From: Streptomyces sp. DG2A-72 | Lineage (GTDB): Bacteria; Actinomycetota; Actinomycetes; Streptomycetales; Streptomycetaceae | Direction: 5' to 3' | DNA length: 64,000 bases | Assembly (NCBI RefSeq): GCF_030499575.1 | Contig: NZ_JASTLC010000001.1 | Span: forward strand, 9,262,001-9,326,000 | Shown: piece after piece, positions 1-64,000 of the stretch | Numbering within the stretch: position 1 is the first letter of the stretch | Layout of the letters: every line of letters starts with the position of its first letter | Made by a program: the position numbers and the translations under genes | The notes under the pieces: generated by a model | What the model was told of the DNA's origin: nothing | The model's input: only the letters and a program-made list of their open reading frames with translations | The model's database searches: none

Positions 1-14
1 CTACTCGGCCCGTC

Positions 15-536
15 CTACGAGCCCCCGCGCAGCCGGGGCGCCCGCGCCCCCGCGTCGACGGCGACCCCGTCCCGCTCCACGTCGTCCGCCAGCCGCCGCG
101 CCCAGACCACGACACCGGCGAGATCCATCCCGTACGGCCGCGGCTCCCCGCAGCCCGACGCCCACTCCTCGACGGCTCCGGCCCCACGCCGCAGCAGCCG
201 GACCCCGCCGGTGAGATTCCCGCGGGCCGTGTGGGTGAGCCCCACGGCGAGCTGGGCCAGCCCCCGCCACAGGGCGCGCTCCGTCGCGGGACCCGATTTC
301 CAGGCGTCCTCGAAGACCTCGTGCGCATGGAACGGCTTCCCCGCATCCAGCAGCTCCTGCGCCTCGGCCACGGTCCGCTCCGGACTGCGCACGACCCCCT
401 CCGGCTGCCGCGCCACGCCTTCCTCGCCGTACGGCAACGGCCGCCCGAGCCCGTCCCGCGGCCGGGCATTGCGTGCCCGCCCCTCACGGTCCCGATCCCG
501 CGCCCCGACCGGCCCTCCCGAAGATGTAGTGCCCAT
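15..536 (-). CDS. DUF309 family protein
   Basis: A 173-residue protein. Its C-terminal half (about residues 55-125) carries the DUF309 pattern: a helix with AHEVFEDAWK, followed by a GLAQLAVGLTHTARGN segment, which fits the family's all-helical fold. The biochemical role of this family is unknown. The N-terminal 50 residues are rich in Arg, Gly and Pro and look disordered, so an internal start is possible, although the ATG at 534-536 is the only good one visible. The gene is read leftward, away from the tRNA. It is probably ordinary chromosomal flank and unrelated to the cluster. The family call is fairly secure; no function is proposed. Confidence 0.75.
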   Translation of the reverse strand: MGTTSSGGPVGARDRDREGRARNARPRDGLGRPLPYGEEGVARQPEGVVRSPERTVAEAQELLDAGKPFHAHEVFEDAWKSGPATERALWRGLAQLAVGLTHTARGNLTGGVRLLRRGAGAVEEWASGCGEPRPYGMDLAGVVVWARRLADDVERDGVAVDAGARAPRLRGGS

Positions 537-595
537 ACCTCGATTCTGCCCCGCCCCATCCCCTTTCGGCGCCGCCCCCGACGTGCGGTAAAGTT

Positions 596-631
596 CTGTC
601 TCGCGCGCTCACGCGGATCACCGCGAGACAG
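596..631. promoter_or_regulatory. 10-bp inverted repeat just upstream of tRNA-Pro
   Basis: CTGTCTCGCG (596-605) is perfectly complementary to CGCGAGACAG (622-631), and the second arm ends 5 bases before the tRNA 5' end at 637. It could be a leader-RNA hairpin, a processing structure, or an operator. No clear -10/-35 pair is visible between it and the tRNA. Confidence 0.5.
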
Positions 632-636
632 CGCAC

Positions 637-768
<132 letters not shown>

Positions 769-798
769 TCCGATCTTCGAGGTTGAGCATGCCGCTCA

Positions 799-846
799 TC
801 CCAGCAGTGCGTTGGACACGGCGACTCGCGGTGTGTCCTGCTGGGA
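799..846 (-). terminator. Compound inverted repeat 3' of the propeller gene
   Basis: TCCCAGCAG (799-807) pairs with CTGCTGGGA (838-846), and inside it GGACAC (815-820) pairs with GTGTCC (832-837). It lies about 105 bp past the stop codon of the leftward gene ending at 952, so it could end that transcript. There is no U-tract. The rest of 711-951 holds no gene that I can support. Confidence 0.35.
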
Positions 847-951
847 GAGCATCCGGCGGTTCGGGCGGCTGGTCGAAGGTGACGCAGCGGTCGCTGTCGG
901 CGGGCCGGCGATCGGGCCGATAAGGCCGGCGACCCGGCGCCGTGTGCCCGC

Positions 952-2742
952 TCAGGAGGAGGCGTCGGCGGTCAGGGCCATGATGTTCCCTCGGTGCTCG
1001 ACGAAGAGGTAGTTCCCTTCGGCGGCCACGGGATCCGGTTGGCCCGGGTCGCTCATCTCGAACAGCGGCTTGTCCGCCGGCCGGAGTGTCCGGGGATCGA
1101 GCCAGGACAGCCGCCAGGAGATCGCCTCGCCGTTGCCGCCCTCCTCGAACGTCTCGAACCGGTAGGCGGCGGCGTCGTCGGCACTGCCGTACCAACCGAG
1201 GAGGTGGAGGTTGCCGTCCCTCGTCTCAGGGATGTCGTCGGCCCAGGTCTGCAGCACCTCGCCGCTGTCGGCGTCCAGCAGGGCGTACTCGTCCCTGCGG
1301 CTGGTGGGGCGGGCGAGCAGGCGGCCCCCGAACGTGCCCCCCAGCGGCAGTTCGACCAGCGACAAGGTGTCCGGGTACGGATCCGTCCTGCGCCAGCGCA
1401 CCTCCCCGGCCGCGGTGTCGACGGAGACGATGTCCCCACCGTCCGAGAGGGACCGCTGCACGACCGCCGTGCCGTCGGACCCCAGCACGGCCGCGTGGAC
1501 GGGGCAGCTGGTGCCGCCCGTGAACAGCGGGATGGTGTCGGCCGGGGCGACCCGCGCGCCGGAGCGGTCAAGCGTGGTCAGCGCGGTCTCGTCGCAGCTT
1601 CCGGATGTCAGCAGCGCGGCCTCGTCCCCCGCGTCGGCGATCAGCCAGGTGTAGCCGGCGTCCCTGGCGGGCACGCGGCGGAGCTCGCGCACGTGGCCGG
1701 TCGTGAAGTCCAGCGCCGCGGCGGCCCGCACGCCCTTCTCCGGCTCCCCTTCCATCAGCAGGTAGCCCGGCGCGCGCACCAGCGGCCACTCGAACCCCAT
1801 CGGGTGGCCCCCGATGACACGCCAGCCCTGCGCGGTCGGGGGCAGCTCGTAGGTCGCGGTGATGTCCCCGGTGGCAAGGTCGAGTCGGACGGCGACGTCG
1901 CCGGTGAGCAGGGCGATGGCGTTCCGTTCGCCATCGACGACGAAGCCGCAGCCGACGTCCGGTGATCCGATGAAGGTGGACCAGTGCTCCTCGCCGGTAT
2001 CAAGGTCCACGGCGCTCAGCCGCGTTCCGGACGGGAGATACGTATTGGGCCCATCCGGCGGTTCGATCGCGCACAGCACCGCGAGGCCGACGTCGGGGAG
2101 CGGCACGGCCCACTGCGCCCGCGCGGTCCAGGCCAGGCCGAACCCGGCCGGCACGGACGCGTCGAATGGCGGCCCGTCGCGCTGGGCCGGCTCCAGGTCG
2201 GCGGGGACACCGGCCGGTCCTTCGGCACGGTCGAAGGCGGTCTGGGCGGTCCTTTCGCTCACATGGTCCGTGGCAGCCCCGCCCACGGCCAGAGACGCGG
2301 CGCCCAGGACAGTGACGCTCACGGCCCCGACGACGGCGTATGCCCCGGACCGCCAACCCCTCGCCGGCGCAGGCCCGTTGGCTCGCAGCGCGAAGGCGAC
2401 GGCAAGCAGCGAGGCCGTCACGACCAGGACCCCGGCCGCGAAGTCACCGGCCTCCGGCAGCCCGATGCCGAGCAGTTGGTCGTCCAATGTCTCGGGCACG
2501 GGCGCGAACCAGGCCGCGAGCAGTACGACGGCCCCGGTGCCGGCGAGCACGACGGCGGCGAGCACGTGCGCCCACCGCCGCCGGACCAGCGGCAACGCGA
2601 AACCGACGAGCGCCGGGGCCAGGAACGTCTTGGGCAGGTTGCCAAGCACCAGCAGCACGCCCACCCCCACCCCGAGTGCGACGAACGCGCCTGTGCTCGG
2701 CCACAAGAGCCGGTCACCTGCTCGGCAGCTGTTACCCGTCAT
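952..2742 (-). CDS. Membrane-anchored PQQ-like beta-propeller protein
   Basis: A 596-residue protein counted from the ATG at 2740-2742. A longer reading frame to 2868 exists, but its extra 42 residues look untranslated. The N-terminal 170 residues hold about five hydrophobic segments rich in Val, Leu and Ala. The remaining 420 residues look extracytoplasmic and contain repeated propeller-like strands (LDTGEEHWSTF, LDLATGDITATY, VDTAAGEVRWRR), the pattern of PQQ-like or quinoprotein-type repeats. Such proteins are common and uncharacterised in Streptomyces; a sensor or cell-surface binding role is possible but not shown. It is the first gene inside the tRNA-Pro island, and nothing ties it to antibiotic synthesis. 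Confidence 0.7.
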   Translation of the reverse strand: MTGNSCRAGDRLLWPSTGAFVALGVGVGVLLVLGNLPKTFLAPALVGFALPLVRRRWAHVLAAVVLAGTGAVVLLAAWFAPVPETLDDQLLGIGLPEAGDFAAGVLVVTASLLAVAFALRANGPAPARGWRSGAYAVVGAVSVTVLGAASLAVGGAATDHVSERTAQTAFDRAEGPAGVPADLEPAQRDGPPFDASVPAGFGLAWTARAQWAVPLPDVGLAVLCAIEPPDGPNTYLPSGTRLSAVDLDTGEEHWSTFIGSPDVGCGFVVDGERNAIALLTGDVAVRLDLATGDITATYELPPTAQGWRVIGGHPMGFEWPLVRAPGYLLMEGEPEKGVRAAAALDFTTGHVRELRRVPARDAGYTWLIADAGDEAALLTSGSCDETALTTLDRSGARVAPADTIPLFTGGTSCPVHAAVLGSDGTAVVQRSLSDGGDIVSVDTAAGEVRWRRTDPYPDTLSLVELPLGGTFGGRLLARPTSRRDEYALLDADSGEVLQTWADDIPETRDGNLHLLGWYGSADDAAAYRFETFEEGGNGEAISWRLSWLDPRTLRPADKPLFEMSDPGQPDPVAAEGNYLFVEHRGNIMALTADASS

Positions 2743-3297
2743 GCTGCCGAGTCTGCGGTCGAAGACCGGGACCCCTCCCGGAAGCAAACGGGTCGGCCGA
2801 GTTGTCCGAACCCGGCCCCTCGCCTCTGCCTGTTCCAGCGTCGCCAGTACGCCCCAGGAGGGCGTCACAGGCGGTCGACGGTTCGAGCGGATCGTCTCCG
2901 GACACTGGCGGCACTGGCGCCACGAGCGCTACTCCGAGGAACTCTGGCGTCGATGACACACCTGGGCGCCCTGTCGCTGCCGGGCCACGGGAGTGGACCG
3001 TCTGGTCCCGCGCCCATCGTCTCCTCGCCCGGCCGAACAGTGATCGCGGCCGTGGAACCGATGTACAGAGCACCCTCGCACTCCACCTCAGCGCCTGGGC
3101 ACGCAAGAACCTGCTGGTCAAGACCGCGCCCGCAACCTACCGACTCCCCGAACAGCCAGTGACAGCCGCCCCCGCAAAGCCGCTAGCCGCCACGAACACG
3201 CCACCAGCCAGGGCTACCTGACAAACCAGCATGAATCATAGCTTTCTGGCATTGCCTCGCGGCCTCCGGCCGCGCCATGGAGCGGCGGTGAGGCGTG
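2743..3297. other. Intergenic stretch without a recognisable gene
   Basis: About 550 bp between two leftward genes. Several overlapping open frames exist on both strands, but they have low-complexity Arg/Pro/Ala translations and no family motifs that I recognise. The only distinct structure is the hairpin at 3258-3274. It may be decayed mobile DNA, since it lies inside the island, but I cannot identify a parent element. Confidence 0.5.
3258..3274 (-). terminator. Hairpin 3' of the tetR gene
   Basis: CGCGGCC-TCC-GGCCGCG is a perfect 7-bp stem with a 3-base loop, 24 bp past the end of the leftward TetR gene. There is no strong U-tract on the minus strand. Confidence 0.5.
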
Positions 3298-3885
3298 CTA
3301 TACGCCTGCGACAAGGTCGACAAGCGTGGTGATCAGGGCTTCCTCGCTGACTCCGGCGGGCGGGTGTCCGAAGAAGCGGACCGACAGGTGGTAGCCGGTG
3401 AGCGCGAACGTGATGACTGCCGCGAGGGCCTCCGCGTCACGCGTCAGGATCGCCCCGGCTGCCATCCAGCCGGCTAGGCGCTGCGAACGGATACTGACGT
3501 TGCGGGCGACCAAGAGCTCGCCGAGATGGTCGACCGATGTTCCGAGATGGTCGCGCTCGCGTGCGACGAGCTCCATGAGCGGGTGGAGCCGCCGCAGATT
3601 GCCGAGTCGGCGCTCGAACTCGAGCGCGAGCGCGGCCCGCACGTCGCCTCCGGTCTCTTCGGGCTCGGGGCCGGTCTGCCGCTCGGCGTTGGTGCGGTCG
3701 ACCTCGCGGTCGACGACCGCCTGGAGCACCTCCTTCTTCGACCGGAAGTGCCGATAGAAGCTGCCGCTCCCGGCTGACAGGCCCGCCGACGCCTCGATCT
3801 GCGTCACGGTCGTCCCGGCGAATCCTTCCCGCAGGAACAGATCCCACGCCGCGTCAAGGATCCTCGTCCGCGTTGGCACTGACAT
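3298..3885 (-). CDS. TetR/AcrR family transcriptional regulator
   Basis: 195 residues from the ATG at 3883-3885 (MSVPTRTRILDAAW); the open frame runs 11 codons further upstream without a better start. Residues about 5-50 form the TetR DNA-binding domain: DAAWDLFLREGFAGTTV leads into the helix-turn-helix, then SGSFYRHFRSKKEVLQAV, the standard FYxHFxxKxxL signature. The C-terminal ligand domain is not recognisable. It is divergent from the TolB-like gene at 4001, with a perfect palindrome (3952-3969) between them, so it probably represses itself and that neighbour. It lies in the tRNA-Pro island, so it is unlikely to be the lipomycin pathway regulator. Confidence 0.88.
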   Translation of the reverse strand: MSVPTRTRILDAAWDLFLREGFAGTTVTQIEASAGLSAGSGSFYRHFRSKKEVLQAVVDREVDRTNAERQTGPEPEETGGDVRAALALEFERRLGNLRRLHPLMELVARERDHLGTSVDHLGELLVARNVSIRSQRLAGWMAAGAILTRDAEALAAVITFALTGYHLSVRFFGHPPAGVSEEALITTLVDLVAGV

Positions 3886-4000
3886 AGGCGCAATTGTAAG
3901 GAGAAGGAGGAGAGCCACTACGTGCCCAGGGCCTGGGTGATCTTCTTACGATGCAAGAAGGTTCTTGCACCGGCGCCGTCGAACTGCCAGGCTGCCAAAC
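3886..4000. promoter_or_regulatory. Divergent promoter region with TetR-type operator candidate
   Basis: The spacer between divergent genes contains TGCAAGAA-GG-TTCTTGCA at 3952-3969, an 18-bp palindrome with two perfect 8-bp arms. Length, symmetry and place (between tetR and its divergent neighbour) are those expected of a TetR operator. Confidence 0.6.
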
Positions 4001-5179
4001 ATGAGTACCCGTCACTTATTCTCACTCGCGGGATCGATCGCCCTGGCGTGCCTGCTGGTTCAGGTTCACGCGCAGCCGGTCAAGGCCGCGGACGCGAACA
4101 CGTCTCCGGCCATGGCTACGGCTCAGCGGCCGATGCTGGACTTCGATCCGGACAAGGGCACCCTTGACGGCTCACCGGTCGACCACCTGCCCGACCACAT
4201 CCGGCTGCTGGACATCCAGCTGCCGAACGGCGGCGCACCGCAGCGTGCCGATTGGTCTCCCGACGGGAAGCGCCTTGCTTTCCTCGACGCTCCGATCGGT
4301 GACCTCTGGGAGTACGACCTGGCGACCGGCGCGAGCCGCAATCTGACCAAGACGTCTGCGCTCCAGGGGGGAGTGCTACGGGCGCACCACCTGAGCAACG
4401 GCGACATCGTCATGTGCGCGGTGGATGAGCGCAGCGCCGACGACCCCGAGGGCGACCGCTTCCGCGGCGAACTGTGGGTGCTCCAGCGGCCTTTGGGCAC
4501 ACGTGCCCCGGTCCGTCTCGGCGAGAGCTGCTGGGAGGGCGTCGCGGTGTCCAAGCAATCCGGTTCCACCCGCATCGCATGGAACCAGTCGACCATCGAC
4601 TTCACCAAGCCGGACGTGATCGTCGACGCCCTGTTCGGCCAGTCGAAGATCCTGACGGGTCGAATCGTCTACCGCAACGGCATACCGGAGATCGCCGACC
4701 GGAAGGTTGCCCTCGACAAGCGCGATGTCTCCCTGACCACACCCGCCGTCGAGGCTCAGGACTTCCGATCCCTGCCCGACGGGGATGCCGACCCCGACGA
4801 CGAACTGATCTTCTCCGCCTACTTCCACAAGGGCGGACAGGCCATGGGCGTCAACCTCGACACCGGCGCCGTCAAGGACTACGCGCCGACCTCGCTGCTC
4901 TTCGACGAAGCGGAAGGCACTGACCCGGCCGGCCGTTACATGATGGTCGAGCGAGACTTCGCCATCTCCCTGTTCCCCGGCATGGTCGACATCTGGCGCC
5001 TTTCGCTGGATGGCTCCGGGACGTTCGAGCGGATGACCACGTTCAACCACTACAAGGGCTTCGGGGCCAACAACCCGGTCGTATCGCCCGACGGCACGCA
5101 AATGGCCTTCGGACTGAAAGTGGACGGCGGTGCCGAGGGCGAGGGCGACGGCATCCTCCTGATGGACCTCAGCAGCTGA
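4001..5179 (+). CDS. Secreted TolB-like/WD40-like beta-propeller protein
   Basis: 392 residues from the ATG at 4001. The N-terminus (MSTRHLFSLAGSIALACLLV, then QVHAQPVKAAD) is a signal peptide with a likely cleavage after AQP or VKA. The mature part contains WD40-like/TolB propeller strands: RADWSPDGKRLAFLD near residue 80, LWEYDLATG following it, and NPVVSPDGTQMAFGLKV near the C-terminus. These proteins bind ligands or partners outside the membrane; a specific role cannot be read here. The gene is divergent from tetR and probably controlled by it through the palindrome upstream. No strong Shine-Dalgarno sequence is visible before this ATG; an upstream ATG at 3965 would spoil the signal peptide. 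Confidence 0.72.
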   Translation: MSTRHLFSLAGSIALACLLVQVHAQPVKAADANTSPAMATAQRPMLDFDPDKGTLDGSPVDHLPDHIRLLDIQLPNGGAPQRADWSPDGKRLAFLDAPIGDLWEYDLATGASRNLTKTSALQGGVLRAHHLSNGDIVMCAVDERSADDPEGDRFRGELWVLQRPLGTRAPVRLGESCWEGVAVSKQSGSTRIAWNQSTIDFTKPDVIVDALFGQSKILTGRIVYRNGIPEIADRKVALDKRDVSLTTPAVEAQDFRSLPDGDADPDDELIFSAYFHKGGQAMGVNLDTGAVKDYAPTSLLFDEAEGTDPAGRYMMVERDFAISLFPGMVDIWRLSLDGSGTFERMTTFNHYKGFGANNPVVSPDGTQMAFGLKVDGGAEGEGDGILLMDLSS

Positions 5180-5224
5180 GGCAGGGACCAGTTCGAAGGG
5201 GAGGTATCGGGCCAGGGCGCCGAG

Positions 5225-5636
5225 ATGCCCCGGAGCGAACACGCCGCAGGCCGTTGTGAAGGTCTGAGTCGGCGTCGTCGTGCCGCACTGGTCCGTCAAC
5301 GGGACCTCCGGTGTTGGTCTGTCCTGGTCGACGTCGAGGCGAAGACCGTCTACGCGGTCACCAGCCTCCCGCTCGACCAGGCCAGCCCGGCGCAACTCGC
5401 CGAACTCGTACAGGACCACTGGTCAGTTGAGGCCCTGCACCACATCAGAGACGTCACCTACGGCGAGGACGCCTCGCGAGTACGCACCGGCACCGCACCC
5501 CGCGCCATGGCCACCTTGCGCAACCTCGCCAATCGGACTCATGCGCCAAGCAGGCTGGACCAACATCGCCGCCGCAGCCGATCACTACCGGTCACGCCCT
5601 CAGCACGCGACAGCCATGCTCCGACTCACAGCCTGA
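5225..5636 (+). pseudogene. Remnant of an ISAs1-type (DDE) transposase, frameshifted
   Basis: Only the C-terminal third of an ISAs1/H-repeat type transposase can be read. The first frame gives [19 protein letters not shown], then [25 protein letters not shown], including the conserved HWSxExxHHxRDVTxxED block. At about 5525-5535 the homologous reading jumps by one frame to give [20 protein letters not shown] and a stop at 5636. There is no N-terminal catalytic region and I see no terminal inverted repeats, so the element is dead. It lies directly beside the right copy of the tRNA-derived repeat, supporting a mobile origin for this segment. Confidence 0.75.
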
Positions 5637-5656
5637 GAACGCGTCGCCCCTGGGGT

Positions 5657-5747
5657 AAGGGGTCGCAGGTTCAAAACCTGTCGTCCCGACGGTGTGAAGG
5701 GTCTTCGCAGGCAGCAGCCTGTGAGGGCCCTTTTCGCGTGGGTCGTT
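5657..5747 (+). repeat. Direct repeat, right copy (truncated tRNA-Pro 3' half)
   Basis: Gap-free match to 678-768 with about 6 differences, among them T to A in the T-loop region and three changes in the terminator loop. The 5' half of the tRNA is missing, so this is not a second tRNA gene but the far attachment-site copy. The terminator hairpin is duplicated with it. Confidence 0.8.
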
Positions 5748-6040
5748 GGATGACAGTGGGTCTGTCGAAGACCTGGTAGAGGCGGTCAAGGGCGGCAACG
5801 GGAACAGGGTGCCGGTCCTGATGGGCACCACCCGGGACGAGACGCCCGCGATGCTGCACTACACCGGCAAGCCGTACCCGCAGCACCGACTGCGGGGGCG
5901 TTCAAGGCTGACCTGTGCGAACGTGGCGAAAGCTCCGGCGCCGCCCACATGGAGCGGCTCCGGAGCCGAAGCCTTCCTCGCCCTCCGCGCCGTCATCAGC
6001 AACGGCGACTTCCTGGCCTACTGGACGCCGGACTGTGACA
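5748..6040 (+). pseudogene. Carboxylesterase (type B) gene fragment
   Basis: The frame in phase with 5746 reads [20 protein letters not shown] and then MGTTRDETPAMLHY, which matches the 'vPvliGtTrDE' region of type B carboxylesterases (the loop holding the acidic triad residue). About 60 residues later comes AFLALRAVISNGDFLAYW, which resembles a downstream segment of the same family. There is no catalytic-Ser region and no start of its own, and the fragment is joined directly to the right repeat. I read it as a decayed 3' piece of a gene cut by an integration or deletion event. Confidence 0.5.
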
Positions 6041-6052
6041 GGAGACGATGGG

Positions 6053-8353
6053 TCAGGAGTGGTGAGAGGGAGCGCCTTTGCGGCGGTCCAGATGGATGTC
6101 GTGCTGGTTGGCTGCCTCGGAGATGGTGAGTCGGCTCACCGTCGGCGGGTGGCCCGCCGCGATCATGAAGTAGCTGCCGACCGGTAGGTCCGCGAACCGG
6201 AAGCTGCCGTCCTCATTGGTAGTGGCGGTCAGCCCTGTGCCGGAGCCGTCCGTGAGAGTGAGTCGCACGTCGTTCACGGGCGTGCGCTCACTGTCGCTGA
6301 CCACCCCGCTCAGACTGCCGAGACGGGTGTACGCGGTGAGGTCCGCGGTCACGGTGATCTGCCGCGCCTCGCCGATCTGGATGTCGATGGCCGCAGGCTG
6401 GTAGCCGTCGTGGTGGACGACGAGGACGTACGGGCTGTACGCGAGCTTGTCGATGAGGAACGAACCGTCTTCGTCCGTGGACAGGGAACGGATGAGGCGG
6501 CCGTTCACGTCGGTCAGTATGACGGACGCGCTCTTGAGGGGTATCCCATCCGCCTCGTCCTGCGCGATGCCGGTGACGACACCCTCGTCCTGGAAGGTGA
6601 CCGTGTGCTCGATTGCCGAGGCGCCTGCGGTGAGGGCGAGCGGGGTGGCGGTCGAACGGTGGGTGTCCGAGCGGGCGATGAGAATGTACGGTCCGTGTCC
6701 GGGCGCCCGCAGCGCATAGGCGCCGTCGCCGTCAGCCGACGTGCGCGCGACCTCGCGGCCATCGTGGGTGACCAGGGTGAGCGCTGCTTCGGAGACCGGC
6801 ACGTCCTCGGCCCGGACGACACGGCCGCAGATCGTGATGGCGTCGGTGTCCGGTGCACCGCCGGCTTCGGTGTCCGCAGTGGCCTGCTGTGCCTTGCGCG
6901 GATCGGCGTTGATCATGATCGTGCAGATGACCGTGCCGACGAGCAGTATGCCGCTGACCCACCATGCGGCGGCCGCGCTGCCGTGCACGATGGACTTGAT
7001 CAGGAGCTCACCCTGCGCACCCTGGCCCTTGTGGTCGGCGTAGTAGGAGGCTGCCGCGTCGGCCGCGAGGGTGTTGCTCAGTGCGAGGCCGACGGCGCCG
7101 CCGATCTGCCGGGCCGTCGTCTGGAAGGCGGACACAGCGCCTGAGTCGCGTTCCGCCACCCCTGCCAGGGAGGCGTGTGTGGTGGGGGAGTAGCTCAGGC
7201 CCATGCCGATGCCCAGCAGGAGCCAGGCGGGGAGCACCCCGAAGAGATAGGAGCTGTCCTCGGAGAGCGTGGTGAACATCCACACTCCCGCTGCGGTGAG
7301 GGCGAGGCCGGGTCCGACCAGCCAGCGCGTCGGGATGCGTCCCATGACACGGGCGACCACCTGGGTCGCGGTCACCATGACGGCTCCGACCATCGGCAGG
7401 AACGCGAATCCCGCCTTGAGCGGCTTGTAGTGCATGACGCTCTGCAGGTGGTACGTGGCGAACAGCGAGATGCCCATCATGCCGAAGTTGAGCAGCGCGG
7501 CCCCGAGGAAGGACCCGGCACGGGTACGTTCGGCTACCACGCGCAGCGGCAGCAGCGGCTGCCGGATGCGGGCCTGGGAGAACAGGAAGGCGCCGATCAG
7601 CGCGACGGACGCGACCAGCAGTCCGGCCACCAAGGGGGAGTCCCAGCCGCGTTCCGGTGCCTCGGACAGCCCGTAGACGAGGGCGACGGGTCCCAGACAG
7701 CCGAGGACCGCACCGGTCGTGTCGAGGGTGATGTCACGGTGGCCCCGGTCGCGCGGCAGAGTGGCGATGCCCAGGGCGACCACGGCGACGGCGATCGGCA
7801 CGTTCACATAGAGACACCAGCGCCAGCCCGCGTATTCGGTGAGCACACCACCGACGATCAGCCCGAGGGCGGCTCCGCTGCCGACGACGCCGCTGAAGAG
7901 GCCGAATGCCTTGGCCCGTTCCTTGGTGTCGGTGAAGGTGGTGGTCAGCAAGGACACTGTGGCCGGCGAGAGGACGGCGGCGAAGACACCTTGCAGTGTG
8001 CGGGCGGCGATGAGCGTTTCGGTGTTGGGTGCGGCACCGCCGATCGCGGAGACCACGGCGAAGCCGACCAGGCCCACGAGAAAAGTCCGGCCGCGGCCGA
8101 AACGGTCGGCGAGCCGGCCACCGATCAGGAGCAGGCCCCCGAAGGCCAGCGCGTACGCGGTGACCATCCACTGCCGGTCGGTGTCGGACATATGGAGCGA
8201 CTGCTGGACGGAGGGCAGCGCGATCTGGACGATGGTGCCGTCGAGCATCACCATCAACTGAGCGGTGGCGATGACCGCGAGCACGTACCAGCGGTTGCGG
8301 TGGTCGCGCTCGGCGGACGCCTGGTCCTTCGCCGTCGCAACGCCTGCGCTCAT
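6053..8353 (-). CDS. MFS drug exporter (DHA2/EmrB-QacA type) with C-terminal carboxypeptidase-regulatory-like repeats
   Basis: 766 residues. Residues about 20-490 form a 14-helix proton-driven drug exporter with the family marks: LDGTIVQIALP in helix 1 (motif D1), GGRLADRFGRGRTF (motif A), and GVVGSGAALGLIVGGVLTEY (motif C). From about residue 510 three beta-sandwich repeats of the CarboxypepD_reg/Cna-B type follow (ICGRVVRAEDVPVSEAALTL; GIAQDEADGIPLKSASVIL; GVVSDSERTPVNDVRLTL), each ending in a DGSF/GAYAL-type turn. The usual family length is near 500, so about 270 residues are added. The start overlaps the marR stop by 4 bp, so the two are co-transcribed and translationally coupled. It may export the polyene, but the sequence shows only a drug-exporter type. 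Confidence 0.88.
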   Translation of the reverse strand: MSAGVATAKDQASAERDHRNRWYVLAVIATAQLMVMLDGTIVQIALPSVQQSLHMSDTDRQWMVTAYALAFGGLLLIGGRLADRFGRGRTFLVGLVGFAVVSAIGGAAPNTETLIAARTLQGVFAAVLSPATVSLLTTTFTDTKERAKAFGLFSGVVGSGAALGLIVGGVLTEYAGWRWCLYVNVPIAVAVVALGIATLPRDRGHRDITLDTTGAVLGCLGPVALVYGLSEAPERGWDSPLVAGLLVASVALIGAFLFSQARIRQPLLPLRVVAERTRAGSFLGAALLNFGMMGISLFATYHLQSVMHYKPLKAGFAFLPMVGAVMVTATQVVARVMGRIPTRWLVGPGLALTAAGVWMFTTLSEDSSYLFGVLPAWLLLGIGMGLSYSPTTHASLAGVAERDSGAVSAFQTTARQIGGAVGLALSNTLAADAAASYYADHKGQGAQGELLIKSIVHGSAAAAWWVSGILLVGTVICTIMINADPRKAQQATADTEAGGAPDTDAITICGRVVRAEDVPVSEAALTLVTHDGREVARTSADGDGAYALRAPGHGPYILIARSDTHRSTATPLALTAGASAIEHTVTFQDEGVVTGIAQDEADGIPLKSASVILTDVNGRLIRSLSTDEDGSFLIDKLAYSPYVLVVHHDGYQPAAIDIQIGEARQITVTADLTAYTRLGSLSGVVSDSERTPVNDVRLTLTDGSGTGLTATTNEDGSFRFADLPVGSYFMIAAGHPPTVSRLTISEAANQHDIHLDRRKGAPSHHS

Positions 8354-8820
8354 GCCTGGGGCCCCTTCTCGCTCTTGGGCGCCTGGCGGAGCTTGTTGAG
8401 CAGGCGAGCGAACTCCACACGTTCATCGCGGGTGAGACCGTTGACGAGCTCGTCGGCGAGGGCCTGCCTGCCCCACTCGATCTCCTGCATCAGCGCGTTG
8501 CCCTTGTCGGTGACGCTGACCAGGACAGCGCGACGGTCGTCCGGATCCGCGGCCCGCTGGACGAGCCCACGGCGCTCGAGCCCGTCGACGAGAGTGGTGA
8601 CGGTGCGCGGGGCCACATCGAACGTCTGGGCCAGCGTGCTCATGCGCTGGGGAGCGCCCTGTTCGTAAAGGTCGGTCAGCAGACTGGCCTGGGAGAAGGG
8701 GACCTGATTGCTGGCGAACACGGTCCCGGCGTGGCGCAGAAGCGGAGACAGCGTCTCCGTCAGAGCTGCGACGAGCTCAGAAGCCGTGACCTCGGGATCT
8801 TGCGTCACGGAGACCTCCAT
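8350..8820 (-). CDS. MarR family transcriptional regulator
   Basis: 156 residues with the MarR winged helix: LAQTFDVAPRTVTTLVDGLERRGLV is the helix-turn-helix, then PDDRRAVLVSVTDKG is the wing with its DxRxxxVxLTxxG signature. It is the first gene of a leftward two-gene operon with the MFS exporter (4-bp ATGA overlap). This is the classic arrangement of a ligand-responsive repressor and its efflux pump. An inverted repeat at 8839-8854, just upstream of the start, is a candidate autoregulatory operator. It probably releases expression in response to the cluster product or another drug; the ligand is not readable from sequence. Confidence 0.88.
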   Translation of the reverse strand: MEVSVTQDPEVTASELVAALTETLSPLLRHAGTVFASNQVPFSQASLLTDLYEQGAPQRMSTLAQTFDVAPRTVTTLVDGLERRGLVQRAADPDDRRAVLVSVTDKGNALMQEIEWGRQALADELVNGLTRDERVEFARLLNKLRQAPKSEKGPQA

Positions 8821-9108
8821 AGTGAGTCATGGAACATCTTGAGTGCAGGCTCAATATGTCAGCTGGCTCACCGATCGGCAAGTGGGTCGGGAGGGGTGCG
8901 GCCGACGGGTGGGGCTTTGAGTTGAATTTCGCAAATGTCGAAAATCTGGCATCTTCCTTGTCGTTTGCGCTCTTGCGGCGTTCTTTTTGCCTTCGCTTGA
9001 ATAGTTGTGTGCTTCAATCGAATGGTTCGGAATGGATGTGTGGAGGAATGTGGGTCGGCCTGGTGGTCGGCGCGTTTGGTACAAACAAAGCAACGGGGGT
9101 TGTTTTCA
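8821..9108. promoter_or_regulatory. Divergent marR / LAL-regulator promoter region, AT-rich, with inverted repeat
   Basis: Next to the marR start lies TTGAG-TGCAGG-CTCAA (8839-8854), a 5-bp-arm inverted repeat suited to a MarR dimer. The segment of about 8920-9110 is clearly poorer in GC than the surroundings (TTTCGCAAATGTCGAAAATC, runs of T), as often seen upstream of pathway regulators. No convincing sigma-factor boxes could be assigned. Confidence 0.5.
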
Positions 9109-11946
9109 TTGGATTCGCTCATTGAGAGGAAGGGCGACATATTCGCCCTGCGTGGGCTGATCTCGGACGGGGAAACCGGGAACGGCGGAATTGCCGTCGT
9201 CAGCGGTGTGGCGGGCAGCGGGAAAACCGCCCTGCTGCAGGAAGCGGCCGACTGGGTGGTCGAACGGGGTTTGGTCGTCGTCACCGTCGCCTGTTCCCCG
9301 CTGGAGAGGGATGTGCCGCTGGCTGCGGTGCGTCAGCTCTTCGGCGCCCTCCCGCTCGGACCCGAACCGGCCAGGCGGCTCACCGCCCTGCTGGCAGAAG
9401 GCGTGCAGGTGGGCGTGGACGAGGTCACCACGGCCATCACGCCGGCGCACGCCAGGGTCGCCGAGGGGTTGTGGGGCCTCCTGGCCTCCTTCGCTGAACG
9501 CATCCCCGTCGTCGTTCTCGTCGATGATGTGCGGAATTCTGATGCACTTTCCCTGGCGTACCTGCTTTATTTCATTCGCCGGGTGCGCTCGGCATGCGTG
9601 ACCATGGTGCTCGCGGACACGGAAGATCCACAGCCACGCTTCCCCCTCTTCCGGGCGGAAATCATGCGTCTCCCGGCGCTGCGTCATATTCGCACAGGGC
9701 CGCTCAGCCCGGTGGGTACCGGGGAATTGCTGGCGGAACGTCTGGGGGCGGAGAAGGCCGCCCTGCTCGGCGCGGAATTTCATGACGTCAGCGGTGGAAG
9801 CCCATTGCTGCTGCACGCTTTGCTGCGCGATCTGGCTGATTCCGGATCAACGGTCCGGGAGCAGCGGGAACCGGTGGTCGGGGAACACTTCTCGCAGGCC
9901 GTGGTCACCTGCCTGCGCCGGTCGGGACCGAAGACGCTGGAAGCCGCGCGGTGGGCGGCACTCCTCGGCGACAGCACCTGCAAGGAACTCCTGGCCGAGT
10001 GTCTCGATACCAGCCCGGAGTCTGCCCACCGGCTCCTGCGGATCCTCGGCACCGTCGGTGTGACCCACGGAGGACGCTTCCGCCACCCTGCGGCCAGAGT
10101 CACGGTCATGGACGGCATCCCGGAGGAGAACCGAGCGGGGATGCAGCTTCGCGTCGCCCGCCTGCTCTACGACATGGGGGCGCCCGCCACCCAGGTCGCC
10201 AGTCGCCTTCTCGGCCAGGTGGGGCAGGTCGAGTTGGGCACCGAGCAGGCGGCGTGGACGGTCTCGGTGCTCCGGGAGGCAGCGGACCGGGCTCTCACGG
10301 ACAATCGGGTCGAGGAAGCCATCGCCTGGCTGAGGCAGGCCCACCGGCTCTGCACCGACAAGGCGGAGCGGGGCGCCATCCTCTTCCACCTCGCCCGCGT
10401 CCAGTGGCGGCACAGCCCGACGGCGGCCCTGCGCTGCCTCGACCAGGTGACCAAGCCGTTCGTGCAGGAGCGGTTCGGAACCCCGTACACCCTGCTTCTC
10501 GTCCGCTATCTGCTGCGCAGCGGTCGGCACCAGGAGGCGCAGGAGATCCTGCACCGGCTGCACCGCGAGTCCGACTCGCTCCCCAACGAGGTGTGCGCGG
10601 AACTACGGCTGCTGGAGATGTGGCTGGCGGTCTCCTTCCCCGCGGTGGCCGAGCACTTCCCGTACGACCACGGTCTGGTCGTACGGCGCAGCGGTCCGGT
10701 CACCGGTCGGGACGAACTGCAGTGGCAGGCCGCCAGGCTGCTGGTCGGGGTGCTGGGCGGTGGTGCGGACAGCGGATTCATCAGCGAGGTCGAACAGGCC
10801 CTGCGTCTCTACCAAGTGACCGAGGCCACCCTCGAACCGCTGGTGATGGGGCTGTCCGCGCTGATCTTCGCGGACCGCCTCGACAGCGCCGGTTCATGGT
10901 GCGCCTCGTTGATGGACGAGGTCGAGACCGTCGACGCCCCCGCCTGGCGCGCCTCCCTGGCGGCACTGCGCGCAGAGATCGCCGTGCGCCAGGGCGACCT
11001 GAAGGGCGCCGTCCGGCTCGCCGGGCAAGCACTCGATGACATCGATGCCGAAGGATGGGGCGTGGAGATCGGCGGCCTCCTCTCCACTCTCGTGCTCGCC
11101 CACGTGGCGATGGGGCGGACCGAGGAAGCCGACGCCCTGCTCCAACTCCCCGCGGCCGACCCCATGCACGAGAGCCGTTACGGCCTGCAGTACCGCTACG
11201 CGCGCGCCCAGCACCATCTCGCCGCCGACCGCCCCCACGCCGCACTGCGGGACTTCCTCGACTGCGGCACCCTGATGCGGCGGTGGAACCTCGACGCTCC
11301 CGGCCTCGCCCTGTGGCGAGCGGGAGCAGCCGAGGCCCTGCTGCGCATGGGCGATCACGCGCGGGCCAAGTCCCTGATGGACGAGCAGTGGGCACTGCTG
11401 GCCGGCAACCGCACCAGCCGTAGTGCCGGAATGGCCCTGCGGGTGTGCGCAGCGGTCTCCCGGCCGGAGCGGCGGCCGGCGCTCCTGAGACAGTCCGCGG
11501 AGATTCTCCAGGACTGCGGGGACCGCTACGAACTGGCCAGAACGATGGCGGACCTCGCCCACGCCCACGAGGCCCTCGGCGAGAGCGCGCGAGCACGGCA
11601 CGCCTCGCGCAAGGCACTGCGGCTCGCGCAGGCGTGCGGTGCCGCGGGAATCGTCGCCCGATTGCACCCCGCACAGACCGCGGAGCCGACGGCCCAGACG
11701 GACCGGCAGCCGGAGTCCGAGGCGAGTCCCGCCCCGCAGAGCGAGGGCATCAACGAACTGAGCAGGGCTGAGAGCAAGGTGGCCGCCCTGGCATCGATGG
11801 GGTACTCGAACCGGGAAATAGGCGACCGCCTGCACGTCACCATCAGCACGGTGGAGCAACATCTCACCCGGGTCTACCGGAAGCTGAACGTCAACAGTCG
11901 CGAGGACCTGCCGACGGCCAGCCTCCAACCGCTGGTCTCCTACTGA
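9109..11946 (+). CDS. LAL-family (large ATP-binding LuxR) transcriptional activator
   Basis: About 945 residues. An N-terminal AAA-type ATPase has Walker A GVAGSGKTA (about residues 33-41) and a Walker B-like VVVLVDDV. A long helical repeat region (TPR-like) follows, and a C-terminal LuxR/GerE helix-turn-helix ends the protein (LSRAESKVAALASMGYSNRE through STVEQHLTRVYRKLNV). This is the usual size and order for LAL regulators, which activate many macrolide and polyene clusters. The start is uncertain: the frame is open from GTG 9007 and has an ATG at 9022, but homology-like sequence begins at LDSLIERKGDIFALRG. The TTG at 9109 has GGGGG about 9 bases upstream, so I chose it. It is the only regulator inside the cluster and is its likely pathway activator. 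Confidence 0.88.
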   Translation: MDSLIERKGDIFALRGLISDGETGNGGIAVVSGVAGSGKTALLQEAADWVVERGLVVVTVACSPLERDVPLAAVRQLFGALPLGPEPARRLTALLAEGVQVGVDEVTTAITPAHARVAEGLWGLLASFAERIPVVVLVDDVRNSDALSLAYLLYFIRRVRSACVTMVLADTEDPQPRFPLFRAEIMRLPALRHIRTGPLSPVGTGELLAERLGAEKAALLGAEFHDVSGGSPLLLHALLRDLADSGSTVREQREPVVGEHFSQAVVTCLRRSGPKTLEAARWAALLGDSTCKELLAECLDTSPESAHRLLRILGTVGVTHGGRFRHPAARVTVMDGIPEENRAGMQLRVARLLYDMGAPATQVASRLLGQVGQVELGTEQAAWTVSVLREAADRALTDNRVEEAIAWLRQAHRLCTDKAERGAILFHLARVQWRHSPTAALRCLDQVTKPFVQERFGTPYTLLLVRYLLRSGRHQEAQEILHRLHRESDSLPNEVCAELRLLEMWLAVSFPAVAEHFPYDHGLVVRRSGPVTGRDELQWQAARLLVGVLGGGADSGFISEVEQALRLYQVTEATLEPLVMGLSALIFADRLDSAGSWCASLMDEVETVDAPAWRASLAALRAEIAVRQGDLKGAVRLAGQALDDIDAEGWGVEIGGLLSTLVLAHVAMGRTEEADALLQLPAADPMHESRYGLQYRYARAQHHLAADRPHAALRDFLDCGTLMRRWNLDAPGLALWRAGAAEALLRMGDHARAKSLMDEQWALLAGNRTSRSAGMALRVCAAVSRPERRPALLRQSAEILQDCGDRYELARTMADLAHAHEALGESARARHASRKALRLAQACGAAGIVARLHPAQTAEPTAQTDRQPESEASPAPQSEGINELSRAESKVAALASMGYSNREIGDRLHVTISTVEQHLTRVYRKLNVNSREDLPTASLQPLVSY

Positions 11947-11975
11947 GCGGTCCGTTCATGGCCGGGGATACGGGA

Positions 11976-12017
11976 AGGGCGGGATGAGAGCACGCGTCGG
12001 TGTTCCCCTCCCGCCCT
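11976..12017. terminator. Bidirectional terminator candidate between convergent genes
   Basis: AGGGCGGGA (11976-11984) pairs perfectly with TCCCGCCCT (12009-12017) across a 24-base loop. It lies in the 90-bp gap between the convergent LAL regulator and glycosyltransferase genes. There is no T-run, as is common in Streptomyces. Confidence 0.55.
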
Positions 12018-12036
12018 GGTGCTTCGTGCGCCGCGG

Positions 12037-13269
12037 TCAGCTGGTGCCGAGGCGCTCCAGGACGTCCGCGGCCCGCGCGGTGCCACCCGCCTCCCGGATC
12101 CGCTCGCGCAGGCCGGCCACGCTCGCGTGCACCTGCGGGTCGTCCGCCACGGAACCCACGGCGTCCAGCAGGGCCGCGGCCGTGAGGTCCTCGCCGCCCG
12201 GCACCTCGGTGCCCAGGCCCAGCGCGACCGCCCGGCGCGCCACCATCCGTTGCTCTTGGGCCTGCGCGGCCAGCACCAGCGGCGTTCCGCAGGCCAGGGC
12301 CTCCATCACACTGCCCATGCCGGCCTGGCAGACGAACGCCCGCGCGTGCGGCAGCACGGCGAGATGCGGCAGCCAGCGGTGGACCTCCACCTGGGCGGGC
12401 AGGGGCCCGAGTTCGGCTGGATCGACCCCCGTGCGGCCCACGGTCAGGACCGCGTGCCAAGGGCTGTCCGCGAAGGCCTTCACACACGTGCGGAAGAACT
12501 CCGGGCGATCGCTGTAAGAGGTGCCGAGCGAGACCAGCACGACGGGCCTGCCGTCCGCGGGCGGCTGCCACGCGGCGGAGGGCGGGGACGGGTCCAGGCA
12601 GGGCCCGACGAAGACGTGCCGGTCGTCGAAGAGGTCGCCGCCCGGTTGGAAGTCGCGCGGGAAGAAGGCCATGCGCAGACCCCGGAAGCCGGTGACGAAG
12701 TCCAGCGGAGAGACGTCCGCCGCTCCGTACCCGGCCAGCAGCGCGGTCAGGTCCTCGCGGAACCGGCGCACCGCCGGCCTCTCGGCCGACCCGTCCTGCG
12801 GGGAGCCCTGCAGCATGGCCGCGAGGGAGAACCCCGGGTTGCTGGTGCGCTGGGGAAGGAAGACCGGGGAGAACTCCACTGCGGGCAGCTGCCACAGCCG
12901 TGTCAGCAGGCGGCCGGCCGGATTCATCGTCGTGTCGTACGCCACCACGTCCGGCCCTGCGTCGCCGAAGCGGTCCACGAGCGTCGCCAGCAGCGCGGAG
13001 GACTCGGCGATCGCCGCCGTCAGCGCGAGCGGGAGCCAGTCGGGGGAGTCGCCAGGCACGGCCCCGGCGAAGTCGGGCACGGCCGGGTCGTACAGCACGG
13101 TCCCGGCACCCGTCGCGCCGACCTCGGCGGCGAACGGCTCGGTCGTGGCGTATGAGACCCGGTGGCCGCGCCGCACCAACTCGGCGGCGACGGGGAGCGT
13201 GGGCCGCACATGCCCGTGGGCGGGGGCGGCGAAGAAGAGGTAGTGGCGCGCGGGGCGCTGTTCGGTCAC
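12037..13269 (-). CDS. lipGtf: Glycosyltransferase, GT1/macrolide (OleD) type; probable digitoxosyltransferase
   Basis: 410 residues with the GT-B fold of the GT1 family. The N-terminal acceptor domain begins YLFFAAPAHGHVRPTLPVAAEL, with the usual catalytic His in AHGHVRP. The C-terminal donor domain has VVLVSLGTSYS and AFVCQAGMGSVMEALACGTP followed by AQEQRMVA, the PSPG-like sugar-nucleotide site. The family normally has His-Gly/Ala-Gly where this protein has Gln-Ala-Gly. It is the third gene of a leftward operon after the dehydratase and thymidylyltransferase, 15 bp downstream of the latter. It is the only glycosyltransferase in the cluster and should transfer D-digitoxose from dTDP to the hydroxyl made by PKS module 1. 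Confidence 0.9.
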   Translation of the reverse strand: MTEQRPARHYLFFAAPAHGHVRPTLPVAAELVRRGHRVSYATTEPFAAEVGATGAGTVLYDPAVPDFAGAVPGDSPDWLPLALTAAIAESSALLATLVDRFGDAGPDVVAYDTTMNPAGRLLTRLWQLPAVEFSPVFLPQRTSNPGFSLAAMLQGSPQDGSAERPAVRRFREDLTALLAGYGAADVSPLDFVTGFRGLRMAFFPRDFQPGGDLFDDRHVFVGPCLDPSPPSAAWQPPADGRPVVLVSLGTSYSDRPEFFRTCVKAFADSPWHAVLTVGRTGVDPAELGPLPAQVEVHRWLPHLAVLPHARAFVCQAGMGSVMEALACGTPLVLAAQAQEQRMVARRAVALGLGTEVPGGEDLTAAALLDAVGSVADDPQVHASVAGLRERIREAGGTARAADVLERLGTS

Positions 13270-13284
13270 GGGGACTCCTCGGAT

Positions 13285-14154
13285 TCAGGTGCCGGCCAGG
13301 TCGATCACGTACCGGCCGTACTCGGTGCTCACGCCGGTCCGCCGACCGATCTCGAACAGCTGGTCGGCATCGATGAAGCCCATGCGGTACGCCACTTCCT
13401 CGATGCAGGCGATGCGTATGCCCTGGCGCTTCTCGATGAGCTGCACGAACGTCGCCGCGTCGAGCAGGCTGTCGTGCGTGCCGGTGTCGAACCAGGCACT
13501 GCCGCGGCCCAGGTTGACCAGGCGGGCCCGGCCAGCCTTCAGATACAGGGCGTTGAGGTCGGTGATCTCCAGCTCGCCGCGGGCCGAGGGGGTCAGCTCC
13601 CGCACCAGGTCCACGGCATCGTTGTCGTAGAAGTACAGACCGGTGACCGCCAGGTTCGACCGGGCCTTCTCCGGCTTCTCCTCCAGGGAGACGAGCGTCC
13701 CGTCGGCGTCCGTGACGGCGATGCCGTACCGCTCGGGGTCGGCGACCGGGTAGCCGAACAGGGTGCAGCCGTCGAGCCGTTGCCGCTCGCGCTGGAGCAT
13801 CGCGGGCAGCTGGTGGCTGTAGAAGATGTTGTCGCCGAGGATGAGGGCGATCTCTTCGTCCCCCACGAAGTCCCGGCCGATGCGCAGGGCGTCGGCGAGG
13901 CCGTCGGGGCTCGGCTGCTCGGCGTAGGAGATCTCCAGGCCCAGCCATCGGCCGTCGCCGAGCAGATCGGAAAAGGAGCCGAGGAAGCCCGGGGCGCTGA
14001 TGACCAGGATCTCCCGGATGCCCGCGTGCATCAGCACGGACAGGGGGTAGTAGATCATCGGCTTGTTGTAGACCGGCAGGAGCTGTTTCGAGGCGACGCG
14101 GGTGACGGGCCTCAGCCGCGTGCCGGATCCGCCTGCCAGGACGATTCCACGCAT
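13285..14154 (-). CDS. Glucose-1-phosphate thymidylyltransferase (RmlA type), dTDP-digitoxose step 1
   Basis: 289 residues from the ATG at 14152-14154; a frame extension to 14196 adds unlikely residues. It makes dTDP-glucose from glucose-1-phosphate and dTTP. The nucleotide-binding start GIVLAGGSGTRLRPVTR, then SKQLLPVYNKPMIYYPLS, ILGDNIFY, EEKPEKARSNLAVTGLYFYD and GSAWFDTGTH are all standard RmlA motifs, and the length is typical. It lies 20 bp after the 4,6-dehydratase gene and 15 bp before the glycosyltransferase gene, in one operon. It should correspond to one of the five lipDig genes; I do not recall the numbering well enough to assign it. Confidence 0.95.
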   Translation of the reverse strand: MRGIVLAGGSGTRLRPVTRVASKQLLPVYNKPMIYYPLSVLMHAGIREILVISAPGFLGSFSDLLGDGRWLGLEISYAEQPSPDGLADALRIGRDFVGDEEIALILGDNIFYSHQLPAMLQRERQRLDGCTLFGYPVADPERYGIAVTDADGTLVSLEEKPEKARSNLAVTGLYFYDNDAVDLVRELTPSARGELEITDLNALYLKAGRARLVNLGRGSAWFDTGTHDSLLDAATFVQLIEKRQGIRIACIEEVAYRMGFIDADQLFEIGRRTGVSTEYGRYVIDLAGT

Positions 14155-14174
14155 GATGTCCTTCCGACTCCGCG

Positions 14175-15143
14175 TCAGGGCAGCAGCGGCTTCCACCAGG
14201 AGGTGTTCTCCCGGTACCAGGCGATGGTCGCCCGCAGGCCCTCGGTGAACGGGACGCCGGGCCGGTACCCCAGAGCGCGGAGTTTCGAGTCGTCGAGTGA
14301 GTAGCGCCGGTCATGGCCCAGCCGGTCGGGGACCCGCTCGACCATGTCGGCACCTAGGCCGAATTCGGCCAGCAACAGCCGCGCCAACTCCGCATTGGTG
14401 AGTTCGGTGCCGCCGCCGATGTGATACACCTCGCCCGGTTCCCCCTTTTCCAGGACCAGGCGAATTCCAGCGCAGTGGTCGTCCATGTGCAGCCAGTCAC
14501 GGACATTCCCGCCGTCGCCGTACAGCGGCACTCTGTGCCCTTCCATGAGCAGGGTCACAAAGCGTGGGATGACTTTCTCCGGGAATTGATAGGGGCCGTA
14601 GTTGTTGGAACACCGGGTGATGCAGACATGCATTCCGTATGTACGGGCATAGGCCAGTGCCAGATGGTCGGCGCCGGCCTTGGCCGCCGCGTATGGCGAG
14701 TTCGGGGAAACCGGGGACTCCTCGATCCACGAACCGGTGGCGATCGACCCGTACACCTCGTCCGTGGAGATCTGCACGAACCGCTGGACCCCGGCCCGAC
14801 GTGCAGCTTCGAGAAGGGTGTGGGTCCCCAGGACATTCGTCCGCACGAACACCGACGGGCCCTCGATGGAGCGGTCCACATGGGTCTCCGCCGCGAAATT
14901 GATCACGACGTCGTGGCCCGGCAGCACCTCAGCGAGGAGTTCCCCGTCGGCGATGTCGCCCCGGACGAACGTGAAACGCGTATGGCCGGCGACCGGGGTG
15001 AGATTCTCCATGTTGCCGGCGTAGGTCAGCGCGTCGAACGCGGTTATCTCCATGTCCGGGAACACGGACCCGGAATGCGTGAGGGAGCTCCGGACGAAAG
15101 CCGAGCCGATGAAACCGGCTGCCCCGGTCACTAGGGCGCGCAT
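14175..15143 (-). CDS. dTDP-glucose 4,6-dehydratase (RmlB type), dTDP-digitoxose step 2
   Basis: 322 residues from the ATG at 15141-15143, which has GGGAG a few bases upstream. It converts dTDP-glucose to dTDP-4-keto-6-deoxyglucose using bound NAD. Visible marks are the Rossmann turn TGAAGFIGS near the N-terminus, FAAETHVDRSIEGP, the catalytic TDEVYG, the Tyr/Lys pair in SPYAAAKAGADHLA, SNNYGPYQFPEKVIP, and YGDGGNVRDWLHMDDH. It is the first gene of the leftward sugar operon and is divergent from the methyltransferase gene. It is one of the five digitoxose genes. Confidence 0.95.
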   Translation of the reverse strand: MRALVTGAAGFIGSAFVRSSLTHSGSVFPDMEITAFDALTYAGNMENLTPVAGHTRFTFVRGDIADGELLAEVLPGHDVVINFAAETHVDRSIEGPSVFVRTNVLGTHTLLEAARRAGVQRFVQISTDEVYGSIATGSWIEESPVSPNSPYAAAKAGADHLALAYARTYGMHVCITRCSNNYGPYQFPEKVIPRFVTLLMEGHRVPLYGDGGNVRDWLHMDDHCAGIRLVLEKGEPGEVYHIGGGTELTNAELARLLLAEFGLGADMVERVPDRLGHDRRYSLDDSKLRALGYRPGVPFTEGLRATIAWYRENTSWWKPLLP

Positions 15144-15510
15144 TGGTATTCTCCCTGGTTGCCCGAACAATTGGGCGCCACTGTAATGGGCGGCCGGGCA
15201 GTGGTCCATACCCCTTATCCGGCATCACGCAGGGCGCCTTGGCTAGGGGGTTGTAAGGGTTCAGTTCGGGTGGGGGTGCCTCCGTAGGTTCTGTTCGAGG
15301 CGAGCCATGAAGCCGCCGCTGCAAGACGGGACGGCGATCCCGGCCCGTACCGGCCGACAAGCGGCCCCGGAGCACTCGTGAGGATCTCGCGAACGCTCCG
15401 GCACGGTCGCGGGGACGTGGCGTGGGACCGAGGTTCCCGCCACGTCGCCCGCAGCGGGGGCCGACCGCCTCACCGGTGCAGGGCCGTACGAACCCGACGA
15501 AGGGACGACA
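15144..15510. promoter_or_regulatory. Divergent promoter region with phased direct repeats
   Basis: 367 bp without a gene, between the leftward sugar operon and the rightward methyltransferase-to-PKS operon. It holds three direct heptamers spaced 10-11 bp apart: TAGGGGG (15244), TAAGGGT (15254) and TTCGGGT (15265). It also holds a CCCCTTA at 15211 and an inverted repeat CCACTG/CAGTGG (15178-15183 and 15199-15204). The repeats resemble those at 62375-62401 and could be the LAL regulator's binding sites. Confidence 0.5.
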
Positions 15511-16536
15511 GTGGAAGTCAGCCTCATGGGCCTGGCGGGAATGGGATGGATAGCGAAGTCGCTGACCGCCGCCGCGGAACTCGGCCTCGCCGACCGCCTC
15601 GACGGCACGCCGATGACCGCGGAGGAACTCGCCAAGCAGACCGGCACCCACCCGGAGACGCTCGAGGCGCTGCTGCGGATCCTGTCCGCGCTCGGCGTCT
15701 TCCGCCGCGACGACGCCGGCGTGTACCGCAACTCCGCGCTGTCCGACCAGCTCCGCGACGACCACCCGCAGTCGATGCGGCACTACGTGATGCTCTCCGG
15801 CGGCCTGTACGCCGACACGTTCACCGCCGTCACCCACACGCTGCGCACCGGCGAGTCCGCCTTCCGCCACCTGCACGGCACCCGCATCTACGAGTACCTC
15901 GAGCAGCACCCCGCCGAGGCCGACCTGTACGACAAGGCCATGGCCGACCTGGCCCGGCCCGTCGCCGCGGCCCTCGCCGACGCCTACGACTTCGGCGCCG
16001 TCCGCAGCGTGCTCGACGTCGGCGGCAACAGCGGAGAGCTGCTCAAGGGGCTGCTCACCGCTCACCCGCACCTGACCGGCACGTGCCTGGACCGGCCCGA
16101 CGTCTGTGCCCGCGCCGCCGCTGAACTGGAGGCCTCCGGCCGCAAGGACCTCGCGGAACGGCTCACCTACCAGTCGGGTGACTTCCTCCAGGAGGTGCCC
16201 GCCGACGCGGACCTCTACACAGTCAAGAACGTGCTGCACAACTGGAACCACGAGCACAGCGTCGTGATCCTCGGCCGCATCCGGCAGGCCATGGAGCGCA
16301 CCGGCGCCGGCCGGCCCGCCGACGAGTGGCCCCGGCTGCTGGTCGTCGAGCCACTGGTCGAGACCGATCTCGACTGGATGCGCGTGCTGTTCCAGATGGT
16401 CGTCTGCGAGGACGGCACCCGCGGCCGTACCGACGAGGTCCAGCGGACCCAGATCGCCGAGGCCGGCCTGGAGGTGCTCGACACCCTCCGCCTCTCCACG
16501 GGCCACACCGCCCACATCTGCGCCGCTGCCCACTGA
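15511..16536 (+). CDS. lipMt: SAM-dependent methyltransferase of the O-methyltransferase-2 family; probable N-methyltransferase of the tetramate
   Basis: 341 residues from GTG 15511, with GAAGGGA upstream. The N-terminal winged-helix dimerisation domain (AAELGLADRLDGTPMTAEEL, then LEALLRILSALGVFRR) is followed by the SAM domain with motif I VLDVGGNSGELL at about residue 168, and by KNVLHNWNHE, the LHxW segment that holds the catalytic His in plant-type O-methyltransferases. The family mostly methylates oxygen. The alpha-lipomycin product has one extra methyl, on the tetramate nitrogen, and this is the only methyltransferase gene in the window, so it is the likely N-methylase. The Dieckmann cyclase gene follows after 10 bp, so both may act on or around the amino-acid unit. 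Confidence 0.82.
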   Translation: MEVSLMGLAGMGWIAKSLTAAAELGLADRLDGTPMTAEELAKQTGTHPETLEALLRILSALGVFRRDDAGVYRNSALSDQLRDDHPQSMRHYVMLSGGLYADTFTAVTHTLRTGESAFRHLHGTRIYEYLEQHPAEADLYDKAMADLARPVAAALADAYDFGAVRSVLDVGGNSGELLKGLLTAHPHLTGTCLDRPDVCARAAAELEASGRKDLAERLTYQSGDFLQEVPADADLYTVKNVLHNWNHEHSVVILGRIRQAMERTGAGRPADEWPRLLVVEPLVETDLDWMRVLFQMVVCEDGTRGRTDEVQRTQIAEAGLEVLDTLRLSTGHTAHICAAAH

Positions 16537-16546
16537 AGGAGCCCCC

Positions 16547-17380
16547 GTGACCATGCCGCAGCCCCTGCTGACCACCGCGCCGCCCGCGTGGAAGGTCCTC
16601 AACGAGGGCAGCAGTGCCGAACCCCTCGTGCTGGCTGTCGACTTCGCCGTCTCCGGGCGTCCGGAGTCCACGTTCGCAGACCTCGGCCGCCTCCTCGCTC
16701 CGAGCGTCCCGCTCTGGGAGACCCGGCAGCCGGAACTGGAGCGGGCCCGCACCTTCGACGGCGAGGACTTCGTGTCGTACTGGGTGCGGGGTGTGCGCGA
16801 CACCGGGCGCCCGGTGCGCGCCGTTCTCGGCTACTGCGTCGGCGGCCTGTACGCGGCCCGCGTCGCGCAACTCCTCGCTGCGGAGCAGGATGAGGCGCCG
16901 ACCGTCGTCCTGTTCGACCCCGAGCCGCCTCACCAAGCCGGCATGGTCGCGGACTTCCGGGCCGCCGTGGCACGGTTGTGCTCGGTGCTCAGCCCGGAGG
17001 AATCCGCGCTGGCCGGGCAGGCAGCCGTAGAGGCAGCCCAGCAGAGCGCCGGCCTCGCCGCGCTCGGCGCCGCGCTCACCGAGGTCTTCACCGGCATCAC
17101 CGGCGCCGCCTTCGCCCGGGCGGAGCTGCCCGCCGAACTCGCCGGCGAACTCAGCGGCGCCTATGAGGCGTTCGTCGCCTACATCGCCGCAGCCGCCGTG
17201 TTCGACCCGGCCGTGTCGTGGGAAGACGCCACCGCGCTGACCACTCCCGCGGCCGACCCGCACGCCCGGTACGCCGGGCGGCTCATCCCCGTCGACGCGG
17301 CCCACGAGGACATCCTGCGCAGCCCCGCCACCGCCGATGTCCTCACCGGCCTGCTCACCCGGTCCCGTCCGCAGAGCTGA
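16547..17380 (+). CDS. lipX2: Dieckmann cyclase releasing the tetramic acid (TrdC/SlgL/NcmC family)
   Basis: 277 residues from GTG 16547 (GAAGGA 6 bases upstream). It has an alpha/beta-hydrolase fold with a cysteine in the nucleophile elbow: GYCVGG, Cys97. An Asp follows in VLFDPE (Asp124) and a His near the C-terminus in VDAAHEDIL (His253), giving a Cys-Asp-His triad. The family TrdC, SlgL, KirHI, FacHI and lipomycin LipX2 is known to close tetramic acid and pyridone rings by Dieckmann condensation of a beta-ketoacyl-aminoacyl thioester, releasing it from the carrier protein. That fits this cluster, where no PKS or NRPS protein ends in a thioesterase domain. It lies between the methyltransferase and NRPS genes, both in the same direction. 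The gene symbol is recalled from the literature. Confidence 0.85.
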   Translation: MTMPQPLLTTAPPAWKVLNEGSSAEPLVLAVDFAVSGRPESTFADLGRLLAPSVPLWETRQPELERARTFDGEDFVSYWVRGVRDTGRPVRAVLGYCVGGLYAARVAQLLAAEQDEAPTVVLFDPEPPHQAGMVADFRAAVARLCSVLSPEESALAGQAAVEAAQQSAGLAALGAALTEVFTGITGAAFARAELPAELAGELSGAYEAFVAYIAAAAVFDPAVSWEDATALTTPAADPHARYAGRLIPVDAAHEDILRSPATADVLTGLLTRSRPQS

Positions 17381-17564
17381 GCGCTCCGCTGGAAACGCCG
17401 CGGCGCCATCGTGGCCGGTCGCGCAGTTCGCCGCGCCCCCTTCGGGGAGCTGCCGAACCGCAGCCGACCACCACCGACCTGCCTCAGAGCCGCACCTTCG
17501 GATCGCGCCGGGCCCGGACCGTGCCGACCGTGACCATCGACCATCAGCGAAAGGGTGACCCACC

Positions 17565-19808
17565 GTGCAGTCAGCCGAGAAGGCGAAGCCGGCCGACGGC
17601 GCCGCGGCGGCCCTGCTTGCCGCACTGACCCAGAAGCGGCGGCTGGACGCGGCGACGCCCAAGGAGAGCGCACTGTGGTTGCTGGACCGGCTGCTGCCCG
17701 ACGCCGGCGTCAACAACGTTCCCCTCGCCGTCCGCGTCGACGGACGGCTCGACACCGCCGCGCTCCAGGCCGCCGTCGACGCCCTGGTACGCCGCCACGA
17801 GGTCCTGCGCACGGTCTACCTCGACCGGCAGGCGGGCCTCGTCCGCGAGGTGCTCGGCGAGGACACCCCCGCTCCGCGCGTCGAGGTCCACGACATCGTC
17901 GCCGGCGTACCGGAGAAGGCGCTGCGGGAGTTCGCCGCGACCCCGATCCGGTGCGACGGCCGGCTGATGCTGCGCGTGGCCGTCTTCCGGGGACCGGATG
18001 CCGACACCCTCGCCGTGGTGGTCCACCACCTCGTCTTCGACGCGGTCTCGGTGCCGGTCCTGATCGCCGAACTCGCCGCCGCCTACGACGCCCGCGCCAC
18101 GGGCCGCGACCTGCCCGACGAACTGCGCGCCCCCGCCCCGGCCCTGCGGGACGCCGCGCCCCGCGAAGAGAGCCTCGCCTACTGGCGCTCCGCGCTCGAC
18201 GGCTTCGACCCGGCCGGTCTCGACCTGGACTGCACACGCCTCGCACCGGCCCGGGCCACCCTGGTGGGCGACACCGTCCTGCGCGTCCTGGACGACGAGA
18301 CCCGGGACCTGGTGCGCGGGCTCCAGCGCACCTTGCGGGCACCCGAGGCCGTCATCCTCCTCACCGCCTTCTGCCTGCTGCTCGCGGCACACGGCGCCGG
18401 GCCCGACCTCGTCGTCGGATCCCCGGTCAACATCCGGCCGCCCGAGGCGCAGTCCGCGATCGGCTACCACGTCAACACCCTGCCGCTACGGCTGACAGTC
18501 GACTCCGGCCGCGGCTTCCGCGACCTGGTGAAGGAGGCGCGCACCGCCTTCTTCGGCGCGCTCGCCCACAGCGACGTACCTGTGGACGCCATCGCCCACG
18601 AGACCGTGCGCGAGACGGTGTCCTGGCGCGACACCCTCTTCCAGCACATGTTCAACTACGTGCCCGTGGAGCCGGCCCAGCCCCTCACACTGGGTGGCGT
18701 CCCGGCCCGGCCGCTGCACCTCGAGACCGGGTTCAGCAAGTTCGACCTGGAGCTGTTCGTGCAGTCCGGTGCCGACCACATCGGCCTGCGCGTCCTGTAC
18801 TGCTCCGAGGTGCTCGACCGGGCCGACGCCGAGGCCCTGGCCCACCGCTACGCGACCCTGCTGCACACCGTCGCCGCCGAACCCGACCGGCCCGTCGGTG
18901 AGCTGGACGTGTGGAGCGCCGAGGACCGCGCGCTGCCAGGCCCGGGCACGGCACGGTCGGTGCCGGACACCGCGGTCGATGCCGACCGCGACCTCGACGC
19001 GTTCCGCACCGCCCCCGACGGTTCGGCGCTCGGCCTCGCGGACGCGGCGGCCCGCTGCGCGGCCGACGGCGGCTACCCCTATGTCGTCCACCCGCTCGAC
19101 GCCCGGCACGTCGCCGTCGTCGGGCGGGCCGGCAACCGGCTCCCGGCCGGGGTGCGCGGCGAGGTGTGCCTCGTACGGCCCGACGGGGCCACGCATGTGG
19201 CCACCGGCTGGACCGGCAGCCTGCGCCGCGACGGCGCGCTGGAGCTGTACGGCCACGCCGAGCGCGCCGCTCTGCTGCACGGCCGGGTGGTGCACCCCGA
19301 GCGGGTGGAGGCCGTACTGCTGGCGCATCCGGAGGTCACCGGGGCGGCGTTGGCCGTCGCGGACGGGACGGCGCTTGCGTTCGTCACCGCAGACGAGCGG
19401 CCCGGTCTCGCGGACGACGTCGCCGGTCACGCCGCCCGGCTGCTGCCGCGCGCGGTGCAGCCGGCCCGGGTGATCCGCACCGACGTGCTGCCGCTGCGTC
19501 CTGACGGCGGCTGGGACACGGCGGCGCTGCTGGCGTCCGCCGCGGCCGAGCCGGAGAGCGAGCTGGACGACCCCGGTGGGCTGGTGGGTGACCTGCGCGG
19601 GCTGTGGCGCGACCTCCTCGACCTCGCGGAACCCGCCGACGCCAACGCCGACTTCTTCTCGCTCGGCGGGCATTCGCTGCTCGGCGCCCAGCTGGTGCAG
19701 CGCGTCGACGACGTGACGGGGACGCGGATCAGGCTGGCCGACCTGTTCGACAACCCGACGCCGCGCAGCCTCGCGCGCCATCTGCGGGCCCTGCGCGACG
19801 ACAGCTGA
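17565..19808 (+). CDS. lipNrps: NRPS: condensation domain, vestigial adenylation domain, PCP
   Basis: 747 residues from GTG 17565. Residues about 35-450 are a condensation domain with HHLVFDAVS (HHxxxD, His at about 153-154). Residues about 470-660 look like only the C-terminal part of an adenylation domain: LPAGVRGEVCLVRPDG, then ATGWTGSLRRDGALELYGHA (A7-like) and LHGRVVHPERVEAVLLAHPE (A8-like). The ATP-binding cores (the SGTTG-type loop, the A4/A5 region) and the A10 lysine are missing. A PCP follows with LGGHSLL, Ser704 being the phosphopantetheine site. Its task should be to condense the M7 beta-ketoacyl chain with an amino acid on the PCP. Glutamate is expected from lipomycin, and must be activated elsewhere. 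There is no TE domain. Confidence 0.88.
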   Translation: MQSAEKAKPADGAAAALLAALTQKRRLDAATPKESALWLLDRLLPDAGVNNVPLAVRVDGRLDTAALQAAVDALVRRHEVLRTVYLDRQAGLVREVLGEDTPAPRVEVHDIVAGVPEKALREFAATPIRCDGRLMLRVAVFRGPDADTLAVVVHHLVFDAVSVPVLIAELAAAYDARATGRDLPDELRAPAPALRDAAPREESLAYWRSALDGFDPAGLDLDCTRLAPARATLVGDTVLRVLDDETRDLVRGLQRTLRAPEAVILLTAFCLLLAAHGAGPDLVVGSPVNIRPPEAQSAIGYHVNTLPLRLTVDSGRGFRDLVKEARTAFFGALAHSDVPVDAIAHETVRETVSWRDTLFQHMFNYVPVEPAQPLTLGGVPARPLHLETGFSKFDLELFVQSGADHIGLRVLYCSEVLDRADAEALAHRYATLLHTVAAEPDRPVGELDVWSAEDRALPGPGTARSVPDTAVDADRDLDAFRTAPDGSALGLADAAARCAADGGYPYVVHPLDARHVAVVGRAGNRLPAGVRGEVCLVRPDGATHVATGWTGSLRRDGALELYGHAERAALLHGRVVHPERVEAVLLAHPEVTGAALAVADGTALAFVTADERPGLADDVAGHAARLLPRAVQPARVIRTDVLPLRPDGGWDTAALLASAAAEPESELDDPGGLVGDLRGLWRDLLDLAEPADANADFFSLGGHSLLGAQLVQRVDDVTGTRIRLADLFDNPTPRSLARHLRALRDDS

Positions 19809-19816
19809 CCGACCGC

Positions 19817-19890
19817 GGGCCGGCCGATCGCCGGCCCGACCCGAAGACCTCTCGACCGACCGACCACTCCTGAGCGCCACGCAAGTGGCG
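19817..19890 (+). terminator. Pair of hairpins between lipNrps and lipPks1
   Basis: GGGCCGGC-CGATC-GCCGGCCC (19817-19837) is a perfect 8-bp stem 9 bp after the NRPS stop. CGCCAC-GCAA-GTGGCG (19875-19890) is a second, 6-bp stem. Neither has a U-tract. They may reduce or set read-through into the PKS genes in the 189-bp gap (19809-19997). Confidence 0.45.
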
Positions 19891-19997
19891 GGGCCTCCGC
19901 CGTATCCCCCGGCGGCGGGGGCCCACCGGCCGCCGAGCCGCCGTCGGCCAGCTGTGCCGCAGACCTGTGTGAAGAGAACGACGACGGGAGCAAGAAC

Positions 19998-22900
19998 GTG
20001 TCCGAACACCGTGGCAGCGCAGGTGGCTCCGCACTGTTCCCCCGGACGGGGACCGTGCTGCCCTGGGTCCTGACCGGCCCCGGCGCCGCCGCCGTACGGG
20101 CCCGCGCCGAGGCTCTGCGCACGCACCTCGGCGCGACCGCCGAGTGGTCGCCGGCCGGGGTCGGACAGGCCCTCGTCGCCGGGGCCGGGGCCGGCACCCA
20201 CCGGGCCGTCGTGCTCGCCGGGGATCGCACGCAGACCCTGGACGCGCTCGCCGCGCTGACCGCCGGCGCCGACCACCCGGCGGTGGTCACCGGCACCCAC
20301 GCGGACGCCTCCCCGGCCGGGCCGGTGTTCGTCTTCCCCGGGCAGGGCTCGCAGTGGACCGGCATGGCCCGCGAACTCCTCGACACCGCCCCGGTGTTCG
20401 CCCGCAAGGTGCACAACTGCGCCGACGCGTTCGCCCCCTACCTGGACCACTCCCTGCTGGACTCCGTGACGGGCGCGGCCGGTGGTCCCGAGCCGGCCGG
20501 CGCCGACGTGGTGCAGCCCGCGCTGTTCGCGGTGATGGTGGCGCTGGCCGACCTGTGGAGCGCGGCCGGGGTCACCCCCGGCGCCGTGCTCGGGCACAGC
20601 CTCGGTGAGCTGGCCGCCGCGCATGTCGCCGGGGCACTGTCCCTGGACGACAGCGCCCGGGTCGTGGCCCGCTGGAGCCAGGCGCAGGCCACCCTCGCCG
20701 GGCGCGGCGACATGGTGTCGGTGCTGCTGCCCGCCGACGAACTCGCCGGCCTGCTCGACCGGCGCTGGCCGGGCAGGCTGGTCGTCGCCGTGGAGAACAG
20801 CCCCGGCTCGGCCGTCGCCTCCGGTGACGTGGACGCGGCGGCGGAACTCGTCGCCCACCTCACCGCCGAGGGCATCCACGCCCGGCGCGTCGACGTGGGG
20901 CTCGCCGCGCACTCCCCGCACATCGACGCGATCCTCCCCCGCATCCGCGAGGACATCGCGCCCGTCCGCGCCCACGCCCCCCGCATCCCCGTCTACTCCG
21001 CGCTGCACGGCGGAGCGCTGGACGGCACGCCCTTGGACGCCGCCCACTGGTGCCGCAACCTGCGCTCCACCGTCCGCTTCGCCGACGCCACCCGCGCGGC
21101 GCTGGAGGCCGGGCACACCACGCTCGTCGAGGTCAGCCCGCACCCGGTGCTGACCACCGCCATGGAGGTCTCCGCGACCCGGGCGGCCCGTACGGCCACC
21201 GTCCTCGGCACCCTGCGCCGCGGCGAGGGCGGTCCGTCCCGCTTCCTCGCGTCGCTGGCCGAGCTGCACGTGTCCGGCGGTGCCGCCGACCTGCGAACCG
21301 TCCTGCCCGCTTCCGAGGCCGTACGACTGCCGGAGGCGGTCCTCACCGCCGGGCCGCGCGAAGAGTCCGCGGACGGCGGCGCCCCGCACGAGGCGCTGCG
21401 CGCCTGCCTGGCGCCGCTCGACCCGGTAGAACGCCACGCCCATCTGCTGGCCGTGGTGCGGGAGTGCACCGCCGCGGCACTCGACGGCGACGACGAGGGC
21501 TCCATCGACGACCGGCGCACCTTCCGCGACCTCGGCGTCACCTCGCTCACCGCCGTCGGCATCCGCGACCGGCTGCGCTCCGCGACCGGGCTGCGGCTCT
21601 CCCCGACCGTCGTCTTCGACCACCCCACGCCGAACGCGCTCGCCGCCCAGTTGGACGCCGAACTGTTCGGCACCATTGCCGACGCCGATCCCGCCCCGGC
21701 CGTCGGTAGCCGGGCCGCGCTGCACGACGAGCCCATCGCGATCGTCGGCATGGCCTGCCGCTACCCGGGTGGCGTGGGCTCTCCCGCCGACCTGTGGCGC
21801 ACGGTCCTCGCCGGTGTCGACGCGGTCGGCCCGCTGCCCACGGACCGCGGCTGGAACATCGCCGACGGCTACGACCCCGAGATGGGCGGCCCCGGCCGGT
21901 TCTCCCAGCACGAGGGCGGATTCCTCCACGACGCCGCCGAGTTCGACGCGGAGTTCTTCGGGATCTCGCCGCGCGAGGCACTTGCCATGGACCCGCAGCA
22001 GCGGCTCGCCCTGGAGTCCGCCTGGGAGGCGATCGAGGACGCCGGTCTCGACGCGCACGCCTTCAAGGGCTCCCGCACCGGTGTGTTCCTCGGCCTCATC
22101 ACCCAGGACTACGGCCCCCGCGCCGGCGAACCCACCGCGCAGGCCGGCGCGGTCGAGGGCCACCTGTTCCTCGGCTCCACCGGCAGCGTCGCCTCCGGCC
22201 GCCTCTCCTACGTGCTCGGCCTGGAGGGGCCGTCGCTGACCATCGACACCGCCTGCTCCTCGTCGTTGGTCGCCCTGCACGAGGCGTGCCAGGCGCTGCG
22301 CACCGGTGAGTGCGACATGGCGCTGACCGGCGGTGTCACCGTGATGCCGAGCACCGGCATGCTCGTCGAGTTCTCCCGCCAGCGGGGCTTGTCTCCCGAC
22401 GGGCGCTGCAAGGCGTTCTCCGCGTCCGCCGACGGCTTCGGCCTGGCCGAGGGCGTGGGCATGCTCGTCGTCGAGCGGCTGTCGGACGCGCGGCGTCTGG
22501 GGCATCGGGTGCTGGCGGTGGTGCGGGGCAGTGCGGTCAATCAGGACGGTGCGTCGAATGGGTTGAGTGCGCCGAGTGGGCCTGCTCAGCAGCGGGTGAT
22601 CCGGCAGGCGTTGGTGAACGCGGGGGTGCAGGCGTCCGAGGTGGACGTGGTGGAGGCGCATGGCACTGGGACTCGGCTCGGCGATCCGATCGAGGCGCAG
22701 GCTCTGCTGGCGACGTATGGGCAGGGGCGGTCGGTCGAACGGCCGCTGTGGCTGGGGTCGTTGAAGTCGAACATCGGGCATGCGCAGGCGGCGGCCGGTG
22801 TGGGTGGTGTGATCAAGATGGTGATGGGGCTGCGGGCCGGTGTGTTGCCGCGCACTCTGCATGCGGATGTGCCGTCGCCGCATATCGACTGGGCGGCGGG

Positions 22901-25900
22901 GAACGTGCGGCTGCTGACCGAGGCGCGGGAGTGGGCGGAGGCCGGGCATCCGCGCCGGGCCGCGGTGTCGTCGTTCGGCGTGAGCGGCACCAACGCCCAC
23001 GTGATCCTCGAAGCCGCCCCCGAGACCGACGGTGCGCCCGAGGTGTCCGACGGCGTCCTGGGCAGCGCGCCCGGGATCGTGCCGTGGGTGTTGTCCGCCG
23101 CGTCCGCCGACGCCCTGCGCGCGCAGGCCGAGCGGCTGAGCGGGCACGTGGCCGAGCGTCCCGGACTCGCCCCCGCTGACGTGGCGTTCTCCCTCGCGAC
23201 GAGGCGTACGGCGCTGGAGCACCGGGCCGTCGTCGTGGGCGGTGACCGCGACGAACTCCTCGCCACCCTGGACGCGTTGAGCGCCGGCCGTCCCGCTCGC
23301 GGGGCCGTGCTGGGTGACGCGGCCGCCCATTCCCGCCGTCCCGTGTTCGTGTTTCCGGGGCAGGGGTCGCAGTGGGTGGGGATGGCGGTGGAGTTGTTGG
23401 ACTCGTCGCCGGTGTTCGCGGAGTCGATGCTCGCCTGTGGGGAGGCGCTGAGCGAGTTCGTGGGCTGGGATCTGCTGGAGGTTTTGCGGGACGGGGACGA
23501 GGAGCTGTCGAACCGCGTCGATGTGGTGCAGCCGGTGTTGTGGGCGGTGATGGTGTCGTTGGCCGCGGTGTGGCGTGCGTGTGGGGTGGTGCCGGCTGCG
23601 GTGGTGGGTCATTCGCAGGGTGAGATCGCGGCTGCGGTGGTGGCGGGTGGTTTGTCGTTGCGTGATGGTGCGCGGGTGGTCGCACTGCGCAGTGCGGTGA
23701 TCGGCGGTCTGCTGGCGGGCAGGGGCGGTATGGCGTCGGTGGCGCTGGCGTCCGACGCGGTGCGGGAACGGCTGGGGTTGTGGGAAGGACGCCTGTCCCT
23801 GGCGGCGGTGAATGGTCCGTCGTCGAGTGTGGTGTGCGGACACGTCGACGCGCTGGACGAGTTTGTGAGCGCACTCGAACGTGACGGAGTGAGAGTGCGG
23901 CGTATCGCGGTGGACTATGCGTCGCACTCGGTTTTCGTGGAGCAGGTGGAGGAAGAACTCCTCGATGTGCTGGGGGATGTCTCTCCCCGGTCGGGTGAGG
24001 TGCCGTTCTATTCCACGGTCACCGGTGGAGTCTTCGACACGAGCGGACTCGACGCCGGGTACTGGTACCGGAATCTGCGGCGGACGGTGCGTTTTGAGGA
24101 GACGGTGCGGGAGTTGGCGCGTCGGGGCTTTGACGCGTTCGTCGAGGTGAGTGCGCATCCGGTGCTGGCGGTGGGTGTGCAGGAGACACTGGAGGCGGCC
24201 GGGGCGCGGGGTGTGGTGTGTGGGACGTTGCGTCGGGGTGAGGGTGGTGTGCGGCGGCTGCTTGCCTCGCTGGGCGAGGCGTGGGTCGCCGGGGTCGGGG
24301 TCGACTGGTCACGACTGACACCGGCCGCGAGCGCGGTAGAGCTGCCGACGTACGCGTTCCAGCACCAGCGCTACTGGCTCGACAGCACTGCCGCGAACAC
24401 CGGTGACCGGCCCGCCGACGACCAGGACGCCGCGTTCTGGGAGGCGGTCCAGCACACCGACCTGGACGGTTTCGCCGCCGAACTGGACATCGCGCCCGAC
24501 GCCCCGCTCGGCACCGTCCTGCCCGCGCTCGCCGACTGGCGGCAGCGCATGCGGACCACGGCAGCCGTGGACGCGTGGCGCTACAGGATCACCTGGAAGC
24601 ACCTGCCCGACGTGCCCGGCGCCCCGGTCCTCAGCGGGCCCTGGCTGGCCGTCGTACCGGAACGGCACACGGACGCCCCGTCCGTCACCGCGTCCCTGGA
24701 CGCCATGGCGAAGGCCGGCGCCGAGGTGGTCCGGGTGACGGTCGAGGACGCCGATGCCGACGTGGACCGGCTCACCGAGCGGCTGCGCGGCCTCGTCACC
24801 GGGCTCGGCTCGACACCGGCCGGGGTCCTGTCGTTCCTCGGTCTGGACGAGGAGCGCCACCCCGGCCATCCGGCCATGCCGAGCGGGCTGGCGATAAGCC
24901 TCGCCCTGGTGCGCGCCCTCGGCCGGGCCGGGATCGGCGCCCCGCTGTGGATGGTGACCCGGCAGGCCGTCGCGGCCGGCGAGGACACCCACCCGCACGC
25001 CCCGCTGGGCTCGCTGCTCTGGGGCCTCGGCCAGGTTACGGCCCTCGAACACGCCGACCGGTGGGGCGGGTTGATCGACTTGCCCGCCGTCTGCGACGCC
25101 CGGGTCGCGCGCATGCTGTGCGCCGCGCTCGCCGGGCACGGCGTCGAGGACCAGCTGGCCCTGCGTCCCTCGGGCACGTTCATCCGCCGACTTGTCCACG
25201 CTCCCGGCGAGCAGCGGGCCGCCCGGCGCAGCTGGCGTCCGCGGGGCACGGTGATCGTCACCGGCGGCACCGGTGCTCTCGGAGCCGTCCTCGCCCGGTG
25301 GCTGGCCGCGGAGGGCGCCGAGCACCTGGTGCTCACCGGGCGCCGCGGAGCCGACGCGCCCGGCGCCGAGCAACTGCGCGACGAACTCGCCGTGACCGGC
25401 GCCCGTGTCACCATCGCTGCCTGCGACATCGCCGACCGCAAGGCGGTGGCGGCGCTCCTCGACGAGCTCGCCGCCGACGGGGAGACCGTACGCGCCGTGC
25501 TGCACGTAGCGGGCGTCGCGGACCTGACCTCCCTGGAGGACACCGGCCCGGAGGCGTTCGCCGCCGGAGTCGCCGCCAAGGTCGACGGCGCCCTGCACCT
25601 CACCGAACTCCTCGACCACGGCGAGTTGGACGCCTTCGTCCTGTTCTCCTCCATCGCCGGCGTGTGGGGCAGCGGCGACCACGGCGCCTACGCCGCCGCC
25701 AACGCGTTCCTCAACGCGCTCGCCGAGCACAACCGGGCCCGCTCCATCCCCACCACCTCCATCGCCTGGGGCGTGTGGAACGCGTTCGGCGTCGAGGGCG
25801 CCGGCGGCATCTCCGAGGCCGTCGACCTCGACCAGCTGCACCGGCGGGGCCTGCCCCTCATCGAACCCGAGCTGGGCCTCACCGCGCTGCAGCGGGCCCT

Positions 25901-26588
25901 GGACCGCGACGAGACCGTGCTCACCGTGGCACCCGTCGCCTGGGAGCGGTTCTTCCCCCTGTTCAGCGCGGCCCGCCCACGACCGCTGTTCGAGGACCTG
26001 CCGCAGATCCGGGCGCTGTCCGCGCCGACGCCCGCGGGCCCGGCCGCCGAGTCCGGGCAGCGCGGCTCGGGGCTCGCCGACCTGCCGCTCGCCGACCGGG
26101 ACAGCGCCCTGCTCGCCCTGGTCCGCGGCGAGGCCGCCTCCGTGCTCGGCTACGAGCGGCCCGACCAGCTCGACGTCGACCGCGCCCTGCGCGACGTCGG
26201 CTTCGACTCCCTCACCGCGATGGAGCTGCGCAACCGGCTGGCCAAGGCCACCGGCCTCACCCTGCCCGCAGCGCTGGTCTTCGACCACCCGACACCGCTC
26301 GCCATCGCCGCGTACCTCAAGACCGAGCTCTACGGGCCCGACGCCGGCGACGACAGCTCCGTCCTCACCGAACTGGACGCGCTGTCTCAGCGGCTGGCGG
26401 CCATCGACCCGGACACCAACACCCGGCTGGAGATCACCCTGCGGCTGCGCTCGCTGCTCACGCGGTGGAGCGAGCCGGACGGCGGCCGTACGACGGCCGA
26501 AACGGCCACGACCACCTCCGCCACGGCACTCGAATCGGCCAGCGCCGACGAGGTGCTGGCCTTCATCGACACCGAACTCGGCATCTGA
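19998..26588 (+). CDS. lipPks1: Type I PKS: loading AT-ACP plus module 1 (KS-AT-KR-ACP)
   Basis: 2196 residues from GTG 19998 (GGGAG upstream). The loading AT has FPGQGSQW (about 112) and GHSLGE (Ser201), and lacks a KS; the loading ACP has LGVTSL (Ser516). KS1 has CSSS at Cys753. AT1 has GHSQGE (Ser1206) and YASH (1307-1310), the methylmalonyl signature. KR1 has the GGTGALG loop at about 1753, Ser1885 and Tyr1898, with Trp1890 eight residues before the Tyr and no LDD, so it is A-type. ACP1 has GFDSL (Ser2071). There is no DH; the linker [17 protein letters not shown] is a post-AT dimerisation element. The C-terminus ([12 protein letters not shown]) is a docking domain. A DEBS/avermectin-style loading module fits a branched acyl-CoA; isobutyryl is known for LipPks1. 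Product: 2,4-dimethyl-3-hydroxypentanoyl-ACP. Confidence 0.93.
22473..22980 (+). repeat. Near-identical KS segment, copy in module 1
   Basis: About 508 bp of KS1 aligned without gaps to 27467-27974 in KS2 (offset 4994). The only clear difference I see is GGTCGAAC against CCGATGAAC near 22730. Codon choice here (GGG TTG AGT GCG) differs from that in the flanking KS sequence. Confidence 0.8.
23520..24381 (+). repeat. Near-identical methylmalonyl-AT segment, copy in module 1
   Basis: About 862 bp aligned without gaps to 28529-29390 in AT2 (offset 5009), with very few substitutions (for instance the codons before DTSGLD). It covers the GHSQG and YASH motifs and ends in the post-[13 protein letters not shown] segment. 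Confidence 0.8.
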
Positions 26589-26632
26589 GCAGATGCACTC
26601 CGCGCCAAGCGACTCACAGGGGGCAGGAACTG

Positions 26633-29600
26633 ATGGCGGATCACGACAAGCTGGTCGACTACCTGAAGCGCGTCACGGCTGATCTGCAGCAGACCAGGCA
26701 GCGGCTGCGCGAGTACGAGGCGCAGAGCAACGAGCCCATCGCGATCGTCGGCATGGGCTGCCGCTACCCGGGCTCCGTCGCCTCCCCCGAGGAGCTGTGG
26801 CGGCTGGTGCACGGCGGCGTCGACGCCGTCGGCGGCCTGCCCACCGACCGCGGCTGGGACGTGGAGGCGCTGTACGACCCGGAGGCGCGGACCCCCGGCA
26901 CGACCTACGCCCACGAGGGCGGGTACCTGACCGGCGCCACCGAGTTCGACCCGGAGTTCTTCGGGATCTCGCCGCGCGAGGCGCTCGCCATGGACCCGCA
27001 GCAGCGCCTCGTCCTGGAGGTCGCCTGGGAGACGCTGGAGCACGCCGCCATCGACCCCGCCACCCTGCGCGGCTCCAGCACCGGTGTGTTCGTCGGCTGC
27101 AACTACCAGGAGTACCGGGCCCGGCTGTCGGACGTGCAGGAGGGCCTGGAGGGCCACCTCGTCACCGGCAGCGTCTCCAGCGTGGTCTCCGGCCGGGTCT
27201 CCTATGTCCTCGGTCTCGAAGGTCCGGCGCTCACCGTCGACACCGCCTGCTCCTCCTCCCTCGTCACGCTCCACCTGGCCTGCGAGGCGCTGCGCCGGGG
27301 CGAGTGCACCATGGCCCTCGCGGGCGGTGTCGCCGTGATGAGCACCCCGCACACCGTCACCGGCTTCTCCCGGCAGCGCGGTGTCGCCGCCGACGGGCGG
27401 TGCAAGGCGTTCTCCGCGTCCGCCGACGGCATGGGCTTCGGCGAGGGCGCCGGCCTGCTGCTGGTGGAGCGGCTGTCGGACGCGCGGCGTCTGGGGCATC
27501 GGGTGCTGGCGGTGGTGCGGGGCAGTGCGGTCAATCAGGACGGTGCGTCGAATGGGTTGAGTGCGCCGAGTGGGCCTGCTCAGCAGCGGGTGATCCGGCA
27601 GGCGTTGGTGAACGCGGGGGTGCAGGCGTCCGAGGTGGACGTGGTGGAGGCGCATGGCACTGGGACTCGGCTCGGCGATCCGATCGAGGCGCAGGCTCTG
27701 CTGGCGACGTATGGGCAGGGGCGGTCCGATGAACGGCCGCTGTGGCTGGGGTCGTTGAAGTCGAACATCGGGCATGCGCAGGCGGCGGCCGGTGTGGGTG
27801 GTGTGATCAAGATGGTGATGGGGCTGCGGGCCGGTGTGTTGCCGCGCACTCTGCATGCGGATGTGCCGTCGCCGCATATCGACTGGGCGGCGGGGAACGT
27901 GCGGCTGCTGACCGAGGCGCGGGAGTGGGCGGAGGCCGGGCATCCGCGCCGGGCCGCGGTGTCGTCGTTCGGGATCAGCGGGACGAACGCGCACGTGATC
28001 CTGGAGGAGGCCGAGGCCGTCGAGGCTTCCGGTGAGGCGGACGGCGGGGCCGGTGACGCGGGGACGCCTGTTCTTTCCGGTACGGACGTCGTCGCCTGGC
28101 CGGTGTCCGCCGCGTCCGCCGACGCCCTGCGCGCGCAGGCCGAGCGGCTGAGCGGGCACGTGGCCGAGCGGCCGGGACTCGCCCCCGCCGACGTGGCGTT
28201 CTCGCTCTCCACCACCCGGTCCGCCCTCGCCCGGCGTGCCCTCGTCGTCGGTGGCGACCGGCACGAACTGCTCGCCGGTCTCGAATCCCTCGCCGCCGAC
28301 CGGCCCGGGAACGGTCTGGTGAAGGGTCTCGCCGATCTCGGCACCAAGCCCGTGTTCGTGTTTCCGGGGCAGGGGTCGCAGTGGGTGGGGATGGCGGTGG
28401 AGTTGTTGGACTCGTCGCCGGTGTTCGCGGAGTCGATGGCAGCGTGCCAGGAGGCGCTGGCGGAGTTTGTGGAGTGGGATCTGCTTCAGGTTCTGCGCAG
28501 TGAGGACGCGTCGGCGCTTGAGGCTGTGGATGTGGTGCAGCCGGTGTTGTGGGCGGTGATGGTGTCGTTGGCCGCGGTGTGGCGTGCGTGTGGGGTGGTG
28601 CCGGCTGCGGTGGTGGGTCATTCGCAGGGTGAGATCGCGGCTGCGGTGGTGGCGGGTGGTTTGTCGTTGCGTGATGGTGCGCGGGTGGTCGCACTGCGCA
28701 GTGCGGTGATCGGCGGTCTGCTGGCGGGCAGGGGCGGTATGGCGTCGGTGGCGCTGGCGTCCGACGCGGTGCGGGAACGGCTGGGGTTGTGGGAAGGACG
28801 CCTGTCCCTGGCGGCGGTGAATGGTCCGTCGTCGAGTGTGGTGTGCGGACACGTCGACGCGCTGGACGAGTTTGTGAGCGCACTCGAACGTGACGGAGTG
28901 AGAGTGCGGCGTATCGCGGTGGACTATGCGTCGCACTCGGTTTTCGTGGAGCAGGTGGAGGAAGAACTCCTCGATGTGCTGGGGGATGTCTCTCCCCGGT
29001 CGGGTGAGGTGCCGTTCTATTCCACGGTCACCGGTGGAGTCCTGGACACGAGCGGACTCGACGCCGGGTACTGGTACCGGAATCTGCGGCGGACGGTGCG
29101 TTTTGAGGAGACGGTGCGGGAGTTGGCGCGTCGGGGCTTTGACGCGTTCGTCGAGGTGAGTGCGCATCCGGTGCTGGCGGTGGGTGTGCAGGAGACACTG
29201 GAGGCGGCCGGGGCGCGGGGTGTGGTGTGTGGGACGTTGCGTCGGGGTGAGGGTGGTGTGCGGCGGCTGCTTGCCTCGCTGGGCGAGGCGTGGGTCGCCG
29301 GGGTCGGGGTCGACTGGTCACGACTGACACCGGCCGCGAGCGCGGTAGAGCTGCCGACGTACGCGTTCCAGCACCAGCGCTACTGGCTCGATGCCACCAC
29401 CGGCAGCGGTGCCGATGTCGCGGCGGCCGGGCTGGGGGCCGCCGGACACGGGCTGCTCGGCGCGTCCGTCGCCCTCGCGGGCAGCGGCGGCACCGTCCTG
29501 ACCGGCAGGCTCTCCCTCGCCACGCACCCCTGGCTCGCCGATCACGCCGTGCGTGGTGTCGTCCTCGTGCCCGGCACCGGCCTGGTCGAACTCGCCGTCC

Positions 29601-32600
29601 GCGCGGGCGACGAGGTCGGCTGCGGACGCGTGGCGGAACTCACGCTCCAGGCTCCGCTCGTTCTGCCGCCCGAGGGCGCGGCGCAGGTCCAGGTCGTCGT
29701 CGGTGCCGCCGATGACGCCGGGGTGCGCAGCGTGGACATCTACTCGCGGCTGGAGGAGCCGGGCGCGGACGGGCCGTGGACGCTGCACGGGACGGGCACG
29801 GTGGCGCCCGTCGCCGGTGAACCGGCCGGCGGCCGGGCCGACCTCGCCGTGTGGCCGCCGCGTGAGGCCGAAGTCCTCGACACCGACGGCTTCTACGAGA
29901 CGATGGCCGGCCGCGGCTACGAGTACGGCCCCGCCTTCCAAGGCCTGCGCGGCGTCTGGCGCCGCGGGGACGAGGTGTTCGCCGAGGTCGCCCTTCCCGA
30001 GGAAGTCACGGGTGCCGCCGGGGAGTTCGGGCTGCACCCCGCGCTGCTCGACGCGGGGCTCCAGTCCGGGCTGCTCACGCTCTTCGCCCCCGCCGACGGC
30101 GGTGCCTCCGGGATCCGGCTGCCGTTCTCGTGGCGTGGGGTCGCCCTGCACGCCGTGGGCGCGACCGCCCTGCGCGTGCGCATGGCCCCCGTCGCCGGTG
30201 ATCCGACGACGGTGACGCTCGACGTGGCGGACGCCTCCGGTGCGCCGGTGGCCTCGGTGGACGTCCTGGCGACGCGTGAAGTGTCCGAGGAGCAGCTCGC
30301 GGCAGCGGCACCGGGGGGCGACGACTCGCTGTTCCGGGTGGAGTGGGTTGCCGCAGCCGATGATGGCTCGGCCGAGGCTGCGTCCTGGGCGGTGCTGGGG
30401 GAGTCGCCTCTGGGTGACGATGGTTTCGCGTTCGCGGATGTGGATGCGCTGGTCGCGTCGTCGGAGGACCTACCCGGCACCGTGGTGCTGGAGTGCCCGG
30501 CGGGTGAGGGCGCGGGTGCGGTGCCGGAGGTCGTACGGGCGCGGCTCGCCGAGGTGCTGGGCGTGGTCCAGCGGTGGGTCTCCCACGAGCGGCTGGCGTC
30601 CTCACGGCTCGTCGTGGTGACGCGGGGCGCGGTGTGCGTGACCGCCGGTGAGACCGTGGATGTGCGGGTCGCGCCGGTGTGGGGTCTGGTGCGGGCGGCT
30701 CAGGCCGAGCACCCGGACCGGTTCGTGCTGGCGGATCTGCCGGCAGGTGCCGGTGCGCAGGAGCTGGCCGCCGGCCTGGCCTGCGGCGAGCCGCAGTGGG
30801 CCGTGCGGGACGGTGCCGTACGCGTCCCCCGTCTGGTGCGGGCGCAGGCTCCGGCCGGTGAGGCTCCGGGCTTCGGGGACGGTCCGGTGCTGGTCACCGG
30901 CGCCTCCGGGGTGCTCGGCGGTGTCGTCGCCCGGCACCTGGTCGCGGCCCACGGCGTGCGGGAGCTGGTGCTCGTCAGTCGGCGTGGTCCGGCGGCCGAC
31001 GGCATGGACCGGCTGGAGGCGGAGCTGGTCGCACTCGGCGCGACCGTCGAGAACGTCGCCTGCGACGTGGCCGACCGCGACGCCCTGGCTCGCGTGCTCG
31101 ACGGCCGTCGGCTGACCGGTGTGGTGCACGCGGCCGGTGTGCTGGACGACGGTGTGCTGGAGTCCCTGGATGAGGCCCGGTTCGACACCGTGCTGCGGCC
31201 CAAGGTCGACGCCGCCTCGCATCTGGACGAGCTGACCCGCGACCACGAGCTGTCGGCGTTCGTGCTGTTCTCCGCCGGCGCCGGGACCCTCGGCAACGCC
31301 GGCCAGGCCAACTACGCGGCCGCCAACGTCTTCCTCGACGCCCTCGCCCAGGCCCGCCGCGCCGAGGGCCTGCCCGGTCTGTCGCTGGCGTGGGGTCTGT
31401 GGGCCGAGACCAGCGCGATGACCGGCCGGCTCGGCGAGACTGACCTGAACCGGCTCGCCCGGCTCGGCGTCGCCGCCATGGAGACCGGGCATGCCCTCGC
31501 CCTCCTCGACGCGGCTGCCCGCACCGACGAGCCGTACCTGCTCCCCGTACGGCTGGACCTCGCGGCCCTGCGGCGGCGCGCGGCGGCCTCCGGGGTGCCG
31601 GCGCTGCTGAGTGCCCTGGTCCCGCAGCGCGTCCGCCGACGGGCGGCCGGTACGGGTGCCGGTGCCGCGTCGGCCGACGGCGGCGACCTCGGCGGGCGGC
31701 TCGCCGTACTGCCCGCGGACCGGCGCGAGGAGTTCCTGCTCGACGTGGTCCGCGGCGAGGTCGCGGCCGTCCTCGGCCACGCCTCCCCCGACGCGGTCGA
31801 ACCCAAACGCGCCTTCAAGGACCTCGGCTTCGACTCCCTCACCGCCGTCGAACTGCGCAACCGGCTCGGCGCCGCCACCGGGCTGCGCCTGCCTGCGACC
31901 CTCGTCTTCGACCACCCGAACGCCGCCGCCGTCGTCCGCCTGCTGTGGTCAGAACTCGGCGGCGCCACCCCGGCCGCCGACGCCCCGGCGACCCGCCCGA
32001 GCACCCCGGCCGACGCCGACGAGCCCATGGCGATCATCGGCATGAGCTGCCGTTTCCCCGGCGACGTGGCGTCCCCGGAGGACCTGTGGCGGCTGGTCGC
32101 CGAGGGCCGCGACGCGATCGACGTCATGCCCGGCGACCGCGGCTGGGACGTCGACGCCCGCTACGACCCGACCCCGGGCGTGCCCGGACGGATCTACTCC
32201 CGTGAGGGCGGCTTCCTGCGGAACGCGGCCGAGTTCGACCCGGCGTTCTTCGGGATCTCGCCGCGCGAGGCGCTCGCGATGGACCCGCAGCAGCGGCTGC
32301 TGCTGGAGACGGCGTGGGAGGCGTTCGAGCGCGCGGGCATCGACCCGGCCACCCTGCGCGGCAGCCGTACGGGCGTCTTCGCGGGCGTCATGTACCACGA
32401 CTACGGCGCCCGGCTCGGCGCGGGCACCGTGCCCGAGGACGTCGAGGGATACGTCGGCAACGGCAGCGCCGGCAGCATCGCGACCGGCCGCATCGCCTAC
32501 ACCTTCGGCCTGGAGGGCCCGGCGGTCACCGTCGACACCGCCTGCTCGTCGTCCCTCGTGGCGATGCACCTCGCCACGCAGGCGATCCGACAGGGCGAGT

Positions 32601-35600
32601 GCTCGCTCGCGCTGGTCGGCGGCGTCACCGTCATGTCGTCGATCGAGATGTTCCTCGAGTTCAGCCGTCAGCGCGCCGTCTCGCCCGACGCCCGCTGCAA
32701 GGCGTTCGGCGCGGGCGCGGACGGCGCCGGCTTCAGCGAGGGCGTCGGCATGCTCCTCGTGGAGCGGCTGTCCGACGCCGAACGCCTGGGCCACCCGATC
32801 CTTGCGGTGGTGCGGGGCAGCGCGGTCAACCAGGACGGTGCGTCCAACGGTCTTACGGCGCCCAACGGCCCGTCCCAGCAGCGGGTGATCCGGCAGGCGC
32901 TCGCCGTTGCGGGACTGGGGCCCGGGCAGGTCGACGCGGTGGAGGCTCATGGCACGGGCACGACTCTCGGTGACCCGATCGAGGCGCAGGCCCTGCTGGC
33001 GACGTATGGGCAGGGGCGGTCCGATGAACGGCCGCTGTGGCTGGGGTCGTTGAAGTCGAACATCGGGCATGCGCAGGCAGCGGCCGGTGTAGGGGGCGTC
33101 ATCAAGATGGTGATGGCGCTGCGGGCCGGTGTGCTGCCGCGCACCCTGCATGCGGACGAACCGTCCCCGCACATCGACTGGTCGGCGGGGAACGTACGGC
33201 TGCTCACCGAGCCGCGCGAGTGGCCCGAGACCGGACTGCCCCGCCGCGCCGGCGTCTCCAGCTTCGGCGCCAGCGGCACCAACGCCCACCTCATCCTGGA
33301 GCAGGCCCCGGCCCGCCCCGCCGAGGACGCCGCCGAGGAGCCCTCCCTCCCGTTCGTCCCGTGGCTGATCAGCGCCAAGTCGGAGACGGCCCTGAGGGCT
33401 CAGGCGGAGCGGCTGCGCTCGTTCGTCGCTGAGCGGCCCGAACTGCGGCCGGTGGACGTGGCGTTCTCCCTCGCGACGACGCGCGGGGCGCTGGAGCACC
33501 GCGCTGTGGTGGTCGGCGCCGACCTGGACGAACTCGCCGAGGGACTGGGCTCGTTGACGGAGTCGGCGTCCGTCGTCTCGGGACGTACCGGGTTCCTGTT
33601 CACGGGGCAGGGTGCTCAGCGGTTGGGCATGGGGCGGGAGTTGTACGACGCCTTCCCTGTGTTCCGCGAAGGGCTGGATGACGTGTGCGCTGGTCTTGAT
33701 CCGTTGCTGTCGCGTCCGCTGCGGGAGGTGATGTGGGGTGAGGACGCGGAGGTGTTGTCGCGGACGGAGTTCACGCAGCCGGCGTTGTTCGCGGTGGAGG
33801 TGGCGTTGTTCCGGCTGTTGGAGTCGTGGGGGATCCGGCCGGATGCGGTGGCCGGGCACTCGATCGGTGAGATCGCCGCCGCGCATGTGACCGGGGTGCT
33901 CTCCCTGGCGGACGCGTGTGCGCTGGTTGCTGCGCGGGGCCGGTTGATGCAGGCGTTGCCCGCTGGTGGCGTGATGGTCGCGGTGCAGGCCGGCGAGGAC
34001 GAGGTGCTGGCCCTGCTGGCAGAGGTGTCCGACCGGGCCGGTGTCGCCGCCGTCAACGGGCCTGAGTCTGTGGTGCTTTCGGGTGCCGACGCCGAGGTGG
34101 AGAAGGTAGCGGGAGTCTTCGCCGCTCAAGGGCGTCGCGTGAAGCGACTGGCTGTGAGCCATGCATTCCACTCGCCGTTGATGGAGCCGATGCTGGAGGA
34201 GTTCCGGGCTGTCGTGGAGGGACTGACCTTCCGCGACGTGCCGTCGGTGCCGTTCGTGTCGACGGTTACCGGTGCGGTCGTGGGCGCGGAGATCGCCGAA
34301 CCCTCTTACTGGGTGCGGCATGTCCGGGAGGCCGTCCGGTTCGCGGACGGGCTGCGGGCGCTGCACGCCTTCGGAGCCAGGCGGTTCGTCGAGATAGGCC
34401 CGGACGCTGTCCTGACCGGGCTTGTCGAGCAGACTCTCGAGACGGACGCCGTGGCCGTACTGCGGCGACGAGTCCCCGAGGTGCGGGCGGTCGTCGAGGC
34501 GGCCGGGGGTCTCTTCGTGCGGGGTGGTTCGGTCGACTGGACGGCGCTGCTGGCCGGTGGGCGGCGCGTCGACCTGCCGACGTACGCCTTCCAGCACGAG
34601 CGGTACTGGCTGGACGCCCCCGCCGCGACCGGCGATGTCACAGCGCTGGGGCTCCAGCGGGCCGAGCACCCGCTGCTCGGCGCGGCCGTGGAGCTGGCCG
34701 GGTCGGACCGGGTGGTCTTCGCGGGGCGGCTCTCTGCGGCCTCGCAGGGCTGGCTCGCGGACCACGCGGTCCACGGCACCCTCCTCGTGCCCGGCACCGC
34801 GCTGGTCGAGCTGGTGCTGCGGGCCGGTGACCGGGTGGGCTGCGGTCGGCTCGACGAGCTGACCCTCCAGGCGCCACTGGTGCTCCCGGAAACCGGTGGC
34901 CTGCAGCTTCAGCTGTCCGTGGGAGATGCGGACGCTGAGGGCCGCCGGACCGTCGAGATCCACTCGCGCCCCGAGCGTGACGCGGCCGAGGCGGCCTGGG
35001 CCTGCCACGCGCTCGGCACCCTCACAGATGCCGACGCGCACCCCGCCCCCGCCGCCCTCGTGGGCGTATGGCCCCCGCAGGACGCCCAGGCGGCCGAGGT
35101 CGGTGACTTCTACGACGGACTGGCCGACCGGGGCTACGACTACGGGCCCGTCTTCCAGGGCCTGCGTCGGGTCTGGCGGCGCGGCGACGAGGTGTTCGCC
35201 GAGGTGGCCCTGCCCGAGGAGGCCGCGGACGCGGCCGACGCGTTCGGAGTGCACCCGGCGCTGCTCGATGCCGCCCTGCACGCCATGAACTTCGCCTCCG
35301 TGGCCGAGGGTTCGGGCACGCCGCTGCCGTTCGCGTGGACCGGGGTCGCCCTGCACGCGGTCGGTGCCACGGCTCTGCGGGTGCGGATCGCACCGGACGC
35401 GGCACGTGGTGGCGTGAGCGTGGAGCTGTTCGACCAGGCCGGACTGCCGGTCGCGTCGGTGGAGTCGTTGGCGCTGCGCGAGGTGAGCCCGGAGCAGTTG
35501 GCGGTCCCGGACGATGCCGACCCCCTGTTCCGGGTGGAGTGGGTGCCGGTGCCCGGCGGTTCGGGTGAGGTGGCCCCTTGGGCGGTGCTGGGGGACTCGC

Positions 35601-37372
35601 CTCTGGCCGACGGTGGTCTCGCGTTCGCGGATGTGGATGCGCTGATTGCCTCCTCGGAAGACCTTCCCGTCGCCGTGGTGTTGGAGTGCGCGCCCGTCGC
35701 GGGTCCGGTGCCGGATGCCGTGCGGGATCAGCTCGCCGGTGTTCTGGGTGTGGTGCAGCGGTGGGTCACTGACGAGCGGCTGGCGTCGTCGCGGCTGGTC
35801 GTGGTGACCCGTGGTGCCGTGGCCGTGTCGGGTGATCACGCGGTGGATGTGCGGACGGCGCCGGTGTGGGGTCTGGTGCGGGCGGCCCAGGCCGAGCATC
35901 CGGGCAGGTTCGTGCTGGCGGACCTTCCGGTGGAGGCCGGTGCGGAAGCGCTGGCTGCCGGGCTGGCCTCGGGTGAGCCGCAGTGGGCCGTCCGCGACGG
36001 CGCCGTACGAGCCCCGCGTCTGGTGCGGGCGCAGGTCGAGACCGGTGAGGCTCCGGGGTTCGGGAGTGGTCCGGTGCTCGTCACGGGAGCGTCCGGGACA
36101 CTGGGTGGCGTCGTCGCCCGGCACCTGGTGGCGGTGCATGGTGTGCGGGAGCTGGTGCTGCTCAGCCGCCGGGGTCTCGCCGCCGACGGCATGGACGTAC
36201 TGCGCGACGAACTGACCGAGCAGGGCGCGGCTGTAGAGATCCTGGCCTGCGACGCGGCCGACCCCGATGCCCTCGCCCATGCGCTCGACGGGCGCCGGCT
36301 CACCGGTGTGGTGCACGCGGCCGGGGTGTTGGACGACGGTGTGCTGGAGTCGCTGGACGCGGCCCGTTTCGACACCGTCCTGCGCCCGAAGGTGGACGCC
36401 GCCTGGAATCTGCACGAGCTCACGCGTGACTACGAGCTGTCGGCGTTCGTGGTGTTCTCGTCGGCTGCCGGTGTGTTCGGCAACGCGGGTCAGGCCAACT
36501 ACGCGGCGGCGAACGTCTTCCTGGACGCCCTCGCCCAGAGTCGGCGCGCCGAAGGGCTCCCCGGCCTCTCCCTGGCCTGGGGGCTGTGGGCCGAGGCGAG
36601 CGCGATGACCGCCAGGCTCGCCGAGGCGGACCGGGAGCGGATCGCGCGGCTCGGCGCGGAGGCGCTGGGCGAGGCCGAGGGGCTGGCGCTGCTCGACCGG
36701 GCGGTCGCCGGTGACGGAGACGGCCTGCTGGTCCCCGTACGGCTCAACCTACCCGCCCTGCGCGGTCGTTCCGAGGGTGTGCCCGCCGTGCTGCGGGCGC
36801 TGGTGCCCGTCAGGGCGCGGCGGCAGGCCGCGGCCGGAGCGGCGGCGGGCTCGGGCGGCGGGCTGGTCGAGCGGCTGGCGGCGCTGAGCGAGAGCCGGCG
36901 GGCGGTGCATCTGCTGGACCTGGTGCGTACGGAGGTCGCCGGGGTGCTGGGACACCGTTCCGCCGCGACGGTCGAGCCGGAGCGTGCCTTCAAGGACCTC
37001 GGGTTCGACTCGCTCACGGCGGTGGAGCTGCGCAACCGGCTCCACGCGGCCACCGGTCTGAAGCTGGCCGCCACGGTCGTCTTCGACCACCCGACCTCGG
37101 CCGACCTGGCCCGTCATCTGCGCACACAGATCCCGCACCTGCCGGCGGCGGGCCCGGAGGGCCTGCTCGGCGAACTCGACCGGATCGAGCAGATGCTGAC
37201 CGACGTCGACCCGACCGACGAGGAGAGCGCCGGCATCCAGCGGCGCCTCGCCGCCCTGCTCGCCCGCTTCGACGAGGCGGCGCGACCGGTGGAGGCTGAG
37301 CGGGTCGCCGACAAGATCGACGCGGCGACGGACGACGAGATCTTCGCCTTCATCGACAACGAACTCGGCTGA
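26633..37372 (+). CDS. lipPks2: Type I PKS: modules 2 and 3 (each KS-AT-DH-KR-ACP)
   Basis: 3579 residues from ATG 26633. The N-terminal coiled-coil docking segment ([20 protein letters not shown]) matches the C-terminus of PKS1. M2: KS Cys206; AT GHSQGE (Ser664) with YASH 765-768, so methylmalonyl; DH His971 in [13 protein letters not shown] with LDD (B-type) and Tyr1561, but Ala1548 where the catalytic Ser is expected; ACP Ser1735. M3: KS Cys1971; AT GHSIGE (Ser2410) with HAFH at 2510, so malonyl; DH His2711; KR Tyr3290 with an intact SS; ACP Ser3460. The C-terminus ([13 protein letters not shown]) is the docking type that pairs with the coiled coil of PKS3. Predicted outcome: the trisubstituted alkene (M2), then one disubstituted alkene (M3). 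Confidence 0.93.
27467..27974 (+). repeat. Near-identical KS segment, copy in module 2
   Basis: Partner of 22473-22980. Both ends fall at sharp transitions back to KS-specific sequence, as expected of a gene-conversion tract. Confidence 0.8.
28529..29390 (+). repeat. Near-identical methylmalonyl-AT segment, copy in module 2
   Basis: Partner of 23520-24381. Both are the only methylmalonyl AT domains in the assembly line, which suggests that the specificity was copied from one module to the other. Confidence 0.8.
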
Positions 37373-37391
37373 GCGCCGTACCCCTCCAGCC

Positions 37392-37421
37392 GGCCGCCCC
37401 CAGCCCCTCCTGGGGGCGGCC
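37392..37421 (+). terminator. Strong hairpin between lipPks2 and lipPks3
   Basis: GGCCGCCCCCAG (37392-37403) and CTGGGGGCGGCC (37410-37421) form a perfect 12-bp stem with a 6-base loop, 19 bp after the PKS2 stop, inside a 120-bp gap between two co-directional PKS genes. There is no U-run, so it may attenuate or protect the 3' end rather than terminate fully. Confidence 0.65.
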
Positions 37422-37492
37422 ACCCCGACACCCCCCGACGCCGACCCCGGACTCCGATCGTCTCCGACGACGACTCGAATGGTGACTGACTG

Positions 37493-40400
37493 ATGTCCAA
37501 CGAGCAGAAGCTGCGTGACTACCTCAAGCGGGTGACGACCGACCTGGCCGAGACCCGCCGCCGTCTCGGACAGGCCGAGGCCGCTCGGCACGAGCCCATC
37601 GCGATCGTCGGGATGGCGTGCCGGTACCCGGGTGGTGTCGAATCGCCGGAGGATCTGTGGGAGCTGGTCGCCGAGGGCAGGGACGCGATCGACGTCATGC
37701 CCGGCGACCGCGGCTGGGACGTGGACACCCTCTACGACCCGGACCCGTCGAGCACCGGCAAGACGTACTCCCGTGAGGGCGGCTTCCTGCGGAACGCGGC
37801 CGAGTTCGACCCGGCGTTCTTCGGGATCTCGCCGCGCGAGGCGCTCGCGATGGACCCGCAGCAGCGGCTGCTGCTGGAGACGGCGTGGGAGGCGTTCGAG
37901 CGCGCGGGCATCGACCCGGCCACCCTGCGCGGCAGCCGTACGGGCGTCTTCGCGGGCGTCATGTACCACGACTACGGCGCGCGCTTCGGCACGGGCGCGG
38001 GTGCGGTCGCGCTGCCGGAGGGCGTCGAGGGCTACGTCGGCAACGGCAGCGCGGGCAGCATCGCGACCGGCCGTGTCGCCTACACCTTCGGCCTGGAGGG
38101 CCCGGCGGTGACCGTGGACACCGCCTGCTCGTCGTCCCTGGTCGCGCTCCACCTCGCCATCCAGGCACTGCGGCAGGGGGAGTGCAGCCTGGCCCTCGCG
38201 GGAGGTGTCACCGTGATGGCGACGCCGGACACGTTCGTCGAGTTCAGCCGGCAGCGGGGGCTCGCTCCCGACGGCCGGTGCAAGGCGTTCGCGGCGGGCG
38301 CGGACGGCACCGGGTGGGCCGAGGGCGCGGGCATGCTGCTCGTGGAGCGGCTGTCCGACGCCGAGCGGCTGGGCCACCCGATCCTTGCGGTGGTGCGGGG
38401 CAGCGCGGTCAACCAGGACGGTGCGTCCAACGGTCTTACGGCGCCTCATGGGCCGTCCCAGCAGCGGGTGATCCGGCAGGCGCTCGCCGCCGCGAGTCTG
38501 ACGCCCGCGCAGGTCGACGTGGTCGAGGGACACGGCACGGGCACCACGCTGGGTGACCCGATCGAGGTGCAGGCGCTCCAGGCGACGTACGGGCAGGGAC
38601 GTACCGACGAACGGCCGCTGTGGCTGGGGTCGTTGAAGTCCAACATCGGGCACGCGCAGGCGGCGGCCGGTGTCGGCGGGATCATCAAGATGGTGATGGC
38701 GCTGCGGGCCGGTGTGCTGCCGCGCACCCTGCACGTGGACGAACCGTCGCACCAGGTCGACTGGTCGGCCGGTGCGGTACGGCTGCTCACCGATCCGACG
38801 CCGTGGCCCGAGACCCGGGAACCGCGCCGGGCGGCGGTGTCGTCGTTCGGCGTCAGCGGCACCAACGCGCACGTGATCATCGAGCAGGCGCCGGAGCCGG
38901 CAACCGAGGCGGACAGTGACGAGACGCCTGTCGTCAGCCCCGCCCTCCTCCCCTGGCCGGTCTCCGCGCGCAGCGCCGACGCGGTGCGCGCCCAGGCGGC
39001 CCGGCTGTACGCGCACCTGCTCGCCCACCCCGATCTCACCGCCGCCGACGTCGCGTACTCGCTCGGCGCCACCCGTTCCGCGCTCCCTACCCGTTTCGTC
39101 GCGTTCGGCACCGACCGCGACGAACTCCTCGACGCCGTCGCACGGTTCGCCACGGGCGCCGAGGGCGTGACGGGCACGGCGACGCCGGGTGCGACCGCGT
39201 TCCTGTTCTCCGGGCAGGGTTCGCAGTGGGCCGGCATGGGGCGCGAACTCCGCGACCGGTTCCCGCGGTTCCGGCAGGCCCTCGACGCGGTGTGCGCCGT
39301 ACTCGACCCGCTGCTCGAACGGCCGCTGCGCGAGGTGATGTTCGCCGCGCCGGGCACCGCGGAGGCCGCGGCGCTCGACACCACCGGCTGCACCCAGCCC
39401 GCAGTCTTCGCCCTGGAAGTCGCCCTCTTCCGGCTCCTGGAGTCATGGGGCATACGGCCAGACGTGCTCGCCGGGCACTCCGTCGGCGAGATCGCCGCCG
39501 CCCATGTCTCCGGGGTCCTCTCCCTGGAGGACGCCTGCACGCTGGTCGCCGCGCGCGGCCGGCTCATGCAGCGACTTCCGTCCGGCGGCACCATGGTCGC
39601 CGTCGAGGCCGGCGCCGACGAGGTCCTGCCGCTGCTCGCCGGACACGAGCACGAGGTCGGCCTGGCCGCCGTCAACGCACCCGGCGCGGTCGTCCTCTCC
39701 GGCGCGGACGCGGCCGTACGGGAGATCGTCGACGTCCTCACGGAACGCGGCCGCCGCACCAGGCGGCTCCGGGTCAGCCACGCGTTCCACTCGCCGCTGA
39801 TGGAGCCGATGTTCGACGGGTTCCGGCGCACCCTTGAGGGCGTCACCTTCCACGAGCCGGGCATCCCGATCGTGTCGACCGTCACCGGCGCCACCGACCC
39901 GGAGGAGATGCGGACGGCCGACTACTGGGTCACCCATGTCCGCGCCACAGTCCGTTTCGCCGACGCCGTCACCGCCCTCCACGCGCAAGGCGTCGGCCGC
40001 TGGGTCGAGGTCGGCCCGTCGGCGGCACTGCTGCCGATGGTCCAGCAGACCCTGGACGCGATGGACGGGCCGGTGGGTCCGGAGGGTGGCGGTGGGGCCG
40101 ACGTGGCCGCCCCCGGCGGTCCGGCCGTCGTCGCCGTGCTCCGCCGCGCCGAACCGGAGGAGAAAGCCCTGCTCACCGCCGTGTCCCGGCTGCACGCGGC
40201 CGGTACGTCCGTCGACTGGGCGGCCGTCCTCGAAGGGCTCGGCGCGCAACGGGTGGACCTGCCCACCTACGCCTTCCAGCGGCAGCGGTACTGGCTCGAC
40301 GTCCCCGCCGGCACAGGCGACATGAGCGCGGCCGGACTCGGCGCCGCCCACCATCCGCTGCTCGGCGCGTCCGTCGCCCTCGCGGAGGGCGACGGCGTCC

Positions 40401-43400
40401 TGCTCACCGGCCGGCTGTCCCCGGCGGCCCAGCCCTGGCTGGCCGACCACGCCGTGGGCGGGGTGACACTCGTGCCGGGCGCGGCCCTGGTGGAGCTGGC
40501 GCTGCGCGCCGGTGACGAGGCCGGCTGCGGTCGCGTCGACGACCTCACCCTCGAAGCGCCGCTGGTCCTGCCAGCCGACGGCGCGGTGCAGGTCCAGGTC
40601 ACCGTCGGGGCGCCCGACGAACGCGGGGCGCGCCCCGTCCACGTGTACTCCCGGCCGCAGCCCGACCCGCAGCACGCTCGGAGCGCCGACACCGGCTGGA
40701 CCCGCCACGCCACCGGCCTCCTCACCCCGGGCACACCCGCCCCGCCCCCGTCGGACGACTTCACCGTCTGGCCGCCGCACGCCGCCGAACCGGTCGGCGT
40801 CGAGGGCTTCTACGAGGGCCTCGCGGACCGCGGCTACGACTACGGCCCCGCCTTCCAGGGCCTCCTGCGCGCCTGGCGACGCGGAGAGGAACTGTTCGCC
40901 GAGGTCGCCCTGCCCGAACAGCAGACATCCGGCGTCGGCGGGTTCGGCCTTCACCCGGCCCTCCTCGACGCCGCCCTCCACCCGATCGGCCTGACCTCCC
41001 TCGTCGCCGACGGCGCCACGCGGCTGCCGTTCGCCTGGTCCGGCGTCTCCCTGTACGCGGTCGGCGCCACGGCACTGCGGGTGCGGATCACACCGGCCGG
41101 CCCCGACAGCTTCTCCGTGACCGCGGCCGACCCGACGGGCGCGCCGGTGGCCGCCGTCGAGTCGCTGAACGTGCGCGAGATGTCGCGCGAGCAGGTGATC
41201 GCGGCGATGGGCGCGGCGGCTGCGGGGACCGGCGCCGACTCGTTGTTCGAGGTGGAGTGGGTTTCCGCGGTCGGCGGTGGCTCGGCGGAGGCCGGGGCGT
41301 GGGCGGTGCTGGGTGCCGATGGTGGGCTTCTGGCCGATGGCGGTGTCGCGTTCGCGGATGTGGAGGCGCTGCTGGCTTCTGGGTCGGCTGTTCCTGGCAC
41401 GGTGGTGTTGGAGTGTGCGCCCGTTGAGGGTGGTTCGGTGCCGGATGCCGTGCGGGGTCGGCTGGCGGATGTACTCGGGTTGGTGCAGCGGTGGGTCACT
41501 GATGAGCGGCTGGCGTCGTCGCGGTTGGTTGTGGTGACGCGGGGTGCGGTGGGTGTGTCGGTTGGTGAGGCTGTGGATGTGCGGACCGCGCCGGTGTGGG
41601 GTCTGGTGCGTGCGGCTCAGTCGGAGCATCCGGGTCGGTTCGTGGTGGGGGATCTTCCGGTGGGTGCGGGCGTGGAGGAGTTGTCTGCCGGGCTGGCGTC
41701 GGGTGAGGTGCAATGGGCGGTGCGGGACGGGGTGGTTCACGTGCCGCGGCTGGTGCGGGCGCAGGTCGAGGCCGACGGGGCTGCGGGGTTCGGGGATGGT
41801 CCGGTGCTGGTCACGGGTGCGTCTGGTGCGCTGGGTGGTGTCGTCGCCCGGCACTTGGTGGCGGTGCATGGTGTGCGGGAGTTGGTGCTGCTGAGCCGCC
41901 GGGGTCTCGCCGCCGGCGGTATGGACGTACTGCGTGATGAACTCACCGACCAGGGTGCGACCGTAGAGGTGCTGGCCTGCGATGCGGCCGACCGGGACGC
42001 GTTGGCGCAGGTCCTCGACGGCCGTCGGCTCACCGCCGTGATCCATGCGGCGGGTGTGCTGGACGACGGTGTGCTGGAGTCCCTGGACGCGGCCCGTTTC
42101 GACACCGTCCTGCGTCCGAAGGTGGACGCCGTCTGGAATCTGCACGAGCTCACGCGTGACCGCGAGCTGTCGGCGTTCGTGGTGTTCTCGTCGGCTGCCG
42201 GTGTGTTCGGCAACGCGGGTCAGGCCAACTACGCGGCGGCGAACGTCTTTCTGGACGCCCTTGCCCAGAGCCGGCGTGCCGAGGGGCTCCCCGGGCTGTC
42301 GCTGGCCTGGGGGCTGTGGGCCGGGGCGAGCGCGATGACGTCCGGGCTGGGTGAGTCGGACCGGCAGCGGATCGCGCGGCTCGGTGCGGAGGCGCTGGGT
42401 GAGGCGGAAGGGTTGGCGCTGCTCGACCGGGCGCTCGGCGAGGGCGCCGCGGGTCTGCTCGTACCGGTGCGACTCAGCCGTCCCGCGCTGCGTGCCCAGG
42501 CCCAGGCGGGCACCCTGCCCGCGCTGCTGCGGACACTGGTGCCCGCGACGGAGCGACGTCAGGCCTCGGCCGGGGCGGCGGGTGCGGTCGCGGGCGGTGG
42601 CGGACTGGCCGACCGTCTGGCCGGCCTGTCGCCGGCCGAACGGGAGGAACACGTCCAGGACTTGGTACGTCGAGAGGTCGCCGGCGTCCTGGGCCACGCC
42701 ACCCTGGACGCCATCCAGGCCACGCAGTCCTTCAAGGAGCTGGGCTTCGACTCGCTGACTGCGGTGGAGTTGCGTAATCGGCTCACCGCTACCACCGGTC
42801 TGCGGTTGTCCGCCACCCTGGTGTTCGACTACCCGACGTCCGCTGCCCTGGCCGATCATGTGCTGACGCAGGTCGTCGGCGAGGCCGGCCAGGTCGCGAC
42901 CGCCCTCGTGTCCGCCGCGGCCGGCGCCGAGGACCCCATCGTGATCGTCGGGATGGGCTGCCGCTACCCGGGTGAGGTCATGACGCCCGAGGACCTGTGG
43001 GACCTCGTCCTGTCCGGCGGCGACTCTGTGTCCGAGTTTCCCTCCGACCGCGGCTGGGACCTGGAGAACGTCTACCACCCCGACCCCGACCACCCCGGCA
43101 CCACCTACTCCCGCGAGGGCGGCTTCCTGCACCGCGCCGCCGACTTCGACCCGGCGTTCTTCGGGATCTCCCCGCGTGAGGCGTTGGCCATGGACCCGCA
43201 GCAGCGGTTGCTGTTGGAGACGGCGTGGGAGGCGTTCGAGCGGGCCGGCATCGACCCCGCGACGCTGCGGGGGAGTCGGACGGGTGTGTTCGCGGGGGTG
43301 ATGTACCACGATTACGCGTCGCGGCTGCGGGAGGTGCCGGGGCATCTTGAGGGGCTGATGGGGACGGGTAATGCGACGAGTGTGGTTGCGGGGCGTCTGT

Positions 43401-46400
43401 CGTACACGTTCGGGCTTGAGGGTCCTTCGGTGAGTGTTGATACGGCGTGTTCGTCGTCGCTGGTTGCTCTTCATCTTGCTGTGCAGGCGTTGCGTGCGGG
43501 TGAGTGTGAGATGGCGCTTGCGGGTGGGGTGACGGTGATGGCGACGCCGGAGGCGTTTGTGAATTTCAGTCGTCAGCGGGGGCTGGCGGTGGATGGTCGG
43601 TGTAAGGCGTTCGGTGCGGGTGCGGACGGCACGGGGTGGGCTGAGGGTGCGGGGATGTTGCTGGTGGAGCGGTTGTCCGACGCCGAGCGGCTGGGGCATC
43701 GGGTGCTGGCGGTGGTGCGGGGCAGCGCGGTCAACCAGGACGGTGCGTCCAACGGTCTTACGGCGCCCAACGGGCCGTCTCAGCAGCGGGTGATCCGGCA
43801 GGCGCTCGCCGTTGCGGGACTGGGGCCCGGGCAGGTCGACGCGGTGGAGGCTCATGGCACGGGCACGACTCTCGGTGACCCGATCGAGGCGCAGGCGCTC
43901 CAGGCGACGTACGGGCAGGAGCGGCCGGTCGAACGGCCGCTGTGGCTGGGGTCGTTGAAGTCGAACATCGGGCATGCGCAGGCGGCGGCCGGTGTAGGGG
44001 GCGTCATCAAGATGGTGATGGCGCTGCGTGAGGGCGTCCTTCCCCGGACCCTGCACGCCGACGAATCCTCCCCGCACATCGACTGGTCGGCGGGGCAGGT
44101 ACGGCTGCTCAGCGAGCAGACCGCCTGGCCCGAGACCGGGCAGCCGCGGCGGGCGGCGGTGTCGTCGTTCGGGTTCAGCGGCACCAACGCCCACGTGATC
44201 ATTGAGCAGGCCCCCGAGCCTGCCGAGCGGGCGGAGGCCGAGCCTTGGGACGGGGGCGCCCTGCCGTGGGTTCTGTCGGCGGCCTCCCCGCAGGGCCTGC
44301 GCGCCCAGGCGGAGCGGCTGCGGTCGTACGTCGCCGAGCGGCCCGAACTGCGGCCGGTGGACGTGGCGTTCTCCCTCGCCACCACCCGGAGCGTGCTGGA
44401 ACACCGGGCCGTGGTGGTGGGGGCCGAGCCGAGTGAACTCGCCGAGGGGCTGGGTTGCTTGGCGGAGGTCGGCTCGGTGGCCGGTGGGCGTACCGGGTTC
44501 CTGTTCACGGGGCAGGGGGCTCAGCGGCTGGGCATGGGGCGGGAGTTGTACGACGCCTACCCCGCGTTCCGGGACGCGCTGGACGATGCCTGTGCGGTGC
44601 TTGATCCGTTGCTGTCGCGTCCGTTGCGGGAGGTGATGTGGGGTGAGGACGCGGAGGCTCTTTCGCGGACGGAGTTCACGCAGTCGGCGTTGTTCGCGGT
44701 GGAGGTGGCGCTGTTCCGGTTGCTGGAGTCGTGGGGGATCCGGCCGGATGCGGTGGCCGGGCACTCGATCGGTGAGATCGCCGCCGCGCATGTGACCGGG
44801 GTGCTCTCCCTGGCGGACGCGTGTGCGCTGGTTGCTGCGCGGGGCCGGTTGATGCAGGCGTTGCCCGCTGGTGGCGTGATGGTCGCGGTGCAGGCGGGCG
44901 AGGACGAGGTGCTGGCCCTGCTGGCGGAGGTGTCCGACCGGGCCGGTGTCGCCGCCGTCAACGCCCCTGAAGCGGTGGTGATCTCCGGTGCCGAGGCGGA
45001 GGTCGAGCAGGTCGCTGCCGTGCTCGCCGCCCAGGGCAGGCGGGTCAAGCGGCTCGCAGTGAGTCACGCCTTCCACTCCCCGTTGATGGAGCCGATGCTG
45101 GAGGACTTCCGGGCCGTCGTGGAGGGGTTGACCTTCCGCGACGTGCCGTCGGTGCCGTTCGTGTCGACCGTCACCGGCGCGGTTGTGGGCGCGGAGATCG
45201 CTGACCCCTCTTACTGGGTGCGGCATGTCCGGGAGGCCGTCCGGTTCGCGGACGGGCTGCGGGCGCTGCACGGGCTGGGTGTGCGGCGGTTCGTGGAGGT
45301 CGGCCCGGACGCCGTTCTGACCGGGCTCGTCGAGCAGACCCTGGAGACCGACGTGGCGGCCGTGGCCGTACTGCGCCGTGATCAGGCCGATGTGCGGGCG
45401 CTGATGTCGGCGGTGGGCCGGCTGCACCTGGCCGGGGTTCCCGTCGACTGGTCGGCGGCGCTGCCCGGTGGGCGGCGCGTGGACCTGCCGACGTACGCCT
45501 TCCAGCACGAGCGGTACTGGCTGGAGGAATCGGCCGGCGTCGGTGACGTCACCGCGGCCGGGCTGCGAGGTGCGGGGCATCCGCTGCTCGGGGCGGCGAT
45601 GGAGCTGGCCGGGTCCGACCGGACGGTGTTCTCGGGCCGGGTGTCGGTCGCCTCGCACGGGTGGCTGGCGGATCACGCTGTGGGCGGTGTGGTGCTGGTA
45701 CCGGGCGCCGCGCTGGTGGAGCTGGCGCTGCGCACCGGAGACGGGGTGGGCTGCGGGCGGTTGGAGGAGCTGACCCTCCAGGCGCCGCTGGTCCTGCCGG
45801 AGACCGGTGCCGTGCAGCTCCAGGTCTCCGTGGGCGAGGCGGACGTCGAAGGCCGCCGTCCCGTCGAGATCCACTCGCGTCCCCACGACCCGACCGGTGC
45901 CGTGACCGCCGAGTGGACCGCGCACGCGGACGGCGTCCTGGCGGCGGCCGACGCCGCTCCCGACAAGCACGACGCGCCCTGGCCGCCCGCCGGGGCCACG
46001 TCTGTCGACGTCTCCGACGTGTACGACGCGCTCGCCGACAAGGGCCTGGTCTACGGCCCGGCGTTCCGCGGACTGCGGGCAGCGTGGCGGCTCGACGACG
46101 AGGTGTTCGCCGAGGTCGCGCTGCCGGAGGAGGCTGCGGAGACGGCCGACGCGTTCGGGCTGCACCCTGCGCTGCTCGATGCCGCCCTGCACGCGATCGG
46201 GCTGCTGCCGCTCGCCGACGGCGAGGGGACGCGGCTGCCGTTCGCTTGGTCCGGGGTGACCCTGCACGCGGTGGGCGCGACGACGCTGCGGGTACGCATC
46301 GCGCCGGACGGACGCGGGGGCGTGACCGCGGACCTCTTCGACGAAGCCGGACTGCCGGTCGCCGGGGTCGAGTCGCTGAGCCTGCGGGAGGTGTCGCGGG

Positions 46401-48289
46401 AACAGCTGGCCGCGGCGGCTTCGACAGCGGGGGACGAGTCGCTGTTCCGGTTGGAGTGGGGGCCGGCGGTGGGTGGCTCGGCGGATGCCGGGACGTGGGC
46501 GGTGCTCGGAGACGGCCCTCTGGCCGATGGCGGTGTCGCGTTCGCGGATGTGGAGGCGCTGCTGGCTTCTGGGTCGGCTGTTCCTGGCACGGTGGTGTTG
46601 GAGTGTGCGCCCGTTGAGGGTGGTTCGGTGCCGGATGCCGTGCGGGGTCGGCTGGCGGATGTACTCGGGTTGGTGCAGCGGTGGGTCACTGATGAGCGGC
46701 TGGCGTCGTCGCGGTTGGTTGTGGTGACGCGGGGTGCGGTGGGTGTGTCGGTTGGTGAGGCTGTGGATGTGCGGGTGGCGCCGGTGTGGGGTCTGGTGCG
46801 TGCGGCTCAGTCGGAGCATCCGGGTCGGTTCGTGGTGGGGGATCTTCCGGTGGGTGCGGGCGTGGAGGAGTTGTCTGCCGGGCTGGCGTCGGGTGAGGTG
46901 CAATGGGCGGTGCGGGACGGGGTGGTTCACGTGCCGCGGCTGGTGCGGGCGCAGGTCGAGGCCGACGGGGCTGCGGGGTTCGGGGATGGTCCGGTGCTGG
47001 TCACGGGTGCGTCTGGTGCGCTGGGTGGTGTCGTCGCCCGGCACTTGGTGGCGGTGCATGGTGTGCGGGAGTTGGTGCTGCTGAGCCGCCGGGGTCTCGC
47101 CGCCGGCGGTATGGACGTACTGCGTGATGAGCTCGCCGATCAGGGTGCGACCGTAGAGGTGCTGGCTTGCGATGCGGCCGACCGGGATGCTTTGGCGCAG
47201 GTACTGGACGGTCGTGAGTTGACTGCCGTGATCCATGCGGCGGGTGTGCTGGACGACGGTGTGCTGGAGTCCCTGGACGCGTCTCGCTTCGACAGGGTGC
47301 TGCGTCCGAAGGTGGACGCCGTCTGGAATCTGCACGAGCTCACGCGTGACCGCGAGCTGTCGGCGTTCGTGGTGGTCTCGTCGGCTGCCGGTGTGTTCGG
47401 CAACGCGGGTCAGGCCAACTACGCGGCGGCGAACGTCTTTCTGGACGCCCTTGCCCAGAGCCGGCGTGCCGAGGGGCTCCCCGGGCTGTCGCTGGCCTGG
47501 GGGCTGTGGGCCGGGGCGAGCGCGATGACGTCCGGGCTGGGTGAGTCGGACCGGCAGCGGATCGCGCGGCTCGGTGCGGAGGCGCTGGGTGAGGCGGAAG
47601 GGTTGGCGCTGCTCGACCGGGCGGTGGCCGACGACGAAGGCGGCCTGCTGGTCCCCGTACGGCTCAACCTCCCCGCCCTCCGCACGCTCGCCGAATCCGG
47701 ACGGCTGCCCGCGCTACTCGGCGGACTCGTCCGCACCCGGCCCCGGCGTGCGGCCGAGACGACGGTGGGCAGCGGCGTCGGCCTGCGCGAACGACTGGCG
47801 GGCATGAACGAGGCCGAAGCCGAACGGCACCTGATCCACCTGGTGCGCAGCGAGGTCGCCGCCGTCCTCGGACACGCGTCGCCGGACGTCGTGGGCGCGA
47901 AGAGGTCGTTCACCGAGCTGGGCTTCGACTCGCTGACCGCGGTGGAACTGCGCAACCGCCTCACCGCGGCCACGGGCCTGCGCCTGCCCGCCACGCTCAT
48001 CTTCGACTACCCGAACTCCACCCTGCTCGCCGAACAGATCCGGCTGGAAATCGTGCCGGAAGGGGCCGCCGCAGAGCAGGACGACCCCGAGGAGAAAGCC
48101 TTCCGCGAGGCCGTCTCCGCCATCCCCATGTCCCGGTTCCGCGAGGCCGGCCTGCTGGACCGGGTACTGCAACTCGCCGATCCGGAGGGGCAGCAAAAGA
48201 CCGCCGCGGGAGGGGAAGAGACGGAATCCATCGACGAGATGGACGTCGACAACCTGATTCGCATGGCACTCGACGGCAAAGACTCCTGA
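37493..48289 (+). CDS. lipPks3: Type I PKS: modules 4 and 5 (each KS-AT-DH-KR-ACP, malonyl)
   Basis: 3598 residues from ATG 37493. The N-terminal docking coil is [21 protein letters not shown]4: KS Cys212; AT GHSVGE (Ser663) and HAFH 763-766; DH His986 ([11 protein letters not shown]) with Asp1159 in LLDAALH; KR (LDD, Tyr1580, SS intact); ACP Ser1754. M5: KS Cys1986; AT Ser2425 and HAFH at 2525; DH His2728; KR Tyr3310; ACP Ser3480. Both ATs carry the malonyl signature, and both reductive loops are complete for a double bond. The C-terminus ([16 protein letters not shown]) is a different docking class from those of PKS1 and PKS2. Module 5 shares long near-identical tracts with modules 4, 6 and 7. 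PKS4 begins 25 bp downstream. Confidence 0.93.
41331..42433 (+). repeat. KR-region repeat, copy in module 4
   Basis: About 1.1 kb aligned without gaps to 46521-47623 in module 5 (offset 5190). It is nearly identical apart from a cluster of changes at about 41940-42110 and ACCGCG against GTGGCG near 41584. It covers the structural and catalytic KR subdomains. Confidence 0.8.
42743..43186 (+). repeat. ACP-linker-KS repeat, copy at the module 4/5 junction
   Basis: About 444 bp, apparently identical to 53418-53861 (offset 10675), from the ACP serine codon through the inter-module linker into the start of the KS. It spans an exact module boundary. Confidence 0.8.
43261..43806 (+). repeat. KS repeat, copy in module 5
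   Basis: About 546 bp, apparently identical to 48746-49291 in module 6 (offset 5485), covering the active-site Cys. It has strikingly T-rich third positions (CTT GAG GGT CCT TCG) against the GC-rich flanks. Confidence 0.85.
44600..45272 (+). repeat. Malonyl-AT repeat, copy in module 5
   Basis: About 673 bp almost identical to 50085-50757 in module 6 (offset 5485). It also matches module 7 up to about 55800 (offset 10675) and, less closely, the AT of module 3 (about 33695-34370). Confidence 0.75.
46521..47623 (+). repeat. KR-region repeat, copy in module 5
   Basis: Partner of 41331-42433 (offset 5190). Part of it also recurs in module 6, from about 52034 on. Confidence 0.8.
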
Positions 48290-48314
48290 CCCACCTCGTA
48301 ATCCGGAGCACATC

Positions 48315-51300
48315 ATGGCAACGCCCAACGAAAAGGTCGTCGAAGCACTTCGCGCCTCACTCAAGGAAACGGAGCTGCTGCGCCAGCAGAACAACGCCCT
48401 GCGCGCTGCCTCCAGCGAGCCGATTGCGATTGTGGGGATGGGGTGTCGTTTTCCGGGGGGTGTGGTTTCTCCGGAGGGGTTGTGGGAGGTGGTGTTGTCG
48501 GGTGCGGATGTGATTTCGGATTTCCCGTCGGACCGTGGCTGGGACGTGGAGGGGCTGTACGACCCTGATCCGGATCGTCCTGGGAAGACGTACGGGCGTC
48601 GGGGCGGTTTCCTGGACGCGGTGGCGGATTTCGATGCCGGGTTCTTCGGGATTTCGCCGCGTGAGGCGTTGGCGATGGATCCGCAGCAGCGGTTGCTGTT
48701 GGAGACGGCGTGGGAGGCGTTCGAGCGGGCCGGTATCGATCCGGCGACGCTGCGGGGGAGTCGGACGGGTGTGTTCGCGGGGGTGATGTACCACGATTAC
48801 GCGTCGCGGCTGCGGGAGGTGCCGGGGCATCTTGAGGGGCTGATGGGGACGGGTAATGCGACGAGTGTGGTTGCGGGGCGTCTGTCGTACACGTTCGGGC
48901 TTGAGGGTCCTTCGGTGAGTGTTGATACGGCGTGTTCGTCGTCGCTGGTTGCTCTTCATCTTGCTGTGCAGGCGTTGCGTGCGGGTGAGTGTGAGATGGC
49001 GCTTGCGGGTGGGGTGACGGTGATGGCGACGCCGGAGGCGTTTGTGAATTTCAGTCGTCAGCGGGGGCTGGCGGTGGATGGTCGGTGTAAGGCGTTCGGT
49101 GCGGGTGCGGACGGCACGGGGTGGGCTGAGGGTGCGGGGATGTTGCTGGTGGAGCGGTTGTCCGACGCCGAGCGGCTGGGGCATCGGGTGCTGGCGGTGG
49201 TGCGGGGCAGCGCGGTCAACCAGGACGGTGCGTCCAACGGTCTTACGGCGCCCAACGGGCCGTCTCAGCAGCGGGTGATCCGGCAGGCGCTGGCCGCCGC
49301 TGGTCTCACCCCGGCCGGCATCGACGCGGTGGAGGCCCATGGCACGGGTACCTCGTTGGGTGACCCGATCGAGGTGCAGGCGCTCCAGGCGACGTACGGG
49401 CAGGAGCGGCCGGTCGAACGGCCGCTGTGGCTGGGGTCGTTGAAGTCGAACATCGGGCATGCGCAGGCGGCGGCCGGTGTTGGCGGGATCATCAAGATGG
49501 TGATGGCGCTGCGGGCCGGTGTCCTTCCCCGGACTCTGCACGCCGACGAGCCCTCCCCGCATATCGACTGGTCGGCGGGGCAGGTGCGGCTGCTCAGCGA
49601 GCAGACCGTCTGGCCCGAGACCGGGCAGCCGCGTCGGGCGGCGGTGTCGTCGTTCGGGTTCAGCGGCACCAACGCCCACGTGATCATCGAGCAGGCCCCC
49701 GAGCCCGCAGAGCCTGCCGAGGTCGGGCCCTCGGACGGGGATGTGGTGCCGTGGGTGGTCTCGGGCGCCTCGTCGGAGGGGCGGCGGGCGCAGGGGGAGC
49801 GGCTACGGTCGTATCTCGCCGAGCGGCCCGAACTCAGGCCCGTGGACGTGGCGTTCTCCCTCGCGACGACGCGCAGCGCGCTGGAGCACCGGGCTGTCGT
49901 CGTGGGCGCCGATCGGAACGAACTTCTCGACGGCCTCGGTGAGTTGTCCCTCACCGGCCCTGTGGCGGAGGGCATGTCCGCCTTCCTGTTCACGGGGCAG
50001 GGTGCTCAGCGGTTGGGCATGGGGCGGGAGTTGTACGACGCCTTCCCTGTGTTCCGCGAAGCGCTGGATGACGTGTGCGCTGGTCTTGATCCGTTGCTGT
50101 CGCGTCCGTTGCGGGAGGTGATGTGGGGTGAGGACGCGGAGGCTCTTTCGCGGACGGAGTTCACGCAGTCGGCGTTGTTCGCGGTGGAGGTGGCGCTGTT
50201 CCGGTTGCTGGAGTCGTGGGGGATCCGGCCGGATGCGGTGGCCGGGCACTCGATCGGTGAGATCGCCGCCGCGCATGTGACCGGGGTGCTCTCCCTGGCG
50301 GACGCGTGTGCGCTGGTTGCTGCGCGGGGCCGGTTGATGCAGGCGTTGCCCGCTGGTGGCGTGATGGTCGCGGTGCAGGCGGGCGAGGACGAGGTGCTGG
50401 CCCTGCTGGCGGAGGTGTCCGACCGGGCCGGTGTCGCCGCCGTCAACGCCCCTGAAGCGGTGGTGATCTCCGGTGCCGAGGCGGAGGTCGAGCAGGTCGC
50501 TGCCGTGCTCGCCGCCCAGGGCAGGCGGGTCAAGCGGCTCGCAGTGAGTCACGCCTTCCACTCCCCGTTGATGGAGCCGATGCTGGAGGACTTCCGGGCC
50601 GTCGTGGAGGGGTTGACCTTCCGCGACGTGCCGTCGGTGCCGTTCGTGTCGACCGTCACCGGCGCGGTTGTGGGCGCGGAGATCGCTGACCCCTCGTACT
50701 GGGTGCGGCATGTCCGGGAGGCCGTCCGGTTCGCGGACGGGCTGCGGGCGCTGCACGCCTTCGGAGCCAGGCGGTTCGTCGAGATAGGCCCGGACGCTGT
50801 CCTGACCGGGCTTGTCGAGCAGACTCTCGAGACGGACGCCGTGGCCGTACTGCGGCGGCGGGTGCCCGAGGTGCGGGCGGCGGTCGAGGCGGCCGGTGGC
50901 TTCTTCGTGCGGGGTGGTTCGGTCGACTGGTCGGCGTTGCTGGCCGGTGGGCGGCGCGTCGACCTGCCGACGTACGCCTTCCAGCACGAGCGGTACTGGC
51001 TGGACGCCCCCGTCGGCGTCGGTGATGTCACGGCCGTCGGTCTGAGCGCGGCGCGGCATCCGCTGCTGGGCGGTGCCATCACGCTCGCCGACCGCTCGGG
51101 CGTGCTGCTCACCGGGCGGCTGTCGCCGGCGACCCACGCCTGGTTGGCGGACCACGCGGTTCACGGCACCGTCCTCGTGCCCGGCACCGCGCTGGTCGAG
51201 CTGGCGCTGCGGGCCGGTGAGGAGGTCGGCTGCGACACCATCGAGGAGCTGACCCTCCAGGCGCCGCTGGTGCTCCCGGCGACCGGCGCCGGCGCCGTCC

Positions 51301-54300
51301 AGGTGCAGATCGTCGTCGGTGAACCGGACGCCCGGAACCTGCGCCCGGTCGACGTTTACGCCCGCATCGAGGACGACACGGTCGACGCCTCCTGGACCTG
51401 CCACGCCACCGGCCTCATCGCCCCCGGCACCAGGACCCCGGAGGAGGCCGCCGACTTCGCCGTCTGGCCGCCGCGCGACGCGGAACCGGTCGACATCGGC
51501 GGCTTCTACGACGCGATGGCCTACCGCGGCTACGACTACGGGCCCGTCTTCCGGGGCCTGCGCAGCGTCTGGCGGCGCGGCGACGAGGTGTTCGCCGAGA
51601 TCGCGCTGCCGGCGGAAGCGGCCGACACGGCCCGGGAGTTCGGGGTGCACCCCGCCCTACTGGACTCCGCCCTGCACGCCGCCGCGGCGGCGGCCGACGA
51701 GCGGGTTGACGGCGCCCGCGTCCCCTTCTCCTGGCGCCGCGTCGCGCTGTACGCGGCGGGTGCCACGGCCCTTCGGGTCCACCTCACCCCCGCCGGAGAG
51801 AGCCTCGCCCTTCGCGCGGCGGACACGGAGGGCCAGTTGGTAGCCTCCGTGGAGTCGCTGGTATTCCGCGAGGTGAGCCGGGAGCAGATGGCCGCCTCCC
51901 AGGGCGCCGACTCCCTGTTCCGGACGGAGTGGGTGCCGGCGCAGGCGACTTCGAACGCGACCGACGAGGCTTGGGCGGTGCTCGGCGACGGGCTCCTGGC
52001 CGAGGGCGGTCGGGCGTTCGCCGACGTCGATGCGCTGCTGGCTTCTGGGTCGGCTGTTCCTGGCACGGTGGTGTTGGAGTGTGCGCCCGTTGAGGGTGGT
52101 TCGGTGCCGGATGCCGTGCGGGGTCGGCTGGCGGATGTACTCGGGCTGGTGCAGCGGTGGGTCACTGACGAGCGGCTGGCGTCGTCGCGGCTGGTCGTGG
52201 TGACCCGGGGTGCTGTGGCCGTGTTGGGTGACGAGCCGGTGGATGTGCGGGTGGCGCCGGTGTGGGGTCTGGTGCGTGCGGCTCAGGCCGAGCATCCGGA
52301 CCGGTTCGTGCTGGCGGATCTTCCGGTGGACGTCGGTGCCGATGCGCTGGCGGCCGGGCTGGCCTGCGGTGAGGCGCAGTGGGCCGTCCGGGACGGTGCC
52401 GTACGCGTCCCGCGCCTGACCCGTGTGCAGGCTGCTGTCCCCGGTGTCCCGGCGTTCGGGGATGGTCCGGTGCTGGTCACGGGTGCGTCTGGTGCGCTGG
52501 GTGGTGTCGTCGCCCGGCACTTGGTGGCGGTGCATGGTGTGCGGGAGTTGGTGCTGCTGAGCCGCCGGGGTCTCGCCGCCGGCGGTATGGACGTACTGCG
52601 TGATGAACTCACCGACCAGGGTGCGACTGTCGAGGTGCTGGCCTGCGATGCGGCCGACCGGGACGCGTTGGCGCAGGTCCTCGACGGCCGTCGGCTCACC
52701 GCCGTGATCCATGCGGCGGGTGTGCTGGACGACGGTGTGCTGGAGTCCCTGGACGCGTCTCGCTTCGACAGGGTGCTGCGGCCGAAGGTGGACGCGGCCT
52801 GGAACCTGCACGAACTGACCCGTGACCTGGACCTGGACGCCTTCGTGGTGTTCTCGTCGGCTGCCGGTGTGTTCGGCAACGCGGGTCAGGCCAACTACGC
52901 GGCGGCGAACGTGTTCCTGGACGCCCTTGCCCAGAGCCGGCGTGCCGAGGGGCTCCCCGGGCTGTCGCTGGCCTGGGGGCTGTGGGCCGACGACAGTGCC
53001 ATGACCGCCGGGCTCGCCGAGGCGGACGTGCGGCGGCTGTCGCGTTCGGGGGCCGGTGCGCTGTCGGTCGAGGAGGGGCTCGCGCTCCTCGACACCGCCG
53101 CCACGGCCGACCACGACGGCCTGCTGATCCCCGTACGCCTCGACCTCGCCGCCCTGCGCTCCGCCGACGCCGTACCCGAGCGAGTGCCGCCGATCTTGCG
53201 CGGACTCCTGCCCACCCCGGCCCGGACCCGACGCAGGGCCGTAGGCGCCGCGACCGGCGCGGCGGCCGATGGTGGTGAACTCGCCCGTACGCTCGCCGCG
53301 TTGGACGCCCCGGCGCGCGCGGCCCATGTACTGGACCTGATCCGGTCGGCCGTCGCGACGGTGCTCGGGCACGCCTCGCCAGACACGGTCGAGCCCGAGA
53401 AGTCGTTCCGAGACCTCGGCTTCGACTCGCTGACTGCGGTGGAGTTGCGTAATCGGCTCACCGCTACCACCGGTCTGCGGTTGTCCGCCACCCTGGTGTT
53501 CGACTACCCGACGTCCGCTGCCCTGGCCGATCATGTGCTGACGCAGGTCGTCGGCGAGGCCGGCCAGGTCGCGACCGCCCTCGTGTCCGCCGCGGCCGGC
53601 GCCGAGGACCCCATCGTGATCGTCGGGATGGGCTGCCGCTACCCGGGTGAGGTCATGACGCCCGAGGACCTGTGGGACCTCGTCCTGTCCGGCGGCGACT
53701 CTGTGTCCGAGTTTCCCTCCGACCGCGGCTGGGACCTGGAGAACGTCTACCACCCCGACCCCGACCACCCCGGCACCACCTACTCCCGCGAGGGCGGCTT
53801 CCTGCACCGCGCCGCCGACTTCGACCCGGCGTTCTTCGGGATCTCCCCGCGTGAGGCGCTGGCCATGGACCCGCAGCAACGGCTGCTGTTGGAGACGGCG
53901 TGGGAGGCGTTCGAGCGGGCCGGTATCGATCCGGCGACGCTGCGGGGCAGCCGGACGGGTGTGTTCGCGGGGGTGATGTACCACGATTACGCGTCGCGGC
54001 TGCGGGAGGTGCCCGGCCACATGGAGGGTCTGATGGGCACCGGCACGGCCGCCAGTGTGGTCTCCGGCAGACTGTCGTACACGTTCGGGCTGGAGGGCCC
54101 GGCGGTGACCGTCGACACGGCCTGCTCGTCGTCGCTGGTCGCGCTGCACCTCGCTGTGCAGGCGTTGCGTGCGGGTGAGTGTGAGATGGCGCTCGCCGGT
54201 GGGGTGACGGTGATGGCGACGCCGGGCGCGTTCATCAACTTCAGTCGGCACCGCGGACTTTCGCCCGACGGTCGGTGCAAGGCGTTCGGTGCGGGTGCGG

Positions 54301-57300
54301 ACGGCACGGGGTGGGCTGAGGGTGCGGGGATGCTGCTGGTGGAGCGGTTGTCCGACGCCCAGCGGCTGGGCCACCCGATCCTGGCGGTCGTGCGGGGCAG
54401 CGCGGTCAACCAGGACGGTGCGTCCAACGGTCTTACGGCGCCCAACGGTCCCTCCCAGCAGCGGGTGATCCGGCAGGCGCTGGCCGCCGCTGGTCTCACC
54501 CCGGCCGGCATTGACGCGGTGGAGGCCCATGGCACGGGTACCTCGTTGGGTGACCCGATCGAGGTGCAGGCGCTCCAGGCGACGTACGGGCAGGGGCGGT
54601 CGGTCGAACGGCCGCTGTGGCTGGGGTCGTTGAAGTCGAACATCGGGCATGCGCAGGCGGCGGCCGGTGTAGGGGGCGTCATCAAGATGGTGATGGCGCT
54701 GCGTGAGGGCGTCCTTCCCCGGACCCTGCACGCCGACGAATCCTCCCCGCATATCGACTGGTCGGCGGGGCAGGTGCGGCTGCTCAGCGAGCAGACCGTC
54801 TGGCCCGAGACCGGACAGGCGCGGCGGGCGGCGGTGTCGTCGTTCGGGTTCAGCGGCACCAACGCCCACGTGATCATTGAGCAGGCCCCCGAGCCTGCCG
54901 AGCCGACCGACACCAGGCCTTGGGACGGGGGCGCCCTGCCGTGGGTTCTGTCGGCGGCCTCCCCGCAGGGCCTGCGCGCCCAGGCGGAGCGGCTGCGGTC
55001 GTACGTCGCCGAGCGGCCCGAACTGCGGCCGGTGGACGTGGCGTTCTCCCTCGCTACCACCCGGAGCGTGCTGGAACACCGGGCTCTCGTCGTCGGCGCC
55101 GACCGCGACGGCCTCCTCACCGCCCTCGACACCCCGACGGAGACCACCGACACCCCGACCGGCCGCACCGCCTTCCTGTTCACGGGGCAGGGTGCTCAGC
55201 GGTTGGGCATGGGGCGGGAGTTGTACGACGCCTACCCCGCGTTCCGGGACGCGCTGGACGATGCCTGTGCGGTGCTTGATCCGTTGCTGTCGCGTCCGTT
55301 GCGGGAGGTGATGTGGGGTGAGGACGCGGAGGCTCTTTCGCGGACGGAGTTCACGCAGTCGGCGTTGTTCGCGGTGGAGGTGGCGTTGTTCCGGTTGCTG
55401 GAGTCGTGGGGGATCCGGCCGGATGCGGTGGCCGGGCACTCGATCGGTGAGATCGCCGCCGCGCATGTGACCGGGGTGCTCTCCCTGGCGGACGCGTGTG
55501 CGCTGGTTGCTGCGCGGGGCCGGTTGATGCAGGCGTTGCCCGCTGGTGGCGTGATGGTCGCGGTGCAGGCGGGCGAGGACGAGGTGCTGGCCCTGCTGGC
55601 GGAGGTGTCCGACCGGGCCGGTGTCGCCGCCGTCAACGCCCCTGAAGCGGTGGTGATCTCCGGTGCCGAGGCGGAGGTCGAGCAGGTCGCCGGCGCCTTG
55701 GCCGCCCAGGGCAGGCGGGTCAAGCGGCTCGCAGTGAGTCACGCCTTCCACTCCCCGTTGATGGAGCCGATGCTGGAGGACTTCCGGGCCGTCGTGGAGG
55801 GACTGACCTTCCATTCCCCTGCGCTGCCCGTCGTGTCGACCCTCACCGGGGCCGCCGTGTCGGGCGAGATGGGCGCCGCCGACTACTGGGTCTCCCACGT
55901 CCGTGCGACCGTCCGCTTCGCCGACGGGGTGCGCGCCCTGCACGCCCTGGGCGTGCGGAACTTCGTGGAGGTCGGTCCGGACGGCGTGCTGACCGGGCTC
56001 GTCGAACAGGCCCTGGAGACGGACGTGGCCGCCGTGGCCGTACTGCGTCGCGATCAGGCCGATGCGCGGGCGCTCATGTCCGCGGTGGGCCGGCTGCACC
56101 TGGCCGGGGTCCCCGTCGACTGGCCGGCGGTGCTGCCCGGCGCCCGGCGCGTCGAACTGCCCACGTACGCCTTCCAGCACGAGCGCTATTGGCTGGACCC
56201 GGAGGAGTTGGAGGCGGCCGACGGCACGGTGGCTCCGGTCACGTCCCAGGACAGTGCAGAGATGCCGGACACCGACGCCCGTTTCTGGCTGGCCGTGGCC
56301 GATGAGGACCTGGGCTCGCTGGCGGCCCTGCTGGGGGTCGACGGCGAGACGGGCGGCGCGCGGGAACGCGCGGCGGTCGAGGCGGCGTTGCCGGTCCTCG
56401 CGTCGTGGCTGAGGCGTAGGCGGGCCGACGCCCCCGCGCCGCACTATCGCGTCGGCTGGACCGCCGTGGCCCGGCGTCCGGACGACGCTACGGCACGGCT
56501 GCGGGGCACCTGGCTGCTGGCCGTACCGGCGCGGCTCGGTGCCGAGGACGCCCTGGTGACGCGCCTCGCCTCGGCGCTGGGAGCCGCGGGAGCCGACGTA
56601 CGGGTCGTCGCCGGTGACCCGGAGGCAGCGTCGCACGACGACCTCGCCGCCGAAGTGTCGTCCCTGGCGGCGGACGGCGGTGATCTCGCCGGTGTCCTGT
56701 CGCTGCTCGGCCTCATGTCGGCGGACGGCCCCGGGGCCGCTCGGGAGGCGGCCGCCGGCACGCTGGCACTGCTGCGTGCCCTGTCCGGCGCCGGTGCGTC
56801 CGTGCCCGTGTGGTCCCTGACCGCGGGGGCCGTGTCGACGGGCGGCTCGGAGCGGGTGACCGCGCCCGCCCAGGCCGTGCTGTGGGGCCTCGGCCGGCTG
56901 CTCGCGGAGGACACCGAAGCGCGCTGGGCCGGTGTCGTCGACGTACCAGCCCGGTGCGGTGACCGTGTGCTGAGGCGGCTGACCGAGGTGCTGGCGGCCC
57001 CGGCCGAGGAGACCGAGCTGGCCGTGCGTGACGCGGGTGTGTTCGCCCGGCGACTCCTGAAGGCGGCCGGTGCGGCCGACGGCCCGGCCACGGCCACGGC
57101 ACTCGCGCCGCGCGGCACGCTCCTGGTGAGCGGCGGCATCGACACCTGGCGGGACCGCGTGGCCCGCCGTCTGCTGGCCTCCGGTGCGGCGCACGTCCTT
57201 GTGGCCACCGCGCCGGACGAGCCGGAGCCGGCGGGCACGCCGGAACCCGCCGTGGACGGGATCACCCACGTCGTCTGCGACGTCTCCGACCGCCCTGCGT

Positions 57301-58136
57301 TGGCCCACCTCGTCGCATCGCTGGCCGACGGGCCCGACGGGCGTCCCCTGGGCGGCGTGGTGCACGCCCCGCGCGTCGCCGCGGCCGACGGCCCGCTGGA
57401 CAAGGCGCTCGACGAAGTCCTGGGCGCCGAACTCCCCGCTCTGACAGGACTTTCCGGCACCGCGGACCCGGTCGCCCTGTTCCTCGCCGTGGACGTGGAC
57501 GCCCTGGTCGGCGCCCCGGACACCGGTGCCGTCGCGGCGCTGGCCGGCTGGTGGGAGGCCGTGGTCCGGGAACGGGCCGCCGACCGGGCGCCGGTACGGC
57601 TGATCGCCGCCGACCCCGATGGGCTCGACCTCGCCGTGCTGGACCGGGCCCTGGAGCGGGAGGACGGGCTGCTGGTCGTCACGGGACGGGACTGGGCGCA
57701 GTACGCCGGCACTCGCGCGGACACTCGCGGCAGGCGCCTCCTGGAGGGTCTCCCCGAGGCGCGGGCGGCGCTCACCGCGGCGTCCCCCGCAGGGGAGGCG
57801 GGGGAGTCCGGCCGGCTGGCCGGGGTCGACGGCCCCGAGTCGCTGCGCCGCGTCCTCGCCGCAGGGGACGCCGGCCAGCGGCTGGAGACGCTGGTGGAGC
57901 TGGTGCGCGGGCAGGTCGCCGTCGTCCTCGGGCACGCGTCGGCCGACGCCGTCTCCGCCGACGGCGACTTCATGGACCTGGGGTTCGCCTCGCTCACCGC
58001 GGTCGAGTTCGGGCACCGCCTCACCGCGATCACCGGGCTGAAACTGCCCACCACCCTGATCTACGACCACCTCAACCCGGTCGAGCTCGCCGAGTACCTC
58101 GCGGACGAACTCGCCCCCGAACTCACCGCCGCCTGA
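48315..58136 (+). CDS. lipPks4: Type I PKS: module 6 (KS-AT-DH-KR-ACP) and module 7 (KS-AT-inactive KR-ACP)
   Basis: 3273 residues from ATG 48315. The N-terminal coil [19 protein letters not shown] differs from those of PKS2 and PKS3 and suits the C-terminus of PKS3. M6: KS Cys207; AT Ser646 and HAFH 746; DH His947 with LLDSALH; KR Tyr1528; ACP Ser1705. M7: KS Cys1937; AT Ser2376 and HAFH 2476, malonyl; then a dimerisation-type linker ([19 protein letters not shown]) and a KR-like region (about 2730-3110) in which the nucleotide loop reads [14 protein letters not shown] and no Ser/Tyr/Asn catalytic block exists, so it cannot reduce. ACP7 has LGFASL (Ser3226). The protein ends without a TE domain. 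The retained beta-keto group is required for Dieckmann closure to a tetramic acid. Confidence 0.93.
48746..49291 (+). repeat. KS repeat, copy in module 6
   Basis: Partner of 43261-43806. Here the T-rich codon style begins earlier, at about 48420, so module 6 may be the source. Confidence 0.85.
50085..50757 (+). repeat. Malonyl-AT repeat, copy in module 6
   Basis: Partner of 44600-45272. One synonymous Ser codon change is visible before the Tyr-Trp of PSYWVRH. Confidence 0.75.
53418..53861 (+). repeat. ACP-linker-KS repeat, copy at the module 6/7 junction
   Basis: Partner of 42743-43186. Both copies sit at the internal junction of a bimodular protein. Confidence 0.8.
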
Positions 58137-58183
58137 CGGCACGGCCGGCGCCACCCCTTTGATCCGACAGAAAGTGGGACCCG

Positions 58184-58933
58184 ATGACCTCCGCAGTGGA
58201 CACCGGAGTCTGGATACGCCGTTACCGGCCCGCCCCCGACGCGGGCGTGCGACTGCTGTGCCTGCCGCACGCCGGCGGCGCGGCCAGCTACTACGTGCCC
58301 GTGGCCGCCGCGCTCGCGCCCGCCGCCGACGTGCTCGCCGTGCAGTACCCGGGGCGTCAGGACCGCCGCTCCGAGGAACCCCTCGCAGACCTGCGGGAGT
58401 TGGCGGACCGGGTCGCCGACGCGGTCCGTGACGGCGACGAGCGGCCCCTCGCGGTGTTCGGCCACAGCATGGGGGCGCTCCTCGGCTACGAGGTGGCACT
58501 CCGGCTGGAAGAGTCCGGACGCGGCCCGGTGGCACTGTTCGCGTCGGGGCGGCGCGCCCCGAGCGCGGTCAGGCCCAGCGAGGACATGCACAAGCACACC
58601 GACAGCGCCCTGCTGGACGGGGTGCGCCGGCTCAGCGGCACCGACGCTCAGGTCTTCGAGGACGAGGAGCTGGTGCGGATGGTGCTGCCCGCGATCCGCG
58701 CCGACTACCACGCAGTGGAGACGTACGAGCTGCGTCCCGGCGACCGCGTGCGCTGCCCGGTGACCGTGCTGACGGGCGACGACGACCCCATGACGACGGT
58801 GGAGGAGGCCCGCGCCTGGTCCGCCCACACCGAGGGCCCCACCGACCTCCACGTCTTCCCCGGCGGGCACTTCTATCTCAACGACTGCGCGGCGGAAGTC
58901 CTCGCCGTCATCCGGGCCCACTTGGGGTTGTGA
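58184..58933 (+). CDS. lipTe: Type II thioesterase (editing)
   Basis: 249 residues from ATG 58184, 47 bp after PKS4. An alpha/beta-hydrolase with GHSMG (Ser95), an acidic pair in TGDDDPM (about residues 199-201) and GGHFYL (His229) forms the Ser-Asp-His triad of external thioesterases. The N-terminal CLPHAGGAASYY and VQYPGRQDRR are typical. These enzymes remove stalled or wrong acyl groups from carrier proteins. It is not the chain-releasing enzyme, as tetramate formation needs a Dieckmann reaction. It is the last gene of the rightward operon and is followed by a strong terminator. Confidence 0.93.
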   Translation: MTSAVDTGVWIRRYRPAPDAGVRLLCLPHAGGAASYYVPVAAALAPAADVLAVQYPGRQDRRSEEPLADLRELADRVADAVRDGDERPLAVFGHSMGALLGYEVALRLEESGRGPVALFASGRRAPSAVRPSEDMHKHTDSALLDGVRRLSGTDAQVFEDEELVRMVLPAIRADYHAVETYELRPGDRVRCPVTVLTGDDDPMTTVEEARAWSAHTEGPTDLHVFPGGHFYLNDCAAEVLAVIRAHLGL

Positions 58934-58939
58934 CACGCC

Positions 58940-58985
58940 GACGAGGCCGGGCCGGCCCCCCGTGGGGAACCCGCCCGGCCTCGTC
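58940..58985. terminator. Bidirectional terminator between convergent lipTe and sugar operon
   Basis: GACGAGGCCGGGC (58940-58952) pairs perfectly with GCCCGGCCTCGTC (58973-58985), a 13-bp stem with a 20-base loop. It fills the 72-bp gap between the convergent genes. Confidence 0.75.
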
Positions 58986-59005
58986 GTGGGTCCGCGGCCG
59001 GTGCC

Positions 59006-59785
59006 TCAGACGAGGGCGGCCGGACGGTACGACGCCGTGTAGCGGACCAGGAGCCGTTCGAGGTACGCGGGCCCGCCGGCCGGGGCATGATCGCCGACGT
59101 GGTGGCGCAGCCGGTCGACGCGGACCGTGGTGCGCCCGCCCCGGTCGCCGGCGTCCACCACGTCCCAGCGTGCCGTCCGCCCCAACTGCCGCTCCACACC
59201 GCGCACGATGTCCTCGACGGCGTACGGCGTCCCCGCGGCCACGTTCAGCACCTCCCGACGCGTGCCCGAGGCGAGCAGCGCGTCCAGGCAGGCGACGACA
59301 TCGGCGACGTCGACCAGGTCGCGGTGGGCACCCGCGAAGACGCGGACCTCGCCGGAGGCGATCTGCGCGACCAGCGCGGGCAGCAGCTGGTGCGGGCGCT
59401 GGTGGCTGCCCACGACGTGGCTGAGCCGCAGCACCAGCCAGGAGGCGTCCGAGTCGGCCAGATCCTGCGCCAACCGCCGTTCCAGGTCCAGCTTGTGGCG
59501 TCCGTACGGGGTGACGGGCGCCGCGGACTCCTCCCCTGCGGGGGTGTCGCAGGTGCCGTAGAGGGCCTGGGACGCCGTGGAGAGGAACACCAGCGTGCGG
59601 CCCTCGGCCCCGCAACGGCGGGCGGTGTCCCGCACCAGGGCGGCCTCCCGTGCGAGGGCGTCCGGCGAGGCGACTGCCGTGCTCGACACCCCGGCGGCCA
59701 GCACGGTCACGTCCTCGTGTGCCCCCGCGAGGGCGGACAGATGGCGGGCGAGGAACCCGCGTCCGACGATCTCCACCGCACTCAC
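59006..59785 (-). CDS. NAD(P)-dependent sugar 4-ketoreductase (extended SDR), dTDP-digitoxose last step
   Basis: About 259 residues. The Rossmann start is EIVGRGFLARHLSALAG, and the catalytic pair is in VTPYGRHKLDLERRL (YxxxK). RLSHVVG and VFAGAHRDLVDVADVV fit NDP-sugar epimerases and reductases. It is shorter than the usual 300-330 residues. The start is either GTG 59785, whose codon overlaps the upstream stop as GTGA, or the adjacent GTG 59788. It is the third gene of a leftward, translationally coupled operon. Among the five steps to dTDP-D-digitoxose it is the only candidate for 4-keto reduction. Confidence 0.82.
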   Translation of the reverse strand: MSAVEIVGRGFLARHLSALAGAHEDVTVLAAGVSSTAVASPDALAREAALVRDTARRCGAEGRTLVFLSTASQALYGTCDTPAGEESAAPVTPYGRHKLDLERRLAQDLADSDASWLVLRLSHVVGSHQRPHQLLPALVAQIASGEVRVFAGAHRDLVDVADVVACLDALLASGTRREVLNVAAGTPYAVEDIVRGVERQLGRTARWDVVDAGDRGGRTTVRVDRLRHHVGDHAPAGGPAYLERLLVRYTASYRPAALV

Positions 59786-60900
59786 CACCCCTTCCCGTGC
59801 GCGATCGCGGCGACGGATGCCTCGGAAGCCGCCGAAGCGGCAGCGGCCGTCGAGGTGGTCGGCGGGTCACCGTGCGGCTTCTCGGCCCTCGTGGCGGCGT
59901 TCCGTACGTCGGCCAGGAGCCGGGCCAGTTCCACCGCGGCGGACGCGCCCCGCCGGGCCGTGTCCACGCCGCCCGGCAGGCCGAGCGCGGCGGCCGCGAA
60001 CGCCCTTACGGTCGCCGTGACCTGGTCCTCGGCCGGGAGCCGCAGGACCCGCTCCTCCTGGCCGGTGCGCAGATGGACGACGGGTTCGTGGTCGGCGGGC
60101 GGGGTGAAGGCGCGGTCGAGGCGGATCCGGCCGTGGCTGCCCCACAGTTCGTACGACGACTCGTACGCGTGGCGCATGCCGAACGTCAGGTGGGCGGCGA
60201 CCGGGCGGGGCGCGGACGGCGGGGTGCGCAGCAGGACGGCGCCGGCGATGTCGACGCCGTGGCGGGGGTCGTCGACGAGGGTGGCGTCCCCGACGCGCAG
60301 GCCCTCACCGAGGACGTGGGCGGCGAGGCGCAGCGGGTAGACGCCGGTGTCCGCGAGGGCGCCGCCGCCCAGGTCGGCACGGTGCCGGATGTCGTCGGCG
60401 GGCAGCTCCGGGATGGTGAACGTGGCGTTCACATGCCGGAGTTCGCCGATCGCGCCCTCGTCCAGCAGTGCGGTGATCCGGGCGTGGGCGCCGTGATGGA
60501 CGAACATGACGTTCTCCATCAGCACCAGCGAGCGGGCGGCGGCCAGGTCGGCCAGCTCCGCCGCCTCCCCGGGGTTGCCGGTCAGTGGCTTCTCCACCAG
60601 CACGTGCTTGTCGGCGAGCAGCGCCCGGCGGGTCCAGTGGGCGTGCAAGGAGAACGGCGTCGGGATGTACACGGCGTCGACGTCGGTCCGGTCGAGCAGC
60701 GCGTCGTAGGGCGTGACGGCGGCGCAGCCGTACTCGGCGGCGAGGCCGTCGGCGCGGCCCGGCGCGCGGCCGGCGACGGCGGTGACGCGGGTCTCGGGCA
60801 CGGCGGCGAACGCGGGCAGCATCCGGCGCCGGGCGATGGCCGCCGCGCCGAGCACCCCGATCCGGAGCGGGACGATGACCTTCTCCGCGCTGCCGGTCAT
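59782..60900 (-). CDS. Sugar 3-ketoreductase, Gfo/Idh/MocA family, dTDP-digitoxose pathway
   Basis: 372 residues from the ATG at 60898-60900, which overlaps the dehydratase stop by 4 bp (ATGA). The N-terminal Rossmann segment is RIGVLGAAAIARRRMLPA, and VLVEKPLTGNPGEAAEL holds the EKP motif (about 103-105) that positions the catalytic Lys. GGGALADTGVYPLRLA is the second family signature. It reduces the 3-keto group made by the 2,3-dehydratase; KijD10 of kijanimicin L-digitoxose synthesis is a known enzyme of this family and role. The C-terminal 30 residues are a low-complexity Ala/Ser/Thr tail. The 4-ketoreductase gene overlaps its end. Confidence 0.9.
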   Translation of the reverse strand: MTGSAEKVIVPLRIGVLGAAAIARRRMLPAFAAVPETRVTAVAGRAPGRADGLAAEYGCAAVTPYDALLDRTDVDAVYIPTPFSLHAHWTRRALLADKHVLVEKPLTGNPGEAAELADLAAARSLVLMENVMFVHHGAHARITALLDEGAIGELRHVNATFTIPELPADDIRHRADLGGGALADTGVYPLRLAAHVLGEGLRVGDATLVDDPRHGVDIAGAVLLRTPPSAPRPVAAHLTFGMRHAYESSYELWGSHGRIRLDRAFTPPADHEPVVHLRTGQEERVLRLPAEDQVTATVRAFAAAALGLPGGVDTARRGASAAVELARLLADVRNAATRAEKPHGDPPTTSTAAAASAASEASVAAIAHGKGW

Positions 60901-62348
60901 GAGGGCCGGGCGACGGAACGCAGGCACGCGAGCAGGGTCCGCGCCTGGACGTTGACGCTGAGCCCGGCGCTGGTGAGCCGTTCCAGCTGGCGCGGGCTCA
61001 GCCAGGCGTACCCGGGCGGCAGGGGCTCGGCGGCGAGGGCGCCGTCGGCCTCGACGAGGAGGTAGCGGCTGACGGCGTTGCGGAACCGGCCGCCCTCCTC
61101 GGCGTGCACGGCGCTGTAGCGGACCCGGGCGGGCGGCGCGGCCAGCACCTCGTCGAGGTAGCGGGGACGCTTGTCCTCGGGGTAGTTGGCGGGGACGCAC
61201 TGGACGGTGGGCGCCACCTCGACCACCAGGGGCAGGCCGCCCTCCATGCGGGCGTGCGCCAGGACGTGCGGCATGCCGTCGAACTCGTGGAGCAGGAACG
61301 CGGTGACGCCCTCGCCGTGCGGTTCGATCAGCGGCTGCGTCCAGCTCGGCACCTCACGGCTGCCGGCCTCCACGGCGACCGCGACGACGTCGAAGAAACG
61401 CCCGTCCTCGCGGGTGATCTCGCGCTCGGCGCGCCGCCAGCCGGGCAGCCCGCTCAGTGGGACCGTCTCGATCGTCCAGTCGTGGGTGGAGCGGTGCTCG
61501 GTGAGCCAGCTGAGGACTTCCGCGTCCGGGATGAACGCCAGCCGGCTGTCCGGCTGATCCGCGAGGGAGGGCAGGCAGGACAGCACGGTGCGGGAGTCCA
61601 TGTTGACCGTGTTGTCCCGGCGGAGCAGTTCGTACAGCTGGCCCAGGGTGAGCCAGCAGAAGTCGGGGTGCGGGGGCACCTCGTCACGGGTCTCGACGAT
61701 CATGTTGCGGTTGTGCTTGCGGTAGAACCACGAGCCGTGCTCGGACTGCAGCACGTCCGCCAGGACCCGGCCCCGGCACGGCCCGGCGAAGTACTCCACA
61801 TACCTGACGGGCGCGCCGCGGTGCGCGCGCGTGTAGTTGCTGCGGGTCGCCTGCACGGTCGGCGACAGCTGCAGCAGATTCGGATTGCCGGGTTCCATCT
61901 TCGCCTGCATCAGAAAATGCAGAACACCGTCGATTTCCTTCGCCAGGATTCCGAGAATGCCGACCTCGGGCTGCCGGATGATCGGCTGATGCCATTCGGG
62001 GAAGGGCCCGGCCGTGGTGCGGACCCGCAGTCCTTCCACGGTGAAGAATCTGCCGGACTGGTGGACCAGGTTTCCGGTGGGCTGACGGAAATGCCAGCCC
62101 TTCAGTTCGGTGAAATCGATCCGCCGCACCCTGAAGGCGTGTTCGCGCCCACGCTCGGCCAGCCAGTCGGCGAACTCCGCGGTGGCCAACTGGACGCCCC
62201 GGTCGGTCACCCGCGCCGATCGGGCGAGCAGATCCGTCGTCCGCCGGTCCCAGCGCGGACCGGTCCGCGAGCCGGTCCGCTGGGGCTCCACGAGTGCCGC
62301 CGCCCGGTTCTGCGCGGTGGAGTCCACCGTCGCTGCACGTGTCGTCAT
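60897..62348 (-). CDS. NDP-hexose 2,3-dehydratase, dTDP-digitoxose pathway
   Basis: 483 residues from the ATG at 62346-62348 (MTTRAATVDST); the frame stays open to 62699, but that part is upstream DNA. The family is an internal pseudo-dimer, and both halves are visible. The first has GWHFRQPTGNLVHQSGRFFT, PEVGILGILAKEIDGVLHFL and QLSPTVQATRSNY. The second has GWRRAEREITREDGRFFDVV, EGVTAFLLHEFDGMPHVL and EVAPTVQCVPANY. It removes the C2 hydroxyl, giving a 2-deoxy-3-keto intermediate. It is the first gene of the leftward operon and is coupled to the 3-ketoreductase by a 4-bp overlap. Confidence 0.94.
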   Translation of the reverse strand: MTTRAATVDSTAQNRAAALVEPQRTGSRTGPRWDRRTTDLLARSARVTDRGVQLATAEFADWLAERGREHAFRVRRIDFTELKGWHFRQPTGNLVHQSGRFFTVEGLRVRTTAGPFPEWHQPIIRQPEVGILGILAKEIDGVLHFLMQAKMEPGNPNLLQLSPTVQATRSNYTRAHRGAPVRYVEYFAGPCRGRVLADVLQSEHGSWFYRKHNRNMIVETRDEVPPHPDFCWLTLGQLYELLRRDNTVNMDSRTVLSCLPSLADQPDSRLAFIPDAEVLSWLTEHRSTHDWTIETVPLSGLPGWRRAEREITREDGRFFDVVAVAVEAGSREVPSWTQPLIEPHGEGVTAFLLHEFDGMPHVLAHARMEGGLPLVVEVAPTVQCVPANYPEDKRPRYLDEVLAAPPARVRYSAVHAEEGGRFRNAVSRYLLVEADGALAAEPLPPGYAWLSPRQLERLTSAGLSVNVQARTLLACLRSVARPS

Positions 62349-62544
62349 TTCCGACAGCGTACGGACGCCGGGCCCCCCTATTGGCCCCCTAATATCCCCT
62401 GACAGAAAGCAGCGGACCGGAATTGTGCGGGGGTTTTCCGGGGTCGGCGTTCGGCAATCTTCTGCGACGGCCGTGGGCTTGCTAGTTTGCCGGATGTAAT
62501 CGACTCGACTCGGCCGCCTCCGGCCGCGACGGCAGGAAAACGAA
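62349..62544. promoter_or_regulatory. Divergent promoter region with three phased CCCCT repeats
   Basis: CCCCTA (62375), CCCCTA (62386) and CCCCTG (62396) are spaced 11 and 10 bp, about one helical turn, 27-53 bp upstream of the 2,3-dehydratase start and between it and the GatC/AtzG-like gene. On the minus strand they read TAGGGG-type, like the phased repeats at 15244-15271. A shared activator, most simply the LAL regulator, is a reasonable guess. Confidence 0.5.
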
Positions 62545-62829
62545 TTGTTGAACGAAACGCAGAGTGCGCAGAATACGCACGGCGGGCAAGGGCCGCAGGG
62601 CATACGGGGTTCGCAGAGCGCGGTCGCGGGCACGCCCGGTGGCGCGGCGGACGACGCCACGTTCGCCGTCGGTCTGCTCGCCGAGGCGGCCCGGCTCACG
62701 GTGGCCGAGGAACGGTGGGCGGATCTCGAGGCACGGCGCGGCCGGCTCCTCGGCGCCGGCCGGGCGCTGGAGGCCCTCGACCTGGACGGGCAGCGGCTGC
62801 ACCCCGCGTTCCGTCTCGAATGGAAGTGA
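62545..62829 (+). CDS. Small GatC/AtzG-like accessory protein of an amidase
   Basis: About 94 residues from TTG 62545 (a second TTG follows at 62548; GGAAAA lies about 8 bases upstream). The first 35 residues are polar and low in complexity. Residues about 38-94 (FAVGLLAEAARLTVAEERWA, then LEARRGRLLGAGRALEALDL and LHPAFRLEWK) have the helix-helix-tail pattern of GatC and AtzG-like (DUF4089) proteins, which wrap around amidase-signature enzymes. The amidase gene begins 7 bp later, supporting a complex. The family assignment is by pattern only. Confidence 0.55.
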   Translation: MLNETQSAQNTHGGQGPQGIRGSQSAVAGTPGGAADDATFAVGLLAEAARLTVAEERWADLEARRGRLLGAGRALEALDLDGQRLHPAFRLEWK

Positions 62830-62836
62830 CACAGAC

Positions 62837-64000
62837 GTGAACCCGATGGCAGAGACCGGGACCGGCACCGAAACGGCCGCTCCCGGTCACGAGTTGAGCG
62901 CGGTGGAGGCGGCGGCCCGCATCGCCGACGGCAGCCTGAACCCCGTCGACCTGGCCCAGCAGGTCCTCGCCCGCATCCGCGAGGCCGACCCAGAGGTGGG
63001 CGCGTACACCGTCGTCCTGGAGGAGTCGGTCCTCGACGAGGCCGAGCGGGCCGCCAAGCGCATCGCCCAGGAGGGCCCGCGCGGCCCGCTGGACGGGGTG
63101 CCCGTGTCGGTCAAGGACTTGTTCGACGTGGCCGGCACGCCCACCTGGGCCGGTTCGGCCGCGCTGCGCCGGGCCGGCGGGACATCGGCCGCCGCCGACG
63201 CCGCAGTGGTCGCGCGGCTGCGGTCGGCGGGGGCGCTTGTCCTCGGCAAGACGCAGATGGACGAGTTCGCGTTCGGCACCGTCACCCCGGGCACGCGCAA
63301 CCCGCGCTGCCCCGAACGCTCCGCCGGCGGCTCCAGCGGCGGCGCCGCCGCGGCCGTCGCGGCCGGCATGGGCCCCCTCGCCCTCGGCAGCGACACCGGC
63401 GGCTCGGTGCGCATCCCGGCCGCCATGTGCGGGGTGGTCGGGCTGAAGCCCACGTACGGTGTGCTGCCGGGTGAGGGCGTGGCCCCGTTGTCCTGGTCGC
63501 TGGACACACCGGGCGTGCTGTCCCGCAGCGTGGCCGATGCGGCACTGGCGTTCGCGGCACTGACAGGAGCGGACACCGACGCGCACTCGGAGCCGGGGGC
63601 GGCGTCGGAGCCCGCCTCGGCGGAGGGTCTGACGCTCGCCGTCCCGGACGACGCGCTGTTCACGCGCTGCGCGCCGGACGTGGCGGAGCGCGTCGCCGCC
63701 GGGGTGGACCAGCTCGCCGCGCAGGGCGCACGCATCGTGCGGGTGAGCCTTCCGATGGCCGACCTGGTGTCGCCCGCCGTCGCGCTGATCATGGCCGCGG
63801 AGGCGAGCGCCCACCACCGCCGCGCCCTGCGGGACGGCGCCGAGCTGCACCCGACGACCCGCGACCGGCTGGAGGAGGGCGCGCTGGTCCCGGCCAGCGA
63901 CTACATCGACGCGCTGCGCACCCGGCAGCTCCTGCACGCCAAGTGGCAGGAGGCGTTCGAGGGCGTCGACGCGTTCGTCCTGCCGACGGTTGCCATCACC
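62837..64000 (+). CDS. Amidase-signature family hydrolase (partial, cut by window end)
   Basis: 388 codons are open to the window edge with no stop. The start is GTG 62837, or ATG 62846 in the same frame. The amidase signature triad is complete: Lys93 in VPVSVKDLFD, cis-Ser166 in SAGGSSGGAAAA and nucleophile Ser190 in GSDTGGSVRIP, with the canonical 24-residue Ser-Ser spacing. The rest follows GatA (VVGLKPTYGVLP). It hydrolyses an amide or transfers ammonia; the substrate is unknown. It is coupled to a small GatC/AtzG-like gene and divergent from the digitoxose operon with a shared regulatory-looking spacer, so a role in the pathway is possible, for example on the amino-acid side chain. It could also be an unrelated flanking gene. 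Confidence 0.85.
   Translation, partial: MNPMAETGTGTETAAPGHELSAVEAAARIADGSLNPVDLAQQVLARIREADPEVGAYTVVLEESVLDEAERAAKRIAQEGPRGPLDGVPVSVKDLFDVAGTPTWAGSAALRRAGGTSAAADAAVVARLRSAGALVLGKTQMDEFAFGTVTPGTRNPRCPERSAGGSSGGAAAAVAAGMGPLALGSDTGGSVRIPAAMCGVVGLKPTYGVLPGEGVAPLSWSLDTPGVLSRSVADAALAFAALTGADTDAHSEPGAASEPASAEGLTLAVPDDALFTRCAPDVAERVAAGVDQLAAQGARIVRVSLPMADLVSPAVALIMAAEASAHHRRALRDGAELHPTTRDRLEEGALVPASDYIDALRTRQLLHAKWQEAFEGVDAFVLPTVAIT

Follow-up and report, generated by a model that had tools for sequence, protein, structure and literature searches.

Supply of an amino acid in trans is already in print for the assembly lines of bripiodionen, syringomycin, and albicidin. In the tetramate PKS–NRPS of bripiodionen, the cis adenylation (A) domain of BpdC is dead, and a separate A-T protein, BpdD, and a cyclase, BpdE, are encoded (PMC10956176). 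The A domain of the 900-aa BpdC is inactive through D552P and K792R, and BpdD was assigned to Asn. Mutations in this system showed a dead cis A domain and two essential carrier serines, and none of the BpdE variants C89A, D116A, H245N, and Y204F restored the product in vivo (PMC10956176). The transfer catalyst was not found in that study, since deletion of TEII was without effect and a homologue of SyrC was not detected. The paper also describes NcmC as a Cys-Asp-His Dieckmann cyclase that yields a tetramic acid (PMC10956176). Other types of trans supply, including SyrB1/SyrC/SyrE, albicidin, cystobactamid, ramoplanin, and enduracidin, have been reviewed (PMC8949500). In legonindolizidine biosynthesis, LgnA shifts Thr between carriers (PMC8748450), and CmnI of capreomycin is loaded directly in trans by CmnA-A1 (PMC12400406). 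A further relevant cluster, in the genome G137, lies in the S. lydicus stretch assigned to streptolydigin (PMC5357945).

The window, that is, the whole stretch of 64,000 nucleotides that was analysed, contains a terminal NRPS gene at 17565..19808 (+ strand), which encodes a protein of 747 aa with a condensation (C) domain, an A-domain remnant, and a PCP. This assignment was based on Pfam and on orthologues of matching architecture. The locus resembles that of bripiodionen in its inactive cis A domain, separate A-T protein, NcmC-type cyclase, and first PKS of the AT-ACP, KS-AT-KR-ACP type. Unlike bripiodionen, for which one cyclase is listed and the A domain is dead by point mutation, the A core is deleted here and a second cyclase-like gene stands beside the A-PCP gene. 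The streptolydigin cluster is similar in having a C domain, an A_sub stub, and a PCP together with a separate A gene, and one NcmC-type cyclase was found in that genome.

The C domain comprises residues 37-455 (17673..18929, + strand; PF00668, 5.1e-53) and retains HHLVFD, and the PCP comprises residues 677-740 (19593..19784, + strand; PF00550, 6.2e-15) and retains GGHS. Pfam matched Condensation and PP-binding and gave no match to AMP-binding in the 747-aa protein. The gap between the C domain and the PCP is 221 residues. It starts with a linker and the last scrap of the A core (18930..19190, + strand), in which RLPAGVRGEVCLV resembles the stretch preceding A7 on alignment with complete modules. 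The C-terminal subdomain of the A domain, the stub, follows at 19191..19550 (+ strand) and is without the A10 Lys. A profile of the A C-terminal part, made from 40 complete C-A-PCP homologues, matched residues 543-646 of the protein at 58.6 bits; the remnant scored 61.5 bits against this profile, and the best of 2000 shuffles reached 10.4. The A-core profile gave no match to the 747-aa protein in a default search, and with filters off, 16.5 bits were left in the remnant (best shuffle, 6.8). The Pfam family AMP-binding_C (PF13193) was just below its cut-off of 24.5 bits, with 22.8 bits for the remnant piece alone and 20.1 for the whole protein, and of three relatives examined, P0001 and P0007 exceeded the cut-off and P0043 did not.

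At the position of A10, the stub reads DGGWDT and not NGKxD. At A7 the remnant has VATGW, whereas 17 of 20 intact modules have YRTGD. Thus, the first-pass annotation was correct in describing only the end of an A domain with an eroded A7 motif, lacking both the ATP-binding core and the A10 Lys, between an intact C domain and an intact PCP. Its estimate of about 190 A-like residues is a fair figure, of which approximately 105–120 are clearly homologous. From these comparisons, what is left of the A domain is its small C-terminal subdomain, and the ATP-binding core and the catalytic Lys are gone. At the motif level, an intact C domain and PCP without an A domain are the features of trans-complemented A-less or A-dead modules. 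The stub is also predicted to fold, with 10-residue pLDDT means of 79-92 over residues 481-660. It was folded separately because fold searches with the whole model returned largely C domains, and the model of the stub alone has the predicted A_sub fold. The stub corresponds to the formerly mobile A subdomain and may have been retained as a folded spacer holding the PCP in the position required by the C domain. In one related locus, L102, there is no stub and merely 35 residues separate the C domain from the PCP, which bears on a spacer or docking role if L102 is active.

The stub is not the product of a sequencing error, because its orthologues share the state, and in five genes the frame is open and the dN/dS of the stub stays under 1. 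Among the matches listed, eight orthologues (746-757 aa, 64-90% identity) have the matching architecture, and six further homologues (638-713 aa, 40-43% identity) have shorter remnants. The reading frame was open in all five genes checked at the DNA level, namely, the window gene, L109 (S. tendae), L111 (CCM_MD2014), L089, and L090, from which 10 pairs were compared. For the stub, dN/dS was 0.26-0.56 in nine pairs and reached 0.75 in the most similar pair, and for the C domain, it was 0.15-0.41. The linker preceding the stub gave 0.38-1.05. For the PCP, nine pairs gave 0.21-0.71, and the closest pair, which has few changes, gave 4.05. As the stub exceeded the C domain in 9 of the 10 pairs, it is constrained, but less than the C domain, in these gene comparisons. 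Sequencing error and fresh decay were rejected on these grounds.

The genes around the NRPS gene are those of a polyketide pathway. Directly upstream lies cyc1 (16547..17380, + strand), a homologue of NcmC-type Dieckmann cyclases (2e-46 to NcmC 6e6t), which keeps Cys-Asp-His and Tyr204; all five window-type cyc1 copies have Tyr at position 204. An identity of the Cys hydrolases with SyrC/CmaE was considered and dropped in favour of the NcmC match. A SAM methyltransferase (15511..16536, + strand; PF00891, 1.8e-27) perhaps serves in N-methylation of the amino acid. Downstream, four PKS genes follow on the + strand. PKS1 (19998..26588) is AT-ACP-KS-AT-KR-ACP, namely, loading and module 1. PKS2 (26633..37372) and PKS3 (37493..48289) have two KS-AT-DH-KR-ACP modules each, and PKS4 (48315..58136) has one such module, the fifth in total, followed by a final module that has neither DH nor TE. 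The KR-like stretch of this last module lacks the NADPH and YAAAN motifs, and its ACP reads GFASL. Since the last module is without DH and functional KR motifs, it probably leaves a beta-ketoacyl chain, as a tetramate needs. A type II thioesterase with GHSMG (58184..58933, + strand; PF00975, 5.5e-57) follows. The sugar genes include an NDP-hexose 2,3-dehydratase for a deoxysugar (60897..62699, - strand; PF03559, 2.4e-154), a nucleotidyltransferase, a 4,6-dehydratase type, a GFO/IDH oxidoreductase, and an epimerase-type reductase. Together with a macrolide-family glycosyltransferase (12037..13269, - strand; TIGR01426, 2.8e-106), their predicted functions fit a 2,6-dideoxy sugar.

On this gene content, the NRPS protein looks like the terminal module of a polyene-tetramate PKS–NRPS, and the cluster looks alpha-lipomycin-like. 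The NRPS-PKS-TE order is that of alpha-lipomycin, as judged by how the accessions for LipNrps, LipPks1, and LipTe are numbered in Table 1 of PMC10956176. The first PKS protein of the LipPks1 type and the cyclase gene (LipX2) are likewise shared, the comparison having been made on the type of the first PKS and on the order of domains and genes. Among the matches listed (best 120 of 358, 30 of 30, and 120 of 7981, with names shown shortened), no Lip-named protein was present. We take the sugar genes and LipPks2-4 of the lip cluster to be part of this likeness.

Within the window, a search of the organism's own genome gave no AMP-binding match, which agrees with the first-pass statement that no free-standing A domain is encoded in the 64 kb. 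The genome has 55 such matches in total, and the nearest lies at genome positions 9327879-9328952, 1.9 kb past the window end; no second match was found within approximately 340 kb upstream of the window, nor onward to the contig end. The nearest match belongs to an A-PCP didomain of 624 aa, a length that depends on the start codon chosen in this analysis, at 65189-67063 in window coordinates (- strand, outside the window). This gene lies 1.2 kb past the window end and approximately 45 kb from the NRPS gene, at the far end of the cluster. Its A3, A5, A7, A8, and A10 motifs are intact by sequence (TSGSTGRPKG, YGPSE, RTGD, and NGKLD), and its carrier site is GGDS, as in all five window-group A-PCP copies read. 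The A-less module is thus accompanied by what appears to be a separate intact A-PCP gene in its cluster, although the membership of the latter is deduced from synteny.

The second NcmC-like gene, cyc2 (67093-67944, - strand, outside the window), is separated by 29 bp from the A-PCP gene downstream of it. The pair recurs in five other genomes, namely, G262, G215, G392 (S. tendae), G394 (CCM_MD2014), and G090 (S. halobius), in three of which an amidase and a 2,3-dehydratase adjoin the A-PCP gene. In the window, an AtzE-type amidase (62846..64000, running to 64270, + strand) is located between the sugar genes and the pair, and its relatives, at 92, 91, and 82 percent, stand beside the A-PCP gene in three relatives. 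The activation in trans proposed in the first-pass annotation is accordingly supported by an intact candidate gene near the window end and by its recurrence. Moreover, the predicted stand-alone A domain past 64,000 was found as an A-PCP, and the Glu/Gln code predicted for it is plausible. The tetramate context, the Dieckmann cyclases, and the published trans supply to a tetramate module are additional to the first-pass annotation. The window-group A-PCP proteins carry FDAAWD and NLYGPSECTVDA, and those of G374, G101, G368, the Saccharothrix MAG, and G388 carry FDM/L.V and NEYGPTE..VGC. At what we take to be the GrsA code positions, the former would be Glu/Gln-like and the latter Asn-like. It is possible, as speculation, that the amidase beside the A-PCP gene reflects loading of Gln with later hydrolysis to Glu.

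The distribution of separate A genes was surveyed in related modules. A cyclase search of 392 Streptomyces genomes gave 50 matches in 39 genomes, and the surrounding DNA was read for 49 of them, a second G226 copy being left out. A search of genome contigs gave 62 loci, of which 26 were scanned and rows were used solely from L109-L120; L110 was omitted because it duplicates L089, and L113 and L080 were excluded because they have a C domain and an intact-looking A domain and no PCP in frame. In all, 34 modules running from C to PCP were obtained, 33 with a cyclase in the locus and one (L120) without. The A domain was intact in 20 rows, with core scores of 425-559 bits, and these are 19 distinct modules because L106 and L117 are one gene. 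In the other 14 modules, the A domain was dead or eroded. Their core scores descend from 296 bits in L078, whose A3 reads ASAPDGEPVA, through 88 in L118, 85 in L066, and 46 in L101 to 0-22 bits in nine stubs and nothing in L102.

A separate A or A-PCP gene, counted at a core score of at least 100 bits, was present for 12 of the 14 dead or eroded modules vs 0 of 7 intact-A clusters, these seven out of the 20 having been examined over approximately 50 kb per side. All 12 genes read TSG in A3 and carry the A10 Lys. The A-PCP gene stands beside a second cyclase in G000, G262, G215, G392, G394, G090, G374, and G101, and it adjoins the module in G368 and the Saccharothrix MAG. In G215 and G392, it is on another contig than the module (2 of the 12), and in S. 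halobius, it is approximately 53 kb from its module, slightly past the 50-kb range. When only linked genes were counted, the comparison was 10 of 11 vs 0 of 7 (Fisher p 2.5e-4) in genomes that are related. On the C-domain tree, the eroded state needs four changes, but erosion in one clade only is not rejected (AU p 0.148), and the eroded cases may therefore not be independent. For L078 (G388), no stand-alone A gene was found within approximately 50 kb, and another complete C-A-PCP module lies approximately 39 kb on. The eroded module of S. lydicus ISP-5461, without a separate A gene in this count, was read to 10 kb. Two weak A frames of 15 and 30 bits, below the 100-bit cut, were seen in G226, and a C-A frame of 1681 aa was seen in L229 of G228.

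In view of these data, we consider it likely, from sequence and synteny, that the two proteins form a split, tetramate-forming terminal module in an alpha-lipomycin-like polyene PKS–NRPS, with the A-PCP protein supplying the amino acid. Because the catalytic part of the cis A domain is lost and a complete A domain lies approximately 45 kb away in the cluster, the amino acid is very probably passed between two proteins. The A-PCP protein would activate the amino acid and load its own PCP, and the aminoacyl group would then move onto the PCP of the C-remnant-PCP protein. There, the C domain would couple it to the beta-ketoacyl chain of PKS4, and cyc1 would cyclise and release the tetramic acid. 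For the transfer between carriers, cyc2 is the favoured candidate catalyst, and the alternative would be a spontaneous or A-PCP-driven transfer. A comparable arrangement is that of syringomycin, in which the A-less module SyrE is fed from the A-T protein SyrB1 by the shuttle SyrC between carriers; CmaE of coronamic acid is likewise a shuttle. Unlike SyrC and CmaE, the candidate here is an NcmC-type Dieckmann cyclase paralogue. The LgnB (A-T), LgnA, and LgnD proteins are also similar, as a thioesterase-like enzyme transfers an aminoacyl group between the carriers of two proteins, but LgnA is a type II thioesterase of another family than cyc2.

Whether a carrier-to-carrier step is needed depends on direct trans loading, in which the A domain of the A-PCP protein would charge the PCP of the stub protein itself, as CmnA-A1 does with CmnI. 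The streptolydigin-type G137, whose stub module is accompanied by a separate A gene without PCP, fits such loading, and unlike in the window, a carrier-to-carrier transfer is unneeded there. The separate A protein of G137 is presumably SlgN1 (MbtH-A). Our own MbtH pattern gave no match in this protein, and an MbtH-like stretch was discerned by eye. In the window group, however, the A domain carries its own PCP with the GGDS site, and the A-T carrier serine was essential in bripiodionen (PMC10956176); direct loading is therefore judged unlikely here. The pair might also serve another use, such as aminoacylation of a sugar or a neighbouring pathway, with the stub PCP loaded by an A domain elsewhere in a genome that offers 55 AMP-binding matches. 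Its position beyond the sugar genes and the amidase, approximately 45 kb from the NRPS gene, would agree with this, as would G014, in which an A-PCP (73-76%) is retained together with a homologue of cyc1, whereas C-stub-PCP is absent. Yet the pair and its partner co-occur in five other genomes, three of them with the amidase and the 2,3-dehydratase beside the A-PCP gene, no other AMP-binding match is present for approximately 340 kb upstream or to the contig end, and separate A genes accompany eroded modules (12 of 14 vs 0 of 7), which together make another use improbable. A decaying pseudogene, in a cluster that is dead or makes its chain without an amino acid, is hardly credible: the linker evolves fast and the PCP ratio was 4.05 in the closest pair, but the C and PCP motifs are intact, the frame is open in five genes, the stub is below 1 in all 10 pairs, and the architecture is constant over 64-90% identity.

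The role of cyc2 is less certain than the split itself. It matches NcmC at 2.9e-41, keeps Cys-Asp-His, and is 34% identical to cyc1; at NcmC Tyr204, it has Phe in all five window-group copies. We propose tentatively, on sequence grounds, that cyc2 may be a duplicated Dieckmann cyclase turned into a carrier-to-carrier aminoacyl shuttle, which kept Cys-Asp-His and lost the cyclising Tyr204. The gene could instead encode an ordinary Dieckmann cyclase, the second of the cluster, or a hydrolase that edits mis-charged A-PCP, with no shuttle function. Its NcmC homology with an unchanged triad is in line with this, the gene table of bripiodionen holds one cyclase only (PMC10956176), and Phe at Tyr204 also occurs in some proteins beside complete modules. 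On the other hand, the same substitution abolished the function of BpdE in vivo (PMC10956176), and cyc2 is coded beside the A-PCP gene, away from the releasing module, in the six genomes with the pair. An ordinary cyclase or editing role is conceivable and is held to be only slightly less likely than the shuttle. Among the facts that count against the shuttle, G368 and the Saccharothrix locus have one cyclase each, and in G388 with L102, the A-PCP gene lies approximately 15 kb from the module with no cyclase beside it.

In a quick tree, the A-PCP-side cyclases fell into two groups, one joining S. halobius to the window type and the other joining the Saccharothrix MAG to G374/G101, each with an SH-aLRT of 99. 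Tyr204 is retained in the A-PCP-side cyclases of S. halobius, G374, and G101. Phe was found at this position in L099, L114, and one L075 copy and Trp in L065, L077, and L078, none of them the A-PCP-side copy of a pair. Accordingly, the change of Tyr204 to Phe was not retained as a diagnostic of shuttles, being found away from A-PCP genes and being absent from some A-PCP-side copies. In the six genomes with both genes, the pairwise identities of cyc1 and cyc2 co-vary (r 0.98), and one of 720 permutations, the observed one, was equally high, which common descent alone also explains. A literature search covering a minority of the subscription papers returned no report of an NcmC-type protein as an aminoacyl shuttle, and it returned no paper joining a truncated adenylation domain, a condensation domain, and a polyketide synthase.

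Beyond the known principle of trans supply, two elements are new: the erosion of the A domain in graded steps, and a candidate shuttle in the form of a second cyclase-like protein that has Phe for Tyr204. The series from a complete A domain through a dead and a half-deleted one to a bare folded tail suggests how the split arises, and it provides a natural experiment on the use of the A_sub tail. In assembly lines, amino acids can naturally be swapped at split modules, and for the transfer enzyme, the window group offers a concrete candidate beside the A-PCP gene. If the shuttle reading of cyc2 is true, it would fill the place of the transfer enzyme that split tetramate modules lack and would explain the erosion of the cis A domain to a folded tail.

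The gene next to the intact A-PCP didomain gene, the proposed supplier of the amino acid in trans, was that of an AtzE-type amidase, which occupied window positions 62846-64000 and continued to 64270 outside the window. The amidase adjoined the A-PCP gene in three relatives (92, 91, and 82 percent), and a 48 percent homologue was located near the cyclase of S. halobius. This enzyme could convert a Gln side chain to Glu.

In the case of genome G014, a homologue of the NcmC-type Dieckmann cyclase cyc1 (63%; L091 9635-10447) and one of A-PCP (73-76%; L196 6098-7873) were detected on separate contigs, the latter after a different PKS, while searches of this genome for C-stub-PCP, the NRPS protein with the reduced A domain, and for the second cyclase-like gene, cyc2, found neither. 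The cyclase-like proteins beside A(-PCP) genes at L074 (G077) and L081 (G051) retained the Cys, and their catalytic Asp and His were replaced by Asn and Arg. In G226, the cyclase search returned the same match twice (C1:90012-90680 and 9714635-9715303), with one copy approximately 90 kb from each end of a contig of 9.8 Mb, the arrangement that would be seen if terminal inverted repeats carried the tetramate cluster.

Within the window, a DDE transposase fragment was found at 5225-5779 (PF01609, 22.6 bits, just below the cut-off of 23). Moreover, the KS and AT stretches of PKS modules 1 and 2 (approximately 22300-23900 and 27600-28900) looked near-identical in translation, which suggests recent gene conversion within the PKS.

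The streptolydigin-type genome G137 encoded its separate A domain at L198 14577-17420 (minus strand), preceded by a stretch that, on visual inspection, resembles MbtH. This A domain carried no PCP and represents a second way of making good the erosion of the cis A domain.
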